NCBI GenBank assembly: GCA_011322445.1
Contig: DRMV01000052.1
Span: 1 to 48,665, forward strand
Source: Chloroflexota bacterium
GTDB lineage: Bacteria; Chloroflexota; Anaerolineae; Anaerolineales; DRMV01
Length of the DNA stretch: 48,665 bases
Reading direction: 5' to 3'
Within the stretch, counting starts at the first letter, position 1; each line of letters starts with the position of its first letter. Of this stretch, positions 1 through 48,665 are shown one piece after another. The notes beneath the pieces are model-generated. The model was given only the letters and a program-made list of their open reading frames with translations, had not been told where the DNA came from and searched no databases. The position numbers were made by a program, and so were the translations under genes.

Positions 1-45
1 ACCCACAGGTGGAAGATAAGAAGATGGTTATCTAAGTAGCAAGTC

Positions 46-170
46 TCCCCCCGCCGCATCCCCCTTACCATCAATAGCAAAGTGCCGCTGAACCAAGCCG
101 CCTCGGGCCGCACGCCGCAGCCGGGACCGACAAGGCCCGATGGCTCTTTCGACCCCCATCGCGGCCGCGG
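46..170 (+). repeat. Toxin junction repeat, copy A
   Basis: First of three homologous copies of a conserved coding segment that precedes a variable C-terminal domain. Read in the frame of the downstream gene it gives PLTIN.KVPLNQAASGRTPQPG and then RPDGS. It matches the copies near 2993 and 7150 at DNA level, including a near-identical block around ccgcctcgggccgcacgcc. An in-frame stop at 37-39 cuts it off from any upstream core gene, so this copy is an orphan. Confidence 0.8.
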
Positions 171-1107
171 GCTGTGGGGCAACAAGCACGGCCCCGTGAC
201 GCCCACGCCTGCCGACGAAGCATTCGATGCTGAGGTGGGGGATGGACAAGCGGAGTTCGACATTGCCCAAATTTTGGTCGACCAGGAAAACGCAACCCAA
301 CGGCAACGTTTGGGGATGCTCAACTGGGGCCTGGCACACCCCTTAGGCAATGTGCCTCCAAAGAAATCTCACGTCAACACCCTTCTCAAGGGAAACGAAA
401 TTCGTTGGTCTCGCGACTATTCGCCCGAAGAATGGGCTCGTTTCCACCAACACCAGACCGGCAACGACGACTGCAACGCCTTTGCCTTGGCAATGGCCCA
501 TAATCTGGTCTACGCCGATGACCCTACCAAGCCCTACTTTACAGGCGATGAAGTGCAAAAGCGCTTAGAACGGCATTTGGGGCTTGTGCCTTCCTCACCG
601 CGCACATTGTTGCGTTGGCAAATGAAATATGGGCGTCTGCTGCCCTTTGGGCCTGTGCTGGCCCCAAACAAAGTGCCTCGTTTGGGCATACCAACATGGC
701 AGTTTGACAACGCCATAAAGCAGATCTTGCCAGATGCCCATGTCGAGCACTACCAAGGGGCTAAAACAAGTGACCTGAAACAAGCCATCAGCCAGGGCAA
801 GGTTGTGATCGTGGCCGTGGGGTGGGAGAGTAATGGGAAAATCATAACTGAGACCACCCGGGCTGTGAAAGAGAGGATTGCCTACAAACTACATCTACGA
901 ACAGAAGAGCCGAAAAGTCCTTTCCCTGCAATAGGGCATTATATGGTGGCGGTGGGTTATGATGCAAAAAATGTGTATCTCCTGAACCCTGTTCTTGTCC
1001 CTGATGCCGTTCAACCTATGAATTGGAATAACTTCTTACAGCACTGGAGCCAAGGGAATTTCGCCATCGAACCCAACAGTATGTGGACGATAGACAAGGA
1101 GAAATAA
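82..1107 (+). CDS. Orphan polymorphic-toxin tip with C39/papain-like cysteine peptidase domain
   Basis: A 341-residue product if the GTG at 82 is used, but the homologous frame extends back to about 46 and is closed by TAG at 37-39. It therefore looks like a C-terminal tip without its secretion core, and the GTG may not be a genuine start. Residues 1-25 are the conserved junction (DQAASGRTPQPG type). Residues about 110-330 look like a papain/C39-like fold, with a possible catalytic Cys131 in NDDCNAFALA, His286 in IGHYMVAVGYD and Asn302 in LLNPV. Such domains in polymorphic toxins act as proteases or deamidases; the substrate is unknown. A lipoprotein gene starts 3 nt after the stop, the arrangement expected for toxin and immunity protein. 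The fold call rests on motif order only. Confidence 0.6.
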   Translation: MPLNQAASGRTPQPGPTRPDGSFDPHRGRGLWGNKHGPVTPTPADEAFDAEVGDGQAEFDIAQILVDQENATQRQRLGMLNWGLAHPLGNVPPKKSHVNTLLKGNEIRWSRDYSPEEWARFHQHQTGNDDCNAFALAMAHNLVYADDPTKPYFTGDEVQKRLERHLGLVPSSPRTLLRWQMKYGRLLPFGPVLAPNKVPRLGIPTWQFDNAIKQILPDAHVEHYQGAKTSDLKQAISQGKVVIVAVGWESNGKIITETTRAVKERIAYKLHLRTEEPKSPFPAIGHYMVAVGYDAKNVYLLNPVLVPDAVQPMNWNNFLQHWSQGNFAIEPNSMWTIDKEK

Positions 1108-1110
1108 TTC

Positions 1111-2121
1111 ATGATACGGCAACGGCTCCTTTTGTCTTTGTCCATTCTCCTGGTTGTGATTGGCTGCAGTCTGCCTATTGGCATCGATGTATCCGGTCCC
1201 CATCTGTCCCCTATTCCAAAACGAGATATCGTGTTTCAAGTTTACACTTCTTGGAAAGATGAGCGCTCAGGGGAACTGGGCTTTGTCAACCAGGACGGCT
1301 CCGGGAAAACAATAATTTCTCCCGCTCGAGAAGGGTACTACAAAGGGTATATTGTACGTGCCCCCTTCTTTATAAATGGGATCTTTGGTTTTTTGGTCAA
1401 TAATGTTCCTTATGTAAGGTATGGAGGGCTTTTAACTATGTTCTATCAAGGGGAAGTTTTGCCTTGCAATTTCACCTTGGCCTGGCAACCCACTCCAGTG
1501 GGAAACAATGGCCTTTTTATGGGGAAGTACCTCTGGGACAAAGATGGAGGCGTTGTGCTTTTTCGACCACTTGAGTCAGGATGCCCTTCGCAAAATCTCT
1601 GGAGCGCGGAAGAGATTCAAGAAATGAAAGTCATTCACATTACTGGTTTCCATACTCGCGAGGCTCTCTTGCTTACGGGACGACAAGCCTACGTTTGGGA
1701 TATAAGCGAACGCCGTTTTCAACACTTGGCTTGGTTGCCCAAAGGATGCGTTGGAGAGTTGAGCCCCGATGACCGACGTTTGGCTTGTCTCATCAAAAAG
1801 CCCTCTGAGAGTACATTTACTACGAATATACTTGTCCAAGTATGGGATATGGAAAACCACCAGATGCAACGTTATCATTTTATCCCAGCCGCGTTAATTC
1901 CAAATTACACTTATCCAATAAGCGTCTCTTGGTCACCAAACAGCGATGCCTTGGTTTATCATCGTTGTATCAAACCCAATATGGAAAACCCCCTCGCTTG
2001 TGAAGAAAAAGGCTACGATAATCTTGGTATCTACATTTGGGACTTGGAGACAAACGAAGAGCGCTTGGTAACGACGGGCGGCGTATTCCCTTACTGGATT
2101 AACTGGGGAAGTTCTCCCTAA
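1111..2121 (+). CDS. Lipoprotein with beta-propeller-like repeats, putative immunity protein
   Basis: A 336-residue protein with an N-terminal signal peptide and a lipobox-like Cys at about residue 19 (VVIGCS), so probably anchored on the outer face of the membrane. The C-terminal two thirds contain recurring blade-like motifs: LSPDDRRLACL, VWDMEN, SWSPNSDALVY and IYIWDLETNEERL. These resemble WD40/TolB-type propeller strands. The gene lies directly behind the C39-like tip (3-nt gap). Base composition is more AT-rich than the junction repeats, as is usual for shuffled cassettes. An immunity role is inferred from position alone; a stand-alone surface propeller protein is the alternative. Confidence 0.55.
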   Translation: MIRQRLLLSLSILLVVIGCSLPIGIDVSGPHLSPIPKRDIVFQVYTSWKDERSGELGFVNQDGSGKTIISPAREGYYKGYIVRAPFFINGIFGFLVNNVPYVRYGGLLTMFYQGEVLPCNFTLAWQPTPVGNNGLFMGKYLWDKDGGVVLFRPLESGCPSQNLWSAEEIQEMKVIHITGFHTREALLLTGRQAYVWDISERRFQHLAWLPKGCVGELSPDDRRLACLIKKPSESTFTTNILVQVWDMENHQMQRYHFIPAALIPNYTYPISVSWSPNSDALVYHRCIKPNMENPLACEEKGYDNLGIYIWDLETNEERLVTTGGVFPYWINWGSSP

Positions 2122-2355
2122 GAGAAAGGCTGGCCGGCTAAACGTTTCTTTCACGAGCAACTACCCAAGGTGCACGATGTGCCCACCGCGCCCGCGCCGC
2201 TGAATGGCGGTGCGGTGGTTGTGGACAACACAGAACAACGCACCACCTCGCCACAGCCGAAGAAGCCGACGACGGTCGCTGGGAAGTTCTTACCCTCGCC
2301 CCCAACGGCCAGTGGTCCAAAGATACCGGCGTGCTGACCAACGGCCTCCACACGC
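2122..2355 (+). pseudogene. Recombination scar: core-tail and Ig-like fragments in different frames
   Basis: No intact gene. From about 2188 one frame reads APAPLNGGAVVVDNTEQRTT, a near copy of the segment encoded at 2684-2748. At about 2250 the similarity stops and another frame reads EEADDGRWEVLTLAPNGQW and then TNGLHTLT, which looks like the end of an Ig/PKD-like domain. That frame meets the downstream frame (PGQYPIAITVWDSWG) at 2351-2358, where one extra C would restore continuity. I read this as the remains of a core gene spliced by recombination and then frameshifted. Confidence 0.6.
2188..2252 (+). repeat. Direct repeat DR1, left copy (APAPLNGG segment)
   Basis: About 65 bp that recurs 496 bp downstream at 2684-2748 with roughly two mismatches (gtggacaacac against gtggacgacac, cctcgcc against cctcacc). 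It encodes APAPLNGGAVVVD.TEQRTTSP. A long, near-identical direct repeat on either side of a different sequence is a substrate for homologous recombination and probably marks an old cassette exchange. Confidence 0.85.
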
Positions 2356-3805
2356 TCACCCGGGGCAGTACCCCATCGCCATCACCGTATGGGATTCGTG
2401 GGGGCGCTCGTCGGGTGTGCGCGGCGTGATCATCGTCTCTACTCCACCCACAGCCACCCCCACACCCACCCCCACGGCTACGCCTTTGCCCACGGCTACA
2501 CCCCTTGGGGGGCCGGTGGTGGTGCCCGACCTGCCCACCCCAACCCCCACGTCGCCGCCGGCGACCCCCTCGGCCACGGCCACCCCTCTGCCGCCGCTGC
2601 CGCTGAGCGGGCCGGTGATGATCCCCACGTCCATGCCCACCGCTACGCCTACGCCCTTCACCATCCTCAGCGGCCCGCCGCAAGCGCCCGCGCCGCTGAA
2701 TGGCGGTGCGGTGGTTGTGGACGACACAGAACAACGCACCACCTCACCGGCAGAGGCCCCCAATTGGGCACCTGCCCCTGTGGGGGGCGCGGCTGCCTTT
2801 CTGGCAGCCTGGGCGGCGTATGCCCGGCGCAAACGGCTGCAACATGCGATAGAAGAAGCCCGTGAACGCGCCGCACGGGCGGCCTGGCTGGCCGCCCAGC
2901 GGATGAAAGCCGCCGCGCTGATGGCCGCAGTGGCGCGCGGCTTGGCAAAGCAGAGGCAAGGCAAGAGCGAAGATGAAACCCCGCCCCGCCACCGCCGCCT
3001 CCCCCTCACCATCGACGGCGAAGCGCCCTTAGACCAAGCCGCCTCGGGCCGCACGCCCCAGCCGGGGCCGCCCAGACCCGATGGCTCTTACACCCCGCAT
3101 GGACTGCGAGACGGCTATGCTCACTCGCAATCCGTTGACCTCGCCGCGTGGAAACAGGCCGACTATGGGCAGATGGCCTTCCACGCTTGTGCTTTTCCCT
3201 CTAATCCTGCGCAAGCCACAACATGGTTGCTCTACCGTATGAACCACAACTGCGAATCTGTAGTGACGCAACTCAAGGTCTCCAACGCTTTGGCGTCAGA
3301 CTTAGCCAAAATGTCGTATCTTGGCCTTGGGCCATTGGCAGCATCTCTCGCGGTTAACCTCTTTGAAGGGAATCTTCTCCGGTGGTTTCAGTTGGTAAAA
3401 GGTGGGGCGCCTTTGGATTTCAAAGGCCCTGAGTTGGAAGTGTGGAAATGGAAAGACAACCCGGACCGCCACATCCTTTACATAGCCAATGTCCCTCTCC
3501 GTTGGGATGACTTGGCCAATCTCTATTATGGCTACGCTGGACGCAAAGGGGGATTCCCTCGGCTGGTCTTGGAGGCAGGAGCAGGGTTATACAATGGATG
3601 GCAATACTACCAAAGACACAAAACATGGCCTTGGTTCTGGTGGAGAACTTGGTTCGATGACCCAAGGGACAATAGGGCTATACGGGCAGGTATGGATGTG
3701 TATGAGATGGCTCAAGAAAACGGCACCCCCGTTGATGTACTTATGCTTCAAAAAATCCTGCAGGGTTATTCCCTTCAGTACAACCCAAAAGAGGAGTCAA
3801 AATGA
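2204..3805 (+). CDS. Core-tail plus Ntox44-like polymorphic toxin tip (5' end broken)
   Basis: The open frame encodes 533 residues, but the first 50 are out of frame relative to the homologous upstream sequence, so the real gene is a 5'-truncated core tail. Order: end of an Ig-like domain (about 54-80), Pro/Thr linker (80-160), APAPLNGG segment (161-180), one membrane helix (about 189-206) ending in ARRKR, Ala/Arg coiled coil (210-250), junction (266-300), variable tip (325-533). Residues 436-501 carry DLANLYYGYAGRKGG, then LVLEAGAGL, then FDDPRDNRAIRAG. That pattern resembles polymorphic toxin type 44 (Ntox44), a predicted RNase. The next gene starts within the stop codon (ATGA). The Ntox44 match is from memory of its motifs. 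Confidence 0.6.
   Translation: MAVRWLWTTQNNAPPRHSRRSRRRSLGSSYPRPQRPVVQRYRRADQRPPHAHPGQYPIAITVWDSWGRSSGVRGVIIVSTPPTATPTPTPTATPLPTATPLGGPVVVPDLPTPTPTSPPATPSATATPLPPLPLSGPVMIPTSMPTATPTPFTILSGPPQAPAPLNGGAVVVDDTEQRTTSPAEAPNWAPAPVGGAAAFLAAWAAYARRKRLQHAIEEARERAARAAWLAAQRMKAAALMAAVARGLAKQRQGKSEDETPPRHRRLPLTIDGEAPLDQAASGRTPQPGPPRPDGSYTPHGLRDGYAHSQSVDLAAWKQADYGQMAFHACAFPSNPAQATTWLLYRMNHNCESVVTQLKVSNALASDLAKMSYLGLGPLAASLAVNLFEGNLLRWFQLVKGGAPLDFKGPELEVWKWKDNPDRHILYIANVPLRWDDLANLYYGYAGRKGGFPRLVLEAGAGLYNGWQYYQRHKTWPWFWWRTWFDDPRDNRAIRAGMDVYEMAQENGTPVDVLMLQKILQGYSLQYNPKEESK
2684..2748 (+). repeat. Direct repeat DR1, right copy
   Basis: Right-hand copy of the 65-bp repeat described at 2188-2252. Here it lies in frame between the Pro/Thr linker and the membrane helix of the core tail, which is presumably the original arrangement. 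Confidence 0.85.
2993..3176 (+). repeat. Toxin junction repeat, copy B
   Basis: Second copy of the junction, the most complete. It reads RRLPLTIDGEAPLDQAASG, continues through RTPQPGPPRPDGS and then TPHGLRDGYAHSQ and WKQADYGQM. Homology to copy C (7150-7328) runs to the DYGQM codons and then ends abruptly, which marks the start of the exchangeable tip. Copy A shares only the first part. Confidence 0.85.
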
Positions 3806-4584
3806 ATAAATGGCCAAATTACTTATGGGTGAAGCTAAGCTATATGCCCTACGGATTGATACTTGGAGGGCTATTGGTCGCTTTGGCTGCTCTATGGATA
3901 GTAGGTACTTGGCGCGTAGGGTATTTTTTGAATAAACGCTCAGAATGGTGCTGTACGTGGGTGCTGGGTATAGGGGGATGGTTAGTATTGACGGCTGGGA
4001 TATACTTTTTGTTTATTATAATAGATGGCGCTTTCCCTTACCCCCCTTCTCCCAAGCGTCCGGCGTTCACTTGCGACAACTTGGTACTGTCTCAAGAGGA
4101 AATACAACGGTTCCTCCCTAATTGGGATATCGTGTTTGGCTTTACTAGCACCGAGCATAATAGGGATTACTACGGCACAATCTGGCAGTGTTCACGTTTC
4201 TTCGCTAAGGATCAGGACAAAGTCGACTCTCTGGAACAAATTGAGGCCTTGCGGCGTGTAAAGCCTGTGATTGTGGTGACAATATATCGCTTTAGCGATA
4301 TTTTTGGCCCTCGAGTGCCTTGGTTAGCGCTAAAAAGCCCCGCTGACGAAGCACCGGAGTTGGAGCGTTCTTTTCATTCCACTTATGCTCGTGTATGGCG
4401 ACTAAGAAAGATTGAATCGGACTATGTCTTTGAGGCAGTTTACGATGAATTTTATCTTTTTATCGACTTTGAAACTCCCTTACATAGTAGTCCTTCAAGT
4501 CAACCCTTCACTTTGAAAGATATTTTGGATTTTGCACAGCGAGAAGATAGGAAAATTGGCGAATTTGTAGAACTGGATTTTTGA
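3802..4584 (+). CDS. Membrane-anchored putative immunity protein to the Ntox44-like tip
   Basis: A 260-residue protein whose ATG overlaps the stop of the upstream toxin gene (ATGA at 3802-3805), so the two are translationally coupled. Two hydrophobic helices occupy about residues 15-37 and 50-75 (GLILGGLLVALAALWIVG; GWLVLTAGIYFLFIII). A soluble domain of about 180 residues follows, with no family I recognise. The codons are visibly more AT-rich than the flanking core-tail DNA. Immunity is inferred from the coupling and from the same layout in the neighbouring cassettes. A membrane immunity protein for a predicted RNase tip is unusual and is a reason for caution about either assignment. Confidence 0.55.
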   Translation: MNKWPNYLWVKLSYMPYGLILGGLLVALAALWIVGTWRVGYFLNKRSEWCCTWVLGIGGWLVLTAGIYFLFIIIDGAFPYPPSPKRPAFTCDNLVLSQEEIQRFLPNWDIVFGFTSTEHNRDYYGTIWQCSRFFAKDQDKVDSLEQIEALRRVKPVIVVTIYRFSDIFGPRVPWLALKSPADEAPELERSFHSTYARVWRLRKIESDYVFEAVYDEFYLFIDFETPLHSSPSSQPFTLKDILDFAQREDRKIGEFVELDF

Positions 4585-4606
4585 TAGTATCCAGCTGTTT
4601 CTGTAA

Positions 4607-5982
4607 AAAGGGCAAAAGACGGCGCCTCCCGCGAGCGGGTCTGGCGCTGGGGTGCCCTCGCCCACGCCCACGGCGACGGCGGCGCCGCACACGGGCAGCA
4701 ACGCCCCGCCGCAGGCACCGGAAGCCCCGCGGCGGCCCTTGGGGCACCTGCCCCTGTGGGGCGGGGCGGCAGCGGCGTTTCTGGCAGCCTGGGCGGCCAG
4801 CCGACGCAAAGTGCAACCACGTCATATTGTGATTGCAGCCCTCACGGGAGGTCTTGTGGGGGCTTTGATAGGCGCGTTGGAGGGCGAGGCCTCAGAACTC
4901 TTTCGGGTTGCCGAGCACCCCCCCTCGTCGCTTTGCTGCGCCCTCGCAGGAGCTTGATGATCCCTATGTCGTGCCTTTTGTAGATGCCCGCGGTCGGTAT
5001 GGCTTCCAGCCGGTTTGGGTCTGTCCCGATGATTATGACCCTGCCTGCGCGGCCAATGATGTAGCCTTGGCCGAATTCCTAATTGGCACAGGATCGCACA
5101 AGCAGGAATACGGCGTTGTGTTCTCCGATGCGCCTGCACGGCCCTTTACATGGCAGGAAAAGGTGGTATTGATGACGGGCACCATTGATGTGGGCGAATA
5201 CCTGGAAGGGATCACAGGCGTGGATGGAGCCAAAGCCTTTCGAAGGCTTTATGGCGTATCGGCCGAGAACCCGCTGATTTATCACAAATGCAAACTTCCG
5301 CGAAAAGGAGACAACAAGAAAGAAGTGGATCCCTTCTGCCGCTTCGGTCAAGAAAGCATCACCACAGGCATGATTACCCAAAATTCGCATCGCATCGGCA
5401 TTGCTACCATGTGGCCGAGTTGGGAAGGGTCGGATTGGTTTCTCTTCACGCGAAACAATCTTGTGCATGAATTGGGCCATGCCTTGGACTGGCGCTTGGA
5501 CGATCCGCATGATCCCAAGGCCACAGGGCGCGACCTGTTGGACAAATGGGTTGGGCGGCAGAACAAACACCGTTCAACACCCCTGCAAAGAGGGAGAGCC
5601 CTCTTGTGAGCAGCGGTGGCCTTATGGACGTAGGAGATGTCTGCTTTCCGGAAAACTCTATCCCTACTGCGGTTTTGCCGCTGTGGGGCCGGAGAGCCCC
5701 ACTAAGCCAACCAGGCGGTACTGGCTTGCCTGGCAGCAGCATCCTGCGCCTACACCCGGAGAACTGTTCGCCGATATGTTCCTCAACGACGTGTATCAGG
5801 CCTGGCCGGATCCAAATGAAAACGAAATATCATGGCAGCGATCACAATTTATGAAACAAACAATTCATCCCCTTATTCGAAAAAGTATAGGACATCCAAG
5901 CCGTCCTGTTCCGGAAACCCACAAAAGAGAAAGCAGAGAGTTTCCTGTCTTACGATGCAAGCAGGAGGTGGTGCCAAAATGA
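4607..5982 (+). pseudogene. Frameshifted core-tail remnant fused to HELGH zinc metallopeptidase tip
   Basis: Three collinear frames make one product. 4607-4922 encodes a Pro/Thr linker, the PLWGGAAAAFLAAWAASRRK membrane helix and a second Gly/Ala-rich hydrophobic stretch. After a C7 run (4918-4924) the reading moves to the frame of 4908-5609, with the zinc motif HELGHALD (codons 5466-5489). After CCCC at 5580-5583 it moves again to the frame ending at 5982, with GELFADMFLNDVY, whose Glu or Asp would be the third zinc ligand. Removing one C at each run restores a single frame. This copy lacks the DQAASG junction. It is either a true pseudogene, a phase-variable gene, or carries homopolymer sequencing errors. 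Its stop overlaps the next ATG. Confidence 0.7.
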
Positions 5983-6893
5983 GGAAACAAACATTTTTGC
6001 GGTTTAGCGTTGTGGTCATACTGTTTTTGAGTTTGAGCGCATGCCAGGGGTCAACTCCCCGAGGAACAATGCCTATCCCAACGTCCCAGCCCACGTTCAC
6101 AGTCACACCCATGCCAAAGCCCACGGCCACCTTGGGCCCCTGGCCCACACGGCGGCCCATAGCCACCTCGACGCCCATACCGCTCTTCCCATTGGAGTAC
6201 GAGCATGTTCCTGTGACGCCGCTGTCGCCGGAAGCGGTGGCCCGTCGAGCCCGAGACCTGGCCTGTGAGCCGCCCTGTTGGTTCGGCCTGGAACCCGGTG
6301 TGAGCACCTTGCAAGACTTGCGGGATTTGTGGGAATCGTGGAGTAAGATCCGTTGGGGTTGGAATGAACAAAAAGAAGCTATTACCGGTCACTTCATCAA
6401 TCCAGCTTTCTACATGGCTTTTGAAGCTAACCGCCAAGGTCGGTTGGTATTTATGAGAATTGAACCTTTTGGGTTGCCGGAGTATTCTCCTTCAGTTTAT
6501 TTTCGGGACCTGGGCCAGCCACCTTGGACGGCTCTGTCGGCGGTGTGGAGTTATCCGAGCGAGGGCGAGCAATGGGCACCAAAGGACAGCTTTATTTCGG
6601 TTTCCCTATACTTGGGTTATCCCGAAAAATTCGTCGCCGCAGATTTATATATAGGGGATACGCCGGATTTAGGCCTAGAATTACCTCCCCGTTTGCAAGC
6701 GTGTATTCCCCACCCCAGGCCCTACATCACTTTCTTCGCTTTTCCAAAGGAAAACTTCACCGCTGCGTGGATTTGGCAATACCAAGATGAAGCAGATCCT
6801 CCAGCACGTTTTCTGACTTCCAGAGAAGAAATCTGGCAGCAGATTCTGGAGGAAAAGGACCCTTTTTGTATAACACTGGAATTTGAGGAATGA
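5979..6893 (+). CDS. Lipoprotein, putative immunity to the metallopeptidase tip
   Basis: Starts at the ATG at 5979, inside the stop of the metallopeptidase frame (ATGA) and 8 nt after a strong AGGAGGTG ribosome site. A longer open frame from 5832 exists but would lack this site. The 304-residue product begins MRKQTFLRF and has a lipobox LSLSAC (Cys at about residue 22), a Pro/Thr linker, and a globular domain starting near EYEHVPVTPLSPEAVARRA that I do not recognise. As a lipoprotein it should sit on the outer membrane face, where it could meet an incoming metallopeptidase. Function is inferred from position. Confidence 0.6.
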   Translation: MRKQTFLRFSVVVILFLSLSACQGSTPRGTMPIPTSQPTFTVTPMPKPTATLGPWPTRRPIATSTPIPLFPLEYEHVPVTPLSPEAVARRARDLACEPPCWFGLEPGVSTLQDLRDLWESWSKIRWGWNEQKEAITGHFINPAFYMAFEANRQGRLVFMRIEPFGLPEYSPSVYFRDLGQPPWTALSAVWSYPSEGEQWAPKDSFISVSLYLGYPEKFVAADLYIGDTPDLGLELPPRLQACIPHPRPYITFFAFPKENFTAAWIWQYQDEADPPARFLTSREEIWQQILEEKDPFCITLEFEE

Positions 6894-6929
6894 ACCCGAC
6901 AAAGCAAGGTGTGAATTTTTTTCTGGTCA

Positions 6930-7430
6930 GCCCTGGCCCAACAAGAGCGCGCTGAAAGGGGGCAGCCGTCCGAGGCCGAAGCAGGCGAAGGTGCAGGGTT
7001 GGTGTAAGTTGAGGCGGCCCGGCTGGCCGCCCAGCGCGCCCGCGCGGCCGCGCTCATCGCCGCGGTGGCGCTTGACCAGGCCCGCCGGCGGCTCACCCAC
7101 CCCGCCCCGGCCGAAGAAACCGACGACGAAGCACCACCCCTGCCGCGCGAAACCGCCCTGCTCGTTGACGGCGAAGTGCCCTTAGACCAAGCCGCCTCGG
7201 GCCGCACGCCGCAGCCGGGGCCGCCCAGGCCCGATGGCTCTTGCACCCCGCATGGGTTGCGGGATGGGTATGCCCACTCGCAACCGGTGGACATCGCCTT
7301 GTGGAAACAAGCCGATTATGGGCAGATGGGTCACGCACGGGAAGTAACGGAGCAATGGCAAGGGGCTAAGGAAGCCAGTGAGGTTTTTGGTGCAGAAAGA
7401 ACATTCGCGTTGCCCCAAGAAAAGCATTGA
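6930..7430 (+). pseudogene. Degenerate core-tail plus junction (fourth cassette)
   Basis: One frame reads ALAQQERAERGQPSEAEAGE, a TAA stop (7005-7007), then VEAARLAAQRARAAALIAAV, an equivalent of the Ala/Arg coiled coil at 2840-2950. The junction (LVDGEVPLDQAASG, TPHGLRDGYAHSQ, WKQADYGQM) follows, with about 34 further residues before a stop at 7428-7430. The membrane helix seen in the other copies is absent. A GTG at 7065 could open a 121-residue frame, but the in-frame stop and the lost upstream part point to a decayed cassette. From 7431 to 7614 no frame can be supported. Confidence 0.65.
7150..7328 (+). repeat. Toxin junction repeat, copy C
   Basis: Third junction copy, nearly identical to copy B from the DQAASG codons to DYGQM; a 26-nt block beginning gaccaagccgcctcgg is shared exactly. 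Similarity stops just after gggcagatgg, the same place as in copy B, which supports a defined exchange point. Confidence 0.85.
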
Positions 7431-7614
7431 AGCAATTCATTAAACGTGAAAGTGCGCACAACAGTAGAGCACTATATATGGAAGCATTTTTCCCCAAAAA
7501 TTCCTCACTGTCCTCTAGACGTCCAGGAATAGGCAGAGGTCTTGGAGTACTCTTTACGGCACTCCTCACAAAAGTTGCTGTTTCCCATGCCTGTATTCAA
7601 AGCCTACTTACAAT

Positions 7615-7896
7615 GTGCTGAATGGCGTGGGCACAGTATTGGTAGCAACGGGAATTGGCGGGGAAGCCGGGGCAGTCCTTTTGGGTATAAATGGAGCATT
7701 ACAACTTGCCCAAGTAGCTCGCCTTGTTAAAAAGAAAAAATCTGTGGATCGGGGATGTTTTCGTTACTTATTGTTGGTTAACTTTTTAGATGTGATACCG
7801 GGGTTAGGAGTCTTATCAGGATTGTTCAATGCCATTCACTCATGCATTGGGGTATGGGCGTTTCGGTACGTACATAAACTGTGTGAATATCCGTGA
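7615..7896 (+). CDS. Hydrophobic fragment, possible remains of the fourth tip
   Basis: An open frame of 93 residues with long hydrophobic stretches (VLVATGIGGEAGAVLLGI and FLDVIPGLGVLSGLFNAI) around a basic patch VKKKKSVDRG. The similarity-free frame extends upstream of the ATG without a clear start, so this may be the 3' part of a frameshifted tip rather than a separate gene. Membrane-active tips are known in polymorphic toxins, but I see no recognisable family. A run of small membrane-protein genes follows. Confidence 0.35.
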   Translation: MLNGVGTVLVATGIGGEAGAVLLGINGALQLAQVARLVKKKKSVDRGCFRYLLLVNFLDVIPGLGVLSGLFNAIHSCIGVWAFRYVHKLCEYP

Positions 7897-7909
7897 AAGG
7901 TGTACAACG

Positions 7910-8197
7910 ATGTTGCTGACCCTAATAACCGTGTGCCATTTGATAAAATGTGCTCGAGACACAGAGCGGTCCACACGCATAGTCAAGGTGTCTTTTTGGT
8001 TAATGGCAGAAGTGTTAATGTTTTCGTGGATAGGTACCGTTGTATTTATTCTCTCTTTGAGAGAATGCCTTTTCCTAACATCTTCGTTACAATGGTGGGG
8101 GGGAATCACGATATTGGCGAGTATGGGACAATGGGGGTTGTACGTTTTAGAGAGGTTTTATCGGAGATTCTTAGAAAGAAAGGGAAAGAAGCAATGA
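7910..8197 (+). CDS. Small membrane protein
   Basis: A 95-residue protein starting MLLTLITVCHLIK after a GAAAGGTG ribosome site near 7893; I prefer it to the longer frame opening at 7829. It has two probable membrane helices, around residues 29-50 and 55-75, and a basic C-terminus (RFLERKGKK). Its stop overlaps the next ATG (8194). No family recognised. Its place behind a tip remnant suggests an immunity role by analogy with the other cassettes. Confidence 0.45.
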   Translation: MLLTLITVCHLIKCARDTERSTRIVKVSFWLMAEVLMFSWIGTVVFILSLRECLFLTSSLQWWGGITILASMGQWGLYVLERFYRRFLERKGKKQ

Positions 8198-8529
8198 AGA
8201 ACTGGCAAGTTTTTCTCGTGGGTGAGGCAGCCATTGACGCTTTGATAGGGTGGTATTTTCTTCTCTGGCGTCGTGGTCGGGGATTGTGTTTTTGGCCCAT
8301 GTTAGCAAGTTTTGGGTTGGTAGGTTGGGGAGTTTTCCTGTTGGCCGCCTTTTTGACCCATCCGAGGTGTATATTAAGCTGGAAATTGTGGCTCACTACG
8401 GGAGGGGTTGCCTGGTTTTCCGGGCCCACACTGGTGCTTTGGTGGCTTTACGGGGCGCATCGCTGGCGCTCAGGAGGTCTCATCGCCCAGATTTTTCAAA
8501 AAATTTTTGGAAATTGTGGACGACTTTGA
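8194..8529 (+). CDS. Small membrane protein
   Basis: A 111-residue protein beginning MKNWQVFLVGEAAIDAL and coupled to the previous gene by ATGA. It has about three hydrophobic segments: IGWYFLLWRRGR, FWPMLASFGLVGWGVFLLAA and LTTGGVAWFSGPTLVLWW. No family recognised. The open frame extends back to 7900, but the coupled ATG is the better start. Confidence 0.45.
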   Translation: MKNWQVFLVGEAAIDALIGWYFLLWRRGRGLCFWPMLASFGLVGWGVFLLAAFLTHPRCILSWKLWLTTGGVAWFSGPTLVLWWLYGAHRWRSGGLIAQIFQKIFGNCGRL

Positions 8530-8532
8530 GAT

Positions 8533-8775
8533 ATGCTTCTTGTCATTACGGATTGTTTTTGCATGTTTGTCTCGGTGGCGGTGGGTGTGGCGGTCGCGAC
8601 CGTGGTAGCCGGGGTGGTAGCAGTGTTCGCTTCCACATTTCCTTTTCTTGCATTGCCCACGGTTGCTATTGGCCTCACTACGTTGGTGGGTATAGGAATG
8701 AGGGCACTCATAGAAGCCACTGGCTTTCCGGGATGGGCTAAAGCTCAGCTCAATCGATTGTTTTCAGGATATTGA
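8533..8775 (+). CDS. Small hydrophobic protein, Val/Ala-rich
   Basis: An 80-residue protein with two membrane segments (VSVAVGVAVATVVAGVVAVF and LPTVAIGLTTLVGIGM) and a short polar tail. It begins 3 nt after the previous stop and belongs to the same run of small membrane genes. No family recognised. Confidence 0.4.
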   Translation: MLLVITDCFCMFVSVAVGVAVATVVAGVVAVFASTFPFLALPTVAIGLTTLVGIGMRALIEATGFPGWAKAQLNRLFSGY

Positions 8776-8783
8776 GGAGGTAG

Positions 8784-9499
8784 GTGATGCGCAGACCCTC
8801 TTATGTGTCTTGGCCTCTTTGGAAAACCTTGTCCCTGGGGTTGTTTGTGGGTGGCTCAATTAGTTTGATGAGTTGGTTATTCAAATTCCTTTGGGAAGCC
8901 GGGCGCTATGCGGGCTTCAATAGCACTCCCCCACATTCCCTCCTTTTACTGTGTGGGATTTGCTCGCAGGGAGTGGGTTCTTGGTGTATCCTTTGTGGAA
9001 TCGCTTCGCTTGGCAACTCAAGCGAAAAAATGCAGGCTTCTACCGCTGGTTTGGAGATCTATTAGGCGGTGTCTACCTTTTCATGGGGGGCACAGGGGGA
9101 GTGCTTTTTGGAATGTATGCAGCCCGACAAAGAGAATATAAATTGGCGCTGTCGGTAATGGGCATTCTGGCTTTGGTGGTGATGATGACCGTTCTGTTAG
9201 TAGCCGAGCAGATCTGGCACTATGTCCCTGGGCGAAAGGAGCGGTTGGATGGATTTGGTTGGTATTATTGGAGCATGGATAGGCATGTGGTTGCGGCGCA
9301 GGCGGCATTGGGAACAAGAGACCAAGGGGGTCAGAATGGGCTGGTTTCGCAAGACGGCAAAAGATTACCTGGAAGAAGGCACCCAGCACTCCATGCGCGG
9401 GGAGTATGGGCGCGCCATCAAGGCTCTGAGCAAAGCGCTGGAAGTCGATCCCCAAAACGCGGTGGCTTACATGCATCGCGGGATTGCATTTCTGAATAG
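8784..9499 (+). pseudogene. Frameshifted multi-pass membrane protein
   Basis: Begins MRRPSYVSWPLWKTLSLGLF (ATG at 8787 behind GAGGAGG). The first frame runs to about 8940 and then turns into unlikely sequence. A different frame takes over smoothly with LLFTVWDLLAGSGFLVYPLW, then GGVYLFMGGTGGVLFGMYAA and LALSVMGILALVVMMTVLL. Four or so membrane helices result. The second frame stays open to 9499, but its tail overlaps the next gene and is not convincing. A single shift near 8940-8950 explains the break. Confidence 0.45.
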
Positions 9500-9614
9500 C
9501 GGCCAGGCGGAAAAGGCCCTTCAGGATTTTGGGGCAAGCCTGCGTTTGGAGCAGAATGCGCTATGTTACTACAATGCTCATGGTAGTGCCAGCTTTCCAA
9601 TCCTTTCGAGGTAG
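9249..9614 (+). CDS. Membrane-anchored TPR protein, truncated
   Basis: ATG at 9249, seven bases after AAGGAG (9236-9241), gives a 121-residue product: one membrane helix (LVGIIGAWIGMWLRRRR), a short linker, then TPR helices (AKDYLEEGTQHSMRGEYGRA, NAVAYMHRGIAFLNSGQAEK). The third repeat breaks off at ALCYYNAHG and a stop follows, so the 3' part was probably lost at a rearrangement end. An internal ATG at 9336 would give a soluble version. Confidence 0.5.
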   Translation: MDLVGIIGAWIGMWLRRRRHWEQETKGVRMGWFRKTAKDYLEEGTQHSMRGEYGRAIKALSKALEVDPQNAVAYMHRGIAFLNSGQAEKALQDFGASLRLEQNALCYYNAHGSASFPILSR

Positions 9615-10197
9615 CCCTGCCAGATGAGCGGGAGCGTGATGACGCTCCACGCCGGCGACGGTGTCTCTCGCAAAGTCAGCAAACGCCCGCTGACCGGCAT
9701 CCGATGGGCAGGCTTTTGACAACCGCAGCCAGCGTTTTTATGGTAAGATGGGTTACAGACATGGCCTCTTCTTCTGGGTAAGGTTGAGCAATTCCACTTT
9801 ACCACAAGTTGAGGCCATGTCCACTTATTGAGCCAACCAAAAAATGGTTAGTACCTTCGCAGTGCAGCACTCTCGCTTTCCCCCGCGGGTGCTTTGACAA
9901 AACTTCAGTTTGCCTTGCCAGGTCATTGTGGCCAAAGTCGACCAAACTTGTCGCCGCCGAAAGGGCTGTTTCAGCCTTGGCGTTTCTCCTTTTGGCGTTT
10001 ATGTCCGCGCCCCTTCCTGGGCTGCGTTCAGCCTCAAACTTGCCTGCAAAAACAATCTCGGTTTGCATCTCAGTGGGGCAACTGCCTCACCGACGCTGAA
10101 CTATCGTGGGGCTCCAGATCGTACCTTTCTTCCTGACGATTTTTGAGGGGCTCAATATTTGAGTGTTCCCCTTTGAACTTGCCTTGGAGGTGTTGTC
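9615..10197 (+). other. 583-bp region without a supportable gene; 11-bp inverted repeat
   Basis: Short frames exist on both strands, but none has a recognisable domain or ribosome site. A perfect inverted repeat gacatggcctc (9758-9768) and gaggccatgtc (9811-9821) encloses 42 bp, with an inner ggtaa/ttacc pairing. The region directly follows a truncated TPR gene and may be the footprint of a lost mobile element. A small palindrome ctcaatatttgag (10151-10163) lies ahead of the MFS gene. Confidence 0.4.
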
Positions 10198-11451
10198 GTG
10201 AACTGGTGGCGAGACAAAATGTTCCCGCGTTTTGCGCTGTACGGCTTTTTGAAGAATCTCCGCTTTTTCGATCCCTTTCTCATTTTGTTTTTGCGTGATG
10301 CGGGGCTGAGTTTTACCCTCATTGGCACGCTCTATGCGATCCGTGATACGGCTACCTATTTGCTGGAAGTGCCAACCGGCGTGTTTGCCGATGCCATTGG
10401 CCGCCGGAAGGCCATGCTGATGGCCTTTGGCGGCTATTTGGTGGCGTTTGGCGCTTTCTATGTTGGGCACGATTTTTGGTGGTTTGCCCTGGCGATGGTG
10501 CTGTTTGCTGTCGGTGAAGCCTTCCGCTCGGGCACGCATAAGGCTTTGATTCTCGAATACCTCAAGCAGAATAATTTGACGCATTTGAAAGTGGCCTACT
10601 ACGGCCGGACGCGCTCGGCTTCTCAGTTTGGTTCGGCGATCAATGCTTTGATTGCTGCGGCGTTGGCGTTTTACACCGGCAGCTATCGCATTATGTTCCT
10701 CGCGGCGGCGGTGCCGTATGTGCTGGATTTCATCAATCTGGCCACTTATCCCCCTGAGCTGGATGGCGAACTCTCGCGGGTGGAATGGCACGCTATGGGC
10801 GATCAGGCGAAGCAGACGCTGGCGGCTTTCAAAAGCATGTTTACCGACCGCAGTGCTTGGAAGGCCATTCTCAACAGTGCGAGTTTCATGGCGTTGTTCA
10901 AGGCCAGCAAAGACTACCTGCAGCCCATTTTGGAGCAATGGGCACTGGCGTTGCCCATTTTCCTGGCCTACACGGGCAAACAGCGCAGCGCGGTGGTCAT
11001 TGGTGTGGTGTACTTTTTGATTTACCAGAGCACCAGTTATGCTGCGCGCCATGCTGATCGCTTCAGCCAGCGGTTTCGTGATCTGGAACGGGCAATTAAT
11101 CTCTCGTTCCTCGGCGGCGTGGGCTTGCTTTTCTTCGCCGGGTTGATGACCTGGGTCGGTTGGGATGTGGTGGCGGTGATTTCCTTCCTGGGTTTTTACA
11201 TTTTGCACAACCTGCGCCGCCCGATGAATGTGGCTTACATCAGCGATCAAATCGAAAGCCGGGTGATGGCTTCCGGCCTTTCGGTCGAGTCGGTCGTCCG
11301 CACGATTTTGGCTTCTGGCATGGCACTGTTGCTGGGCTGGTGGGCCGATATGTTCGGTGTGGGGCTGGCTTTGGCTTTGCTGGCGCTGACGCTGGCTGTG
11401 GCATTCCCCTTTGTGCAGGTGAGCGCTGAGAAGAAAGCCCCTGCTGATTAG
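10198..11451 (+). CDS. Major facilitator superfamily transporter
   Basis: A 417-residue inner-membrane transporter with about 12 hydrophobic segments. It uses a GTG start at 10198, eight bases after GGAGGT. The MFS motif A appears after helix 2 as GVFADAIGRRKAM. Substrate cannot be told from sequence; similar proteins are annotated as drug or metabolite exporters. The gene stands alone, with a strong shared terminator between it and the converging protease operon. Confidence 0.85.
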   Translation: MNWWRDKMFPRFALYGFLKNLRFFDPFLILFLRDAGLSFTLIGTLYAIRDTATYLLEVPTGVFADAIGRRKAMLMAFGGYLVAFGAFYVGHDFWWFALAMVLFAVGEAFRSGTHKALILEYLKQNNLTHLKVAYYGRTRSASQFGSAINALIAAALAFYTGSYRIMFLAAAVPYVLDFINLATYPPELDGELSRVEWHAMGDQAKQTLAAFKSMFTDRSAWKAILNSASFMALFKASKDYLQPILEQWALALPIFLAYTGKQRSAVVIGVVYFLIYQSTSYAARHADRFSQRFRDLERAINLSFLGGVGLLFFAGLMTWVGWDVVAVISFLGFYILHNLRRPMNVAYISDQIESRVMASGLSVESVVRTILASGMALLLGWWADMFGVGLALALLALTLAVAFPFVQVSAEKKAPAD

Positions 11452-11458
11452 CCGTTGC

Positions 11459-11494
11459 GCCGGGCTTGCGCTGTGTTTTTAGCGCAAGCCCGGC
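11459..11494. terminator. Bidirectional rho-independent terminator
   Basis: A perfect 14-bp stem gccgggcttgcgct / agcgcaagcccggc with the loop gtgttttt. It lies between converging genes (MFS ends at 11451, protease ends at 11508) and probably serves both. Confidence 0.85.
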
Positions 11495-11507
11495 TTTCCC
11501 TCGCATC

Positions 11508-14165
11508 TTACCGCGAAACGCTGACCTTGAGCACTTTGCCGTGGGGGTCCATTGCGACGCGCATGAAATGCCGGTGCGTCATGCCGCCGACGGCAATGCG
11601 TTTGCTGACGACGGCTACTTTGCAGGCCACGCGCTTGTTCCCGCGCTGGCCTTTGGCGGCGGTTTCCACCGTTTCTTCGGCCAGCAGCATGTCGATGCCT
11701 TCGTGCCCCGGCAGGTAAGCCTCGACCATTGCTTTGATGCGTTTGCTCATGCGGGGCGGCAAGGTCTCGGAGACGGTGGCGCGCTCTTCGGCCAGCGGCG
11801 CTTTGAGCGGCTCTTTGGGGCGTAGAACGCCTTTGCCCCACAGGCGTTGCCTTCCAAAGGGGTGATAGAGGGGGTCACCGTAGAGCACGAAAGAGATCAG
11901 GGTTTTTTGGTCTTCACCATCCAGGAACCCAAAGCGTTGGTGCATTTGGCGGGCGTAAAGATATTTGGCTTGCCGCAGGGCTTCCCCGGCAGGAAGGCCG
12001 AGTTTGAGGCGTTGCCAGAAGAGCGCCCCCAGCAGGTCGGCAGCCGAAAGCGGGGTGGTCACTGCGCCGTAGGCCGTGACGGTAGACCCTACGAAGGCCT
12101 GGCTGCCCGCGTAGAGGAAGCGCAGGCACATGGCGTTGTTGGGGGTTTTGTCTTTCAGATAGGCGCCGTAGCAGGCTTCAGAAAAGACCACTCGCGGGGC
12201 GTGTTCCCTGGGTGGAAGGTCTTCAGGACGCAGCGCTACGGGGTAATCGGGGGCGCCGGGCAAAGCGCGCGTGGGGTCCCGTTGGCCGTACCAGGGGGCT
12301 GCGTCGGCCAGGCCGTGCAGGTTGAAGTAGGCCAGCGTGGTGCGCGGCAGCACGCCCAGGGCTTCGGTGTGCAGCGGCGGTGAGGCCAACAGGGTGCGCG
12401 GCGCGCCAATTTCTTTGAACACGGCACGGGCGGCTTTTTCCCACACTTCGGCGGTATAGCCCAGGCTGGCCAGGCGGTGGCGGCGCAGGAAGGGCAGGTG
12501 TGCGCGCAGAGCCTGCCACCAGCGCCGGTACCACGCTACGGCGCGCTGACGGTTGCGGTGCTCGGCGGTCATGCGGCGCAAAGCCCCCAACAACAGCGTG
12601 GCGTCGCCATCGGCGCTGCCCGGCAGCCGCCCTACCGGCCACGTGGGCGCGAGGTAGTTTTCGTCGATAGCGCCATAAGGGTTGTCGGAAGGTACAATAT
12701 CGTCTTCGTCTTCCAGGGGGTTAGGCAGATGATGGAAGGGCACGACCTCCGGGCCTCCGACGATGAGTAGCGCGCCAATCATGCTGCCTTTTCGCCCCAG
12801 TGCCACGTCAAGCGAGGCCAGTTGCTTTTTTAGCGCCCAGGGGTCATCGGGGGTTACGGGTTTGATGCCGTGTTCGTGGGCCGAGGCGGCGTCATCGGCC
12901 AGGAGCACCGTGGCTTCCCAGTCGGGCGCGGTGCCGACGGCCTTAGCCAACGCGTGCATGTGGCGCAGGATGATTTTGGCGGTGTCTTGGCCGTAGTGCT
13001 TTTCCAGCCCGCTGCGGGTGCTGAAAATGACATACACGGGGAAGCGCCCTTCGGTGTGAACGAGGTGAGCCATTTTCAACCGGCGGGCAGCCTGGGAAAG
13101 CACACGCTCGGCAGCCCGGGCGCTGCGATGGGAAGCCGCGGGGGAAACTGTGCTCGCCGGGCGGGGCGTGCCGGTGCCGCGCGTGGTGCGTGCCGACCGG
13201 TTGGAGGGCTCAGCCGACGTAGCCGGCTGTGCCGGGGCAGGAGCCTTGCTGGGCGCAGGGCTGGCCTGGCGCGGTGCGGGCGCGGCGGCTTCCTGCGCGG
13301 GCTGCGGCTTCTCGGTAGCCTTGGTGGCAGTCGAAGCAGCCTGCGGCGCGCTGTGGGAACGGGAAGGCTTGCTCTCCGGCAGGCGATTGCGCCCCAGCGC
13401 CGAGGCGACGGCAGCAGGCAGAGGAATATCCAGCGGCGCGGCCAGGTTTTTGGGCCAGAGCGCCCAATAAGGGTGGTGTTCCCCCAGCAGGCGGCGCAGC
13501 ACCTGCCCTGCCGGGTCGGCGGCTGCAACCGCGTGCAGCATGGCAACGCTTTCGGTTTCCTGGCCGCTTTCGGCCAATTGATGGGCCAAAATCAGCCGGA
13601 AGGCCAGCACGTCGGGCCAACGCTGGTGATAGGTGCGCGCCAGGTGCAGCGTGGCTGCCCAGTCGTTCTGTGCCCATACCAGCCGCAAGTGCGCTACGGC
13701 CAGCAAGGGAATATGCCCGTTGCCCGGTAGCGCAGGGAAAAGGGCCGCCTGGGCGGCTTCCAGGTCGTGTTGTTGCAAGGCGGTGTAAGCCTGTTGGAGG
13801 GCAATGCTCCACGCGGGCGGCGTGGCATTGGTAGGAGGATGCCCTAACGCGGCCAGCGCGCCGATAATTTCGGTGCGAGTTTCGGATGGCGCGGTGAGCG
13901 GCAAAGCCCGCAAACGCACCGCGTGGGCGGCGGCGTCTTCAGGGTCGGTCAGGGCTACCGCCGAAGCAAGTTGGAAAGCGCGCCCGCGGTCGCCTAACCC
14001 CAACAGGGCTTCGGCTTGCAGGCATTGCACTTCCAGGTCGTGGGGAATGGTGTGAAGGTAGCGGTCGGCGGCCTGGCGGACGAAATCCCAGGCGTGCACG
14101 TCGATGCCGGTGCGTAACAGGATGAGCCATTGTTGGCGTGGGAGAGGGTTGGGGAAGTCGCTCAT
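11508..14165 (-). CDS. TPR plus C25/caspase-like cysteine protease
   Basis: An 885-residue protein. Residues 1-230 are TPR-like helices, 260-345 an Ala/Pro/Ser linker, about 370-765 a protease of the gingipain-C25/CHAT (caspase-fold) type, and 765-885 a basic C-terminal domain. The probable catalytic dyad is His617 (YFNLHG) and Cys665 (VVFSEACYGA). Typical C25 landmarks are present: SDNPYG with GRLPG near 493-516, and FVGSTVTAYG with GEALRQAKY near 691-736. No signal peptide, so the enzyme is probably cytoplasmic. It is the last gene of a minus-strand operon behind a giant TPR protein (71-nt gap). TPR-linked caspase-fold proteases often act on cue from a partner; the partner and substrate here are unknown. 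Confidence 0.75.
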   Translation of the reverse strand: MSDFPNPLPRQQWLILLRTGIDVHAWDFVRQAADRYLHTIPHDLEVQCLQAEALLGLGDRGRAFQLASAVALTDPEDAAAHAVRLRALPLTAPSETRTEIIGALAALGHPPTNATPPAWSIALQQAYTALQQHDLEAAQAALFPALPGNGHIPLLAVAHLRLVWAQNDWAATLHLARTYHQRWPDVLAFRLILAHQLAESGQETESVAMLHAVAAADPAGQVLRRLLGEHHPYWALWPKNLAAPLDIPLPAAVASALGRNRLPESKPSRSHSAPQAASTATKATEKPQPAQEAAAPAPRQASPAPSKAPAPAQPATSAEPSNRSARTTRGTGTPRPASTVSPAASHRSARAAERVLSQAARRLKMAHLVHTEGRFPVYVIFSTRSGLEKHYGQDTAKIILRHMHALAKAVGTAPDWEATVLLADDAASAHEHGIKPVTPDDPWALKKQLASLDVALGRKGSMIGALLIVGGPEVVPFHHLPNPLEDEDDIVPSDNPYGAIDENYLAPTWPVGRLPGSADGDATLLLGALRRMTAEHRNRQRAVAWYRRWWQALRAHLPFLRRHRLASLGYTAEVWEKAARAVFKEIGAPRTLLASPPLHTEALGVLPRTTLAYFNLHGLADAAPWYGQRDPTRALPGAPDYPVALRPEDLPPREHAPRVVFSEACYGAYLKDKTPNNAMCLRFLYAGSQAFVGSTVTAYGAVTTPLSAADLLGALFWQRLKLGLPAGEALRQAKYLYARQMHQRFGFLDGEDQKTLISFVLYGDPLYHPFGRQRLWGKGVLRPKEPLKAPLAEERATVSETLPPRMSKRIKAMVEAYLPGHEGIDMLLAEETVETAAKGQRGNKRVACKVAVVSKRIAVGGMTHRHFMRVAMDPHGKVLKVSVSR

Positions 14166-14236
14166 AAAAGCCTCGGAGGGTGATGAATTGACGATTGACG
14201 ATTAGCGTTTTGCGGCTTTAGCCATCCAGAATATTC

Positions 14237-17200
14237 TTAGGAAGGGATGAGGTTGATCACCGACACGGTTGCCAGCTGGCGGCGGATGCGGAAATCGCCG
14301 GGGGCGAGCTGGGCGGCTTTGCGGAACATGTCTTCCGCGTTTTCGTAGTCGCGGACGGCTTTGTAGATCATGCCGGCGTAGTAATAAGGGCGGCTGTCTT
14401 GTGGGTCGAGACGCTGGGCGGCCTCTAAGGTTTGCAGGGCAGCAGCGTATTCGCGGCGGTCGCTTTGCACTTGCGCCAGTTTGAGCAACGCTTCTATGTG
14501 CTTGGGCGCCAGCCGGACGGCTTCGCTGAAATGATAGAGTGCCTGGTCCAATTGCCCTGCCTCTTTGGCAAGGTTGCCCAACAGCATGTGCAGCCGGACG
14601 CGGCTTTCGGGGGGCAGGGTGTCCATGCCACGCAGGGCTTTGCGACCGGCTGCCCGGGCGGCATCCAACTGGCGGCTGGCAGCCAGGGCTTCGGCCAGCC
14701 CCAGCCACAGGGTGGGCACATTGGGGCGGGAAGCCAGCAGCCCGCGCCAGATTTCCACTGCTGCCTTGGGGCCGCCGATCTGGCGGTGCAGTTCGGCGCG
14801 CAGGATGTTGAGTTCCATATCGTCGGGCGCGTGCGGTAGCGTTTCTTCGAGAAGGCGCAGGGCTTCCTCGGCTTCGCCCAATGCCAGCAGGGCATTGACG
14901 GCGTAGCGCGTGGCTTCGGGGTCGAAGGGGTGGCTTTGCAGCCAGCGGCGGGCGTGCTGGAGGGCGATTTCGGGGGCTTGCTGAGCCAGCGCGATCTGAA
15001 TGCGGAGCATCACCGGTTCGGCGGCGTGGCGCTCGGCGCGGGCGGCGGTTTCGGCGTGCTGGGCAGCCTCGTCCAGCCGACCCAGCCGGAAGAGCACCTG
15101 GGCCAGCAGTAAATGCGGCCGCGCGTGTTCGGGGTGGTGGCGCAAGGCCGTGGTCAGCGCGCTGTGGGCGGCTTCCAGGTCGCCACGTGCCATTTCGGCC
15201 TCGGCCAACGCCAGGTGGTGGGACAGGTGCTGCGGTTCCAGGCGGACGGCTTCTTGCAGGTGATGGAGGGCTTGTTCCTCGTGGCGCAGGTCGGTGTGGA
15301 TGGCGGCAGCCAGGGCGTGCCAGCAGGGTTCATCGGGCGCGAGGCGCAGTGCGGCGGTGATGGCCTCTTCCGCAGTGGGCAGATCGCTCAGGCGGTTGGC
15401 AAGGCGGGCGACCAAAAAATGGGCTGCAGCCCATTGGGGGCGCTGGTCGCGCGCGTGTTGGGCGGCTTGCAGCGCGATTTGCAGGTCGCCGGTGGGCAGG
15501 CTTTCCAGCAGCAAGGCGTGGTGAAATTGCACCATCGGGTCGTTCTGGAAAGCCGGAAGCGCGTTTTGCATGGGCATGCCGCGGCGACGCAGGGCGTCTA
15601 ACCCCGCGGCGAGGTCGCTGGGGGCGGGTGGCGTTTGCAAGAGCAGCACGTTCAATCGCCCCTGGAACGCGGCCATGCCGCGCGCATACCAGCGGTGCAG
15701 CGCCGGGTGTTGGTGGTAGCCTTCGGGGGTAGCCTCGGCACCCAACCGCTGGGCTGCGGTTTCGAGGGCGGTTTGCCATGCCTCTTGTGCCGTGGCGCCC
15801 AAGACCTGGGCGTCGGGCAGGGCGGCCACGGCCTCGACCGCCCGGCAGCGGTGGTAACTCTCGGCTTGCAGCGTGAGCAAGCGTGCTTTGCGCAGCGCGG
15901 CTGCCGGGCTGTGGGGGCAGGCCTCGGTGACATGGTCGGTGAAAAGGTGGGCAATGTGCCAGCGCCGCAGTTCGGCCGCGGCATCGGCAATGGCTGCCCA
16001 GGCCGTCAACGTTGCCGTGGGCGGCAGGGCTTCGCCGGTAGGGGCGGGAGCGTGCTCGACGGCAGCATCCAGCAAGTGTTGCCCTTCGGCGAGATCGACG
16101 CGCCGGGCTGTGAGGCGCGCCTGGAGCGCCAGCAGGTGCGGTGATTCGGGCGCGTATTCCAGCCCTTGGGCGATGGCTTCGGCTGCTGCCACTTCGGCCC
16201 CCTGATCTAAGGCGGCTTCGGCCTGCGCTGCCAGCCACTCGGCCAGGTGCTCGGCGGTGGCAACGGTGGGAGAGGCTTGTAACAGGTGCTGAGCGCGCTC
16301 GGCTTGTAACAGCACCCGGGCCAGCGCGAGGGCTTCCAGCCGCAGGGGCAGATCTTCGGGGTGCAGCACCAGGGCTTCTTCGGCGGCTTGCAGGGCTTTG
16401 GGCAGGTTGCCGATGGCGCGCCATAGCCCTACGGCGGCTTTCAGCAGCGAGAATGCCCGTGGATAGGCTTCCAGCGCGCGGCTCAGGGCCTGGGCTGCAC
16501 GCTGAGGGCGCCCTTGGGCCAGATCATTTTGTACAATGGCGAGATGAAGCGCGATGCGGGCTTCTGTTTCGCCTTCGTCGGCTTCGGGGGCGTGCTGGCC
16601 TTCGGTTTGCTTAAGGGCGTGCAGCGCGGCCTGGGTGGCGGCTTCAAAGGCATCTTGATCTTGCAGCGCGCGCACGAGCGCCAGATGCCACTGGGCGGGA
16701 GCGTCTTTGTCGTGGGTGGCGCGTTGCAGGCAGCGCACCGCGGCTTCGGTTTGCCCCAGCGCCAGCAGTTGCGTGCCTGCTTCGGCACACCATGCTGGTG
16801 TGGTGTGGTCGAGGTCTTGCAAAAAGGGCTGAAGTGCGGATATGGCTTCCTGGGCTTGTCCCAGGGCATGGTGAATTTTCGCCAGTAGCAGGGCAATTTC
16901 GGGGTTATGAGGTTGGAGGGCAGTGTTGCTTTCGAGGACGTCGGCGGCGCGAGGGGCTTCCCCGAGGTCTAACAGCAGGCGAGCGTACCAGTGGGCGATT
17001 TCCGGGTCGTGGCGGCTGAGCCGCAGGGCGTCGGAACCGGCGTCGATAGCCTGATCGCGGAAATTCAGTTGGCGGTAGGCTTCGGCCTGCAGTTGCCGCA
17101 GGCGGGGGGTGGGGCCGTGTTGGAGGGCGTCTTCTATGGCCGCCAGGCCGATTTCTGCCCGCCGAAGCCGCAGCGCCGTTTCTGCCAACCCAATGGCGAT

Positions 17201-19399
17201 AGCCCGTTGCCGATGGGGATGCTCGCCGGGCAGCGCCTGCAAGGCCTGGCGGTAGGCTTCCAGTGCTTCGTCAAGATTTTGTTGCTGGCGATGTGCCTGG
17301 GCGAGGGCTGTCAGGATGTCGGCGCGTAACAGCGCGTCTTCGGGTACGGTGGTTTCCTGGGGCAGGCGGCTAAGCGCGAGTTGCAAGGCGTGGGCAGCGC
17401 GCTCGGGGTCGGTTTGTGCGGCCAGGAGGGCCTGGGCGTAGAGGTAAAGGTCGTGCGGCGTGGCATCGGGCTGCTGCGAAAAGGGCGCCAGCAGGGCCGC
17501 GGCGGCGTGCGGGTCGTCGGCGGCCAGATGTGCCTGGGCCAGCAAGCGCGCGGTTTTGGGCGTGGGCGTGTCGCGGTGGTAGCGGTGCAACAGGTCGCGG
17601 GCCGCGGTGGGTTCACCAAGCGCCAGGTAGGTGGCGGCTAAGGTGGCGGCAATGTCGGCGCGTTGAGGGGCCAGATGATGGGCGGTTTCCAGGACGGTGC
17701 GGGCGTGGCCGGGGCGGTTTTGGGACAGCAGGTATTGCCCCAGGCGGTAATGAATTTCGGCGTCGTGAGGGAGGGCGTGGGTGGCCGTTTGGAGCACGTC
17801 CAGTACGGCGGCTTCTCCCTCGGTTTGGGCTACCACGTCAGCCAGCGCGAGGTAGGGACTGGCGTCGGTGGGGTGGTGAGCAATGGCCTCTTCCAGGTGG
17901 CGGCGGGCGGCCTCGAGATGGCCTTCTTGGGCCAGCACTTTCCCCACAATGGTCAGCGCCTGAGGGTGTTCGGGCGCGTGTTCCAGCACAGTTTCGGCAG
18001 CGCGACGGGCTTCTTCGGGCTGGTCGGCGCGCAGGGCGAGGCTGGCCAGCGCAAGGTGGTCTTCAGGGGTGGCTTCGGGGTCTTCGGCCAGCAGGCGGTG
18101 GTTTTGGAGGGCTTCGTGAAGCAGGCCGGCGGCTTCCTGTGCTTCGGCCAGGCGGCGAAGGCGGGCTGTGGTGGGGGCAAGCCGATGGGCGAGGAAGGCC
18201 GCTTCGGCGGCTTCGGCCGGGTGCTGCGCTTGAAGGGCGGTCTCGGCAGCAAGGTCGAGCGCCTGCACGTCGGCGGGATGGGCGGCAGCCAGGCGCAAGG
18301 CGGCCCGCGCGGCGGCCGCGGATTCTCCCAGAGCCGTTAAGGTTTCGGCCAGGGTGTGCAGCAGGTCGGCGGGCAGGTCGCTGAGGTGGGCCAGAGCCTC
18401 TAAGGCATAGGCGCGGGCGGTTTCGGGGTGACTGTTTTGCAGCAGGTGCGCGGCGGCGACCTGCAAGGCCGGGTGGTGCGGCGTTTCGGGAAGCAGCGCA
18501 CGGGCTTCGTCGGTGTGGCGGGCACGGTGGCGTGCAAGGGCACGGCGCGCCAGCACCTCGGGGTGGGAAGGCAGGTGAGTTGCGGCCTGTTCCCACGCTG
18601 TGAGCGCTGTGGGTAAATCGCCCTGGGAGGCAGCCAGTTGAGCCTGATGGGTGGCTAACAGGCCGCTGAGGCGGCGCAGGTTTTCCCATGCGTCGGCGAG
18701 GGCGGCTTGTGCCTCGTCTGGCTGGCCTGTGGCGGCGGCGTGAAGGGCGCGCTGCCATCCGTCGTAAGGGGCTGGAAGGGGCTGAGTGGTGATTTGCGCG
18801 GCTACGGCGCGGGCCAGTGCGGGACGGCAGCGTTGGAGATCCCAGGCCGTGGACAGGCGGGGTTCGGGCGGGAGCCGCCGCAGGAATTCAGCCAGGCGCA
18901 CGGCTTGAATTTCCGGTGGCGTAGGCTGGCACAGCAAGGCGTGCAGCGCCAGGGCAGGGCCGTGAGGCAAAGCAGCGATGGCTTCGAGCAACGCGGGGGC
19001 GTCGTCGGCCCACGAAAGCGCACAGGCCAGCGGCGTGCGCCAGGCCGTGGACGGGCCTTCCAGAAATTCGGCCAGGCCTTTCCAACTGCCATTATCCTTG
19101 CGGAAGGCCTGCAGCGTCAGCGCCAGGCGGGCGGCGTCGGCCAGGGTCCTCGGCGGCAGGGGAGGGTTTTCGGAGGGGGTGTTCTCTTGTTGGGGAGCGT
19201 GTTCCAGCGCCAACCGCGCCAGGGCGCCTGGATGCCAGGCGGTAGGCGTGGCTCCCAGGCTTTCCAACGCGTGTTCCCCCACGCCGCTGTGGAGCGCTTC
19301 CCACACTAAGGGGTCGTGCATCAAGGCGGCGACGACCCAGGGGAAGGCATCGGGCGGCAGTTGTTGTTGGAGGGTGAAAAGAAAGGGCTTGGTTGGCAT
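14237..19399 (-). CDS. Giant tetratricopeptide-repeat protein
   Basis: A 1720-residue protein made almost wholly of TPR-type helical pairs from about residue 220 to the end. Repeats with the consensus A.LYxLGxxxxxxG..eeAl..l..al.l.P recur many times, for example YYYAGMIYKAVRDYENAEDM near the C-terminus. The N-terminal about 200 residues are helical but less regular. No signal peptide or membrane helix. It begins 33 nt after the 2-TM gene and ends 71 nt before the protease gene, so the three are probably co-transcribed. The likely role is a scaffold or sensor that binds peptides or regulates the protease. Length is far above usual TPR proteins. Confidence 0.85.
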   Translation of the reverse strand: MPTKPFLFTLQQQLPPDAFPWVVAALMHDPLVWEALHSGVGEHALESLGATPTAWHPGALARLALEHAPQQENTPSENPPLPPRTLADAARLALTLQAFRKDNGSWKGLAEFLEGPSTAWRTPLACALSWADDAPALLEAIAALPHGPALALHALLCQPTPPEIQAVRLAEFLRRLPPEPRLSTAWDLQRCRPALARAVAAQITTQPLPAPYDGWQRALHAAATGQPDEAQAALADAWENLRRLSGLLATHQAQLAASQGDLPTALTAWEQAATHLPSHPEVLARRALARHRARHTDEARALLPETPHHPALQVAAAHLLQNSHPETARAYALEALAHLSDLPADLLHTLAETLTALGESAAAARAALRLAAAHPADVQALDLAAETALQAQHPAEAAEAAFLAHRLAPTTARLRRLAEAQEAAGLLHEALQNHRLLAEDPEATPEDHLALASLALRADQPEEARRAAETVLEHAPEHPQALTIVGKVLAQEGHLEAARRHLEEAIAHHPTDASPYLALADVVAQTEGEAAVLDVLQTATHALPHDAEIHYRLGQYLLSQNRPGHARTVLETAHHLAPQRADIAATLAATYLALGEPTAARDLLHRYHRDTPTPKTARLLAQAHLAADDPHAAAALLAPFSQQPDATPHDLYLYAQALLAAQTDPERAAHALQLALSRLPQETTVPEDALLRADILTALAQAHRQQQNLDEALEAYRQALQALPGEHPHRQRAIAIGLAETALRLRRAEIGLAAIEDALQHGPTPRLRQLQAEAYRQLNFRDQAIDAGSDALRLSRHDPEIAHWYARLLLDLGEAPRAADVLESNTALQPHNPEIALLLAKIHHALGQAQEAISALQPFLQDLDHTTPAWCAEAGTQLLALGQTEAAVRCLQRATHDKDAPAQWHLALVRALQDQDAFEAATQAALHALKQTEGQHAPEADEGETEARIALHLAIVQNDLAQGRPQRAAQALSRALEAYPRAFSLLKAAVGLWRAIGNLPKALQAAEEALVLHPEDLPLRLEALALARVLLQAERAQHLLQASPTVATAEHLAEWLAAQAEAALDQGAEVAAAEAIAQGLEYAPESPHLLALQARLTARRVDLAEGQHLLDAAVEHAPAPTGEALPPTATLTAWAAIADAAAELRRWHIAHLFTDHVTEACPHSPAAALRKARLLTLQAESYHRCRAVEAVAALPDAQVLGATAQEAWQTALETAAQRLGAEATPEGYHQHPALHRWYARGMAAFQGRLNVLLLQTPPAPSDLAAGLDALRRRGMPMQNALPAFQNDPMVQFHHALLLESLPTGDLQIALQAAQHARDQRPQWAAAHFLVARLANRLSDLPTAEEAITAALRLAPDEPCWHALAAAIHTDLRHEEQALHHLQEAVRLEPQHLSHHLALAEAEMARGDLEAAHSALTTALRHHPEHARPHLLLAQVLFRLGRLDEAAQHAETAARAERHAAEPVMLRIQIALAQQAPEIALQHARRWLQSHPFDPEATRYAVNALLALGEAEEALRLLEETLPHAPDDMELNILRAELHRQIGGPKAAVEIWRGLLASRPNVPTLWLGLAEALAASRQLDAARAAGRKALRGMDTLPPESRVRLHMLLGNLAKEAGQLDQALYHFSEAVRLAPKHIEALLKLAQVQSDRREYAAALQTLEAAQRLDPQDSRPYYYAGMIYKAVRDYENAEDMFRKAAQLAPGDFRIRRQLATVSVINLIPS

Positions 19400-19432
19400 G
19401 GGAAACCTCGCAGGATGCGGACGCGAAGCGGG

Positions 19433-19759
19433 TTAGTGAAGGGGCAAAATATACTGGTAAGGGAAGTACATCAGCGCCAGACCGAGCACGATGAGAAAGA
19501 TGCCGACGCCAGCGGTGGTTTGCACCAGCCTGGTGAGGGCGCTCACCAGCGCCGAGGCGTTGCCGACCAGGCCAGAGGCATCTTCGACCAGGCCCTTTTG
19601 GGCCAGACGGGCAGTGTGCGCTGCCACGCGCTGAATGTCGCGGTTCATCGCGCGGGCAACGAGCACAAACACGCCCATCACGAAGGTGGCCATGCCGAGC
19701 AGGAACACCAGACCACCGAGCCACATGCGCAGATCTTGCGGTGTAAGAGAGGTGTGCAT
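19433..19759 (-). CDS. Two-helix membrane protein, first gene of the TPR-protease operon
   Basis: A 108-residue protein from the ATG at 19757-19759, behind AAGGAG; the open frame continues upstream but without a site. Two membrane helices (about 12-36, LGGLVFLLGMATFVMGVFVL; about 82-103, GIFLIVLGLALMYFPYQY) flank a helical loop with NRDIQRVAAHTARLAQKG. No known family. It could tether the TPR protein to the membrane; that is inferred only from operon position. Confidence 0.6.
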   Translation of the reverse strand: MHTSLTPQDLRMWLGGLVFLLGMATFVMGVFVLVARAMNRDIQRVAAHTARLAQKGLVEDASGLVGNASALVSALTRLVQTTAGVGIFLIVLGLALMYFPYQYILPLH

Positions 19760-19865
19760 GACGAACTCCTTGAGATGGAATGACAGGCGCTCTCGAAGGT
19801 GCAAGAGGTGTGCCAGCGGCAGCGGCGGCCCCGCGCGTTGGAGGGGCTGCGGCGCTGAACCGCGG

Positions 19866-19871
19866 TATAAT
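19866..19871 (+). promoter_or_regulatory. -10 element of tRNA-Leu(UAG)
   Basis: Perfect TATAAT 11 nt before the mature tRNA 5' end. No clear -35 element at the usual distance. Confidence 0.6.
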
Positions 19872-19882
19872 GAGACCCCCGC

Positions 19883-19964
19883 GGGCATGTGGCGGAATTG
19901 GCAGACGCGACAGACTTAGGATCTGTTGCCGCGAGGCGTGTGGGTTCGAGTCCCACCATGCCCA
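19883..19964 (+). tRNA. tRNA-Leu (anticodon UAG)
   Basis: Acceptor stem gggcatg (19883-19889) pairs with catgccc (19957-19963), followed by discriminator A. Anticodon stem acaga/tctgt encloses the loop cttagga, with anticodon TAG at 19917-19919. The T-arm contains ggttcgagtccc, and a long variable arm (class II) fits leucine. CCA is not encoded. Confidence 0.92.
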
Positions 19965-20086
19965 TTGGAAGGCTGCTGGCCTTGCTGGTACGGCGCTGCT
20001 GGCGAGGAGGGCTGTGAGGTTGCAAAAACCGCCGCGAGCGCCCGGCCAGACAGGCAGGCGCTCGTTGGGCAATCAATGGAGGCAAA

Positions 20087-20119
20087 ACCGGTGGCTGGGA
20101 AGGCCACCGGTGATATAAT
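20087..20119 (+). promoter_or_regulatory. Promoter of tig with a 9-bp inverted repeat
   Basis: A perfect inverted repeat accggtggc / gccaccggt with a 7-nt spacer (20087-20111) ends two bases before an extended -10 (TGATATAAT, with TATAAT at 20114-20119). The repeat covers the place of the -35 element, so it could be an operator. It lacks a T-run and is unlikely to be a terminator. The regulator is unknown. Confidence 0.5.
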
Positions 20120-20158
20120 TGCGCCGCGTATCCCGGATTCTTTTTGTGAGGTAGAGCC

Positions 20159-21649
20159 TTGAAAGTTACAACCACCATCCGCGAAGACCATCAAGCCGAA
20201 TTGACGCTGGTGTTGGACAGCCAGGAACTGGAACGCGCCAAGCGCCGTGTGGCGCGTGAATATGCCCGCCGGATGAAAATTCCCGGCTTTCGCCCCGGCA
20301 AAGCGCCTTATGAACTCGTCGCCCGGCGTGTTGGCGAGGAAGCCATTCGTGAGGAGGCTTTGGAGCGCCTGCTGGATGAGTATTACCCCAAAGCGCTGAA
20401 AGAAGCCGAAATCGAACCTTACGGCCCCGGCAAACTGGAAGAAATCGTTTCGGAAGACCCGCCGACCTTCAAATTGTTGGTGCCGCTGGCCGTTGACGTT
20501 GAACTGGGCGATTACCGCAGCGTGCGGCTGCCTTACGAGCCGCCCGAACTCGACGAAGAAGAGGTGGACAAGGTCATCGAGGCTTATCGCCAGATGTTCG
20601 CCGTCCTGGAACCGGTTGACCGCCCCGCCGAAGTGGGCGATGTGGTGTATGTCAACGTCCAGGCTTATGAAGAAGGCCAGGAAGACGGCGAACCGCTCTT
20701 TGCCGACCAGAACCACCCTGTGCTCATCGAGAAAGAGCCGCACGATGGGGAATGGCCTTACCCGGGCTTCCCTGAAGAGTTTGTCGGCGCCAAAGCGGGC
20801 GATACCAAAACCTTGACTTACACTTACCCCGACGACGAAGAAGACGAAACATTGTGGGGGAAGACGGTGGTCGTCAAAGCTGAGGTGGTGGAAGTCAAGG
20901 GCCGCAGCGTGCCCGAACTGGACGACGACTTTGCGCAGCAACTGGGCGCGCAGGATGCCGAGGACTTGCGGAAAGGCGTACGCGAATCGCTGGCGCAGCA
21001 GAAGCAGCAAACTTACGATGTGGAATACCTGACCTCGGTACTGGATGAAATTATTGCCCAGGCCACCCTCAAATATCCGCCGCAAGTGGTGGAAGACGAG
21101 GTGGTAAATCGCTTGAACGAATATCTGCAAGAGGCTCAGCAGCGCGGTCTTTCTTGGGAAGACTACCTCAAAGAGCGCGGCACCGATGAAGAGGCATTGA
21201 AAGCGGAGATTCGGGAGGAGGCTGAGCCCTTTGTGCGCCGTCGGCTGGTATTGGAAGCCATCGCGCGCGAGGAAAACCTGGAAGTTGACACCGACAAGGT
21301 GCTGGATGCAGCCCGTAACTATCTGGTGCAGATGGCCTCTTCAATGGAGCCTAAGGAAGCGCGCAAGTTGGGGCGCGACAAGGCCTTCATTCAAGACCTG
21401 GTGGCGGCGGCTGCCCATGACGAGTTGATAGGGCAGGCCGAGGCTTTTGTGATTTCCCTTGCGAAGGGCGAATTGGAAGCCAGGGAAGCCGCGGAAGAGG
21501 ATGAAGACAGCGACGAGGAAGGCGAGAAAGCCGAAGTGGCAGCCGCACCCGAGGCGCAGGAAGGCGAAACCGGGGCCGTTGAAGCCGAGGCCGCCCCGGC
21601 CGACGAAGAGGCTGCTGAGGCGGCTTCCACCGACGAGCCGGAAGCGTAA
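20159..21649 (+). CDS. tig: Trigger factor, ribosome-bound chaperone and prolyl isomerase
   Basis: A 496-residue protein starting at TTG (20159) behind GAGGT; the first residues [15 protein letters not shown] are typical of the family, which supports the start. The N-terminal ribosome-binding domain has the signature [11 protein letters not shown] (about residues 43-53). A PPIase-like middle domain and a helical C-terminal domain follow. The last about 60 residues are an unusually long acidic Ala/Glu tail ([19 protein letters not shown]). It helps nascent proteins fold at the ribosome exit. It forms an operon with clpP, the usual arrangement. Confidence 0.95.
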
Positions 21650-21659
21650 GGAGGCCAAC

Positions 21660-22268
21660 ATGATGGACCCGCGGGCGGTAATCCCAATGGTAATTGAAAG
21701 CTCTGGGCGCGGCGAGCGGGCTTACGATATCTTTTCGCTGTTGCTCAAAGAGCGGATTGTGTTCGTGGGCACGCCAATCAACGATCAGGTGGCTAACCTG
21801 ATTGTGGCGCAACTGTTGTACCTCAATCGCGAAGACCCTGAAGCGCCTATTCAGATGTACATCAACTCGCCGGGCGGTCAGATTTATGCCGGGCTGGCGA
21901 TTTACGATACCATGCAGATGATTACCAACCCTATCAGCACGGTAGCGGTTGGCCTGACGGCTTCGTTTGGCACGGTGCTGTTGACGGCAGGTACCAAGGG
22001 CCAGCGGTACGCTTTGCCGCATGCGACCATTCACATGCACCAGCCACTGGGTGGGGCGCAAGGGCAGGCTTCGGATATCGAGATCCAGGCTAAAGAGATT
22101 TTGCGCTTGCGGGAGCGCCTGAACGAAATTCTGGCGCACCACACCGGCCAGCCGCTGGAAGCCATTGAGCGTGATACCGAGCGCGATTACTACATGAGCG
22201 CGCAAGAAGCGGCGGAGTATGGCCTGGTAGACAAAGTGCTCGAGCCGCCGCCCAAAGCCGAATTGTAA
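21660..22268 (+). CDS. clpP: ATP-dependent Clp protease proteolytic subunit
   Basis: A 202-residue serine protease subunit starting 10 nt after tig, behind [27 protein letters not shown] is a typical N-terminus. The catalytic Ser lies in [12 protein letters not shown], His in HATIHMHQP and Asp in the [15 protein letters not shown] region. It forms the tetradecameric chamber that degrades proteins unfolded by ClpX or ClpC, neither of which is encoded in this window. The residues around the Ser (TASFG) differ from the common AASMG, so this may be a second ClpP paralogue. Confidence 0.93.
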
Positions 22269-22280
22269 AACGCATCATTG

Positions 22281-22307
22281 ACCGCGTCGGGCTCGCCCCG
22301 ACGCGGT
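22281..22307 (+). terminator. Terminator after clpP
   Basis: Stem accgcgtcggg / ccccgacgcggt with a 4-nt loop, followed by gttgtttg. It lies between the clpP stop and the HAD gene start. Confidence 0.65.
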
Positions 22308-22325
22308 GTTGTTTGGGAGTGCAGC

Positions 22326-23198
22326 ATGCCGATTCGTGCCTTGATTTTGGACATGGACGGAGTAGTATGGCGTGGCAGCCAGCCCTTGGGTGACTTGCCG
22401 GCCTTGTTTACGCGCCTTGAGGCGCTGGGGATTTCGTCGGTTTTCGTGACCAACAATGCCACGCGCTCGGTGGAGCAGTACGTTGAGCGTCTGCGAGGGT
22501 TGGGGCTGGAAGTTTCTGCTGACCGTATTCTCAACTCGGCGCAAGCAGCGGCGCACGCGTTGGCCGAGCGGCTGCCCGCGGGCGCATGGGTGTATGTAAT
22601 TGGAGAGGGCGGGCTGCGGGAAACCTTGAAAAACGCTGGATTTCGTATAGCCAATAAATGGCAAAAACAATGGCTCCAAAAACCTCACCCCAAAAACACA
22701 CCCCAGGCCGTCGTTGTTGCCCTTGACCGCGAATGCACCTACCGCCAAATTCGCGCCGCCACTTTGCTCATTCGTCACGGGGCACTGTTCATCGCGACCA
22801 ACCCCGATCGCACTTTTCCCACGCCGGAAGGGCTGGTGCCAGGAGCCGGGGCCATCATTGCAGCCGTTGAAGCCGCGACCGACCAACCCGCGCTCGTGGT
22901 GGGCAAACCCAAGCCACTGCTCTTCCAAATGGCGCTGGAGCGGCTGGGCACGCGCCCGGAGGAAACCCTTGTGGTAGGGGACCGGCTGGAGACCGACATT
23001 GCCGGCGGCCAAGCCGCCGGATGCCGCACAGCATTGGTGCTTTCCGGCGTCACCTCGGCCGAGCAGGCTGCCCGCTGGGAGCCGGTGCCCGACTTGATTG
23101 CACCCGACTTTACCGCGGTGGTGGACTTTCTGGAGCGGGAACGCCACTGGCAGGGGCAGCGCGTGGTCCAGGTGCCTTCCCCCAACAAAAATCCATGA
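22326..23198 (+). CDS. HAD-IIA family phosphatase (NagD/PGP-like)
   Basis: A 290-residue cytoplasmic hydrolase from the ATG at 22326 (MPIRALILDMDGVVW). HAD motif I is LDMDGVVWRG, motif II FVTNNATRS, a Lys in VVGKPKP and motif IV VVGDRLETDIAGG. The cap insertion between motifs II and III fits subclass IIA, which dephosphorylates small sugar or glycolate phosphates. The substrate cannot be assigned. Its stop overlaps the rlmN start (ATGA). Confidence 0.87.
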   Translation: MPIRALILDMDGVVWRGSQPLGDLPALFTRLEALGISSVFVTNNATRSVEQYVERLRGLGLEVSADRILNSAQAAAHALAERLPAGAWVYVIGEGGLRETLKNAGFRIANKWQKQWLQKPHPKNTPQAVVVALDRECTYRQIRAATLLIRHGALFIATNPDRTFPTPEGLVPGAGAIIAAVEAATDQPALVVGKPKPLLFQMALERLGTRPEETLVVGDRLETDIAGGQAAGCRTALVLSGVTSAEQAARWEPVPDLIAPDFTAVVDFLERERHWQGQRVVQVPSPNKNP

Positions 23199-24268
23199 GT
23201 AACCTGAGTACCCTGATTTACGACCTCGACCTCAATGATTTGCAGGCGTGGGTCCAGGCCCAGGGGCAAGCGGCCTATCGCGCCCGCCAGCTCTGGGAGG
23301 GGCTCTACCGGCATTTGTGGGCTTCCCCCAAAGACTTCACACCGCTGCCCAAAAGCCTGCGCGCGGCGCTGGGGCGCGATTTCACCTTCGAGGCCTTCCA
23401 GCCCGCGGCGACGTTGGTCTCTACGGATGGCGAAACCCACAAAACCCTCTTTCGCCTGCCCGATGGGGCGCAAATCGAAACCGTGCGGATGCGCTACGTA
23501 CGCCGGCGTACCCTGTGCATTTCTACCCAGGCGGGATGCGCAATGGGGTGTGCTTTTTGCGCCACCGGCCAAATGGGGTTGCAACGCAACCTGAGCGCCG
23601 GCGAAATTGTGGCCCAGGTGCTTTACTACGCCCGCTGGCTCAGAGAACGCGGCGAACGCGTCACGCATATTGTCTTCATGGGCATGGGAGAACCTTTCCA
23701 CAACTACGATGCCACGCTGAAGGCCATTGACATCCTCAACCACCCCCAAGGCTTTGCCCTGGGCGCCCGCCGCATGACGATTTCCACCGTGGGATTGGTG
23801 CCACAAATCCGGCGTTTTACCGCCGAAAAGCGCCAGGTCAACCTCGCCATCTCCCTTCATGCTGCTGACGACGAATTACGCTCCTCGCTGATTCCCATTA
23901 ATCGCAAATACCCTCTCAATGCGCTCATGGACGCTGTGCGGGATTACACTACCACCACACATCGCCGCGTGACTTTCGAATGGGCACTGATTCGCGGCCT
24001 GAACGACACAAAAGCCCAGGCGCGCCGTCTGGCCGCCTTACTCAAAGGCATGTTAGCGCATGTCAATTTGATTCCGCTCAACCCCACACAAGGCTTTCAG
24101 GGAGAAGCCAGTTCCCACCAGCGCGCCCGTGAATTTTGCCAGGTGCTCACCGATGCTGGCATTCCCTGCACCGTGCGCTTGCGGCGCGGCATTGATATTC
24201 AAGCCGGTTGTGGACAACTGGCGGCTCGCGAAGGCGACAGCCTGGATTTTGTGCTAAAATCACCATAA
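23195..24268 (+). CDS. rlmN: 23S rRNA/tRNA A2-methyltransferase, radical SAM
   Basis: A 357-residue protein coupled to the HAD gene. The radical-SAM cluster motif CAMGCAFCATG (about residues 117-127) and GMGEP are intact. The C-terminal GIDIQAGCGQL carries the conserved Cys that forms the methyl transfer adduct with the methyl-carrying Cys. It makes 2-methyladenosine at 23S rRNA A2503 and in some tRNAs. Confidence 0.94.
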   Translation: MSNLSTLIYDLDLNDLQAWVQAQGQAAYRARQLWEGLYRHLWASPKDFTPLPKSLRAALGRDFTFEAFQPAATLVSTDGETHKTLFRLPDGAQIETVRMRYVRRRTLCISTQAGCAMGCAFCATGQMGLQRNLSAGEIVAQVLYYARWLRERGERVTHIVFMGMGEPFHNYDATLKAIDILNHPQGFALGARRMTISTVGLVPQIRRFTAEKRQVNLAISLHAADDELRSSLIPINRKYPLNALMDAVRDYTTTTHRRVTFEWALIRGLNDTKAQARRLAALLKGMLAHVNLIPLNPTQGFQGEASSHQRAREFCQVLTDAGIPCTVRLRRGIDIQAGCGQLAAREGDSLDFVLKSP

Positions 24269-24302
24269 CAAGGCCGTTGCTCATGGAGGCAAGGAGGCTG
24301 CG

Positions 24303-24533
24303 ATGAAAGAGACGCTTGTTCGGCTGGTGTATCCGCCCGACCTGCTGCGTGTGCCGGTGCTCAATCAGCTCATCCAGCGGTTCGACCTGACGGTGAATAT
24401 TTTGCGCGCGCAGGTGGGCGCCGAAGCGGGGTGGATCGAACTTCAAATCGGTGGGGAAGACGCGACCGTTGACGACGCGCTGAACTGGCTTCGAGAACGG
24501 GGAATTTACGTCCAGTTCATTGAAGAAACGTAA
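24303..24533 (+). CDS. NIL domain protein
   Basis: A 76-residue protein behind GGCAAGGAGG that is a single NIL domain (LVRLVYPPDLLRVPVLNQLI ... ALNWLRERGIYVQF). This small ligand-binding alpha/beta domain is best known from the C-terminus of the methionine importer ATPase MetN. Alone it may bind an amino acid. It may be co-transcribed with rlmN (34-nt gap). Confidence 0.8.
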   Translation: MKETLVRLVYPPDLLRVPVLNQLIQRFDLTVNILRAQVGAEAGWIELQIGGEDATVDDALNWLRERGIYVQFIEET

Positions 24534-24541
24534 ATGCAGGA

Positions 24542-24568
24542 AGCCGCGCTCCTCGGCGCGGCTTTTTT
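24542..24568 (+). terminator. Rho-independent terminator
   Basis: Stem agccgcg / cgcggct with an 8-nt loop followed by a T6 run, immediately after the NIL gene. Confidence 0.85.
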
Positions 24569-24620
24569 GTCAAGGGTGTTGCCTTGCACATGTGTTGTGT
24601 TGCAACCTGGCTGCTGCAGG

Positions 24621-25457
24621 CTATCGCCGAAAAGGCCAGGGAAGGGGGTGCGGCGTGCATTGATCCAGACGATGCAGCAACGCGTGAAACTGAGCGCCAG
24701 TGAGAATGATAATATTCACCAGATAAAAATAGAGCATCAGCGCCACAACCACGGCCAGAGAACCGTAAATGAAGTTGAGCCGCTGAAAGGCGAGGGTCAA
24801 ATACTGGCCAAAGCCCGCGTTGAGACCCAGCCAGAACGCACCAGTCACGCCACCTGCCAGCGCGCTGGCGCGGCGCGGCGGCCGCTCGCGGGCCATCAAC
24901 CGGAAAAGGGCATAAAACGCCGCCGAGGCAATGCCCCACAACGTCAACCGGTGCGTAAACACCGCGACAAAGGGAGAATACCCAACCCACGGCAAGGAAG
25001 CCACCAATCGGGCGATAAAAGCCACCAGCGTCGCCGTCCCTAACAAACCAGGCACAAGCAAAGCCACCAGTCCTACGCTCCACAAATGCACCCACCAGCC
25101 GCCGCGCCGCCCGCGCCCATTGTGGATGACATCCAGAGCGGTCAACAAACCGCGTAGAAACCCCGCCGCCGACCACAGCAGCGTCAGGCCAGCAAGGTAG
25201 TTCGGCAACGCGTGAGCAAGCACGATTTCCTGCAACAGGCGGGTGAAGACATCGCTGCCGCGCGGCAGAAACTCCATCACCAATCCCCACCCCTGCCGCT
25301 GGAAAGCAGGGTCGCGCAAGAGCCAGCCCACGCCGCTGGTGACCAGTAAAAGCAAGGGGAACATCGAGAACACAGCATAATAGGTGAGCGCCGCAGCCCG
25401 CAGCGCCACCTCGTTCCGTTGCCAGCGGTCGTAAAAACACTGCAGAAAATGTTTCAT
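24621..25457 (-). CDS. YihY/BrkB family membrane protein
   Basis: A 278-residue inner-membrane protein with about six helices. The start is the ATG at 25455-25457 (MKHFLQCFYDRWQRNEVALR). The family signature ALTYYAVFSMFPLLLLV is at about residues 23-39, and IYGSLAVVVALMLYFYLVNI near the C-terminus. The family was once misnamed ribonuclease BN; its real function is unclear. Transcribed away from the MacAB operon. Confidence 0.88.
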   Translation of the reverse strand: MKHFLQCFYDRWQRNEVALRAAALTYYAVFSMFPLLLLVTSGVGWLLRDPAFQRQGWGLVMEFLPRGSDVFTRLLQEIVLAHALPNYLAGLTLLWSAAGFLRGLLTALDVIHNGRGRRGGWWVHLWSVGLVALLVPGLLGTATLVAFIARLVASLPWVGYSPFVAVFTHRLTLWGIASAAFYALFRLMARERPPRRASALAGGVTGAFWLGLNAGFGQYLTLAFQRLNFIYGSLAVVVALMLYFYLVNIIILTGAQFHALLHRLDQCTPHPLPWPFRR

Positions 25458-25563
25458 CGCTGCAATTGTACCCGCTTTCTGCAAACATACCCCCTGAAGA
25501 ATCCAAAACCGGCTTCCCATACCATCCGAGCCACCGCCGGAAGTCATCCGTCTGTCGGCCGGT

Positions 25564-25612
25564 TTGACAACGCGGGCCTTCACTGATAAAATCAACTTAC
25601 CAACTGGTAAGT
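25564..25612 (+). promoter_or_regulatory. Promoter and palindromic operator of the MacAB-like operon
   Basis: TTGACA (25564-25569), a 17-bp spacer and TAAAAT (25587-25592) make a good promoter. A perfect palindrome acttacc-aact-ggtaagt (25595-25612) starts just after the -10 and covers the transcription start. The position fits a repressor of the TetR type, which is common for exporters, but no regulator gene is adjacent. Confidence 0.7.
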
Positions 25613-25632
25613 AAACCTCCTGGAGGTCCAAC

Positions 25633-26997
25633 ATGAAACGACGATGGTTCATCTGGGTGGGTGTGCTGCTCCTGCTGACAGCGGGAGGCGTGTGGTACGT
25701 TCAGGCGCGCACGCACCAGCAGACCAGCGAGGCCAGCCAGTGGCGCACCGTAGCCGTCAAACGGGGCACCCTGGAAGCCAGCATTGACGCCAGCGGCACC
25801 GTCCGCGCGGCGCAAAGCGCCACCCTGGTGTGGCAAATCAACGGCGTTGTAGGGAAAGTGGCCGTGGATTTGGGCGAAGCGGTGACGCGCGATGAAGTAC
25901 TGGCGACATTGCGGCACGATTCCTGGCCCCAGGCCCTGCTGCAAGCCCAGGTTTCGCTGCTCAACGCCCAAAAGCAGTTACAAGACCTGGAAGACGCCGC
26001 CAGCCTGCAATACGCTGAAGCCCTGCAGCGGTTGGCCACGGCCAAGCGGCAGCGAGACCGCGCCCAGAACCATTACGATTGGCTGGTCAACTGGGATAAA
26101 GACAACGCTCAAAAAGAATACGACAAATGGCATAATCTGGTACAGTCGCTTCAACATGATGTCAACGACCCCAAACTCCCAAGGACGTTGCGCGATGCTG
26201 CTCGCGCCCAACTGGAAATGGCCAAGCGGCAGGAACAGGTTGCTAAAGCCAATCTGAATGGCCCCAGTGAACTGGATATGGAAGAGGCCGAAGCCAACCT
26301 CGCGCTGGCCAAGGCCCAGGTCGAGCAAGCGCAGCGCGACGTCGAGCATTGGAAGAACGGCGCGCCTGCCAACCAGGTTGCCATTTTGCGGGCCCAAATC
26401 GATGCTGCTCAGGCCACGCTTGATATGGCTTCCCTGAAAGCGCCGTTTTCGGGCACCATCAGCGACATTCACGTTCACGCCGGTGATGTCGTCGCCCCCG
26501 GCACTATCGCCTTCCGCATCGATGCGCTGCACGCCCTTTACGTTGACGTCGAACTTTCGGAACTGGACGTCGCACATGTGAGCACGGGGCAGCCAGCCAT
26601 CCTCTCATTTGATGCGTTGCCGGGCCGTACATACCACGGCGAGGTCGAAGAAGTAGCCCTGGCAGGGGTGCCCGACCGCAGTGGCAACGTCAATTTCCGC
26701 GTCACCGTGCACATGACCGACGCAGACGAGCATGTCCGCCCCGGCATGACCGCTGCCGTCAACATTCAAACCACCAAAATCACCGATGCGTTGCTGGTGC
26801 CCAGCCGGGCGGTACGCGTCAAAGACGGCAAACCGGTGGTTTTCGTGCTCAAAGACGGCCAGCCCCAGCCGGTGCAAATCACCCTCGGCGCGACTTCCGG
26901 CACCATGGCACAAGTGCTCAAAGGCAACCTCAAGGAAGGCGACCTCGTCATTCTCAATCCCCCCGCGGAAACCTTCAACTTTTTCGGAGGCCAGTGA
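25633..26997 (+). CDS. Membrane fusion (periplasmic adaptor) subunit, MacA/HlyD type
   Basis: A 454-residue protein with an N-terminal membrane helix ([18 protein letters not shown]), a split biotinyl-lipoyl domain ([14 protein letters not shown] and [16 protein letters not shown]), a long coiled-coil hairpin between them (about 105-265), then beta-barrel domains. It links the ABC permease to an outer-layer partner. It is the first of three overlapping genes behind a palindromic operator. Confidence 0.88.
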
Positions 26998-27704
26998 TGA
27001 CCCACCAGGTCATCCAGGTACGTGAAATCACCAAAATCTACCGCATGGGCGCGGTCGAAGTGCCTGCCTTGCGCGGCGTCTCTTTCGACGTCGCCCGAGG
27101 GGAACTCATTGCCATCATGGGGCCTTCCGGTTCTGGGAAATCGACCCTGATGAACATTCTCGGTTGCCTCGACCGGCCCACCGCGGGCGAATATCTGCTC
27201 GACGGGCAGTTGGTTTCCCAACTGAACGACGATCAACTGGCAGGCATCCGCAACCGCAAGGTGGGGTTTGTTTTCCAGAGCTTCAACCTGCTGCCACGCA
27301 TGACAGCCTTAGCCAATGTCGAACTTCCCCTGCGTTATGCCGGCATGCTTAACGGCACCCGCGAGAAAGCCCAGGCTGCTTTGGAAGCCATCGGATTGGG
27401 CGACCGGCTGATGCACAAACCCAACGAACTTTCGGGCGGGCAACAGCAACGCGTGGCCATCGCGCGGGCGCTGGTCAATAACCCGGCCATCATCCTGGCC
27501 GATGAACCCACCGGCAACCTCGATACCCGCTCTGGGCAGGAAATCATGGGGCTACTGGTCACACTCAACCGCGACCAGGGCACGACCATCGTGCTGGTGA
27601 CCCATGACCCCGAAATTGCGGCCTACGCCGAGCGGGTTATTCACATTCGCGACGGCCAAATCGAACGCATCACCACCGGCAAACGAGCGGAGGCGGCTTC
27701 ATGA
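26997..27704 (+). CDS. ABC exporter ATPase, MacB/LolD type
   Basis: A 235-residue ATPase with Walker [11 protein letters not shown]-loop [10 protein letters not shown], signature [15 protein letters not shown], Walker [13 protein letters not shown] and switch VTHDPE. The ATG at 26997 overlaps the adaptor stop; the GTG one codon earlier is an alternative. It powers the FtsX-like permease encoded next. Substrate unknown. Confidence 0.94.
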
Positions 27705-28945
27705 TGGCAACGTTCTGGCTGGCATTGCGCGACGCGGTGCGCAGTTTGCTGGCAAACAAGATGCGCTCTTTGCTGACCGTGTTGGGCATCGTCATCGGCG
27801 TGGCAGCGGTCATTGCCATGTTAGCCATTGGGCGCGGGGCAGAAAACAGCATCACTTCCTCGATTGAAGGTATTGGCACCAATTTGCTCTTCGTCATGCC
27901 GGGGCGGATGCGCCCCGGCAGCAACCCCGCGGCGATTTCCCGCCACCTGACACTCACTGATGTTCGCGCTTTGGAAGACCCCCTGGCAGCGCCTGCCGTC
28001 GCACAGGTGGCTCCGCTGGTCATCAAAGATAGCGTAGTCACGGCTGCCGGGGAAAGCCATGTCACCTCGGTTGTGGGCGTGACCCCCAACTATGCCGCCG
28101 CCCGTAACTACCACACCACCGAAGGGCGCTTCATCAACGATACCGACCTGGCTGGGCGCGCCTCGGTGGCTTTGCTGGGCCCCGATGCGGCGCAGGCCCT
28201 CTTCGGTCGCACGGCTGGTCTCGTCGGCGCGACCGTGCGCATCGCTGGGCAGCCGTTCCGGGTCATTGGCGTGTTGGAAGCCAAAGGGGGTGGCGCGCTT
28301 TCCGGCAACCAGGACGACCGTGTTCTCATCCCGCTCACCACAGCCATGGCGCGCATCACCCACAAGCCCAACCGCGTCGACGTCATCATGGTCTCTGCCA
28401 CCTCGGCCGATGAAGTCAACGAAGCCCGGCAGGAGGTGGAAGCCATCTTGCGGGAACGCCACCACCTGCGCCCCGACCAGGACGACGATTTCACCATCTT
28501 CACCCAGGAAGAGTTCCTTGGTACCTTCCGCACCATCACGCGCGTCCTGACCATCTTCCTGGGAGGCATTGCCGGCATTTCCCTGCTGGTCGGTGGCATT
28601 GGTATCATGAACATCATGCTGGTCAGCGTAACCGAGCGCACCCGCGAAATCGGGCTGCGGAAGGCGTTAGGGGCGCGCAAGCGCGACATCCTCATCCAGT
28701 TCCTCACCGAGGCCATCTTGCTCAGCCTGGTGGGAGGGCTCTTGGGCATTGTCGTGGGGTGGGGCATTGCCGTAGCCGTGGGCAAGATTGCCGCGGCCTC
28801 ACATGCCGATATCGTGCCCCAGGTGGGGCTAAACGCCGTGCTGCTGGCAACGCTGTTTTCTGCTGCGGTGGGGGTGTTTTTTGGCCTTTACCCGGCCAAT
28901 CGCGCCGCCGGCCTGGAGCCAGTGGAAGCCTTGCGGTACGAATAA
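27701..28945 (+). CDS. ABC permease, MacB/FtsX type
   Basis: A 414-residue permease coupled to the ATPase (ATGA). It has an N-terminal helix ([18 protein letters not shown]), a MacB periplasmic core domain (about 50-265) and three C-terminal helices with the FtsX motif [17 protein letters not shown]. With the two upstream genes it forms a tripartite mechanotransmission exporter, usually for peptides or macrolides. Confidence 0.93.
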
Positions 28946-28946
28946 A

Positions 28947-29042
28947 TTGCGAAATGAGGAATTGCGAATTGCATTCCCGCCCCAACCCGACGACCCGACC
29001 AAACGACCACACGACTAAACGACCACACGACTAAACGACTAA
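28947..29042. repeat. Short-word intergenic repeats
   Basis: Gene-free stretch between converging genes: gaggaattgcgaattgc, then two copies of the 16-mer cgaccacacgactaaa and partial copies (cgactaatcgac). It belongs to a family of low-complexity intergenic repeats seen at several places in the window. Confidence 0.7.
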
Positions 29043-29590
29043 TCGACTTCCTTGTTTATCCATTCCAACTCGGCAGCGAAAATCTCCACCGGCGGGCGGG
29101 CTTCTGTCGCGCGACGCACGCAGCCGCCGGGGGTGTTGAGCAATTCCTCCGGATCGTCTAAGGTGATACGGCCTTCTTCGTCCAAATCCAGCGGGTGCAG
29201 CACACAATAAAACGGTTTCAGCGTCCACGGGTGCCAACCCTGGGCTTCTGCCGCGGCCTGCAGCGCACAGTGCCCCTCCGGCGGCAGCCAGAACACGCAT
29301 GCCGTGCCCAAAGGGTGTTCAGGCCGGGCCAGCACCCGCGTGTGGCGCACCTGCCCCGAGGGGGTGTAGGGGTCATCTTCCTCTTCGTCGGTGAACCACG
29401 TCGCCGGGTCGGCCGCGTCTTCCGGCAACAGCGCGGCAATGCCCGCCGCGTGGCGTAAAATGGCTTCCACCTCGATGAGGTCAACCCACACGCCGTGTAC
29501 GCAGCACGTCCCGCGGCAAGCGGGAAAATCGCAGCACGCGAGCGCCACGGGTTGGTACATGCTGGGAGCGAGAGGTGGGCGGAGAGTCAT
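29039..29590 (-). CDS. DUF3109-like Cys-rich protein
   Basis: A 183-residue cytoplasmic protein with an N-terminal Cys cluster (CCDFPACRGTCCVHGVWVD) and further Cys residues at FYCVLHPLD and GGCVRRA. The pattern fits the DUF3109/YkgJ-like group, proposed to bind zinc or an Fe-S cluster. Function unknown. The family call is from memory of the Cys motif. Confidence 0.6.
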   Translation of the reverse strand: MTLRPPLAPSMYQPVALACCDFPACRGTCCVHGVWVDLIEVEAILRHAAGIAALLPEDAADPATWFTDEEEDDPYTPSGQVRHTRVLARPEHPLGTACVFWLPPEGHCALQAAAEAQGWHPWTLKPFYCVLHPLDLDEEGRITLDDPEELLNTPGGCVRRATEARPPVEIFAAELEWINKEVD

Positions 29591-29593
29591 TTT

Positions 29594-29712
29594 GTCATTT
29601 AGTCAGGTAGTCAGGTAGCCGGTTGGTTGTCTGTGACACCGGGGATCAGGGCACGGGGCATCCTGACACCCCGACACCTGACACGCTGATATTCGACACC
29701 CCAAGCATCCGG
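29594..29712. repeat. Short-word intergenic repeats
   Basis: Gene-free stretch with period-9 words (tagtcaggtagtcaggtag) followed by many gacacc/gacacctgacac words. No gene or structured RNA seen. Confidence 0.6.
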
Positions 29713-29715
29713 GCA

Positions 29716-30120
29716 TCACTTCTCGTACAACTCTACCAACACCCCAAACGCACTCTTGGGGTGCACAAACGCGTAGCGCACGCCGTTAGGCTTCGTGACC
29801 GGCTCGGGGTTGATGAGTTCCACGCCGCGGGCCTTCAGGCGCGCCAACATGCCGTCCAGGTCGTCCACTTCCAGGCAGATGTGGTGCATTCCGGGACCGC
29901 GCTTGGCGAGGTAGCGGGCGATGCCGCTTTCGTCGTCGGTGGGCTGCACCAGTTCAATTTCACCGTTTTCCAGCGGCAGGAAGGCGATGGCCGAGTGCTC
30001 CTGAGGCACAGCGGCAATTTCGGCCACCGGCAGCCCCAACGCGTCGCGCCAGAAGGTCAGGGCTTCGTCCAAATCGGCCACGACGACGGCCAGGTGGTCC
30101 ATACGGCGAATTTTAGACAT
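29716..30120 (-). CDS. mce: Methylmalonyl-CoA epimerase
   Basis: A 134-residue metalloenzyme of the VOC (glyoxalase) fold, with two beta-alpha-beta halves. Metal ligands fit His in RMDHLAVVV, His in GMHHICLEV and Glu in LVELYEK. It interconverts (2S)- and (2R)-methylmalonyl-CoA in propionate metabolism. It lies downstream of the mutase gene on the same strand, which confirms the role. Confidence 0.93.
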   Translation of the reverse strand: MSKIRRMDHLAVVVADLDEALTFWRDALGLPVAEIAAVPQEHSAIAFLPLENGEIELVQPTDDESGIARYLAKRGPGMHHICLEVDDLDGMLARLKARGVELINPEPVTKPNGVRYAFVHPKSAFGVLVELYEK

Positions 30121-30162
30121 AGAAGGTCTCCGAGGGGGGATTAAGGTATTGGGAATTGGGGA

Positions 30163-30237
30163 GGATTGAGGGAGTTATACCGGGCATCAGGGCATCAGGG
30201 CATCACTGCACCCTTCGCACCCTTCGCACCCTTCACA
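30163..30237. repeat. Short tandem words
   Basis: Three copies of gggcatca followed by three copies of cacccttcg between mce and the mutase gene, running to the mutase stop. Same type of intergenic repeat as at 28947 and 29594. Confidence 0.7.
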
Positions 30238-31894
30238 TCTCCGGCCGATATTCGCCCCACACCTTCCGTAGCACGCCGGTGATCTCGCCCAGGGTCACGT
30301 CGCGTTCCACGGCTTCGATGAACAAGGGCATCAGGTTTTCATCGCCTCGGGCGGCCTGTTCGATGCGTGCCAGAATTTCAGCCACTTTGGCGCTATCGCG
30401 GCGGGCGCGCAGGGCCTTCAGGCGCTCGCGTTGGGCCTCTTCGATAGCCGGGTCCACTTTGAGCTGTTCCAGGTCCGCGTGTTCTTCTTCAATCTGGAAC
30501 GCGTTGACGCCCACCACGATTTGCTCGCCCTGCTCGATGGCCCGCTGGTAGCGGTAGGCGGCATCCTGAATTTCGTTTTGGATGTAGCCCCGCTCGATGG
30601 CAACCAGCGCGCCGCCCATTTCGTCGATTTTGGCGATGTAGGCTTCTGCACGGCGCTGGAGTTCGTCGGTGAGGTATTCCACGAAGTAGGAGCCCGCCAG
30701 CGGGTCAATGGTGTCGGCCACGCCCGATTCGTAGGCGATGATCTGCTGGGTGCGCAGCGCGATGCGCACGGATTTTTCGGTGGGCAGCCAGAGGGCTTCG
30801 TCCATGCTGTTGGTGTGCAGCGATTGCGTGCCGCCGAGCACCGCGGCAAGCGCCTGCAGCGCGACCCGCACGATGTTGTTTTCCGGCTGCTGCGCGGTGA
30901 GGGTGGAACCCGCGGTTTGGGTGTGGAAGCGCAAGCGCCACGATTTGGGGTTTTGCGCGCCGAAGTGGTCGCGCATGATGTTAGCCCACATGCGCCGCGC
31001 GGCGCGGAATTTAGCGATCTCCTCGAAGAAGTTGTTGTGGGCGTTGAAGAAGAAGGAAAGTTGCGGCGCGAACGTGTCCACATCCAGCCCCGCGTCCACC
31101 GCGGCTTGCACATAGGCAATCGCGTCGGCCAGGGTGAAGGCAAGTTCCTGCGCCGCGGTCGCGCCGGCTTCCCGAATGTGGTAGCCGCTGATGCTGATGG
31201 TGTTCCACTTGGGCACTTCGCGGGCGCAAAACTGGAAAATATCGGTAATCAGCCGCATGGAAGGCTTGGGCGGGAAGATGTAGGTACCGCGGGCAATGTA
31301 TTCCTTGAGGATGTCGTTCTGAATGGTGCCGCGCAGTTTGCGGATGTCCGCGCCTTGCCTTTTGGCAACGGCAATGTACATCGCGAGCAAAATCGCCGCA
31401 GGCGCGTTGATGGTCATGCTGGTGGAAACCTTTTCCAGCGGAATGTCACGGAACAGGGTTTCCATATCTTCCAGCGAGGAAATGGAAACACCCACCTTGC
31501 CGACCTCGCCGATGGCCATGGGGTCGTCTGCGTCGTAGCCGATTTGGGTAGGCAGGTCGAAGGCCACCGAAAGGCCGGTTTGCCCCTGGGAAAGCAGGTA
31601 GCGGTAGCGTGCGTTGGATTCCTCCGCAGTGGCGTAGCCCGCGTACTGCCGCATGGTCCAGAAGCGCCCGCGGTACATGGTGGGCTGCACCCCGCGGGTG
31701 TAGGGGAAACTGCCGGGGAAGCCGAGTTGGTCGAGGTAATCCGGATCAGGGTCGGGCGGCAGCAGCAGTCGCGGCACGGGAATGCCCGAAGATGTGGTGA
31801 ATTCCTCCTTGCGCTCTGGAAAGCGGCGCAGGGTAGGGGCTAAGGTTTCTTCCTCCCAGCGGGCTTGGGCTTTTTTCAGGTCATCGGTTGGCAT
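30233..31894 (-). CDS. Methylmalonyl-CoA mutase, catalytic (large) subunit
   Basis: A 553-residue protein starting at 31894 ([18 protein letters not shown]) behind GAGGTG. It holds the substrate-binding TIM barrel ([40 protein letters not shown]) and ends without the B12-binding domain (no DxHxxG). This fits the split enzyme of many archaea and Chloroflexota, where a separate small subunit of about 140 residues binds cobalamin; that gene is not in this window. The reaction is succinyl-CoA to (R)-methylmalonyl-CoA. It is upstream of mce in the same orientation. Confidence 0.95.
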
Positions 31895-31983
31895 GGCACA
31901 CCTCGGTGATAAAGAATGAAGAGTTGCGCATTGCGAGGGAGAATTTTGGGGGGTAACCAGATTAAGTATACTCCAAGGGTAGG

Positions 31984-31989
31984 TATAAT
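31984..31989 (+). promoter_or_regulatory. -10 element of the PhnD-like gene
   Basis: TATAAT within ggtataatac. A minus-strand TATACT at 31965-31970 may serve the mutase gene. The two promoters diverge within 25 bp. Confidence 0.5.
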
Positions 31990-32020
31990 ACTTTTGGGAA
32001 GACCCATCGCGAAGAATCTC

Positions 32021-32069
32021 ACCCTTCCCGCCCTGAGCGGCGCACCTGAAAGGTGCGGAGTCGAAGGGT
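32021..32069. repeat. Nested palindromic intergenic element
   Basis: Outer arms acccttc / gaagggt enclose a perfect hairpin cgcacct-gaa-aggtgcg (32041-32057). The words ccctgagcg and gagtcgaagggt recall a common REP-like intergenic repeat. It would lie in the 5' leader of the following gene. Confidence 0.6.
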
Positions 32070-32116
32070 GGCTTCGTCGGCACGCCTTTCGCCCGCTTTT
32101 GGGCAAGGAGCACCCC

Positions 32117-32875
32117 TTGGCAAAATGGTCGGATTCCCGATATCGGCTGGCGACCTGCCCGCACGGCGGTGGGCGGGAGGTAGCCGCATGGGCGGAAACG
32201 GTAGCCTATCTGCGCCACCGGGTGGGAGAGCCATTGGTGTGGCGGCCATCGGTGGATTTTTTGCAGGTGGGTGAGGAAGCCTTGCTGCGGGCGGCGGTGG
32301 TGTATGCTGACCCCGCGCGGGCGCTAATGCTGGCCGACCAGCACGGTTTTGTGCCCGTGGTGGCCGCGACCGATGTGGACGGTGCGTTTCTGGTGGCTGC
32401 CCGCGGGGCAGCGGCAACAGTGGAAGCCGCGGAAGGCGCGCGGGTGGCGGTAGTGCCGGGGACGTTTGCCACCACGTTGGGGCTTTACACGCTTTACCAG
32501 CGTGGGTTAAGGCCCAAAGCAGTGCCCGCAGCGTCGTGGCAGCAGGCCATCCGCTGGGTGCTTTCCAGCGACTGTGCGTTGGGGTTGCTCTGCGAGGCAA
32601 CATATCGGGCATTGGCATTGCGTACACTGCGCGCGCTGCGGGTGATCGCCGGGCCGTGGAACACCCCTGCCGCGCACGTCTGGTTGGTGCGGCGAGCTTA
32701 TCCCGCGCTGGGGCAGCGGCTGGAAGAGGTGCTGCTGGCGATGAACGAGGATGCCCAGGGGCGCGCACTGCTAACTTCCCTGGGCGTAACCGGCTGGCGA
32801 CGCTACGCGGGTGAACTCGAAACCGTACGGCACCTTGTAGCCTGGGTACGCACAGAAATTGTTTACAATAAATAA
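32117..32875 (+). CDS. PhnD-like periplasmic-binding-fold protein without signal peptide
   Basis: Chosen start is TTG at 32117, six bases after AAGGAG (32105-32110). The frame is open back to 31916, but that part encodes the palindromic repeat and lies largely upstream of the transcription start. The 252-residue product follows the phosphonate-binding PhnD pattern: [48 protein letters not shown], then a second lobe with [17 protein letters not shown]. No signal peptide or lipobox, so it is probably cytosolic and may act as a sensor. No transporter genes are adjacent. Confidence 0.6.
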
Positions 32876-33255
32876 ACACCAGCAGTGCAGTGAGCGGAAA
32901 CAAGTGTGCTTGGGCGTTAACGACACAAAGGCACGCGGTATTTGTGTTTCAAGATACGCTCCTGGGAAGTGGGGTAGGGGAGCGCGTCTTACCAGTGGTC
33001 TTGCTGCATACCTTTGTATACAGAGGATAGGCATTGTCGCCGTAGTCGCGCCGATGCTTGGTGCTGACAGTAGCCAGCAGGCTCGCAAACAAAAGAGGGA
33101 GGGGGGCAGCAACGGCACCGCACGACCTTACCGCACAACCTTAGAAAAAAGAAACCATGTTTTTGATAACTATCATTATCGCAAGCAAAAGCGTGTTATA
33201 CTTACGCCCGTTTCTGGGCATAAGTTGCCCGTAAACCTTGCCTTTGGAGCTACTT
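32876..33255 (+). other. 380-bp intergenic region with a Fur-box-like site and promoter
   Basis: Frames here lack ribosome sites and recognisable domains. At 33165-33180, gataactatcattatc resembles a Fur box. A -10 TATACT follows at 33197-33202 and would drive the thioredoxin-like gene, with the box covering the -35 position. Nothing recognisable was seen in 32880-33150. Confidence 0.4.
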
Positions 33256-33513
33256 ATGACGACCAAGATCGTGTACTACAAGTCTCTCCTGTGTCCCCGT
33301 TGCATTCCGACGAGCAAAATGCTGAAAGCCTTTCGGCAACGCTACCCCCACGTAGAAATCGAAGAGGTTGAAGTAATTGCTCACCCTTCACGCGCGCGTG
33401 AGGCTGGCGTCCGTCAGGTGCCGACAATTGTCGTAGGTTCACAGCGCATCAACAAAGCCATGCCCTTGGACAAATTCGCCCAGCTGGTATTCGCAGAAGA
33501 AAACCCCCAGTAA
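33256..33513 (+). CDS. Thioredoxin/glutaredoxin-like protein
   Basis: An 85-residue protein (ATG at 33256 behind TTGGAGC) with the redox motif CPRC in SLLCPRCIPTSKML and the cis-Pro motif VRQVPTIVVG. Size and order fit a small glutaredoxin or thioredoxin-fold disulfide reductase. Iron control is possible from the upstream Fur-like site. Confidence 0.8.
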   Translation: MTTKIVYYKSLLCPRCIPTSKMLKAFRQRYPHVEIEEVEVIAHPSRAREAGVRQVPTIVVGSQRINKAMPLDKFAQLVFAEENPQ

Positions 33514-33526
33514 TAGCAACAGAAAA

Positions 33527-33554
33527 GCCCCAGGCCCGATCTCTCAGCCTGGGG
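33527..33554. terminator. Bidirectional terminator
   Basis: Stem ccccaggc / gcctgggg with an 11-nt loop. Minus strand continues with a short T-run (ctttt), plus strand with ttctcg. It lies between the thioredoxin-like gene and the converging tRNA. Confidence 0.7.
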
Positions 33555-33562
33555 TTCTCGTG

Positions 33563-33646
33563 TGCGCTGGGCGGGAGTTGAACCCGCACGCCCTAAGGGG
33601 CACGTGGCCCTCAACCACGCCTGTCTGCCAGTTCCAGCACCAGCGC
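33563..33646 (-). tRNA. tRNA-Leu (anticodon GAG)
   Basis: On the minus strand the acceptor gcgctgg pairs with ccagcgc, with discriminator A. Anticodon stem cgtgg/ccacg encloses the loop ttgaggg, giving anticodon GAG. T-arm ggttcaactcc and a long variable arm (class II) are present. CCA is not encoded. Confidence 0.92.
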
Positions 33647-33663
33647 ATTTGCAAGCGGGCGTT

Positions 33664-33692
33664 ATTATATCCGCGCCCCTTCAAATGGTCAA
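33664..33692 (-). promoter_or_regulatory. Promoter of tRNA-Leu(GAG)
   Basis: Minus-strand TTGACC (33687-33692), 17-bp spacer, TATAAT (33664-33669), ending 17 nt before the tRNA. Confidence 0.8.
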
Positions 33693-33739
33693 GCACGCAG
33701 AGAAAATTCGTCTCCCCTCCCTTTCGCCTTCCCACCAAC

Positions 33740-33774
33740 AAAACGGCAAGTTGCTCAGTGCAACTTGCCGTTTT
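33740..33774. other. Perfect 15-bp palindrome
   Basis: aaaacggcaagttgc / gcaacttgccgtttt with a 5-nt loop. The plus strand continues with gttactctttt, so it could terminate transcription, but no plus-strand gene ends close by. It lies 24 bp ahead of the cytochrome promoter and could be a regulatory site. Confidence 0.6.
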
Positions 33775-33797
33775 GTTACTCTTTTGGTGCTTTTATA

Positions 33798-33825
33798 TTT
33801 ACAAATATGGCGAAAAGGGTATAAT
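33798..33825 (+). promoter_or_regulatory. Promoter of the cytochrome operon
   Basis: TTTACA (33798-33803), 16-bp spacer, TATAAT (33820-33825), about 50 nt before the first ATG. The AGGAGG ribosome site lies just before that ATG. Confidence 0.75.
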
Positions 33826-33873
33826 TAAAGTGGCATTAAAAACCCCGCTGAGCACTTCTCGGAAGGAGGTGAA

Positions 33874-34407
33874 ATGAAGGTTAGCGGCAAAAAGATTCTT
33901 TACGTCATTGGCGGCTTGCTCGCTGTGTCAGTGCTTGCCGCAGTTGCATGGATGGTCGTCGATACGGGAATTGAGGCGACCGCCCACGCAGCGTTTTGCG
34001 GCACCTGTCATGTAATGCAGCCCATGGTGGCAGCATATCATGACTCAGTACACGGCGGCAACAATCCCTACGGCGTCGCAGCCCAATGCTCCGACTGCCA
34101 CGTCAACCACTCCAACGCTTTTGCCTACCTGGTCTCCAAAAGTGAATCAGGAATCCACGACACCTGGATCGCTTTGGTGATGGACGAGTTTACCCTCGAT
34201 TGGCAAGCCAATCGAGAACGACGGGCAGAATACGTTTACGATTCTGGTTGTCTGCAATGCCACACCAACCTGCAATCCATTGCGGCGGGCCACGACGCTC
34301 ATGCCAAATACTTCGATGGGCTCATCGATGCCAAGTGTGTGGATTGCCACCCAGGCGTAGGCCACGAAAACCTCAACAAATACCTCTTGATCAGTAAATA
34401 CCGTTAG
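33874..34407 (+). CDS. NapC/NrfH-type tetraheme cytochrome c
   Basis: A 177-residue membrane-anchored quinol oxidase. One N-terminal helix (ILYVIGGLLAVSVLAAVAWM) and four heme motifs: CGTCH (42-46), CSDCH (72-76), CLQCH (126-130), CVDCH (155-159). The first lies in FCGTCHVMQPM, the NrfH signature. It takes electrons from the quinone pool and would pass them to the octaheme protein encoded next. Confidence 0.9.
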   Translation: MKVSGKKILYVIGGLLAVSVLAAVAWMVVDTGIEATAHAAFCGTCHVMQPMVAAYHDSVHGGNNPYGVAAQCSDCHVNHSNAFAYLVSKSESGIHDTWIALVMDEFTLDWQANRERRAEYVYDSGCLQCHTNLQSIAAGHDAHAKYFDGLIDAKCVDCHPGVGHENLNKYLLISKYR

Positions 34408-34459
34408 CCGCTGCTTTTCGCAATGCTCAGACCCGACCAAAACCTAACAAGGAGGTTCT

Positions 34460-35812
34460 ATGCATAGCAAGCGCAAACTTTTTGTGGTTTCCCTGTTCGT
34501 GCTGGGGTTGCTGATCCTCGGTGCGGGCGTATTGAGCGCCTGCAGTGCCAAGGCGCCGAAGGCAGCCCAACCCACTGTGAGCGTGAGTGCAGCTCCCAAC
34601 GCCCAAGGTGTCACGGAAGAGGCCAAAGCGTGCATCGACTGCCACGCCAAGGAAACCCCCGGCATTGTGAGCGATTGGGACCACAGCGCTCACGCCCAAA
34701 AAGGCGTCACCTGCCTGGACTGCCACGAAACCACACCGGATTCCCCGATGCTGCTCAAAGACATCAAGGGGCATGAAGATGTGAAGGAATCCCTTTCCAT
34801 GCTTGTGCCGCCTTCGACCTGCGCCAAATGCCACCCCGATGAAGTCAAAGAATTTGATGCCAGCGGCCATCATCGGGCTGCTTTGCAGGTGGAAGACAAA
34901 GAATCCATGCAAACTTTGATTCACCACCACGAAGGGCGCGACATCGAAGGGCTGAGCGGGGCCTCTGAAGAGACCGGTTGTATGCAATGCCACGGGAAAC
35001 GCATCAAACTGGATGAGCACGGCGTTCCCACGGCAGACACCTACCCCACTTCGGGCATCGGCAACATCTACCCCAACGGCGAGGTCGGCAACTGCACAGT
35101 GTGCCATACCCGCCACAAGTTCAGCATCGAGGAAGCCCGCAAACCGGAAGCCTGCGCCTCGTGCCACCTGGGGCCAGACCATCCCGATATCGAAATCTAC
35201 GAAAACACCAAACACGGGCAAATCTACGCCACCGAGGGCGAAACCTGGAAATGGGATAGCCCGCCTGGCGACTGGGAACCTGGTGACTACCGGGCCCCCA
35301 CCTGCGCCACCTGCCACATGAGCGGCATCGGCGACCTCAAACCGACGCACAACGTCTCTGAGCGCCTGTACTGGAACGCGTGGGCCAAAGAATCTCAACC
35401 GCGCAATTCAGATGATCCCATGTCCGCGCTCACCGGCCATGCTGAACAGGGCCGTGCAGAGATGAAGCAAGTCTGCGCACAATGCCATACCAGCGCCATG
35501 ATCGACGACTACTTTGCCAGCGCCGACAAAGCCGTCAAGCTCTACAACGAAGGCTACTACGCGCCGGCGAAGAAGATGCTGGACGATCTCCAGGCCAAAG
35601 GCTTGCTGAAAGACAACCCGTGGGCCGACGAGTTCCAGATCCTCTACTATCACCTCTGGCACCACGAAGGCCGGCGCGCTCGCCAGGGCGCCTTGATGGG
35701 CGGCCCCGACTGGGCCCACTGGCATGGTTTCTTCATCCTGCAACAGGATCTCTACAAGATGCAGGATATCTACAACTACCGCATCGAAACCGGTGAAATC
35801 GAGAAGCCGTAA
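34460..35812 (+). CDS. Octaheme HAO-like cytochrome c lipoprotein
   Basis: A 450-residue protein with a lipobox (LSAC, Cys28) and eight CxxCH motifs starting at residues 58, 85, 121, 174, 212, 232, 282 and 339. The segments RHKFSIEEARKPEACASCH, GPDHPDIEIYENTKHG and GGPDWAHWHGFFILQQDLY are typical of hydroxylamine oxidoreductase relatives. Paired with an NrfH-type partner it most likely works in the reductive direction (nitrite or hydroxylamine reduction), as proposed for epsilon-HAO. Whether the Tyr cross-link of true HAO is present cannot be judged. Anchoring as a lipoprotein suits a single-membrane cell. Confidence 0.87.
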   Translation: MHSKRKLFVVSLFVLGLLILGAGVLSACSAKAPKAAQPTVSVSAAPNAQGVTEEAKACIDCHAKETPGIVSDWDHSAHAQKGVTCLDCHETTPDSPMLLKDIKGHEDVKESLSMLVPPSTCAKCHPDEVKEFDASGHHRAALQVEDKESMQTLIHHHEGRDIEGLSGASEETGCMQCHGKRIKLDEHGVPTADTYPTSGIGNIYPNGEVGNCTVCHTRHKFSIEEARKPEACASCHLGPDHPDIEIYENTKHGQIYATEGETWKWDSPPGDWEPGDYRAPTCATCHMSGIGDLKPTHNVSERLYWNAWAKESQPRNSDDPMSALTGHAEQGRAEMKQVCAQCHTSAMIDDYFASADKAVKLYNEGYYAPAKKMLDDLQAKGLLKDNPWADEFQILYYHLWHHEGRRARQGALMGGPDWAHWHGFFILQQDLYKMQDIYNYRIETGEIEKP

Positions 35813-35839
35813 CGGTTTCCCGGGTTCGACCTGAAAGCC

Positions 35840-35874
35840 ATCACCCCCCAGGCAGCAACGCTCTGGGGGGTGAT
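35840..35874 (+). terminator. Terminator of the cytochrome operon
   Basis: Stem atcacccccca / tggggggtgat with a 13-nt loop, followed by attttg. Confidence 0.85.
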
Positions 35875-35963
35875 ATTTTGGGCTTTCGTGAGTTGAGGGA
35901 CTTCCAATAGCCCACCCTCACAACTATACATGGGGCCATAACGCAAAACATCGAGTAAAATAT

Positions 35964-35993
35964 CGAGCCCTTGCTGCGCTTAGCAAGGGCTCG
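35964..35993 (-). terminator. Terminator of the LysM gene
   Basis: Stem cgagcccttgct / agcaagggctcg with a 6-nt loop. On the minus strand it is followed by atatttta. Confidence 0.75.
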
Positions 35994-36023
35994 GCTATCG
36001 TGCGTTCCCGGAATGTGCAAGAA

Positions 36024-37190
36024 TTAGCCACCATTGGCAGGGGTTGGTGTAGGCGTCGGCGAGGGGCCGGTGGCCGCGCCGCTCCAACTAAAGACCCGCG
36101 ATTCACTCTGGTCGCCCGCCGGCTTCCAGATGGGGTTGCCTTCGTCGTCGGTGCCCACCTGCCGGACGGTGACCACCCACCAGCGGAAGATGTGCGGCTT
36201 GGGTTCAGTAGGCCGGAACGAAGCCGGCACGACATACTTGGTATCGGTGACGTAAGCCACAATTTTGCGCCCGCGGTCAGCGGTCAGGTCTTCCACTGTT
36301 ACCTGGTAAGCCTCATTGTTCCGCAGTTCGCCCACCGAGGCCCATTGCAGGGCTACCGTATCGTCGGCCAGGGTAAAGACTGCCCCGTTGACCGGAATCA
36401 GCAAGTTTGGTGCGGGGTAAGGCGGCGGCGGCGTGGGCGTGGCGGTAGGCCCTGGCGTGGGGTTCCGCATACACAGCGGGATGATGAGGGTTTGCCCGGC
36501 AAAAACGGTGTTGCTGACCAGGCCATTGTACTGACGGATGGCCTCAATGGGCACATTATAGTTGATGGCAATGCCGCTCAGGGTGTCGTTTTCCTGCACA
36601 GTGTAGGTAATTTTCTCGCACGCCTGGGCTGTGGCGTCGGCCGGGCTGAGTGTGGCTTTGGGCGTGGGTGTCGGTGTGGGCGTTGGCTGCGGAATGAGCA
36701 GTTTTTGACCCACGTAAAGGGTGCACGCCGAGGAAAGGTTGTTTTGCAAGATGATGCTTTGAATCGAAACGTTGAAAGCCAGCGCAATACTGCCGCAGGT
36801 ATCGCCGTTTTTGACCACGTAGGCCAGGGGGGTTGGCGTAGGCAACGGCGTGTTGGTAGGTGTGGGCGGCAAGGGTGTGGGGGTCACGGTGGGTGTCAAC
36901 GTCATGGTCGGCGAAGGCACCGGCGTGGGTTCCACGATGCGGTTCGACTGGCGGAGTGCCAGATACACCATCACAGCGCCTAAGGCCACGAAAAAGGCCA
37001 GCAACCCCAACGCTACCGGCAGCGTGAGTGTAATCTGCGGCATTCGGCTGCGGCGGGCAGTTTGCGGAGGCTTGGCTTTCCCTTCAGGGGTAAACGTCGT
37101 CCCGCAGATATGGCAACGCGTAGCGTTGGCGCTCAAACGCGTGCCACAGGTCGGGCAAATTTTAGTGGGAGTTTCGGGTTTCTCTGCCAT
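36024..37190 (-). CDS. Membrane protein with zinc ribbon and two LysM domains
   Basis: A 388-residue protein: N-terminal zinc ribbon (CPTCG ... CHICG, residues 12-29), one membrane helix (about 53-78), a Pro/Thr linker, LysM 1 (YVVKNGDTCGSIALAFNVSI ... LYVGQKLLIP), LysM 2 (YTVQENDTLSGIAINYNVPI ... VFAGQTLIIP), then an Ig/FN3-like domain and a short PT tail. The ribbon would be cytoplasmic and the LysM domains outside, binding glycan. This layout recurs in Chloroflexota. Function unknown. Confidence 0.8.
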   Translation of the reverse strand: MAEKPETPTKICPTCGTRLSANATRCHICGTTFTPEGKAKPPQTARRSRMPQITLTLPVALGLLAFFVALGAVMVYLALRQSNRIVEPTPVPSPTMTLTPTVTPTPLPPTPTNTPLPTPTPLAYVVKNGDTCGSIALAFNVSIQSIILQNNLSSACTLYVGQKLLIPQPTPTPTPTPKATLSPADATAQACEKITYTVQENDTLSGIAINYNVPIEAIRQYNGLVSNTVFAGQTLIIPLCMRNPTPGPTATPTPPPPYPAPNLLIPVNGAVFTLADDTVALQWASVGELRNNEAYQVTVEDLTADRGRKIVAYVTDTKYVVPASFRPTEPKPHIFRWWVVTVRQVGTDDEGNPIWKPAGDQSESRVFSWSGAATGPSPTPTPTPANGG

Positions 37191-37222
37191 AAGAGCACCT
37201 TTGAGCCAAATTCGGCGCGCCG

Positions 37223-37228
37223 ATTATA
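37223..37228 (-). promoter_or_regulatory. -10 element of the LysM gene
   Basis: Minus-strand TATAAT 33 nt upstream of the ATG at 37190. It diverges from the hemW -10 element. Confidence 0.6.
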
Positions 37229-37244
37229 CCATGCCTGCCGGTGT

Positions 37245-37250
37245 TATACT
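37245..37250 (+). promoter_or_regulatory. -10 element of hemW
   Basis: TATACT 7 nt ahead of the ATG at 37258. The transcript would begin at or next to the start codon (leaderless). Confidence 0.5.
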
Positions 37251-37257
37251 TTCGAGC

Positions 37258-38421
37258 ATGTACAGCCTTTACCTGCACATCCCTTTTTGCCGCCACCGGT
37301 GCAGTTATTGCGACTTCAACACTTATGCCGGGCAAGAGCACTTGCGGGCAGCCTATGTGGAAGCCCTCTGCCAGGAAATCAGGCTGGTGGCCCTGGCTGC
37401 TGGCAAGCCGTTGCCCGTACATACGGTCTATTTTGGGGGCGGTACCCCCTCGTTGCTCACCCCTGCACAAATCGGGCATGTTCTGGAAACCATCGCTCGC
37501 CGCTTTACACTGGCAGAAGGGGCCGAAATCTCTCTGGAAGCCAACCCCGGCACGATAGACAGGGCTTACCTGAAAGCGTTGCGGAAGGCAGGAGTCAACC
37601 GACTCAGTCTGGGAGTCCAGTCGGCCCATCCAGATGATTTGCGCCTTCTGGAACGCGAGCACGATTTTGTCGCGGTCATTCGCACTGTGGCCTGGGCACG
37701 CGCCGCCGGATTCGATAATCTCAACCTGGATTTGATTTTTGGCCTTCCCCATCAGCCGCTGGAACGATGGCAATGGTCTCTGGAACAGGCCACCGCTCTG
37801 CAGCCGGAACATTTTTCGCTCTATGCGCTGACGCTGGAACACGGCACACCGCTGGCGCACTGGGTGGCCCGCGGTTTGTTGCCTAACCCCGACCCAGACC
37901 TGGCTGCCGAAATGTATCTGTGGGCTGATGAATTTCTGCAAAAGAACGGCTATGCGCAATACGAAATCTCCAACTGGGCACGGCCAGGAATGGCCTGCCG
38001 TCACAATTTGCAGTATTGGCGGAATCAGCCCTATTTGGGGTTGGGCGCTGGCGCGCACGGGTATGCTGCGGGAGTGCGCACAGCCAACGTATTGACGCCC
38101 GCGGGCTACATTCGTCGTCTGGGCCCTGATGCACGGCCCTCTGTTTTTCCGCGTACACCCGCAACAGTCAACGTCCGCCTGCTCTCCCCCGCCGACGAGA
38201 TGGCAGAAACGATGATGATGGGGCTCAGGCTCACCGAGGAAGGCGTTGCCCGGCGCGCCTTTGCACAACGTTTTGGGCAAGAGATGATGGCGGTGTATGG
38301 AGCGGCAATTCGGCGGCTGGTGACACAGGGTTTGTTGACATGGTCGGCCGATGGCGAGCGGCTGCACCTCACGGCGCGCGGACGGTTGTTGGGGAATCGG
38401 GTTTTTCGGGAATTTGTGTGA
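37258..38421 (+). CDS. hemW: Heme chaperone HemW, radical SAM
   Basis: A 387-residue protein with the cluster motif CRHRCSYCDFNTY (CxxxCxxC), GGGTPSLL, and the C-terminal winged domain region (MGLRLTEEGV). Conserved HemW landmarks such as FGLPHQ and YEISNWARPG are present. HemW inserts heme into respiratory proteins; it is often misnamed oxygen-independent coproporphyrinogen oxidase. The multiheme cytochromes nearby use covalent heme c and are not known clients. ATG at 37258 is chosen; 37231 would precede the likely transcription start. Confidence 0.9.
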   Translation: MYSLYLHIPFCRHRCSYCDFNTYAGQEHLRAAYVEALCQEIRLVALAAGKPLPVHTVYFGGGTPSLLTPAQIGHVLETIARRFTLAEGAEISLEANPGTIDRAYLKALRKAGVNRLSLGVQSAHPDDLRLLEREHDFVAVIRTVAWARAAGFDNLNLDLIFGLPHQPLERWQWSLEQATALQPEHFSLYALTLEHGTPLAHWVARGLLPNPDPDLAAEMYLWADEFLQKNGYAQYEISNWARPGMACRHNLQYWRNQPYLGLGAGAHGYAAGVRTANVLTPAGYIRRLGPDARPSVFPRTPATVNVRLLSPADEMAETMMMGLRLTEEGVARRAFAQRFGQEMMAVYGAAIRRLVTQGLLTWSADGERLHLTARGRLLGNRVFREFV

Positions 38422-38426
38422 GTGTG

Positions 38427-38450
38427 TGGCTGGCTGGCTGGCTGGCTGGT
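38427..38450 (+). repeat. TGGC microsatellite
   Basis: Five tandem tggc units and a sixth variant (tggt), 5 nt after the hemW stop. Confidence 0.9.
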
Positions 38451-38558
38451 TAATTGAATGGCTATACGAAATCTTTGCCCGCTTACGTTTTTGTGCATCC
38501 GCCTTTCTGGCCTGGGCGCAAACGGCGGCTGGCTATACGAAGTCGCCCTCGCCGAACC

Positions 38559-38587
38559 TTGACAACCCGCTATCCCTCCCGTATAAT
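38559..38587 (+). promoter_or_regulatory. Promoter of T-box-valS
   Basis: TTGACA (38559-38564), 17-bp spacer, TATAAT (38582-38587). Confidence 0.85.
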
Positions 38588-38593
38588 CTGGAG

Positions 38594-38890
38594 CACAACT
38601 TAAATACCCTACTTCCCTCTCGGAGGAGTAAGCAGCCCGCTGGCTGACAGAAAAGATGCGGTCACCGGCTGAAAGCCGCCACAGCCCAGCCCTGCCGAAG
38701 GTCGCCGAGAGCAGCAGGCCGAAGAAAGCCGCCTTGCGGTGAGTAGACCGGCCCGGGTGCGCCCGTTACCGCGCGGCCCCAATCGGCTGCCCGCCCGCTG
38801 GGGTAACGAGTGCGTCGCCGCCGTAAGGCGCGGCGAAGTGAGGTGGTACCGCGGATTTCCCCTTCCGTCCTCATGCGGAGGGGGTTCTTT
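38594..38890 (+). promoter_or_regulatory. T-box leader (tRNA-sensing riboswitch) of valS
   Basis: The T-box sequence gaggtggtaccgcgg (38840-38854) matches the AGGGUGGNACCGCG consensus. A terminator hairpin ccccttccg / cggagggg with a T-rich tail (ttctttgttt) follows at 38859-38892. The upstream about 240 nt can form the stem I region, and ggtcacc near 38661 offers a GUC valine codon as specifier, though I could not fold it with certainty. Uncharged tRNA-Val would stabilise the antiterminator and allow valS transcription. Confidence 0.85.
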
Positions 38891-38892
38891 GT

Positions 38893-38985
38893 TTAATTGC
38901 GAGTGATGATTTGCGATTTGCGGAAAGCCGCCGCCAACTGCCAACCGCTAATCGCCAATCGCTAATCGCCATCATCATTCACCGA
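38893..38985. repeat. Short-word intergenic repeats
   Basis: gatttgcgatttgcgg and cgctaatcgccaatcgctaa words between the T-box terminator and valS. The reverse complement resembles gattgacgattgacgatta at about 14186-14204. Confidence 0.65.
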
Positions 38986-39044
38986 GCACATCTTCACTTG
39001 ACACCAGAACACCTGACACAGGCAACTTTCCTCTGGAGGCCACC

Positions 39045-41771
39045 ATGACCGCATACGAACTCCCCCCTACTTTCAACTTCCGCGAACTGGAAGGTGAAAT
39101 CTACCACCGTTGGGAAAGCAGCGGCTACTTTGCCCCTTCCAACGACCCCAACGACCCCGGCCACGACCCCCACAAGCAGCCCTTCGTGATTTCCATGCCG
39201 CCGCCCAACGTGACGGGCGAACTACACCTCGGCCACGCGATGTTCGTTTCCCTCGAAGACCTGATGACCCGCTACCACCGCATGAAGGGCGAACCGACCC
39301 TCTGGTTGCCCGGCACCGACCACGCGGGCATCGCCACCCAACTGATGGTGGAACGCGACCTGGCCGCCAAAGGCATCGACCGCAAAACCCTGGGGCGGGA
39401 AGGCTTCCTCAAACATGCCTGGGCTTGGAAGGAACGCTACCACGACCGCATTGTGGGGCAAATTCGCCGCTTAGGGGCCTCGTGCGACTGGTCGCGCGAG
39501 CGTTTCACCCTCGACCCCGGCCTCTCGCGTGCCGTGCGGGAAGCCTTCGTGCGCCTCTGGAAGAAGGGCCTGATTTACCGCGGCCCGCGCCTCATCAACT
39601 GGGACCCCAAACTCAAAACCGCGGTCTCTGACCTTGAGGTTGAATACCGCGAGCAGCAGGGCAAACTCTACTACTTCAAATACATGCTCGCCGACGGCAG
39701 CGGCTACATTCCCGTGGCGACCACCCGCCCCGAAACCATTTTGGGCGACACCGCCGTGGCCGTCCACCCCGAAGATGAGCGCTACAAGGCCTTCGTGGGC
39801 AAAGAGGTGGTGGTGCCCATGTTAGGCCGCCGCATTCCCGTGATTGCCGACGATTACGTCGACCCCGAATTCGGCACCGGCGCGCTCAAAATCACCCCCG
39901 GCCACGACCCCAACGACTACGAAATCGGCCAGCGCCACAACCTGCCCATCATCAACATCTTCACCGAAGACGCCACCATCAACGAGCACGGCGGCCCCTA
40001 CGAAGGCCTTGACCGCTTCGAAGCCCGCAAGAAACTATGGGAAGACATGCGCGCCGCGGGGCTGGTGCTCAAAGAGGAAGATTACGTCCATCAGGTGCCG
40101 GTTTCCCAGCGCGGCGGCACTCTCATCGAGCCGATGATTTCCACCCAGTGGTTCGTGAAAATCAAGCCGCTGGCCGAAGCCGGCCTGAAAGCCGTGCGCG
40201 AAGGCCAGATCCGCATCATCCCCGAGCGCTTCGAGAAGGTGTACTTCCACTGGCTGGAAAACATCCGCGACTGGTGCATCAGCCGCCAGTTGTGGTGGGG
40301 GCACCGCATTCCGGCGTGGTACGGCCCCGATGGCGAGGTGTTCGTTGCCCACAACGAAGAGGAAGCCCACCAGCAGGCCGAAGCCCACTACGGCCACCCC
40401 GTGGAACTCACCCAAGACCCCGACGTGCTCGACACCTGGTTCTCTTCGGGGCTGTGGCCGTTTTCCACCTTGGGCTGGCCTGAAGAGACGCCCGATTACC
40501 GCTACTTCTACCCCACCAGCGTGATGGAAACCGGCTACGACATCCTCTTCTTCTGGGTCGCCCGCATGATCATGATGGGGCTGGAATTCACCGGCAAGCC
40601 GCCCTTCCACACGGTTTACCTGCACGGGCTGGTGCGCGACGAGCACGGGCAGAAAATGTCCAAAACCAAAGGCAATGTGATTGACCCCTTAGTGGTGATG
40701 GACGAACTGGGCACCGACGCGCTGCGCTTTACCCTGCTGGTGGGTTCCAGCCCGGGCAACGACATGAACCTCAGCCTGAAGAAGGTGGAAGCCAACCGCA
40801 ACTTCGCCAACAAGGTGTGGAACGCCGGGCGCTTCGTGATTGGCGCGCTGGAAAAAGCCCCCGACCGGCGGCAGGGCGAAGCCGACTGGACTTTAGCCGA
40901 CTCGTGGATTTGGGCGCGCCTGCAAGACCTCATCCGCCGCGTCAACCGCCTGTTCGAGGCCTACCAGTTCGGCGAAGCCGGGCGGCAGATTTACGACTTC
41001 TTCTGGAGTGAATTTGCCGACTGGTATCTGGAAATCGCCAAAACCCAACTGGCCGAGGGCGGCGACCGCGCCTTTACCACCGCGCAAACCCTGGTGAAGG
41101 TGCTCGACGCCACCCTACGGCTGCTGCACCCCTTTACCCCCTTCGTCACCGAAGCCCTGTGGGGGCACCTGAAAGCCGCGGTCATTCAGCGTTACGGCGA
41201 AGGCAACGCGGCCTTCACCCCCGCGGGTGGCTGGCCGGGAGCCCTCATCGTTGCCCCCTGGCCGGAAAGCCGCGACAAAGAGGGCTGGGAAGACGACAAA
41301 GTGGCGCAGTTTGCCGCCTTCCAGGAAGTGGTGCGCGCCATCCGCAACGTGCGCGCCGAAAAGAAGGTGAAACCGGCGGTGAAAATCGGCGCGACCATCG
41401 CCGCGGGCGAATACACCGCCGCGCTGCAAAGCCTGAGCAAGCCGCTGGCTGCCCTGGCGCGGCTTGACCCTGCCCATCTGACCATTGTGGAGCACCTCGC
41501 CGAGCGCCCCGAAAACAGCGTGGCGTTAGTGGCCGGGGGTGTGGAAATCTTCCTGCCCCTCGCTGACCTGATTGACCCCGCCGAAGAGCGGGCGCGGCTG
41601 GAAAAAGAACTCGCCGAAGTGGAAGGGCAGATTGCCCGGCTGGAAAAACTGCTCGCCAGCCCCTTCGCCGAAAAAGCCCCGCCGCCGGTGGTGCAAAAGG
41701 AACGCGACAAACTCGCTGCCGCCCAAACCCAGGCCGAAAAGTTACGCAGGCAACTGGCTGCCCTGAGTTGA
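39045..41771 (+). CDS. valS: Valyl-tRNA synthetase
   Basis: A 908-residue class I synthetase. HIGH motif in PPNVTGELHLGHAM, editing domain (TTRPETILGDTAVAVHP), KMSKTKGNVIDP, anticodon-binding domain, and the C-terminal coiled coil (LEKELAEVEGQIARLEKLLA). Charges tRNA-Val. Controlled by the T-box leader upstream. Confidence 0.97.
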   Translation: MTAYELPPTFNFRELEGEIYHRWESSGYFAPSNDPNDPGHDPHKQPFVISMPPPNVTGELHLGHAMFVSLEDLMTRYHRMKGEPTLWLPGTDHAGIATQLMVERDLAAKGIDRKTLGREGFLKHAWAWKERYHDRIVGQIRRLGASCDWSRERFTLDPGLSRAVREAFVRLWKKGLIYRGPRLINWDPKLKTAVSDLEVEYREQQGKLYYFKYMLADGSGYIPVATTRPETILGDTAVAVHPEDERYKAFVGKEVVVPMLGRRIPVIADDYVDPEFGTGALKITPGHDPNDYEIGQRHNLPIINIFTEDATINEHGGPYEGLDRFEARKKLWEDMRAAGLVLKEEDYVHQVPVSQRGGTLIEPMISTQWFVKIKPLAEAGLKAVREGQIRIIPERFEKVYFHWLENIRDWCISRQLWWGHRIPAWYGPDGEVFVAHNEEEAHQQAEAHYGHPVELTQDPDVLDTWFSSGLWPFSTLGWPEETPDYRYFYPTSVMETGYDILFFWVARMIMMGLEFTGKPPFHTVYLHGLVRDEHGQKMSKTKGNVIDPLVVMDELGTDALRFTLLVGSSPGNDMNLSLKKVEANRNFANKVWNAGRFVIGALEKAPDRRQGEADWTLADSWIWARLQDLIRRVNRLFEAYQFGEAGRQIYDFFWSEFADWYLEIAKTQLAEGGDRAFTTAQTLVKVLDATLRLLHPFTPFVTEALWGHLKAAVIQRYGEGNAAFTPAGGWPGALIVAPWPESRDKEGWEDDKVAQFAAFQEVVRAIRNVRAEKKVKPAVKIGATIAAGEYTAALQSLSKPLAALARLDPAHLTIVEHLAERPENSVALVAGGVEIFLPLADLIDPAEERARLEKELAEVEGQIARLEKLLASPFAEKAPPPVVQKERDKLAAAQTQAEKLRRQLAALS

Positions 41772-41782
41772 AACCAAAGCAA

Positions 41783-41815
41783 AAGCCCGACAGGCTCCTG
41801 AATCCTGTCGGGCTT
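41783..41815. terminator. Bidirectional terminator
   Basis: Stem aagcccgacagg / cctgtcgggctt with tcgtttt on the plus strand and a T-rich tail on the minus strand, between converging valS and the KamA-family gene. Confidence 0.85.
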
Positions 41816-41841
41816 CGTTTTCGTTACGCCACAAGGCACAA

Positions 41842-43218
41842 TTACGCCATCACCGCCTCTTCCACGGCAATGGGAGTGTCTTCCATGTGCCACCAGGCAA
41901 TGGGTTCTTCTCGCTCGAAGAAGAACTTTTCCTCGCCAAAGGCAGGCTTGAGGTGCGTCAGCCAGGTGGCGTTGGGGTCGTATTGGGCAAAGAAAGGCCG
42001 CCCCACCCAATCGGGGTTGCGCGCCTGCAGGAATTCCAGCACCAGCACCTTCTCGCCGCGGATTTCCGCCGGGCCTACAATGCGCACCTTGCCCGGCCAG
42101 GCCGACATGGAAGGCCCTCGCACGGTACGCGCCAGCCCGCTCACCTGCTGATAAGCCGCGCGGAAGATTTCCTGCGCCCGCACCAACGGCACTTCAAAGT
42201 AATTCTTCGGGCCGGTATCGCGTTCCACGAACATATAGTAGGGAATCATCCCCAATTTGACGCCCTCGCGCCACATGGTCGCCCACACCTCCGGGTTGTC
42301 GTTGATCGGATGCACAATCGGCGCCTGCATCCGAATTTCTGCCCCGGTCGCGCGGATGCGGCGAATGGCTTCCTGCACAATGGGCGTGGACATCTCGCGC
42401 GGGTGGGTGAAATGCGCCATCACCGCCAGGTGCTTCCCGGCTCTGACAACCTGTTCGTACAGCCGCAAAATGTCATCGGCGTCCTCGTCGGTGACAAAAC
42501 GTTGCGGCCAATAAGCAAGCGACTTGGTGCCAATGCGAATATCACGGATGTGTTCCAGTTCCGGCGCCAGCAGCGGCTCGATGTACCCCCGCAGGGCACG
42601 GGCTTTCATGACCATCGGGTCGCCGCCAGTAAAGAGCACGTCGGTGACGGTCTTGTGCCGCTTGAGGTATTCCACAAAGCGTTCCGTCTGGCGAGATTCG
42701 AACTTGAGTTTCTGAACACCGACAAACTGCGCCCAACGGAAACAATAAGTGCAGTAAGCATGACACGTTTGCCCCTGCGCGGGAAAGAAGAGCACAGTTT
42801 CCCGATATTTGTGCTGCACTCCCGGCAGCGGTTCGCCATCCAGCAAAGGCACGTTGTGAGTCATTTGCCCCGCCGGGTGGGGGTTGAGTTTGGTCAGGCG
42901 AATTTCGTTGGCTTTGGCAAGCACCGCCGCAGGCGAAGCCCCCTGCTTGAGCATATCCCGGACGGCGAGGAAATCTTCTTTATCCAGCATGCCCGGCTGG
43001 GGAAAAGTGAGTTGAAAAATAGGGTCTTCGGGCACGCGCTCCCAATCAATCAACGCTTCAATGACATACGCGTTGGAGCGGAAAGGCAGCACCCGCGCCG
43101 TGACTTCTATGGCCTCGCGCAGGTCAGGGCTGAGGCGCTGCCAAAGAGGGTGCTTGACGATATTGTGAATTGTGACAGGTTGATAACGGGAATCACGAGA
43201 CTTTTTCCAATCAGACAT
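41842..43218 (-). CDS. KamA-family radical SAM protein (lysine 2,3-aminomutase-like)
   Basis: A 458-residue protein from the ATG at 43216-43218 behind AAGGAGG. Radical-SAM motif CHAYCTYCFRWAQF (CxxxCxxC) and the LAM-type run FTGGDPMVMKAR ... RIGTKSLAYWPQRF. True lysine 2,3-aminomutases hold PLP on a Lys in PGGGGK; here the matching place reads GPSMSAWPGKVRI, so substrate and PLP use are uncertain. It may be an amino acid aminomutase for beta-amino acid or osmolyte synthesis, or a divergent paralogue. Confidence 0.75.
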   Translation of the reverse strand: MSDWKKSRDSRYQPVTIHNIVKHPLWQRLSPDLREAIEVTARVLPFRSNAYVIEALIDWERVPEDPIFQLTFPQPGMLDKEDFLAVRDMLKQGASPAAVLAKANEIRLTKLNPHPAGQMTHNVPLLDGEPLPGVQHKYRETVLFFPAQGQTCHAYCTYCFRWAQFVGVQKLKFESRQTERFVEYLKRHKTVTDVLFTGGDPMVMKARALRGYIEPLLAPELEHIRDIRIGTKSLAYWPQRFVTDEDADDILRLYEQVVRAGKHLAVMAHFTHPREMSTPIVQEAIRRIRATGAEIRMQAPIVHPINDNPEVWATMWREGVKLGMIPYYMFVERDTGPKNYFEVPLVRAQEIFRAAYQQVSGLARTVRGPSMSAWPGKVRIVGPAEIRGEKVLVLEFLQARNPDWVGRPFFAQYDPNATWLTHLKPAFGEEKFFFEREEPIAWWHMEDTPIAVEEAVMA

Positions 43219-43458
43219 ACATTCCTCCTTGTCACTTAGGGTTTGGGCTGCGTACCGACAAAAACATTCCACGGGCGAAAAGCAGCAGGGAAGCAAGAGC
43301 CACCACAAGGCGTTAAACGCGCGAAGGCATTCACTGTGCGCGAAAAGTGAACGCCCGGTTTGCTTTTTAAGGCAAAACAGGTTGCCAGGAGCGGCTTGAG
43401 CCGATGGCCTCGCGGTGCGCTTTAACCCGCGTTTTGCGCGCGCGAAGAGAGCCTTGAG

Positions 43459-44076
43459 CTACTGTCGGCTTTCCCAAATTTGCACTGCGCGGCGCACCAG
43501 CGCCCGCACAGCCTCATCCGGGATACTTTCGATATGCTCATATCGCTTCAAGCCGACCAGAATATTGACGCCCCCTTTGAGTCCCCCCACCACCCGTACC
43601 GGTTCGGGCAGATCAGTTTCTGCCTGCAAACGCTGCACGATCTCGTCAATCTGTTCGATCATGCGCTGCGACGCCGCCCCCTCTCCGGCGCCATTCCCTT
43701 GCATGGGGGGAGCAGTCGTCGGCGTTGGCTTACGCTGGGGTGTGGCTGCAGTGACCATCTCGCGCGTGGATTTACCTTCCATCCACGCTCCCACCAGCCG
43801 CAAATAAGCCACCAACCGGCGGCGGCTATCGGCAGGCATGGTGGCGTAACGCCGATAAGCCACACCATCCAGCGTCACTTCCAGGCCATCCTCGCGACGG
43901 CGCAACATCAACCCCAGCGATGGCGGTGATGCTTTCGCTTCCGACGGCGCAACACTGGCCTCGGCAGCAGCGCGAGGCGGGGCACTGCGTTTGCCGAAAA
44001 ACCAACCCACCAACAGTCCCAACACCCAACCACCTGCAAGTCCAAGGAGTAAAAACAGAATCAAAGCGCCATCCAT
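43459..44076 (-). CDS. Membrane-anchored hypothetical protein
   Basis: A 205-residue protein with an N-terminal helix (ALILFLLLGLAGGWVLGLLV), a linker, a compact domain (LEVTLDGVAYRRYATMPADS), a Pro/Gln-rich linker, and a C-terminal domain containing GGLKGGVNILVGLKRYEHIE. No family recognised. A minus-strand TATAAT lies at 44126-44131. Confidence 0.65.
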   Translation of the reverse strand: MDGALILFLLLGLAGGWVLGLLVGWFFGKRSAPPRAAAEASVAPSEAKASPPSLGLMLRRREDGLEVTLDGVAYRRYATMPADSRRRLVAYLRLVGAWMEGKSTREMVTAATPQRKPTPTTAPPMQGNGAGEGAASQRMIEQIDEIVQRLQAETDLPEPVRVVGGLKGGVNILVGLKRYEHIESIPDEAVRALVRRAVQIWESRQ

Positions 44077-44366
44077 CAGCGACCTCGCGAAAAAGCATCA
44101 CCACCAGGGGGGATTTGTTGCCCCAATTATACCAAGACAACCGCAACGCGTCGTCGAGCACCGGGCGTACTTTTGTAACCTCAGTTTTGGATAAGCACGT
44201 GGAGCGGGAAATACGCTGCTCAACACTAAACCCTGAGATTTTGCCGCCTCGCCGCGCGAATTTACGGCCTCCACGTGCCGTAATTGCCCCGGCCCTCGCC
44301 GGCGAAAGATGATAGAATAAAGATGCCCCAACGGCTGCCTTCAGCCTTATCCGTGAGGAGAGAAGC
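44077..44366. other. Divergent intergenic region
   Basis: Carries a minus-strand TATAAT (44126-44131) for the membrane protein and a plus-strand TAGAAT near 44314 that may serve the DUF151-dnaB operon. No other structure seen. Confidence 0.45.
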
Positions 44367-45017
44367 ATGTCCGACATGGTAGAAGTCGTCATCGACAGCA
44401 TCCGCGTGAGCCTGGTATCGCAACAACAGGTCATTTTGCTGCGCGAACGCCACGCCAACCGCTATTTGCCGATCTGGATTGGCGCATTCGAAGCCAACGC
44501 CATCCAACTGGCCTTACACGAAGTGGAACTCGCCCGCCCCATGACCCACGACCTCATGCGCCGCATCCTCGATGTGCTCGGGGCACGGCTGGAACGGGTT
44601 GAAGTCACCTCGCTGAAAGAGAACACGTTCTACGGCAACCTGGTCGTCTCCCATCAGGGCCGCGTGTACAACATTGACGCCCGCCCTTCCGATGCCATCG
44701 CACTGGCCGTCCGCGCCCACGTGCCGATTTACGTCGCCCGCGAAGTGATGAAAGAGGCCGCCATCGTTCCCGACGAAGCCATGGAAGAAGGCGGCGAAGG
44801 CGAACCCACCCCACCACCTCCGGAAAGCACCCAGGCTCAGCCGCCGGCCGCAGCCCCCCCTTCGCCCCCGCCTGCCCCGCCGGGAAACGCAGCCCCTGAC
44901 GCCGCCGACGAAGACCGCCTCTCCGTTTTCGCTGACTTCCTCGAAAAAATTGACCTCGACGACCTGGAAAAGCCCGATAGCGAGTCCGACCAACCGGAAG
45001 AAGACGACAAATCATGA
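44367..45017 (+). CDS. Bifunctional nuclease family (DUF151) protein
   Basis: A 216-residue protein. Residues 1-130 form the DUF151/BFN domain (VILLRERHANRYLPIWIGAF, NTFYGNLVV, DARPSDAIALAVRAHVPIYV). The C-terminus is a Pro/Ala linker and an acidic tail rather than the UVR motif found in some relatives. Members have DNase/RNase activity reported in plants and bacteria. The stop overlaps dnaB (ATGA). Confidence 0.85.
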   Translation: MSDMVEVVIDSIRVSLVSQQQVILLRERHANRYLPIWIGAFEANAIQLALHEVELARPMTHDLMRRILDVLGARLERVEVTSLKENTFYGNLVVSHQGRVYNIDARPSDAIALAVRAHVPIYVAREVMKEAAIVPDEAMEEGGEGEPTPPPPESTQAQPPAAAPPSPPPAPPGNAAPDAADEDRLSVFADFLEKIDLDDLEKPDSESDQPEEDDKS

Positions 45018-46399
45018 CCCTACCCGACGAAACACCCCCGCCCGACGAAGCCCCTCAGGCCATGCTCGCCCCCCACGACACCCAGGCCGAGGCTGCTTTG
45101 CTGGGGGCGGTGCTTATTTCGCCTGATATTTACCCCGAAGTGGCCCAGATCCTCAAAGGCGAAGATTTCTTCATCCTTCGCCACCGCTGGATCTGGGAAG
45201 CCATCGCGCGGCTGAGCGAGGAACGCCAACCGGTAGATATCCTCACTGTGATGGAAGAACTGGAACGGGCGGGGCACCTGGACGAAGTGGGCGGCCGGGC
45301 TTACCTGATCAAACTTACCACCGACGTCCCTTCTTCCCTCCACGCGCCTCACTACGCGCGCCTGGTAGAAGAGACCTCAGTGCGCCGCCGCATGTTAGCC
45401 GCCGCCGAGCGCATCGCCCAGTTGGCTCACCAGCGTGACCTCGGCGTAGAAGCCATCCTCGACGAGGCAGAAAAGACCCTCTTCAACGTCAGTGAGCGGC
45501 GCATCACTCGCGGCGTCAAGCCCTTCCGCGAGGTGCTGAGCGCCTACTACGACTACCTCGACCACTTACGCACCCACCAGGGTGAAGCCCTCGGCATTCC
45601 CACCGGTTTCATTGACCTGGACAAACTCCTCAGCGGCTTCCAGCCCTCTGACTTCATCATCGTAGCCGGCCGCCCCGGCATGGGCAAAACGGCTTTCCTG
45701 CTCAGCATTGCCAAAACCGCCGCCCAACGCCACCGCAAGCGGGTGGCTATCTTCTCGCTGGAAATGTCCAACGAGCAACTGGTGCAGCGCCTGCTGGCCC
45801 AGGAAACCGGCATCGACTCGCAACGGCTGCGCACCGGCGAAATCAGCGCCGCCGAGTGGGACAAAATCTCCCAGGCTGTCGACGCTTTCAGCCAGGCGCC
45901 CATTTTCCTGGACGACACCCCGGCCATCACCCCCATCCAATTGCGCACCAAATGCCGCCGCCTGCACATGGAATATGGTCTCGACCTCATCATGGTGGAC
46001 TACCTGCAATTGATGAGCAGCGGCACCCGCTCGGAAAACCGCGTGCAGGAAGTCTCTCAAATTTCTCGCAACCTGAAAGCCCTGGCTCGCGAGTTGAATG
46101 TGCCGGTGCTGGCCGCGGCCCAGCTTTCCCGCGCGGTGGAACAACGCACCGACAAGCGCCCCATGCTCTCCGACCTGCGCGAATCGGGCTCGCTGGAACA
46201 AGATGCCGACGTCGTGATGTTCCTCTACCGCGAAGAAGTTTACGACGAAGAAACCGAAAAAGAGGGGATTGCCGAAGTCATCATCGCCAAACACCGCAAT
46301 GGCCCCACGGGCAAGGTGGAACTGGTCTTCCAGAAAGAACTGGCGCGCTTTTTAGACGCCGCCCACCAACACATTGACCCCAGCGTGCTGATGCGCTAA
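45014..46399 (+). CDS. dnaB: Replicative DNA helicase
   Basis: A 461-residue helicase. N-terminal DnaB domain begins DTQAEAALLGAVLISPDIYP; RecA-like domain has Walker A GRPGMGKTAF, then IFSLEMSNEQLVQRLL, Walker B LIMVDYLQLM and SRAVEQRTDKRPMLSDLRES. It unwinds DNA at the fork as a hexamer. The downstream DnaD- and DnaC-like genes probably encode its loaders. Confidence 0.96.
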   Translation: MTLPDETPPPDEAPQAMLAPHDTQAEAALLGAVLISPDIYPEVAQILKGEDFFILRHRWIWEAIARLSEERQPVDILTVMEELERAGHLDEVGGRAYLIKLTTDVPSSLHAPHYARLVEETSVRRRMLAAAERIAQLAHQRDLGVEAILDEAEKTLFNVSERRITRGVKPFREVLSAYYDYLDHLRTHQGEALGIPTGFIDLDKLLSGFQPSDFIIVAGRPGMGKTAFLLSIAKTAAQRHRKRVAIFSLEMSNEQLVQRLLAQETGIDSQRLRTGEISAAEWDKISQAVDAFSQAPIFLDDTPAITPIQLRTKCRRLHMEYGLDLIMVDYLQLMSSGTRSENRVQEVSQISRNLKALARELNVPVLAAAQLSRAVEQRTDKRPMLSDLRESGSLEQDADVVMFLYREEVYDEETEKEGIAEVIIAKHRNGPTGKVELVFQKELARFLDAAHQHIDPSVLMR

Positions 46400-46417
46400 A
46401 CCCTCCGAGGTGCCGCC

Positions 46418-47119
46418 ATGCCTTTTTCCGGCTTTCCCCCCGGCAAGGTGCTGCTGGTGCCCATCCCGGCGCCGTTTTTCACCCGCCTCTTGCCGGAGAT
46501 TGACCACCTCGGCGAACTCAAAGTGGTGCTCTACGCCTTCTGGCGGCTGAGCCAGGCCGAGGGGCGCTATCGCTACCTGACACGGGCCGATTTCCTCGCC
46601 GACGAGCCTTTCATGGCCGGGCTGGAAAGCGAGGCCGCCCGGCGGGAAAGCACCCTCGACGACGCTCTTGCGCGAGCCGTGGCCCGGGGCGTCTTTCTGC
46701 AGGAAACCATCACCCTTGGGGATGAAACCGTAGCCCTGTATTTTCTCAACACCCCGCGGGGGCGCGCGGCTGCCGACGCCGTGCGAGCCGGACACTGGCG
46801 GCCTTCCCCCGACCCCGCCGCTCCGGTGCACCTCTACCTGGAACGCCCTAACATCTTCCGGCTCTACGAAGAACACATCGGCCCCATCACGCCTCTCCTC
46901 GCCGAACAACTCGAAGAGGCCGAGGCCACTTACCCCTACGAGTGGATCGAAGAAGCCTTCCGCCTCGCCGTTGCCCACAACGCCCGCAACTGGCGTTACG
47001 TGGAAGCCATCCTCACCCGCTGGCAAAAAGAGGGACGCCATGACCGAACCCTTGGAGGAGATCCTGAAGAGGATCGCCGCCGCTACCTCAACGACAAATT
47101 CGCCGACTTCTACGAATAA
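46418..47119 (+). CDS. DnaD-domain replication protein
   Basis: A 233-residue protein. The C-terminal about 70 residues match the DnaB/DnaD domain: NIFRLYEEHIGPITPLLAEQ ... YEWIEEAFRLAVAHNARNWR YVEAILTRWQ. The N-terminal part (ELKVVLYAFWRLSQAEGRYR) is probably winged-helix. In Bacillus DnaD remodels DNA and recruits the loader. Here it sits between dnaB and the double DnaC gene, and overlaps the latter by 80 nt. Confidence 0.8.
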   Translation: MPFSGFPPGKVLLVPIPAPFFTRLLPEIDHLGELKVVLYAFWRLSQAEGRYRYLTRADFLADEPFMAGLESEAARRESTLDDALARAVARGVFLQETITLGDETVALYFLNTPRGRAAADAVRAGHWRPSPDPAAPVHLYLERPNIFRLYEEHIGPITPLLAEQLEEAEATYPYEWIEEAFRLAVAHNARNWRYVEAILTRWQKEGRHDRTLGGDPEEDRRRYLNDKFADFYE

Positions 47120-48434
47120 ACCCCGCCACCTGCTTCCCGGCGACCCCAACTGCCAGGTATGTGGCGGCGTGGGGTATGTGCGTTTTGACGTACCTCCCGA
47201 CCACCCCCTTTTTGGCAAAGTGGTGCCCTGCGTGTGCCGTTACGAATCGCTCGACGAGCGCCGCCGTAAGCGCCTCTTTGCCCTCAGCCACCTCGACGAA
47301 CTCAGCCACCTCACTTTCGAGACCTTTCAGCCTCGCGGGCGCATCGGCATTGGCCCGGTGCAAGCCGCCTCGCTGGAACAGGCCTACAACACCGCGCGCC
47401 AGTTCGCCGAGCGTCCTGAAGGCTGGCTGTTGCTCATGGGCGGCTACGGCTGCGGCAAAACCCACCTCGCCGCCGCCATTGCCAACGACGTCGTCAGCCG
47501 AGGCACCCCCACCCTCTTCCTCACCGTGCCCGATCTGCTGGACTTCCTGCGCTTCGCGTATGGCAACCCCACAGATTCTTTCGAGGAGCGCTTCGAAGAA
47601 ATTCGCCAGGTGCCGCTGCTGGTGCTGGACGACTTCGGCACCCAAAGCGCCACGCCGTGGGCGCAGGAAAAACTCTTCCAAATCCTCAACTTCCGCTACA
47701 TCAACCACATGCCCACGGTCATCACCACCAACTTGCTGCTAAACGAAATCGAACCGCGCCTGCGTTCCCGCCTGCAAGACCCTGAACTGGTCACCCGGCT
47801 TCACATCCAGGCCCCCGATTACCGCCGCCCCACCGACGACACCGGCCACTCCGACCTCTCCACCCTGGCATTGATGAGCAAATACACTTTCGGCAATTTC
47901 AGCCTGCGGGAAGATGAACGGCTGCCCGCCCGCGACGCCGAAAGCCTGCGGAAAGCCTTCGAAGCCGCACGCACTTTTGCCGAAGCCCCCGAAGGGTGGC
48001 TGATTTTCACTGGCCCTTACGGGAACGGCAAAACCCACCTGGCAGCAGCCATTGCCAATTACCGCGCCGGCATGGGCTTTCCCCCGCTTTTCGTGGGGGT
48101 GCCCGACCTGCTCGACCACCTGCGGGCCACTTTCAACCCCAACAGCACGGTCACTTACGACCGCCGCTTCGAGGAAATTCGCAGCGCGCCGCTGCTCATT
48201 TTAGACGACCTGGGCACCCAGGCCACCACTCCTTGGGCACGCGAAAAACTCTACCAGTTGTTCAATTACCGCTACAACGCCGAACTCCCTACGGTGATCA
48301 CCACCGCCCTGCCGCTGGAAGACATTGACGCTCGCCTGCGTTCCCGTATGTTAGACCCGCGCCTGAGCCGCATCTTCCTCATCAGTGCGCCGCCCTATTA
48401 CACCGCCCCCGGTGGCCGTAAAAAACGACGCTGA
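47040..48434 (+). CDS. Double-ATPase DnaC-type helicase loader
   Basis: A 464-residue protein from the ATG at 47040 (MTEPLEEILKRIAAATSTTN), within the end of the DnaD-like gene. A small Cys cluster (Cys38, 41, 64, 66) precedes two complete DnaC/DnaI AAA+ modules in tandem: Walker A GGYGCGKT (134-141) and GPYGNGKT (325-332); Walker B LLVLDD (193-198) and LLILDD (385-390); both followed by GTQ. Normal DnaC/DnaI proteins have one module and about 250-310 residues. The two halves are clearly similar, so this is an internal duplication. Role inferred as loading of DnaB. Confidence 0.88.
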   Translation: MTEPLEEILKRIAAATSTTNSPTSTNKPRHLLPGDPNCQVCGGVGYVRFDVPPDHPLFGKVVPCVCRYESLDERRRKRLFALSHLDELSHLTFETFQPRGRIGIGPVQAASLEQAYNTARQFAERPEGWLLLMGGYGCGKTHLAAAIANDVVSRGTPTLFLTVPDLLDFLRFAYGNPTDSFEERFEEIRQVPLLVLDDFGTQSATPWAQEKLFQILNFRYINHMPTVITTNLLLNEIEPRLRSRLQDPELVTRLHIQAPDYRRPTDDTGHSDLSTLALMSKYTFGNFSLREDERLPARDAESLRKAFEAARTFAEAPEGWLIFTGPYGNGKTHLAAAIANYRAGMGFPPLFVGVPDLLDHLRATFNPNSTVTYDRRFEEIRSAPLLILDDLGTQATTPWAREKLYQLFNYRYNAELPTVITTALPLEDIDARLRSRMLDPRLSRIFLISAPPYYTAPGGRKKRR

Positions 48435-48549
48435 AAGGCGCATTAAGGCATTCCCGCAGGAGAGCCCCCCCTTCCCCCTATGGGAAAGGCAGCAGAGTGA
48501 GAGCGGCATCTAAAAACCACCGCCGGGAGCACTCAAATGTTGTAGAAAA

Positions 48550-48606
48550 GGAGTCCTCTGGTATAACAGAGATAAACGCATCATCTATCTCTCACCAAAG
48601 GACTCC
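48550..48606 (+). other. Nested hairpin ahead of the last gene
   Basis: Outer arms ggagtcct (48550-48557) / aggactcc (48599-48606) and inner arms agagata (48568-48574) / tatctct (48586-48592), ending 3 nt before an ATG. A TATAAC lies inside. Such a structure at the edge of an insertion sequence would shield its transposase from read-through translation. Confidence 0.6.
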
Positions 48607-48609
48607 CAA

Positions 48610-48665
48610 ATGAAGTCTACCACAGAACGCATCACCCAAATCAAAGACCTCATCGTTGCTGAACT
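48610..48665 (+). CDS. Partial gene at the window end, possibly a transposase
   Basis: Only 18 codons are visible: MKSTTERITQIKDLIVAE. No family can be named. The tight hairpin before the ATG and the abrupt change in sequence after the dnaC stop suggest the left end of an insertion sequence, but this is a guess. Confidence 0.3.
   Translation, partial: MKSTTERITQIKDLIVAE

Follow-up and report, generated by a model that had tools for sequence, protein, structure and literature searches.

What does a bacterium of the Anaerolineales do with a caspase-fold protease that is encoded after a giant TPR protein and a small membrane protein? The question is raised by three genes in a stretch of 48,665 nucleotides (contig DRMV01000052.1 of assembly GCA_011322445.1, from a Chloroflexota bacterium), which we call the window, and which is part of a 2.63-Mb genome in 53 contigs. 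Its nearest named relatives are MAGs of the Anaerolineales. An initial annotation, made from the sequence alone, likened the trio to the TPR-CHAT systems of defence and cell death, and did not recognise the combination with a membrane partner. That impression of novelty agrees with our literature search, which returned no description of such a system; this is not proof that none exists.

All three reading frames are intact and lie on the minus strand exactly where the initial annotation had placed them, with intergenic gaps of 33 and 71 nt (Table 1).

Table 1. Features of the three-gene operon, in coordinates of the window.
Feature	Position	Strand	Basis
Sigma-54 (-24/-12) promoter motif TGGCACACCTCTTGCA, ~40 nt before the 2TM start codon	19800..19815	-	near-consensus match
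Ribosome binding site AAGGAG of the 2TM gene	19766..19771	-	read from sequence
2TM membrane protein, 108 aa	19433..19759	-	ORF, hydropathy, family alignment
Giant TPR protein, 1720 aa, presumed scaffold	14237..19399	-	ORF, TPR families; same cluster in 73/80 named loci
TPR-like + C25-like protease, 885 aa	11508..14165	-	ORF, relatives
Protease N-terminal TPR-like region, aa 1-255	13401..14165	-	weak TPR_19, conserved columns
Ala/Pro/Ser-rich linker, aa 255-360	13086..13403	-	composition
Gingipain-fold catalytic domain (predicted), ~aa 372-775	11841..13052	-	predicted model, RgpB/Kgp fold match
Catalytic His617 codon	12315..12317	-	invariance in relatives
Catalytic Cys665 codon	12171..12173	-	invariance in relatives
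Protease C-terminal domain, ~aa 796-885	11511..11780	-	homologous to free 75-90-aa protein of second-FtsZ operon

By hydropathy, the 2TM protein has two hydrophobic segments (residues ~13-37 and 78-104), and the alignment of its family (A4) contains five invariant residues: G29, L71, G84, F88 and L89. TPR matches extend along the entire 1720-residue protein (Pfam TPR_19, E 2e-48). Upstream of the trio, on the opposite strand, is a tRNA-Leu gene (19883-19964), and downstream is a convergent MFS-like gene (10198-11451). Elsewhere in the window, positions 1-9500 hold a polymorphic-toxin-like array, with a C39-like peptidase (82-1107), an Ntox44-domain protein (2204-3805) and repeated segments at 48-159, 2989-3100 and 7142-7253; positions 33874-35812 encode a NapC/NirT-type cytochrome and then a multihaem cytochrome c, two proteins that resemble a reductase pair for nitrite or hydroxylamine.

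The arrangement 2TM, giant TPR (~1700-2200 aa), protease recurs with its orientation kept, both in about 15 families of the order and elsewhere in the phylum, and hence it is not due to chance. The giant TPR gene is present in 73 of 80 named loci, all of which are titled Chloroflexota or one of its subgroups; one genome (G054) carries the 2TM and protease genes with no TPR gene between them. Thus the relatives, in which the genes keep co-occurring, bear out the proposal that the three form a unit. The protease is found, in single copy, in 43 of 61 relatives, and these represent 30 of the order's 36 genera; of 400 genomes sampled across the phylum, 33 have it. G020, G058 and probably G004 look protease-negative, but as their contigs break off at the 2TM gene, an assembly gap is likelier than a true absence. 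Named isolates of Anaerolinea, Levilinea, Bellilinea, Thermanaerothrix and Ornatilinea, all in culture, carry the trio. The protease tree tracks family taxonomy, and a 100/99 branch sets the order apart; therefore inheritance has been mainly vertical. The trio is thus ancient, passed on mainly by vertical descent, and present almost throughout the order.

The relatives also place the trio in a larger module; the link to division that we develop below, which lies outside the coordinates that the initial annotation had considered, was reached through these relatives and through promoters. Many genomes have, next to the trio, rpoN, an NtrB-like PAS kinase, an NtrC-like activator, a protein of 420-450 aa, a second FtsZ and a protein of 75-90 aa. 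At one locus (L042) nine genes follow each other in a single stretch, in the order RpoN, NtrB, NtrC, 2TM, TPR, protease, GH-A-fold protein, FtsZ2, small protein; the NtrB/NtrC-like regulators stand beside the trio in 30-32 of the 80 named loci. In the genome of the window itself the module is split into separate operons, with rpoN-ntrB-ntrC in one place (L185) and a 423-aa protein, the second FtsZ and the small protein in another (L152). The canonical ftsZ of this genome is elsewhere (L153), accompanied, by inspection, by ftsA, ftsQ-like, ddl and murC genes. The NtrC-like protein (L185:2698-3861) and its relatives comprise receiver, AAA+ and lid domains and end after the lid, and the DNA-binding (HTH) domain is absent from all 30 full-length copies in the cluster. 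An activator of this kind should act on the sigma-54 polymerase from solution.

Among genomes at least 90% complete, 31 have both the protease and the second FtsZ, 8 have neither, and none is mixed; the counts for the protease and the GH-A-fold protein are identical (31, 8 and 0). These counts are not phylogenetically independent, as there are about three clear absence clades (families f12 and f6, and genera g2 and g3 of family f1). RpoN is missing in most of the module-negative genomes; two of them (G016 and G017) keep rpoN without the module, possibly as a remnant left by an earlier loss. A 100/100 branch divides the second FtsZ from the canonical FtsZ. The T7-loop Asp promotes GTP hydrolysis in E. 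coli FtsZ, and this Asp is changed in most second copies, which read NVDFAH where canonical copies read NLDFADV or NVDFADV; the FtsZ2 of our genome keeps the catalytic Asp (NRDFND). We rejected the second FtsZ as a universal partner of the trio: module-bearing genomes outside the order have one or two FtsZ matches, each of which scores as canonical, and none of the FtsZ2 type was seen. The link with the second FtsZ is therefore specific to the order.

The two proteins encoded with the second FtsZ can be characterised in part. The 423-aa protein is predicted to form a GH-A-type barrel (Z 21-22 to GH39 enzymes and PslG). We doubt that it is an active glycosidase, as its family has no invariant Glu and, by inspection, the strand ends where one is expected do not carry it; the protein may be a relative without catalytic function. 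The small protein matches the C-terminal domain of the protease in profile comparison (hhalign probability 97.3%, E 1.9e-11, as compared with less than 1% for 20 shuffled profiles), and on this sequence evidence it is to be regarded as a free version of that domain. A regulatory role for it would be a guess.

The promoter of the trio provides a second route to its function. The sigma-54 motif before the 2TM gene is the only strict match in the window, where 0.18 are expected. Across the order, a site precedes 41 of 79 distinct 2TM genes under the strict pattern and 52 of 79 under the relaxed one, nearly always 50-90 bp upstream, as compared with 0 of 79 for a reversed-pattern control and 2 of 314 for other genes in the same loci. 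Outside the order, the site is lacking in 7 of 8 cases tested and no FtsZ2 relative accompanies the protease; the trio as such therefore includes neither. All of these promoter calls are motif matches.

The same motif identifies other genes. In the genome of the window there are 14 strict sites, versus 2 for the control, including one before rpoN(-ntrB-ntrC) and one before ftsL-ftsI (contig C48 of genome G000; L186:5451-5466, with relatives at L191-L225). The operon of the 423-aa GH-A gene, FtsZ2 and the small protein has an upstream site with one mismatch that keeps the GG-N10-GC core. Further genes behind strict sites (L173, L171 and L174), including one for a membrane protein after a topA-like gene, are possible members of the regulon. 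The site before ftsL, a gene that we label by its position before the FtsI transpeptidase gene and by its short membrane-protein pattern, in the absence of a Pfam match, is present in strict form in 12 of 21 module-positive versus 0 of 8 module-negative genomes. Moreover, the module-positive dcw stretches (454 kb) hold 14 strict sites, of which 12 fall before ftsL. Random segments score 48 of 4000. Core division genes are not commonly known to be under sigma-54 control.

These promoters could, on the other hand, reflect a broad sigma-54 response of the stress or nitrogen type. The protease would then perform general processing and its link to division would be incidental, for example as part of slowing growth during starvation. 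The NtrB/NtrC-like regulators that adjoin the trio would suit such a response, and strict sites in the genome of the window also precede genes unrelated to the module. However, the set of sites is small, with rpoN, ftsL and the trio among its members, and the protease and the second FtsZ are strictly coupled in presence and absence. We consider a broad response unlikely.

It remains to ask what kind of protease the trio encodes. The catalytic domain of the window protein has no match in single-sequence searches of Pfam, NCBIfam, PADLOC or PDB sequences, and so its family placement was obtained from alignment and fold; likewise, a search of the genome contigs with a single protein query gave no match, and an alignment query found relatives. 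Peptidase_C25 (PF01364) is matched by 27 of 38 relatives (best 1e-17), though not by the window protein, and the CHAT family of Pfam is matched weakly by 11 of 38 (best 2.7e-4). An AlphaFold2 model of residues 362-885, computed from the alignment, has pLDDT 88 and pTM 0.91. Compared with solved structures, this model is closest to the gingipains RgpB (Z 28.7, 2.9 A, 310 aligned residues) and Kgp (Z 25.2), with weaker matches to separase (Z 10-14), DdvA (13) and TPR-CHAT (10-13). The protease domain is thus predicted to have a gingipain (C25-like) fold, and in the model this fold is closer to gingipain than to TPR-CHAT.

The reading of this gene as a caspase-fold protease with an intact dyad agrees with the model and with conservation: His617 and Cys665 are invariant in 38 of 38 relatives and in all 110 members of the order that have sequence at those positions. 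The description as TPR plus C25-like protease agrees with the predicted fold in its C25-like part; for the TPR part the window protein gives no more than a weak match (E 0.065), although some relatives give TPR matches. Outside the order, 11 of 14 protease homologues keep both residues. In the three exceptions (L159, L163 and L165), which come from a single family, the Cys is gone, and one of them lacks the His too; these homologues adjoin a GH-A-fold gene and have no adjacent 2TM or giant TPR gene.

The analogy to triggered defence was the reading that we considered first. It holds that phage or stress activates a TPR-coupled caspase-fold protease, which kills the cell, and it draws on the caspase-hemoglobinase fold, the TPR partner, the membrane protein and the fact that separase and TPR-CHAT also match the protease fold. 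Indeed, the TPR-CHAT protease of Craspase (Csx29) resembles ours in joining TPR to a caspase-fold domain. But Craspase belongs to type III-E CRISPR (gRAMP/Cas7-11), whereas the trio is of a different subfamily and has no CRISPR genes recognised nearby: no Cas gene recurs in the 80 named and about 40 further loci, whose recurrent neighbours were identified from representatives. Instead, the neighbours are housekeeping genes, namely those for AlaRS, L25, SmpB, histidine ammonia-lyase and trigger factor. PADLOC gives no match among 38 protease domains and only generic TPR, PrimPol-TPR and weak 2TM matches for the three window proteins, and a search of viral contigs and viral structures yielded no relative. 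The single-copy, taxonomy-tracking inheritance of the protease and the promoter type that the trio has in common with division genes also argue against defence. We therefore dropped this reading as very improbable: the trio is a real and unusual unit, but its analogy to defence systems is not supported.

The likeness to gingipains is strong in the catalytic domain, where the same two-subdomain fold is matched at Z 25-29 over 310-320 residues together with the His-Cys dyad, but other features differ. The window protease lacks a signal peptide and a secretion tail, and it has instead a TPR-like N-terminus, a Pro-rich linker, a C-terminal domain of its own and operon partners. A role in membrane or envelope maturation, in which the protease would process exported proteins as do C25-type proteases of secretion systems, might be suggested by the secreted gingipains as closest fold, by the 2TM partner and by the relatedness in fold of the GH-A-fold protein to the Psl hydrolase PslG, yet we give it little credence, since by inspection neither the protease (N-terminus MSDFPNPLPRQQW, which has no hydrophobic signal core) nor the giant TPR protein has a signal peptide, and no secretion genes are recognised in the neighbourhoods of the trio, so that ordinary secretion, which the initial annotation had named as a competing role, finds no support either.

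Both eukaryotes (separase) and cyanobacteria (HetF) use a caspase-fold protease with a platform of helical repeats at division. Separase (C50), like the trio, combines a giant platform of such repeats with a caspase-fold protease at the C-terminal end (fold Z 10-14), and it acts at a division step; but it is eukaryotic and carries repeats and protease in one chain, whereas the giant repeat protein of the trio is a separate gene and the fold match is weaker than that to gingipain. HetF of Anabaena is described as a CHAT-TM-TPR divisome component that acts at septal peptidoglycan synthesis (PMC8406250). HetF and the trio have in common a caspase fold, TPR and a membrane segment, and HetF is linked to division (PMC8406250); the link of the trio to division rests on shared promoter type and co-occurrence. 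The two differ in that HetF is one protein and the trio is three, and in that the caspase-fold domain is of the CHAT subfamily in HetF and of the gingipain subfamily in the trio, and the part of the HetF report available to us makes no mention of sigma-54 control or of a second FtsZ (PMC8406250). By analogy, HetF may be taken as the nearest functional precedent, and separase as the nearest architectural one.

We consider it somewhat probable, therefore, that the trio is a protease module, anchored in the membrane and under sigma-54 control, which regulates septation, with a role like that of HetF and a layout like that of separase. The proposal draws upon what can be read from sequence, that is, the genes, the dyad, their conservation, the promoter motifs, the shared promoter type and the co-occurrence, and upon a predicted protease fold. 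Under this proposal, the NtrB-like PAS histidine kinase and the NtrC-like activator would turn on sigma-54 RNA polymerase, which would transcribe rpoN, ftsL-ftsI, the trio and the operon of the GH-A-fold protein, FtsZ2 and the free C-terminal domain. The gingipain-fold cysteine protease would be cytoplasmic, its activity organised by the giant TPR solenoid, with the 2TM protein as membrane tether; these two partners would hold it at the membrane, probably at the septum. We infer proteolysis by a three-protein complex at that site, whose substrate may be a division or envelope protein, such that cleavage would license or time septation, in the manner of HetF in Anabaena and separase in eukaryotes.

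More tentatively, and at somewhat less than even chances in our judgement, the Anaerolineales may possess an undescribed system of division control: a sigma-54 regulon under an activator without a DNA-binding domain. Its members would be ftsL-ftsI, a second FtsZ whose catalytic loop is altered, and a protease complex of gingipain/separase type that is anchored in the membrane and whose cleavage of a substrate would license septation. If this is true, core division genes of these bacteria would present an unusual case of sigma-54 control, and the evolution and logic of protease-gated division would become testable through a bacterial version that is linked genetically to an FtsZ paralogue and to the regulation of ftsL-ftsI.

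Follow-up and report, generated by a model that had tools for sequence, protein, structure and literature searches.

A predicted lipoprotein octaheme cytochrome of the epsilon-Hao family and its NrfH-type partner in an Anaerolineae genome

Two adjacent genes for multiheme cytochromes c lie in the stretch of DNA analysed here (the window, 48,665 nucleotides), which forms contig C52 of a genome assembly with 53 contigs, a total of 2.63 Mb and a completeness of 96%. Close named relatives, among the best 80 of 578, come from MAGs assigned to Anaerolineae/Anaerolineales in the Chloroflexota. The question raised by the locus is what the pair does: whether the octaheme protein reduces nitrogen compounds with electrons drawn from quinol, as the first-pass annotation had proposed, and whether it is tied to the membrane by a lipid of its own.

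The two-gene unit and its tetraheme protein

The two reading frames, whose positions are those of the first-pass annotation, are separated by 52 bases from stop to start and form one compact unit with the following features:

33798..33825, + strand: promoter-like site TTTACA-16-TATAAT, 11/12 consensus bases
33863..33869, + strand: ribosome-binding site AAGGAGG of the NrfH-type gene, read from the sequence
33874..34407, + strand: NapC/NrfH-type tetraheme quinol dehydrogenase (HaoC-like), P0001; by PF03264, match to NrfH 2j7a and motifs
34450..34455, + strand: ribosome-binding site AGGAGG directly 5' of the start codon of the octaheme gene, read from the sequence
34460..35812, + strand: epsilon-Hao-type octaheme cytochrome c (HaoA), predicted lipoprotein, P0002; by PF13447, tree, Met413/Trp421 and model
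34460..34543, + strand: predicted lipoprotein signal peptide with lipobox LSAC (Cys28); by sequence and rule-based scan
34979..34993, + strand: CMQCH, fourth heme motif, residues 174-178; by alignment with NeHAO, Ruegeria HAO and IhOCC
35177..35182, + strand: Asp240-His241, counterparts of NeHAO Asp267-His268; by alignment and conservation
35696..35722, + strand: Met413 to Trp421, epsilon-Hao signature; by alignment, definition from PMC8940962 (in excerpt)
35840..35879, + strand: intrinsic-terminator-like inverted repeat (atcacccccc / ggggggtgat, 10-bp arms) with a T-rich tail, read from the sequence

Since two promoter-like sites were found in the region against 0.9 expected, the one listed is weak evidence for a promoter. 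Both ribosome-binding sites are strong. Scans with Pfam and NCBIfam identified methylmalonyl-CoA mutase, a phosphonate-binding-type protein and a small thioredoxin-like protein upstream, and a LysM protein, HemW and valyl-tRNA synthetase downstream. No nitrogen theme was seen among these neighbours, thus the two-gene unit stands alone. Elsewhere in the window, a 533-aa ORF (2204-3805, + strand) carries a C-terminal Ntox44 toxin domain (PF15607, 1.3e-09), and a 1720-aa ORF (14237-19399, - strand) consists mostly of TPR repeats.

The product of the first gene (P0001, 177 aa) has four CXXCH motifs (CGTCH, CSDCH, CLQCH and CVDCH). It matched Pfam PF03264 (Cytochrom_NNT, NapC/NirT) with an E-value of 5.7e-28 and 98.2 bits, above the cut-off of 24.1, and Desulfovibrio NrfH (2j7a) with 1.5e-07, which bears out the NrfH-type partner named in the first-pass annotation. 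Because its score against the NrfH equivalog TIGR03153 of NCBIfam (68.3 bits) is under the cut-off of 134.2, we call the protein NrfH-type, not strict NrfH; HaoC is, we assume, the name in use for such a NapC/NrfH-type partner. Heme 1 is in the CXXCHxM form (CGTCHVM) and the K-x3-G-x2-D motif is present as KSESGIHD, aligned with 2j7a; we take the first motif to ligate heme in NrfH and the second, through its Lys and Asp, to bind quinol. P0001 is the sole NapC-family protein of the genome, the other PF03264 match being partial and lying in the octaheme gene itself.

The pairing is widely conserved. An NrfH-type ORF (three to five CXXCH) lies directly upstream of the octaheme gene in 72 of 75 testable loci from the best 80 of 578 relatives, one of the 80 having a cut octaheme gene and four having no upstream room; no such ORF was found directly upstream in L053, L054 and L097. 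CXXCHxM was found in 62 and K-x3-G-x2-D in 66 of these 72 upstream partners.

Fold and family of the octaheme protein

P0002 (450 aa) contains eight CXXCH motifs (CIDCH, CLDCH, CAKCH, CMQCH, CTVCH, CASCH, CATCH and CAQCH) and matched Pfam PF13447 (Multi-haem_cyto) with 1.6e-32. Its best matches in the PDB included the octaheme cytochrome 4qo5 (2.1e-41), NeHAO (1fgj, 8e-24) and the reducing HAO-like protein of Kuenenia (6h5l), and a profile built from nine relatives gave 2.8e-68 for 4qo5 and 1.2e-38 for 1fgj. Judged from these matches, its homology to HAO-fold octaheme proteins is far beyond chance. The AlphaFold model (mean pLDDT 85.3, pTM 0.75) agrees, with Z 30.2 over 399 residues for 4qo5, about 21 to 24 for HAO-type chains, and lower values for NrfA and octaheme nitrite reductase (about 11) and for MccA (about 6). 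The eight heme motifs and the HAO signatures noted at first sight are thus real features of the protein. Asp240-His241, which aligns with Asp267-His268 of NeHAO, is invariant in 51 of 51 aligned relatives; the NeHAO residues presumably belong to the active site. In HAO, catalysis takes place at heme 4, the P460 heme (PMC8840924, in excerpt), and by alignment CMQCH 174-178 of P0002 is its counterpart.

Two other assignments were rejected. P0002 is not NrfA proper, a five-heme enzyme whose catalytic motif is CXXCK (or CXXCH), as it has eight CXXCH and no CXXCK and scored 16.7 bits against PF02335 (Cytochrom_C552), under the cut-off of 24.1. Nor does the genome contain a second octaheme copy, the other match (C8:64129, E 0.0086) overlapping the ORF of a heme-free predicted lipoprotein.

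In a maximum-likelihood tree of 96 rows, P0002 falls in a 73-row clade (branch support 99/96) together with Campylobacterota (nine rows), Desulfobacterota, Gammaproteobacteria and others. NeHAO, Ruegeria HAO and 6h5l fall outside this clade at 100/100. The tree omits duplicates (L001, L027, L028, L034), partial sequences (L019, L020, L095) and loci without a complete octaheme ORF (L002, L007, L018, L021, L022, L023, L045); IhOCC, 6h5l, L096, L097, L006 and the whole of a distant group of Chloroflexota octaheme proteins (group B) sit on long branches, with uncertain exact positions. One of the tree rows, Campylobacter concisus, is named among the carriers of reverse-HURM genes in the available part of PMC3701875. 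An epsilon-Hao from an Anaerolineae MAG (L039) is without a lipobox and branches with Gammaproteobacteria, possibly reflecting transfer or a binning error.

As described in the accessible text of PMC8940962 (citing Haase 2017), epsilon-Hao has Trp at the site of the cross-linking Tyr of nitrifier HAO, and Met eight residues before it. P0002 has Trp421 and Met413 at these positions, and the signature was present in 50 of 51 aligned rows, P0002 included; since the NeHAO row is without its C-terminus, the Tyr site was judged against Ruegeria HAO and the published description. On sequence grounds P0002 is a genuine member of the epsilon-Hao family. The protein groups with the Campylobacterota enzymes, not with unrelated multiheme proteins, and its cross-linking Tyr is replaced, so that the reductive nitrogen role suggested by the first-pass annotation holds as far as clade and Trp421 can tell.

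Predicted lipid anchor and host genome

The N-terminus of P0002 reads MHSKRKLFVVSLFVLGLLILGAGVLSAC-S, in which a hydrophobic segment precedes the lipobox LSAC. A gene for the lipoprotein signal peptidase LspA was found in the host genome (E 4.3e-31), and with a lipobox following n- and h-regions P0002 is predicted to be lipidated. The lipobox rule was our own regular expression combined with a hydropathy test, not SignalP or LipoP, applied to all possible starts of each ORF; the start codons of some relatives are uncertain. Among the best 80 of 578 relatives, 13 Chloroflexota loci have an N-terminus that can be read, and 12 of them carry the lipobox; none of 66 others does, a count that includes L095, whose N-terminus is lost, and L081 has GLAC, which lies outside the rule. 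Seven close relatives (L003 and L008-L013) also have it; three of these, L003, L009 and L011, duplicate L034, L028 and L027 of the 80-locus set. On the tree, 17 of the lipobox rows make up a single clade (97/98) and the remaining one is the distant L006 of group B, two changes overall, which points to a single gain for the Chloroflexota clade.

The envelope of Chloroflexota is still debated, gene content suggesting one membrane (PMC8871954, in excerpt), and NrfA of the monoderm Firmicutes Bacillus and Desulfitobacterium is a predicted lipoprotein according to the part of PMC3475470 at hand. In view of these two points, the anchor is rare within the epsilon-Hao family, yet the expected solution for a cell without a closed periplasm. 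The first-pass annotation was right to call lipid anchoring of the octaheme subunit unusual, the precedent being the Firmicutes NrfA. Among the open-licence papers listed for lipoprotein or Anaerolineae octaheme HAO, none reported a lipoprotein epsilon-Hao. Epsilon-Hao is a known family, and the predicted tie to the membrane by lipid is a modest new twist of the Chloroflexota lineage.

The host genome contains genes for complex I, MenA (above its cut-off), cytochrome bd and the Ccm proteins CcmF, CcmH, CcmB and a CcmC-like protein. Neither NrfA, the nitrite reductase covered by the search, nor COX1/NorB was found in it, and Nar, Nap and formate dehydrogenase were not seen, its sole PF00384 protein being NuoG. 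Hcp/prismane gave no match in this genome or in 12 other genomes of its genus and family. The genome being 96% complete, such absences can be gaps.

No nitrate reductase, Nap cluster or Hcp adjoins the pair in the window or was found in the host genome, so the genomic link to nitrogen rests on relatives. Among the representatives scanned from the best 80 of 578 relatives, a NapA-type molybdoenzyme cluster or NapG/NapH-like genes were near 8, Hcp was near the octaheme pair in 7, and Crp/Fnr-type regulators were near it in 7, four of them Chloroflexota. NapA-type, NapG/NapH-like and small tetraheme genes occur near the pair in the diderm relatives L056, L068, L074, L079, L081, L084, L094 and partly L071; the molybdoenzymes of L056 and L068 scored best as NapA, under the cut-off. 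On a plasmid of Desulfosarcina ovata, NorR and nitric oxide reductase lie beside the pair. Single-linkage clustering of neighbours had mixed NapA-type with formate-dehydrogenase-type molybdoenzymes, which separate scoring of the tested members split. In the Chloroflexota loci L032 and L038 a molybdoenzyme encoded downstream on the opposite strand scored best as formate dehydrogenase and is possibly part of an electron donor system; for this reason we claim no Nap linkage for Chloroflexota. ABC-transporter-like genes were also counted among the neighbours of relatives.

The proteins of group B are 33-37% identical to P0002 and have no NrfH-type neighbour. In six of seven loci (L117-L121 and L123, from genomes G431, G418, G429, G434, G088 and G240) a membrane protein of about 305 aa is encoded directly 3'. 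Three of the six were scanned against Pfam and three against NCBIfam with no match, and a fold search of the PDB gave no match with an E-value of 0.001 or lower. Four His are invariant across the six proteins, and eight long helices are seen in the model; the protein is possibly a cytochrome-b-like substitute for NrfH. The seventh locus (L122, G066) is without it and has a rubrerythrin-family gene alongside.

Proposed function and comparison with known systems

The reading that we consider probable, from family, partner and signature residues, is that the two genes specify an epsilon-Hao-type menaquinol:nitrite reductase, in which an NrfH-type donor and the octaheme enzyme would convert nitrite to ammonium. 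We infer the following scheme, from lipidation and the joining of the two proteins in a complex to substrate, product and role in the cell. The NrfH-type protein, with one N-terminal membrane helix and four hemes, would oxidise menaquinol on the outer side of the cytoplasmic membrane and pass the electrons to the octaheme protein, held by its own lipid on the same side. There nitrite, and also hydroxylamine and probably NO, would be reduced at the fourth heme, which the Trp in place of the cross-linking Tyr would keep reductive. The nitrite would probably be external and taken through to ammonium by the octaheme enzyme itself, the pair both draining electrons delivered by complex I and protecting the cell from nitrite and NO.

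External nitrite and direct reduction to ammonium are favoured because Hcp, NrfA and a molybdenum nitrate reductase were not found in the genome. Without Hcp, the two-step reverse-HURM route of Nautilia, in which hydroxylamine goes to Hcp, cannot run as described, which leaves two outcomes: ammonium is made directly, or hydroxylamine is released. The first is in line with the reported activity of Campylobacterota epsilon-Hao, which converts nitrite to ammonium in vitro (PMC9213671 and PMC9938260, both in excerpt, citing Haase 2017). Whether the product of epsilon-Hao is hydroxylamine or ammonium has been debated (PMC3701875).

A role mainly in detoxification, by the same chemistry, removing NO, nitrite or hydroxylamine with little contribution to growth, is a serious contender, if somewhat short of probable. 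The genome is without a nitrate reductase as a source of nitrite, NorR and nitric oxide reductase adjoin the pair in D. ovata, and NrfA has detoxifying roles in D. vulgaris (PMC12285233, in excerpt). The dedicated menaquinol-oxidising partner in 72 of the 75 loci and the Nap-type genes adjoining the pair in several relatives suit respiration, but are also compatible with detoxification; from sequence alone the two cannot be told apart. 

That the octaheme protein acts on sulfite, tetrathionate or a similar sulfur species appears improbable. MccA and OTR, which are related in fold, act on sulfur compounds. A sulfur role was also put forward, as a speculative proposal by the authors, for clade I of the HAO family in Desulfobacterota of nitrogen-poor vent sediment (PMC9213671, in excerpt). 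The epsilon-Hao signature and clade, the nitrogen genes neighbouring the pair in relatives, and model scores of Z about 23 to HAOs versus about 6 to MccA argue against it. Still less credible is an electron conduit, a surface-anchored multiheme protein passing electrons to minerals or partner cells in the manner of OcwA of thermophilic Gram-positives: the lipid anchor, a lineage that may lack an outer membrane, and structure matches to OcwA (6i5b, Z 9.4) and the S-layer undecaheme cytochrome (6qvm, Z 8.9) would suit it, but HAO-type proteins fit far better (Z about 21 to 30) and the catalytic-site residues are conserved throughout. An enzyme that oxidises hydroxylamine or hydrazine, as HAO does, was rejected as very unlikely: membership of the HAO family in Pfam and a partial NCBIfam hydrazine dehydrogenase match (76 bits against a cut-off of 900) are outweighed by Trp at the cross-linking Tyr site and the separate clade at 100/100, and no haoB adjoins the pair, whereas Ruegeria has one.

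Returning to nitrite reduction, we tentatively suggest a wider view. The Chloroflexota epsilon-Hao may have turned into a lipoprotein a single time, in adaptation to an envelope that lacks a closed periplasm. In the host of the window it may work alone, without Nap, NrfA and Hcp; of the anaerobic terminal reductases tested for, it would be the only one next to cytochrome bd, and it would take nitrite supplied by the community to ammonium in a six-electron reduction outside the cell membrane. A lineage that has epsilon-Hao and lacks Hcp and NrfA would be a natural test case for the one-enzyme route to ammonium, and the lipoprotein form would make purification with the quinol partner and prediction of the envelope straightforward. 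Anaerolineae without nrfA would join the possible makers of ammonium from nitrite, which an nrfA-based survey would overlook.

Of the known systems, the epsilon-Hao of Campylobacterota, with the reverse-HURM of Nautilia profundicola, resembles the window pair in clade, eight CXXCH, Trp/Met signature and NrfH-type partner, and quinol-driven nitrite reduction has been proposed for it in the sources available in part. It has a plain signal peptide whereas P0002 is a predicted lipoprotein, a variation and not an exclusion from the family; the reverse-HURM proposal also includes Hcp and Nap, neither of which was found in the host genome. Oxidative HAO (Nitrosomonas europaea, Ruegeria) shares the fold, the heme arrangement and the Asp-His pair with P0002 and differs in its cross-linking Tyr, clade and haoB.

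The closest solved structure, by sequence and fold, is IhOCC of Ignicoccus hospitalis (4qo5), which is not an enzyme with an established physiological role; the title of the Ignicoccus paper reportedly calls it membrane-associated. The long insert that separates heme motifs 4 and 5 in P0002 is also found in IhOCC, but IhOCC has Asp-Val in place of Asp240-His241 and lies on a very long branch outside the 73-row clade that holds P0002. NrfA is a pentaheme protein with CXXCK, unlike P0002 with its eight CXXCH, yet the NrfHA of the monoderm Firmicutes, in which an NrfH-type protein partners a nitrite reductase that is a predicted lipoprotein (PMC3475470, in excerpt), presents the same anchoring solution as the window pair.
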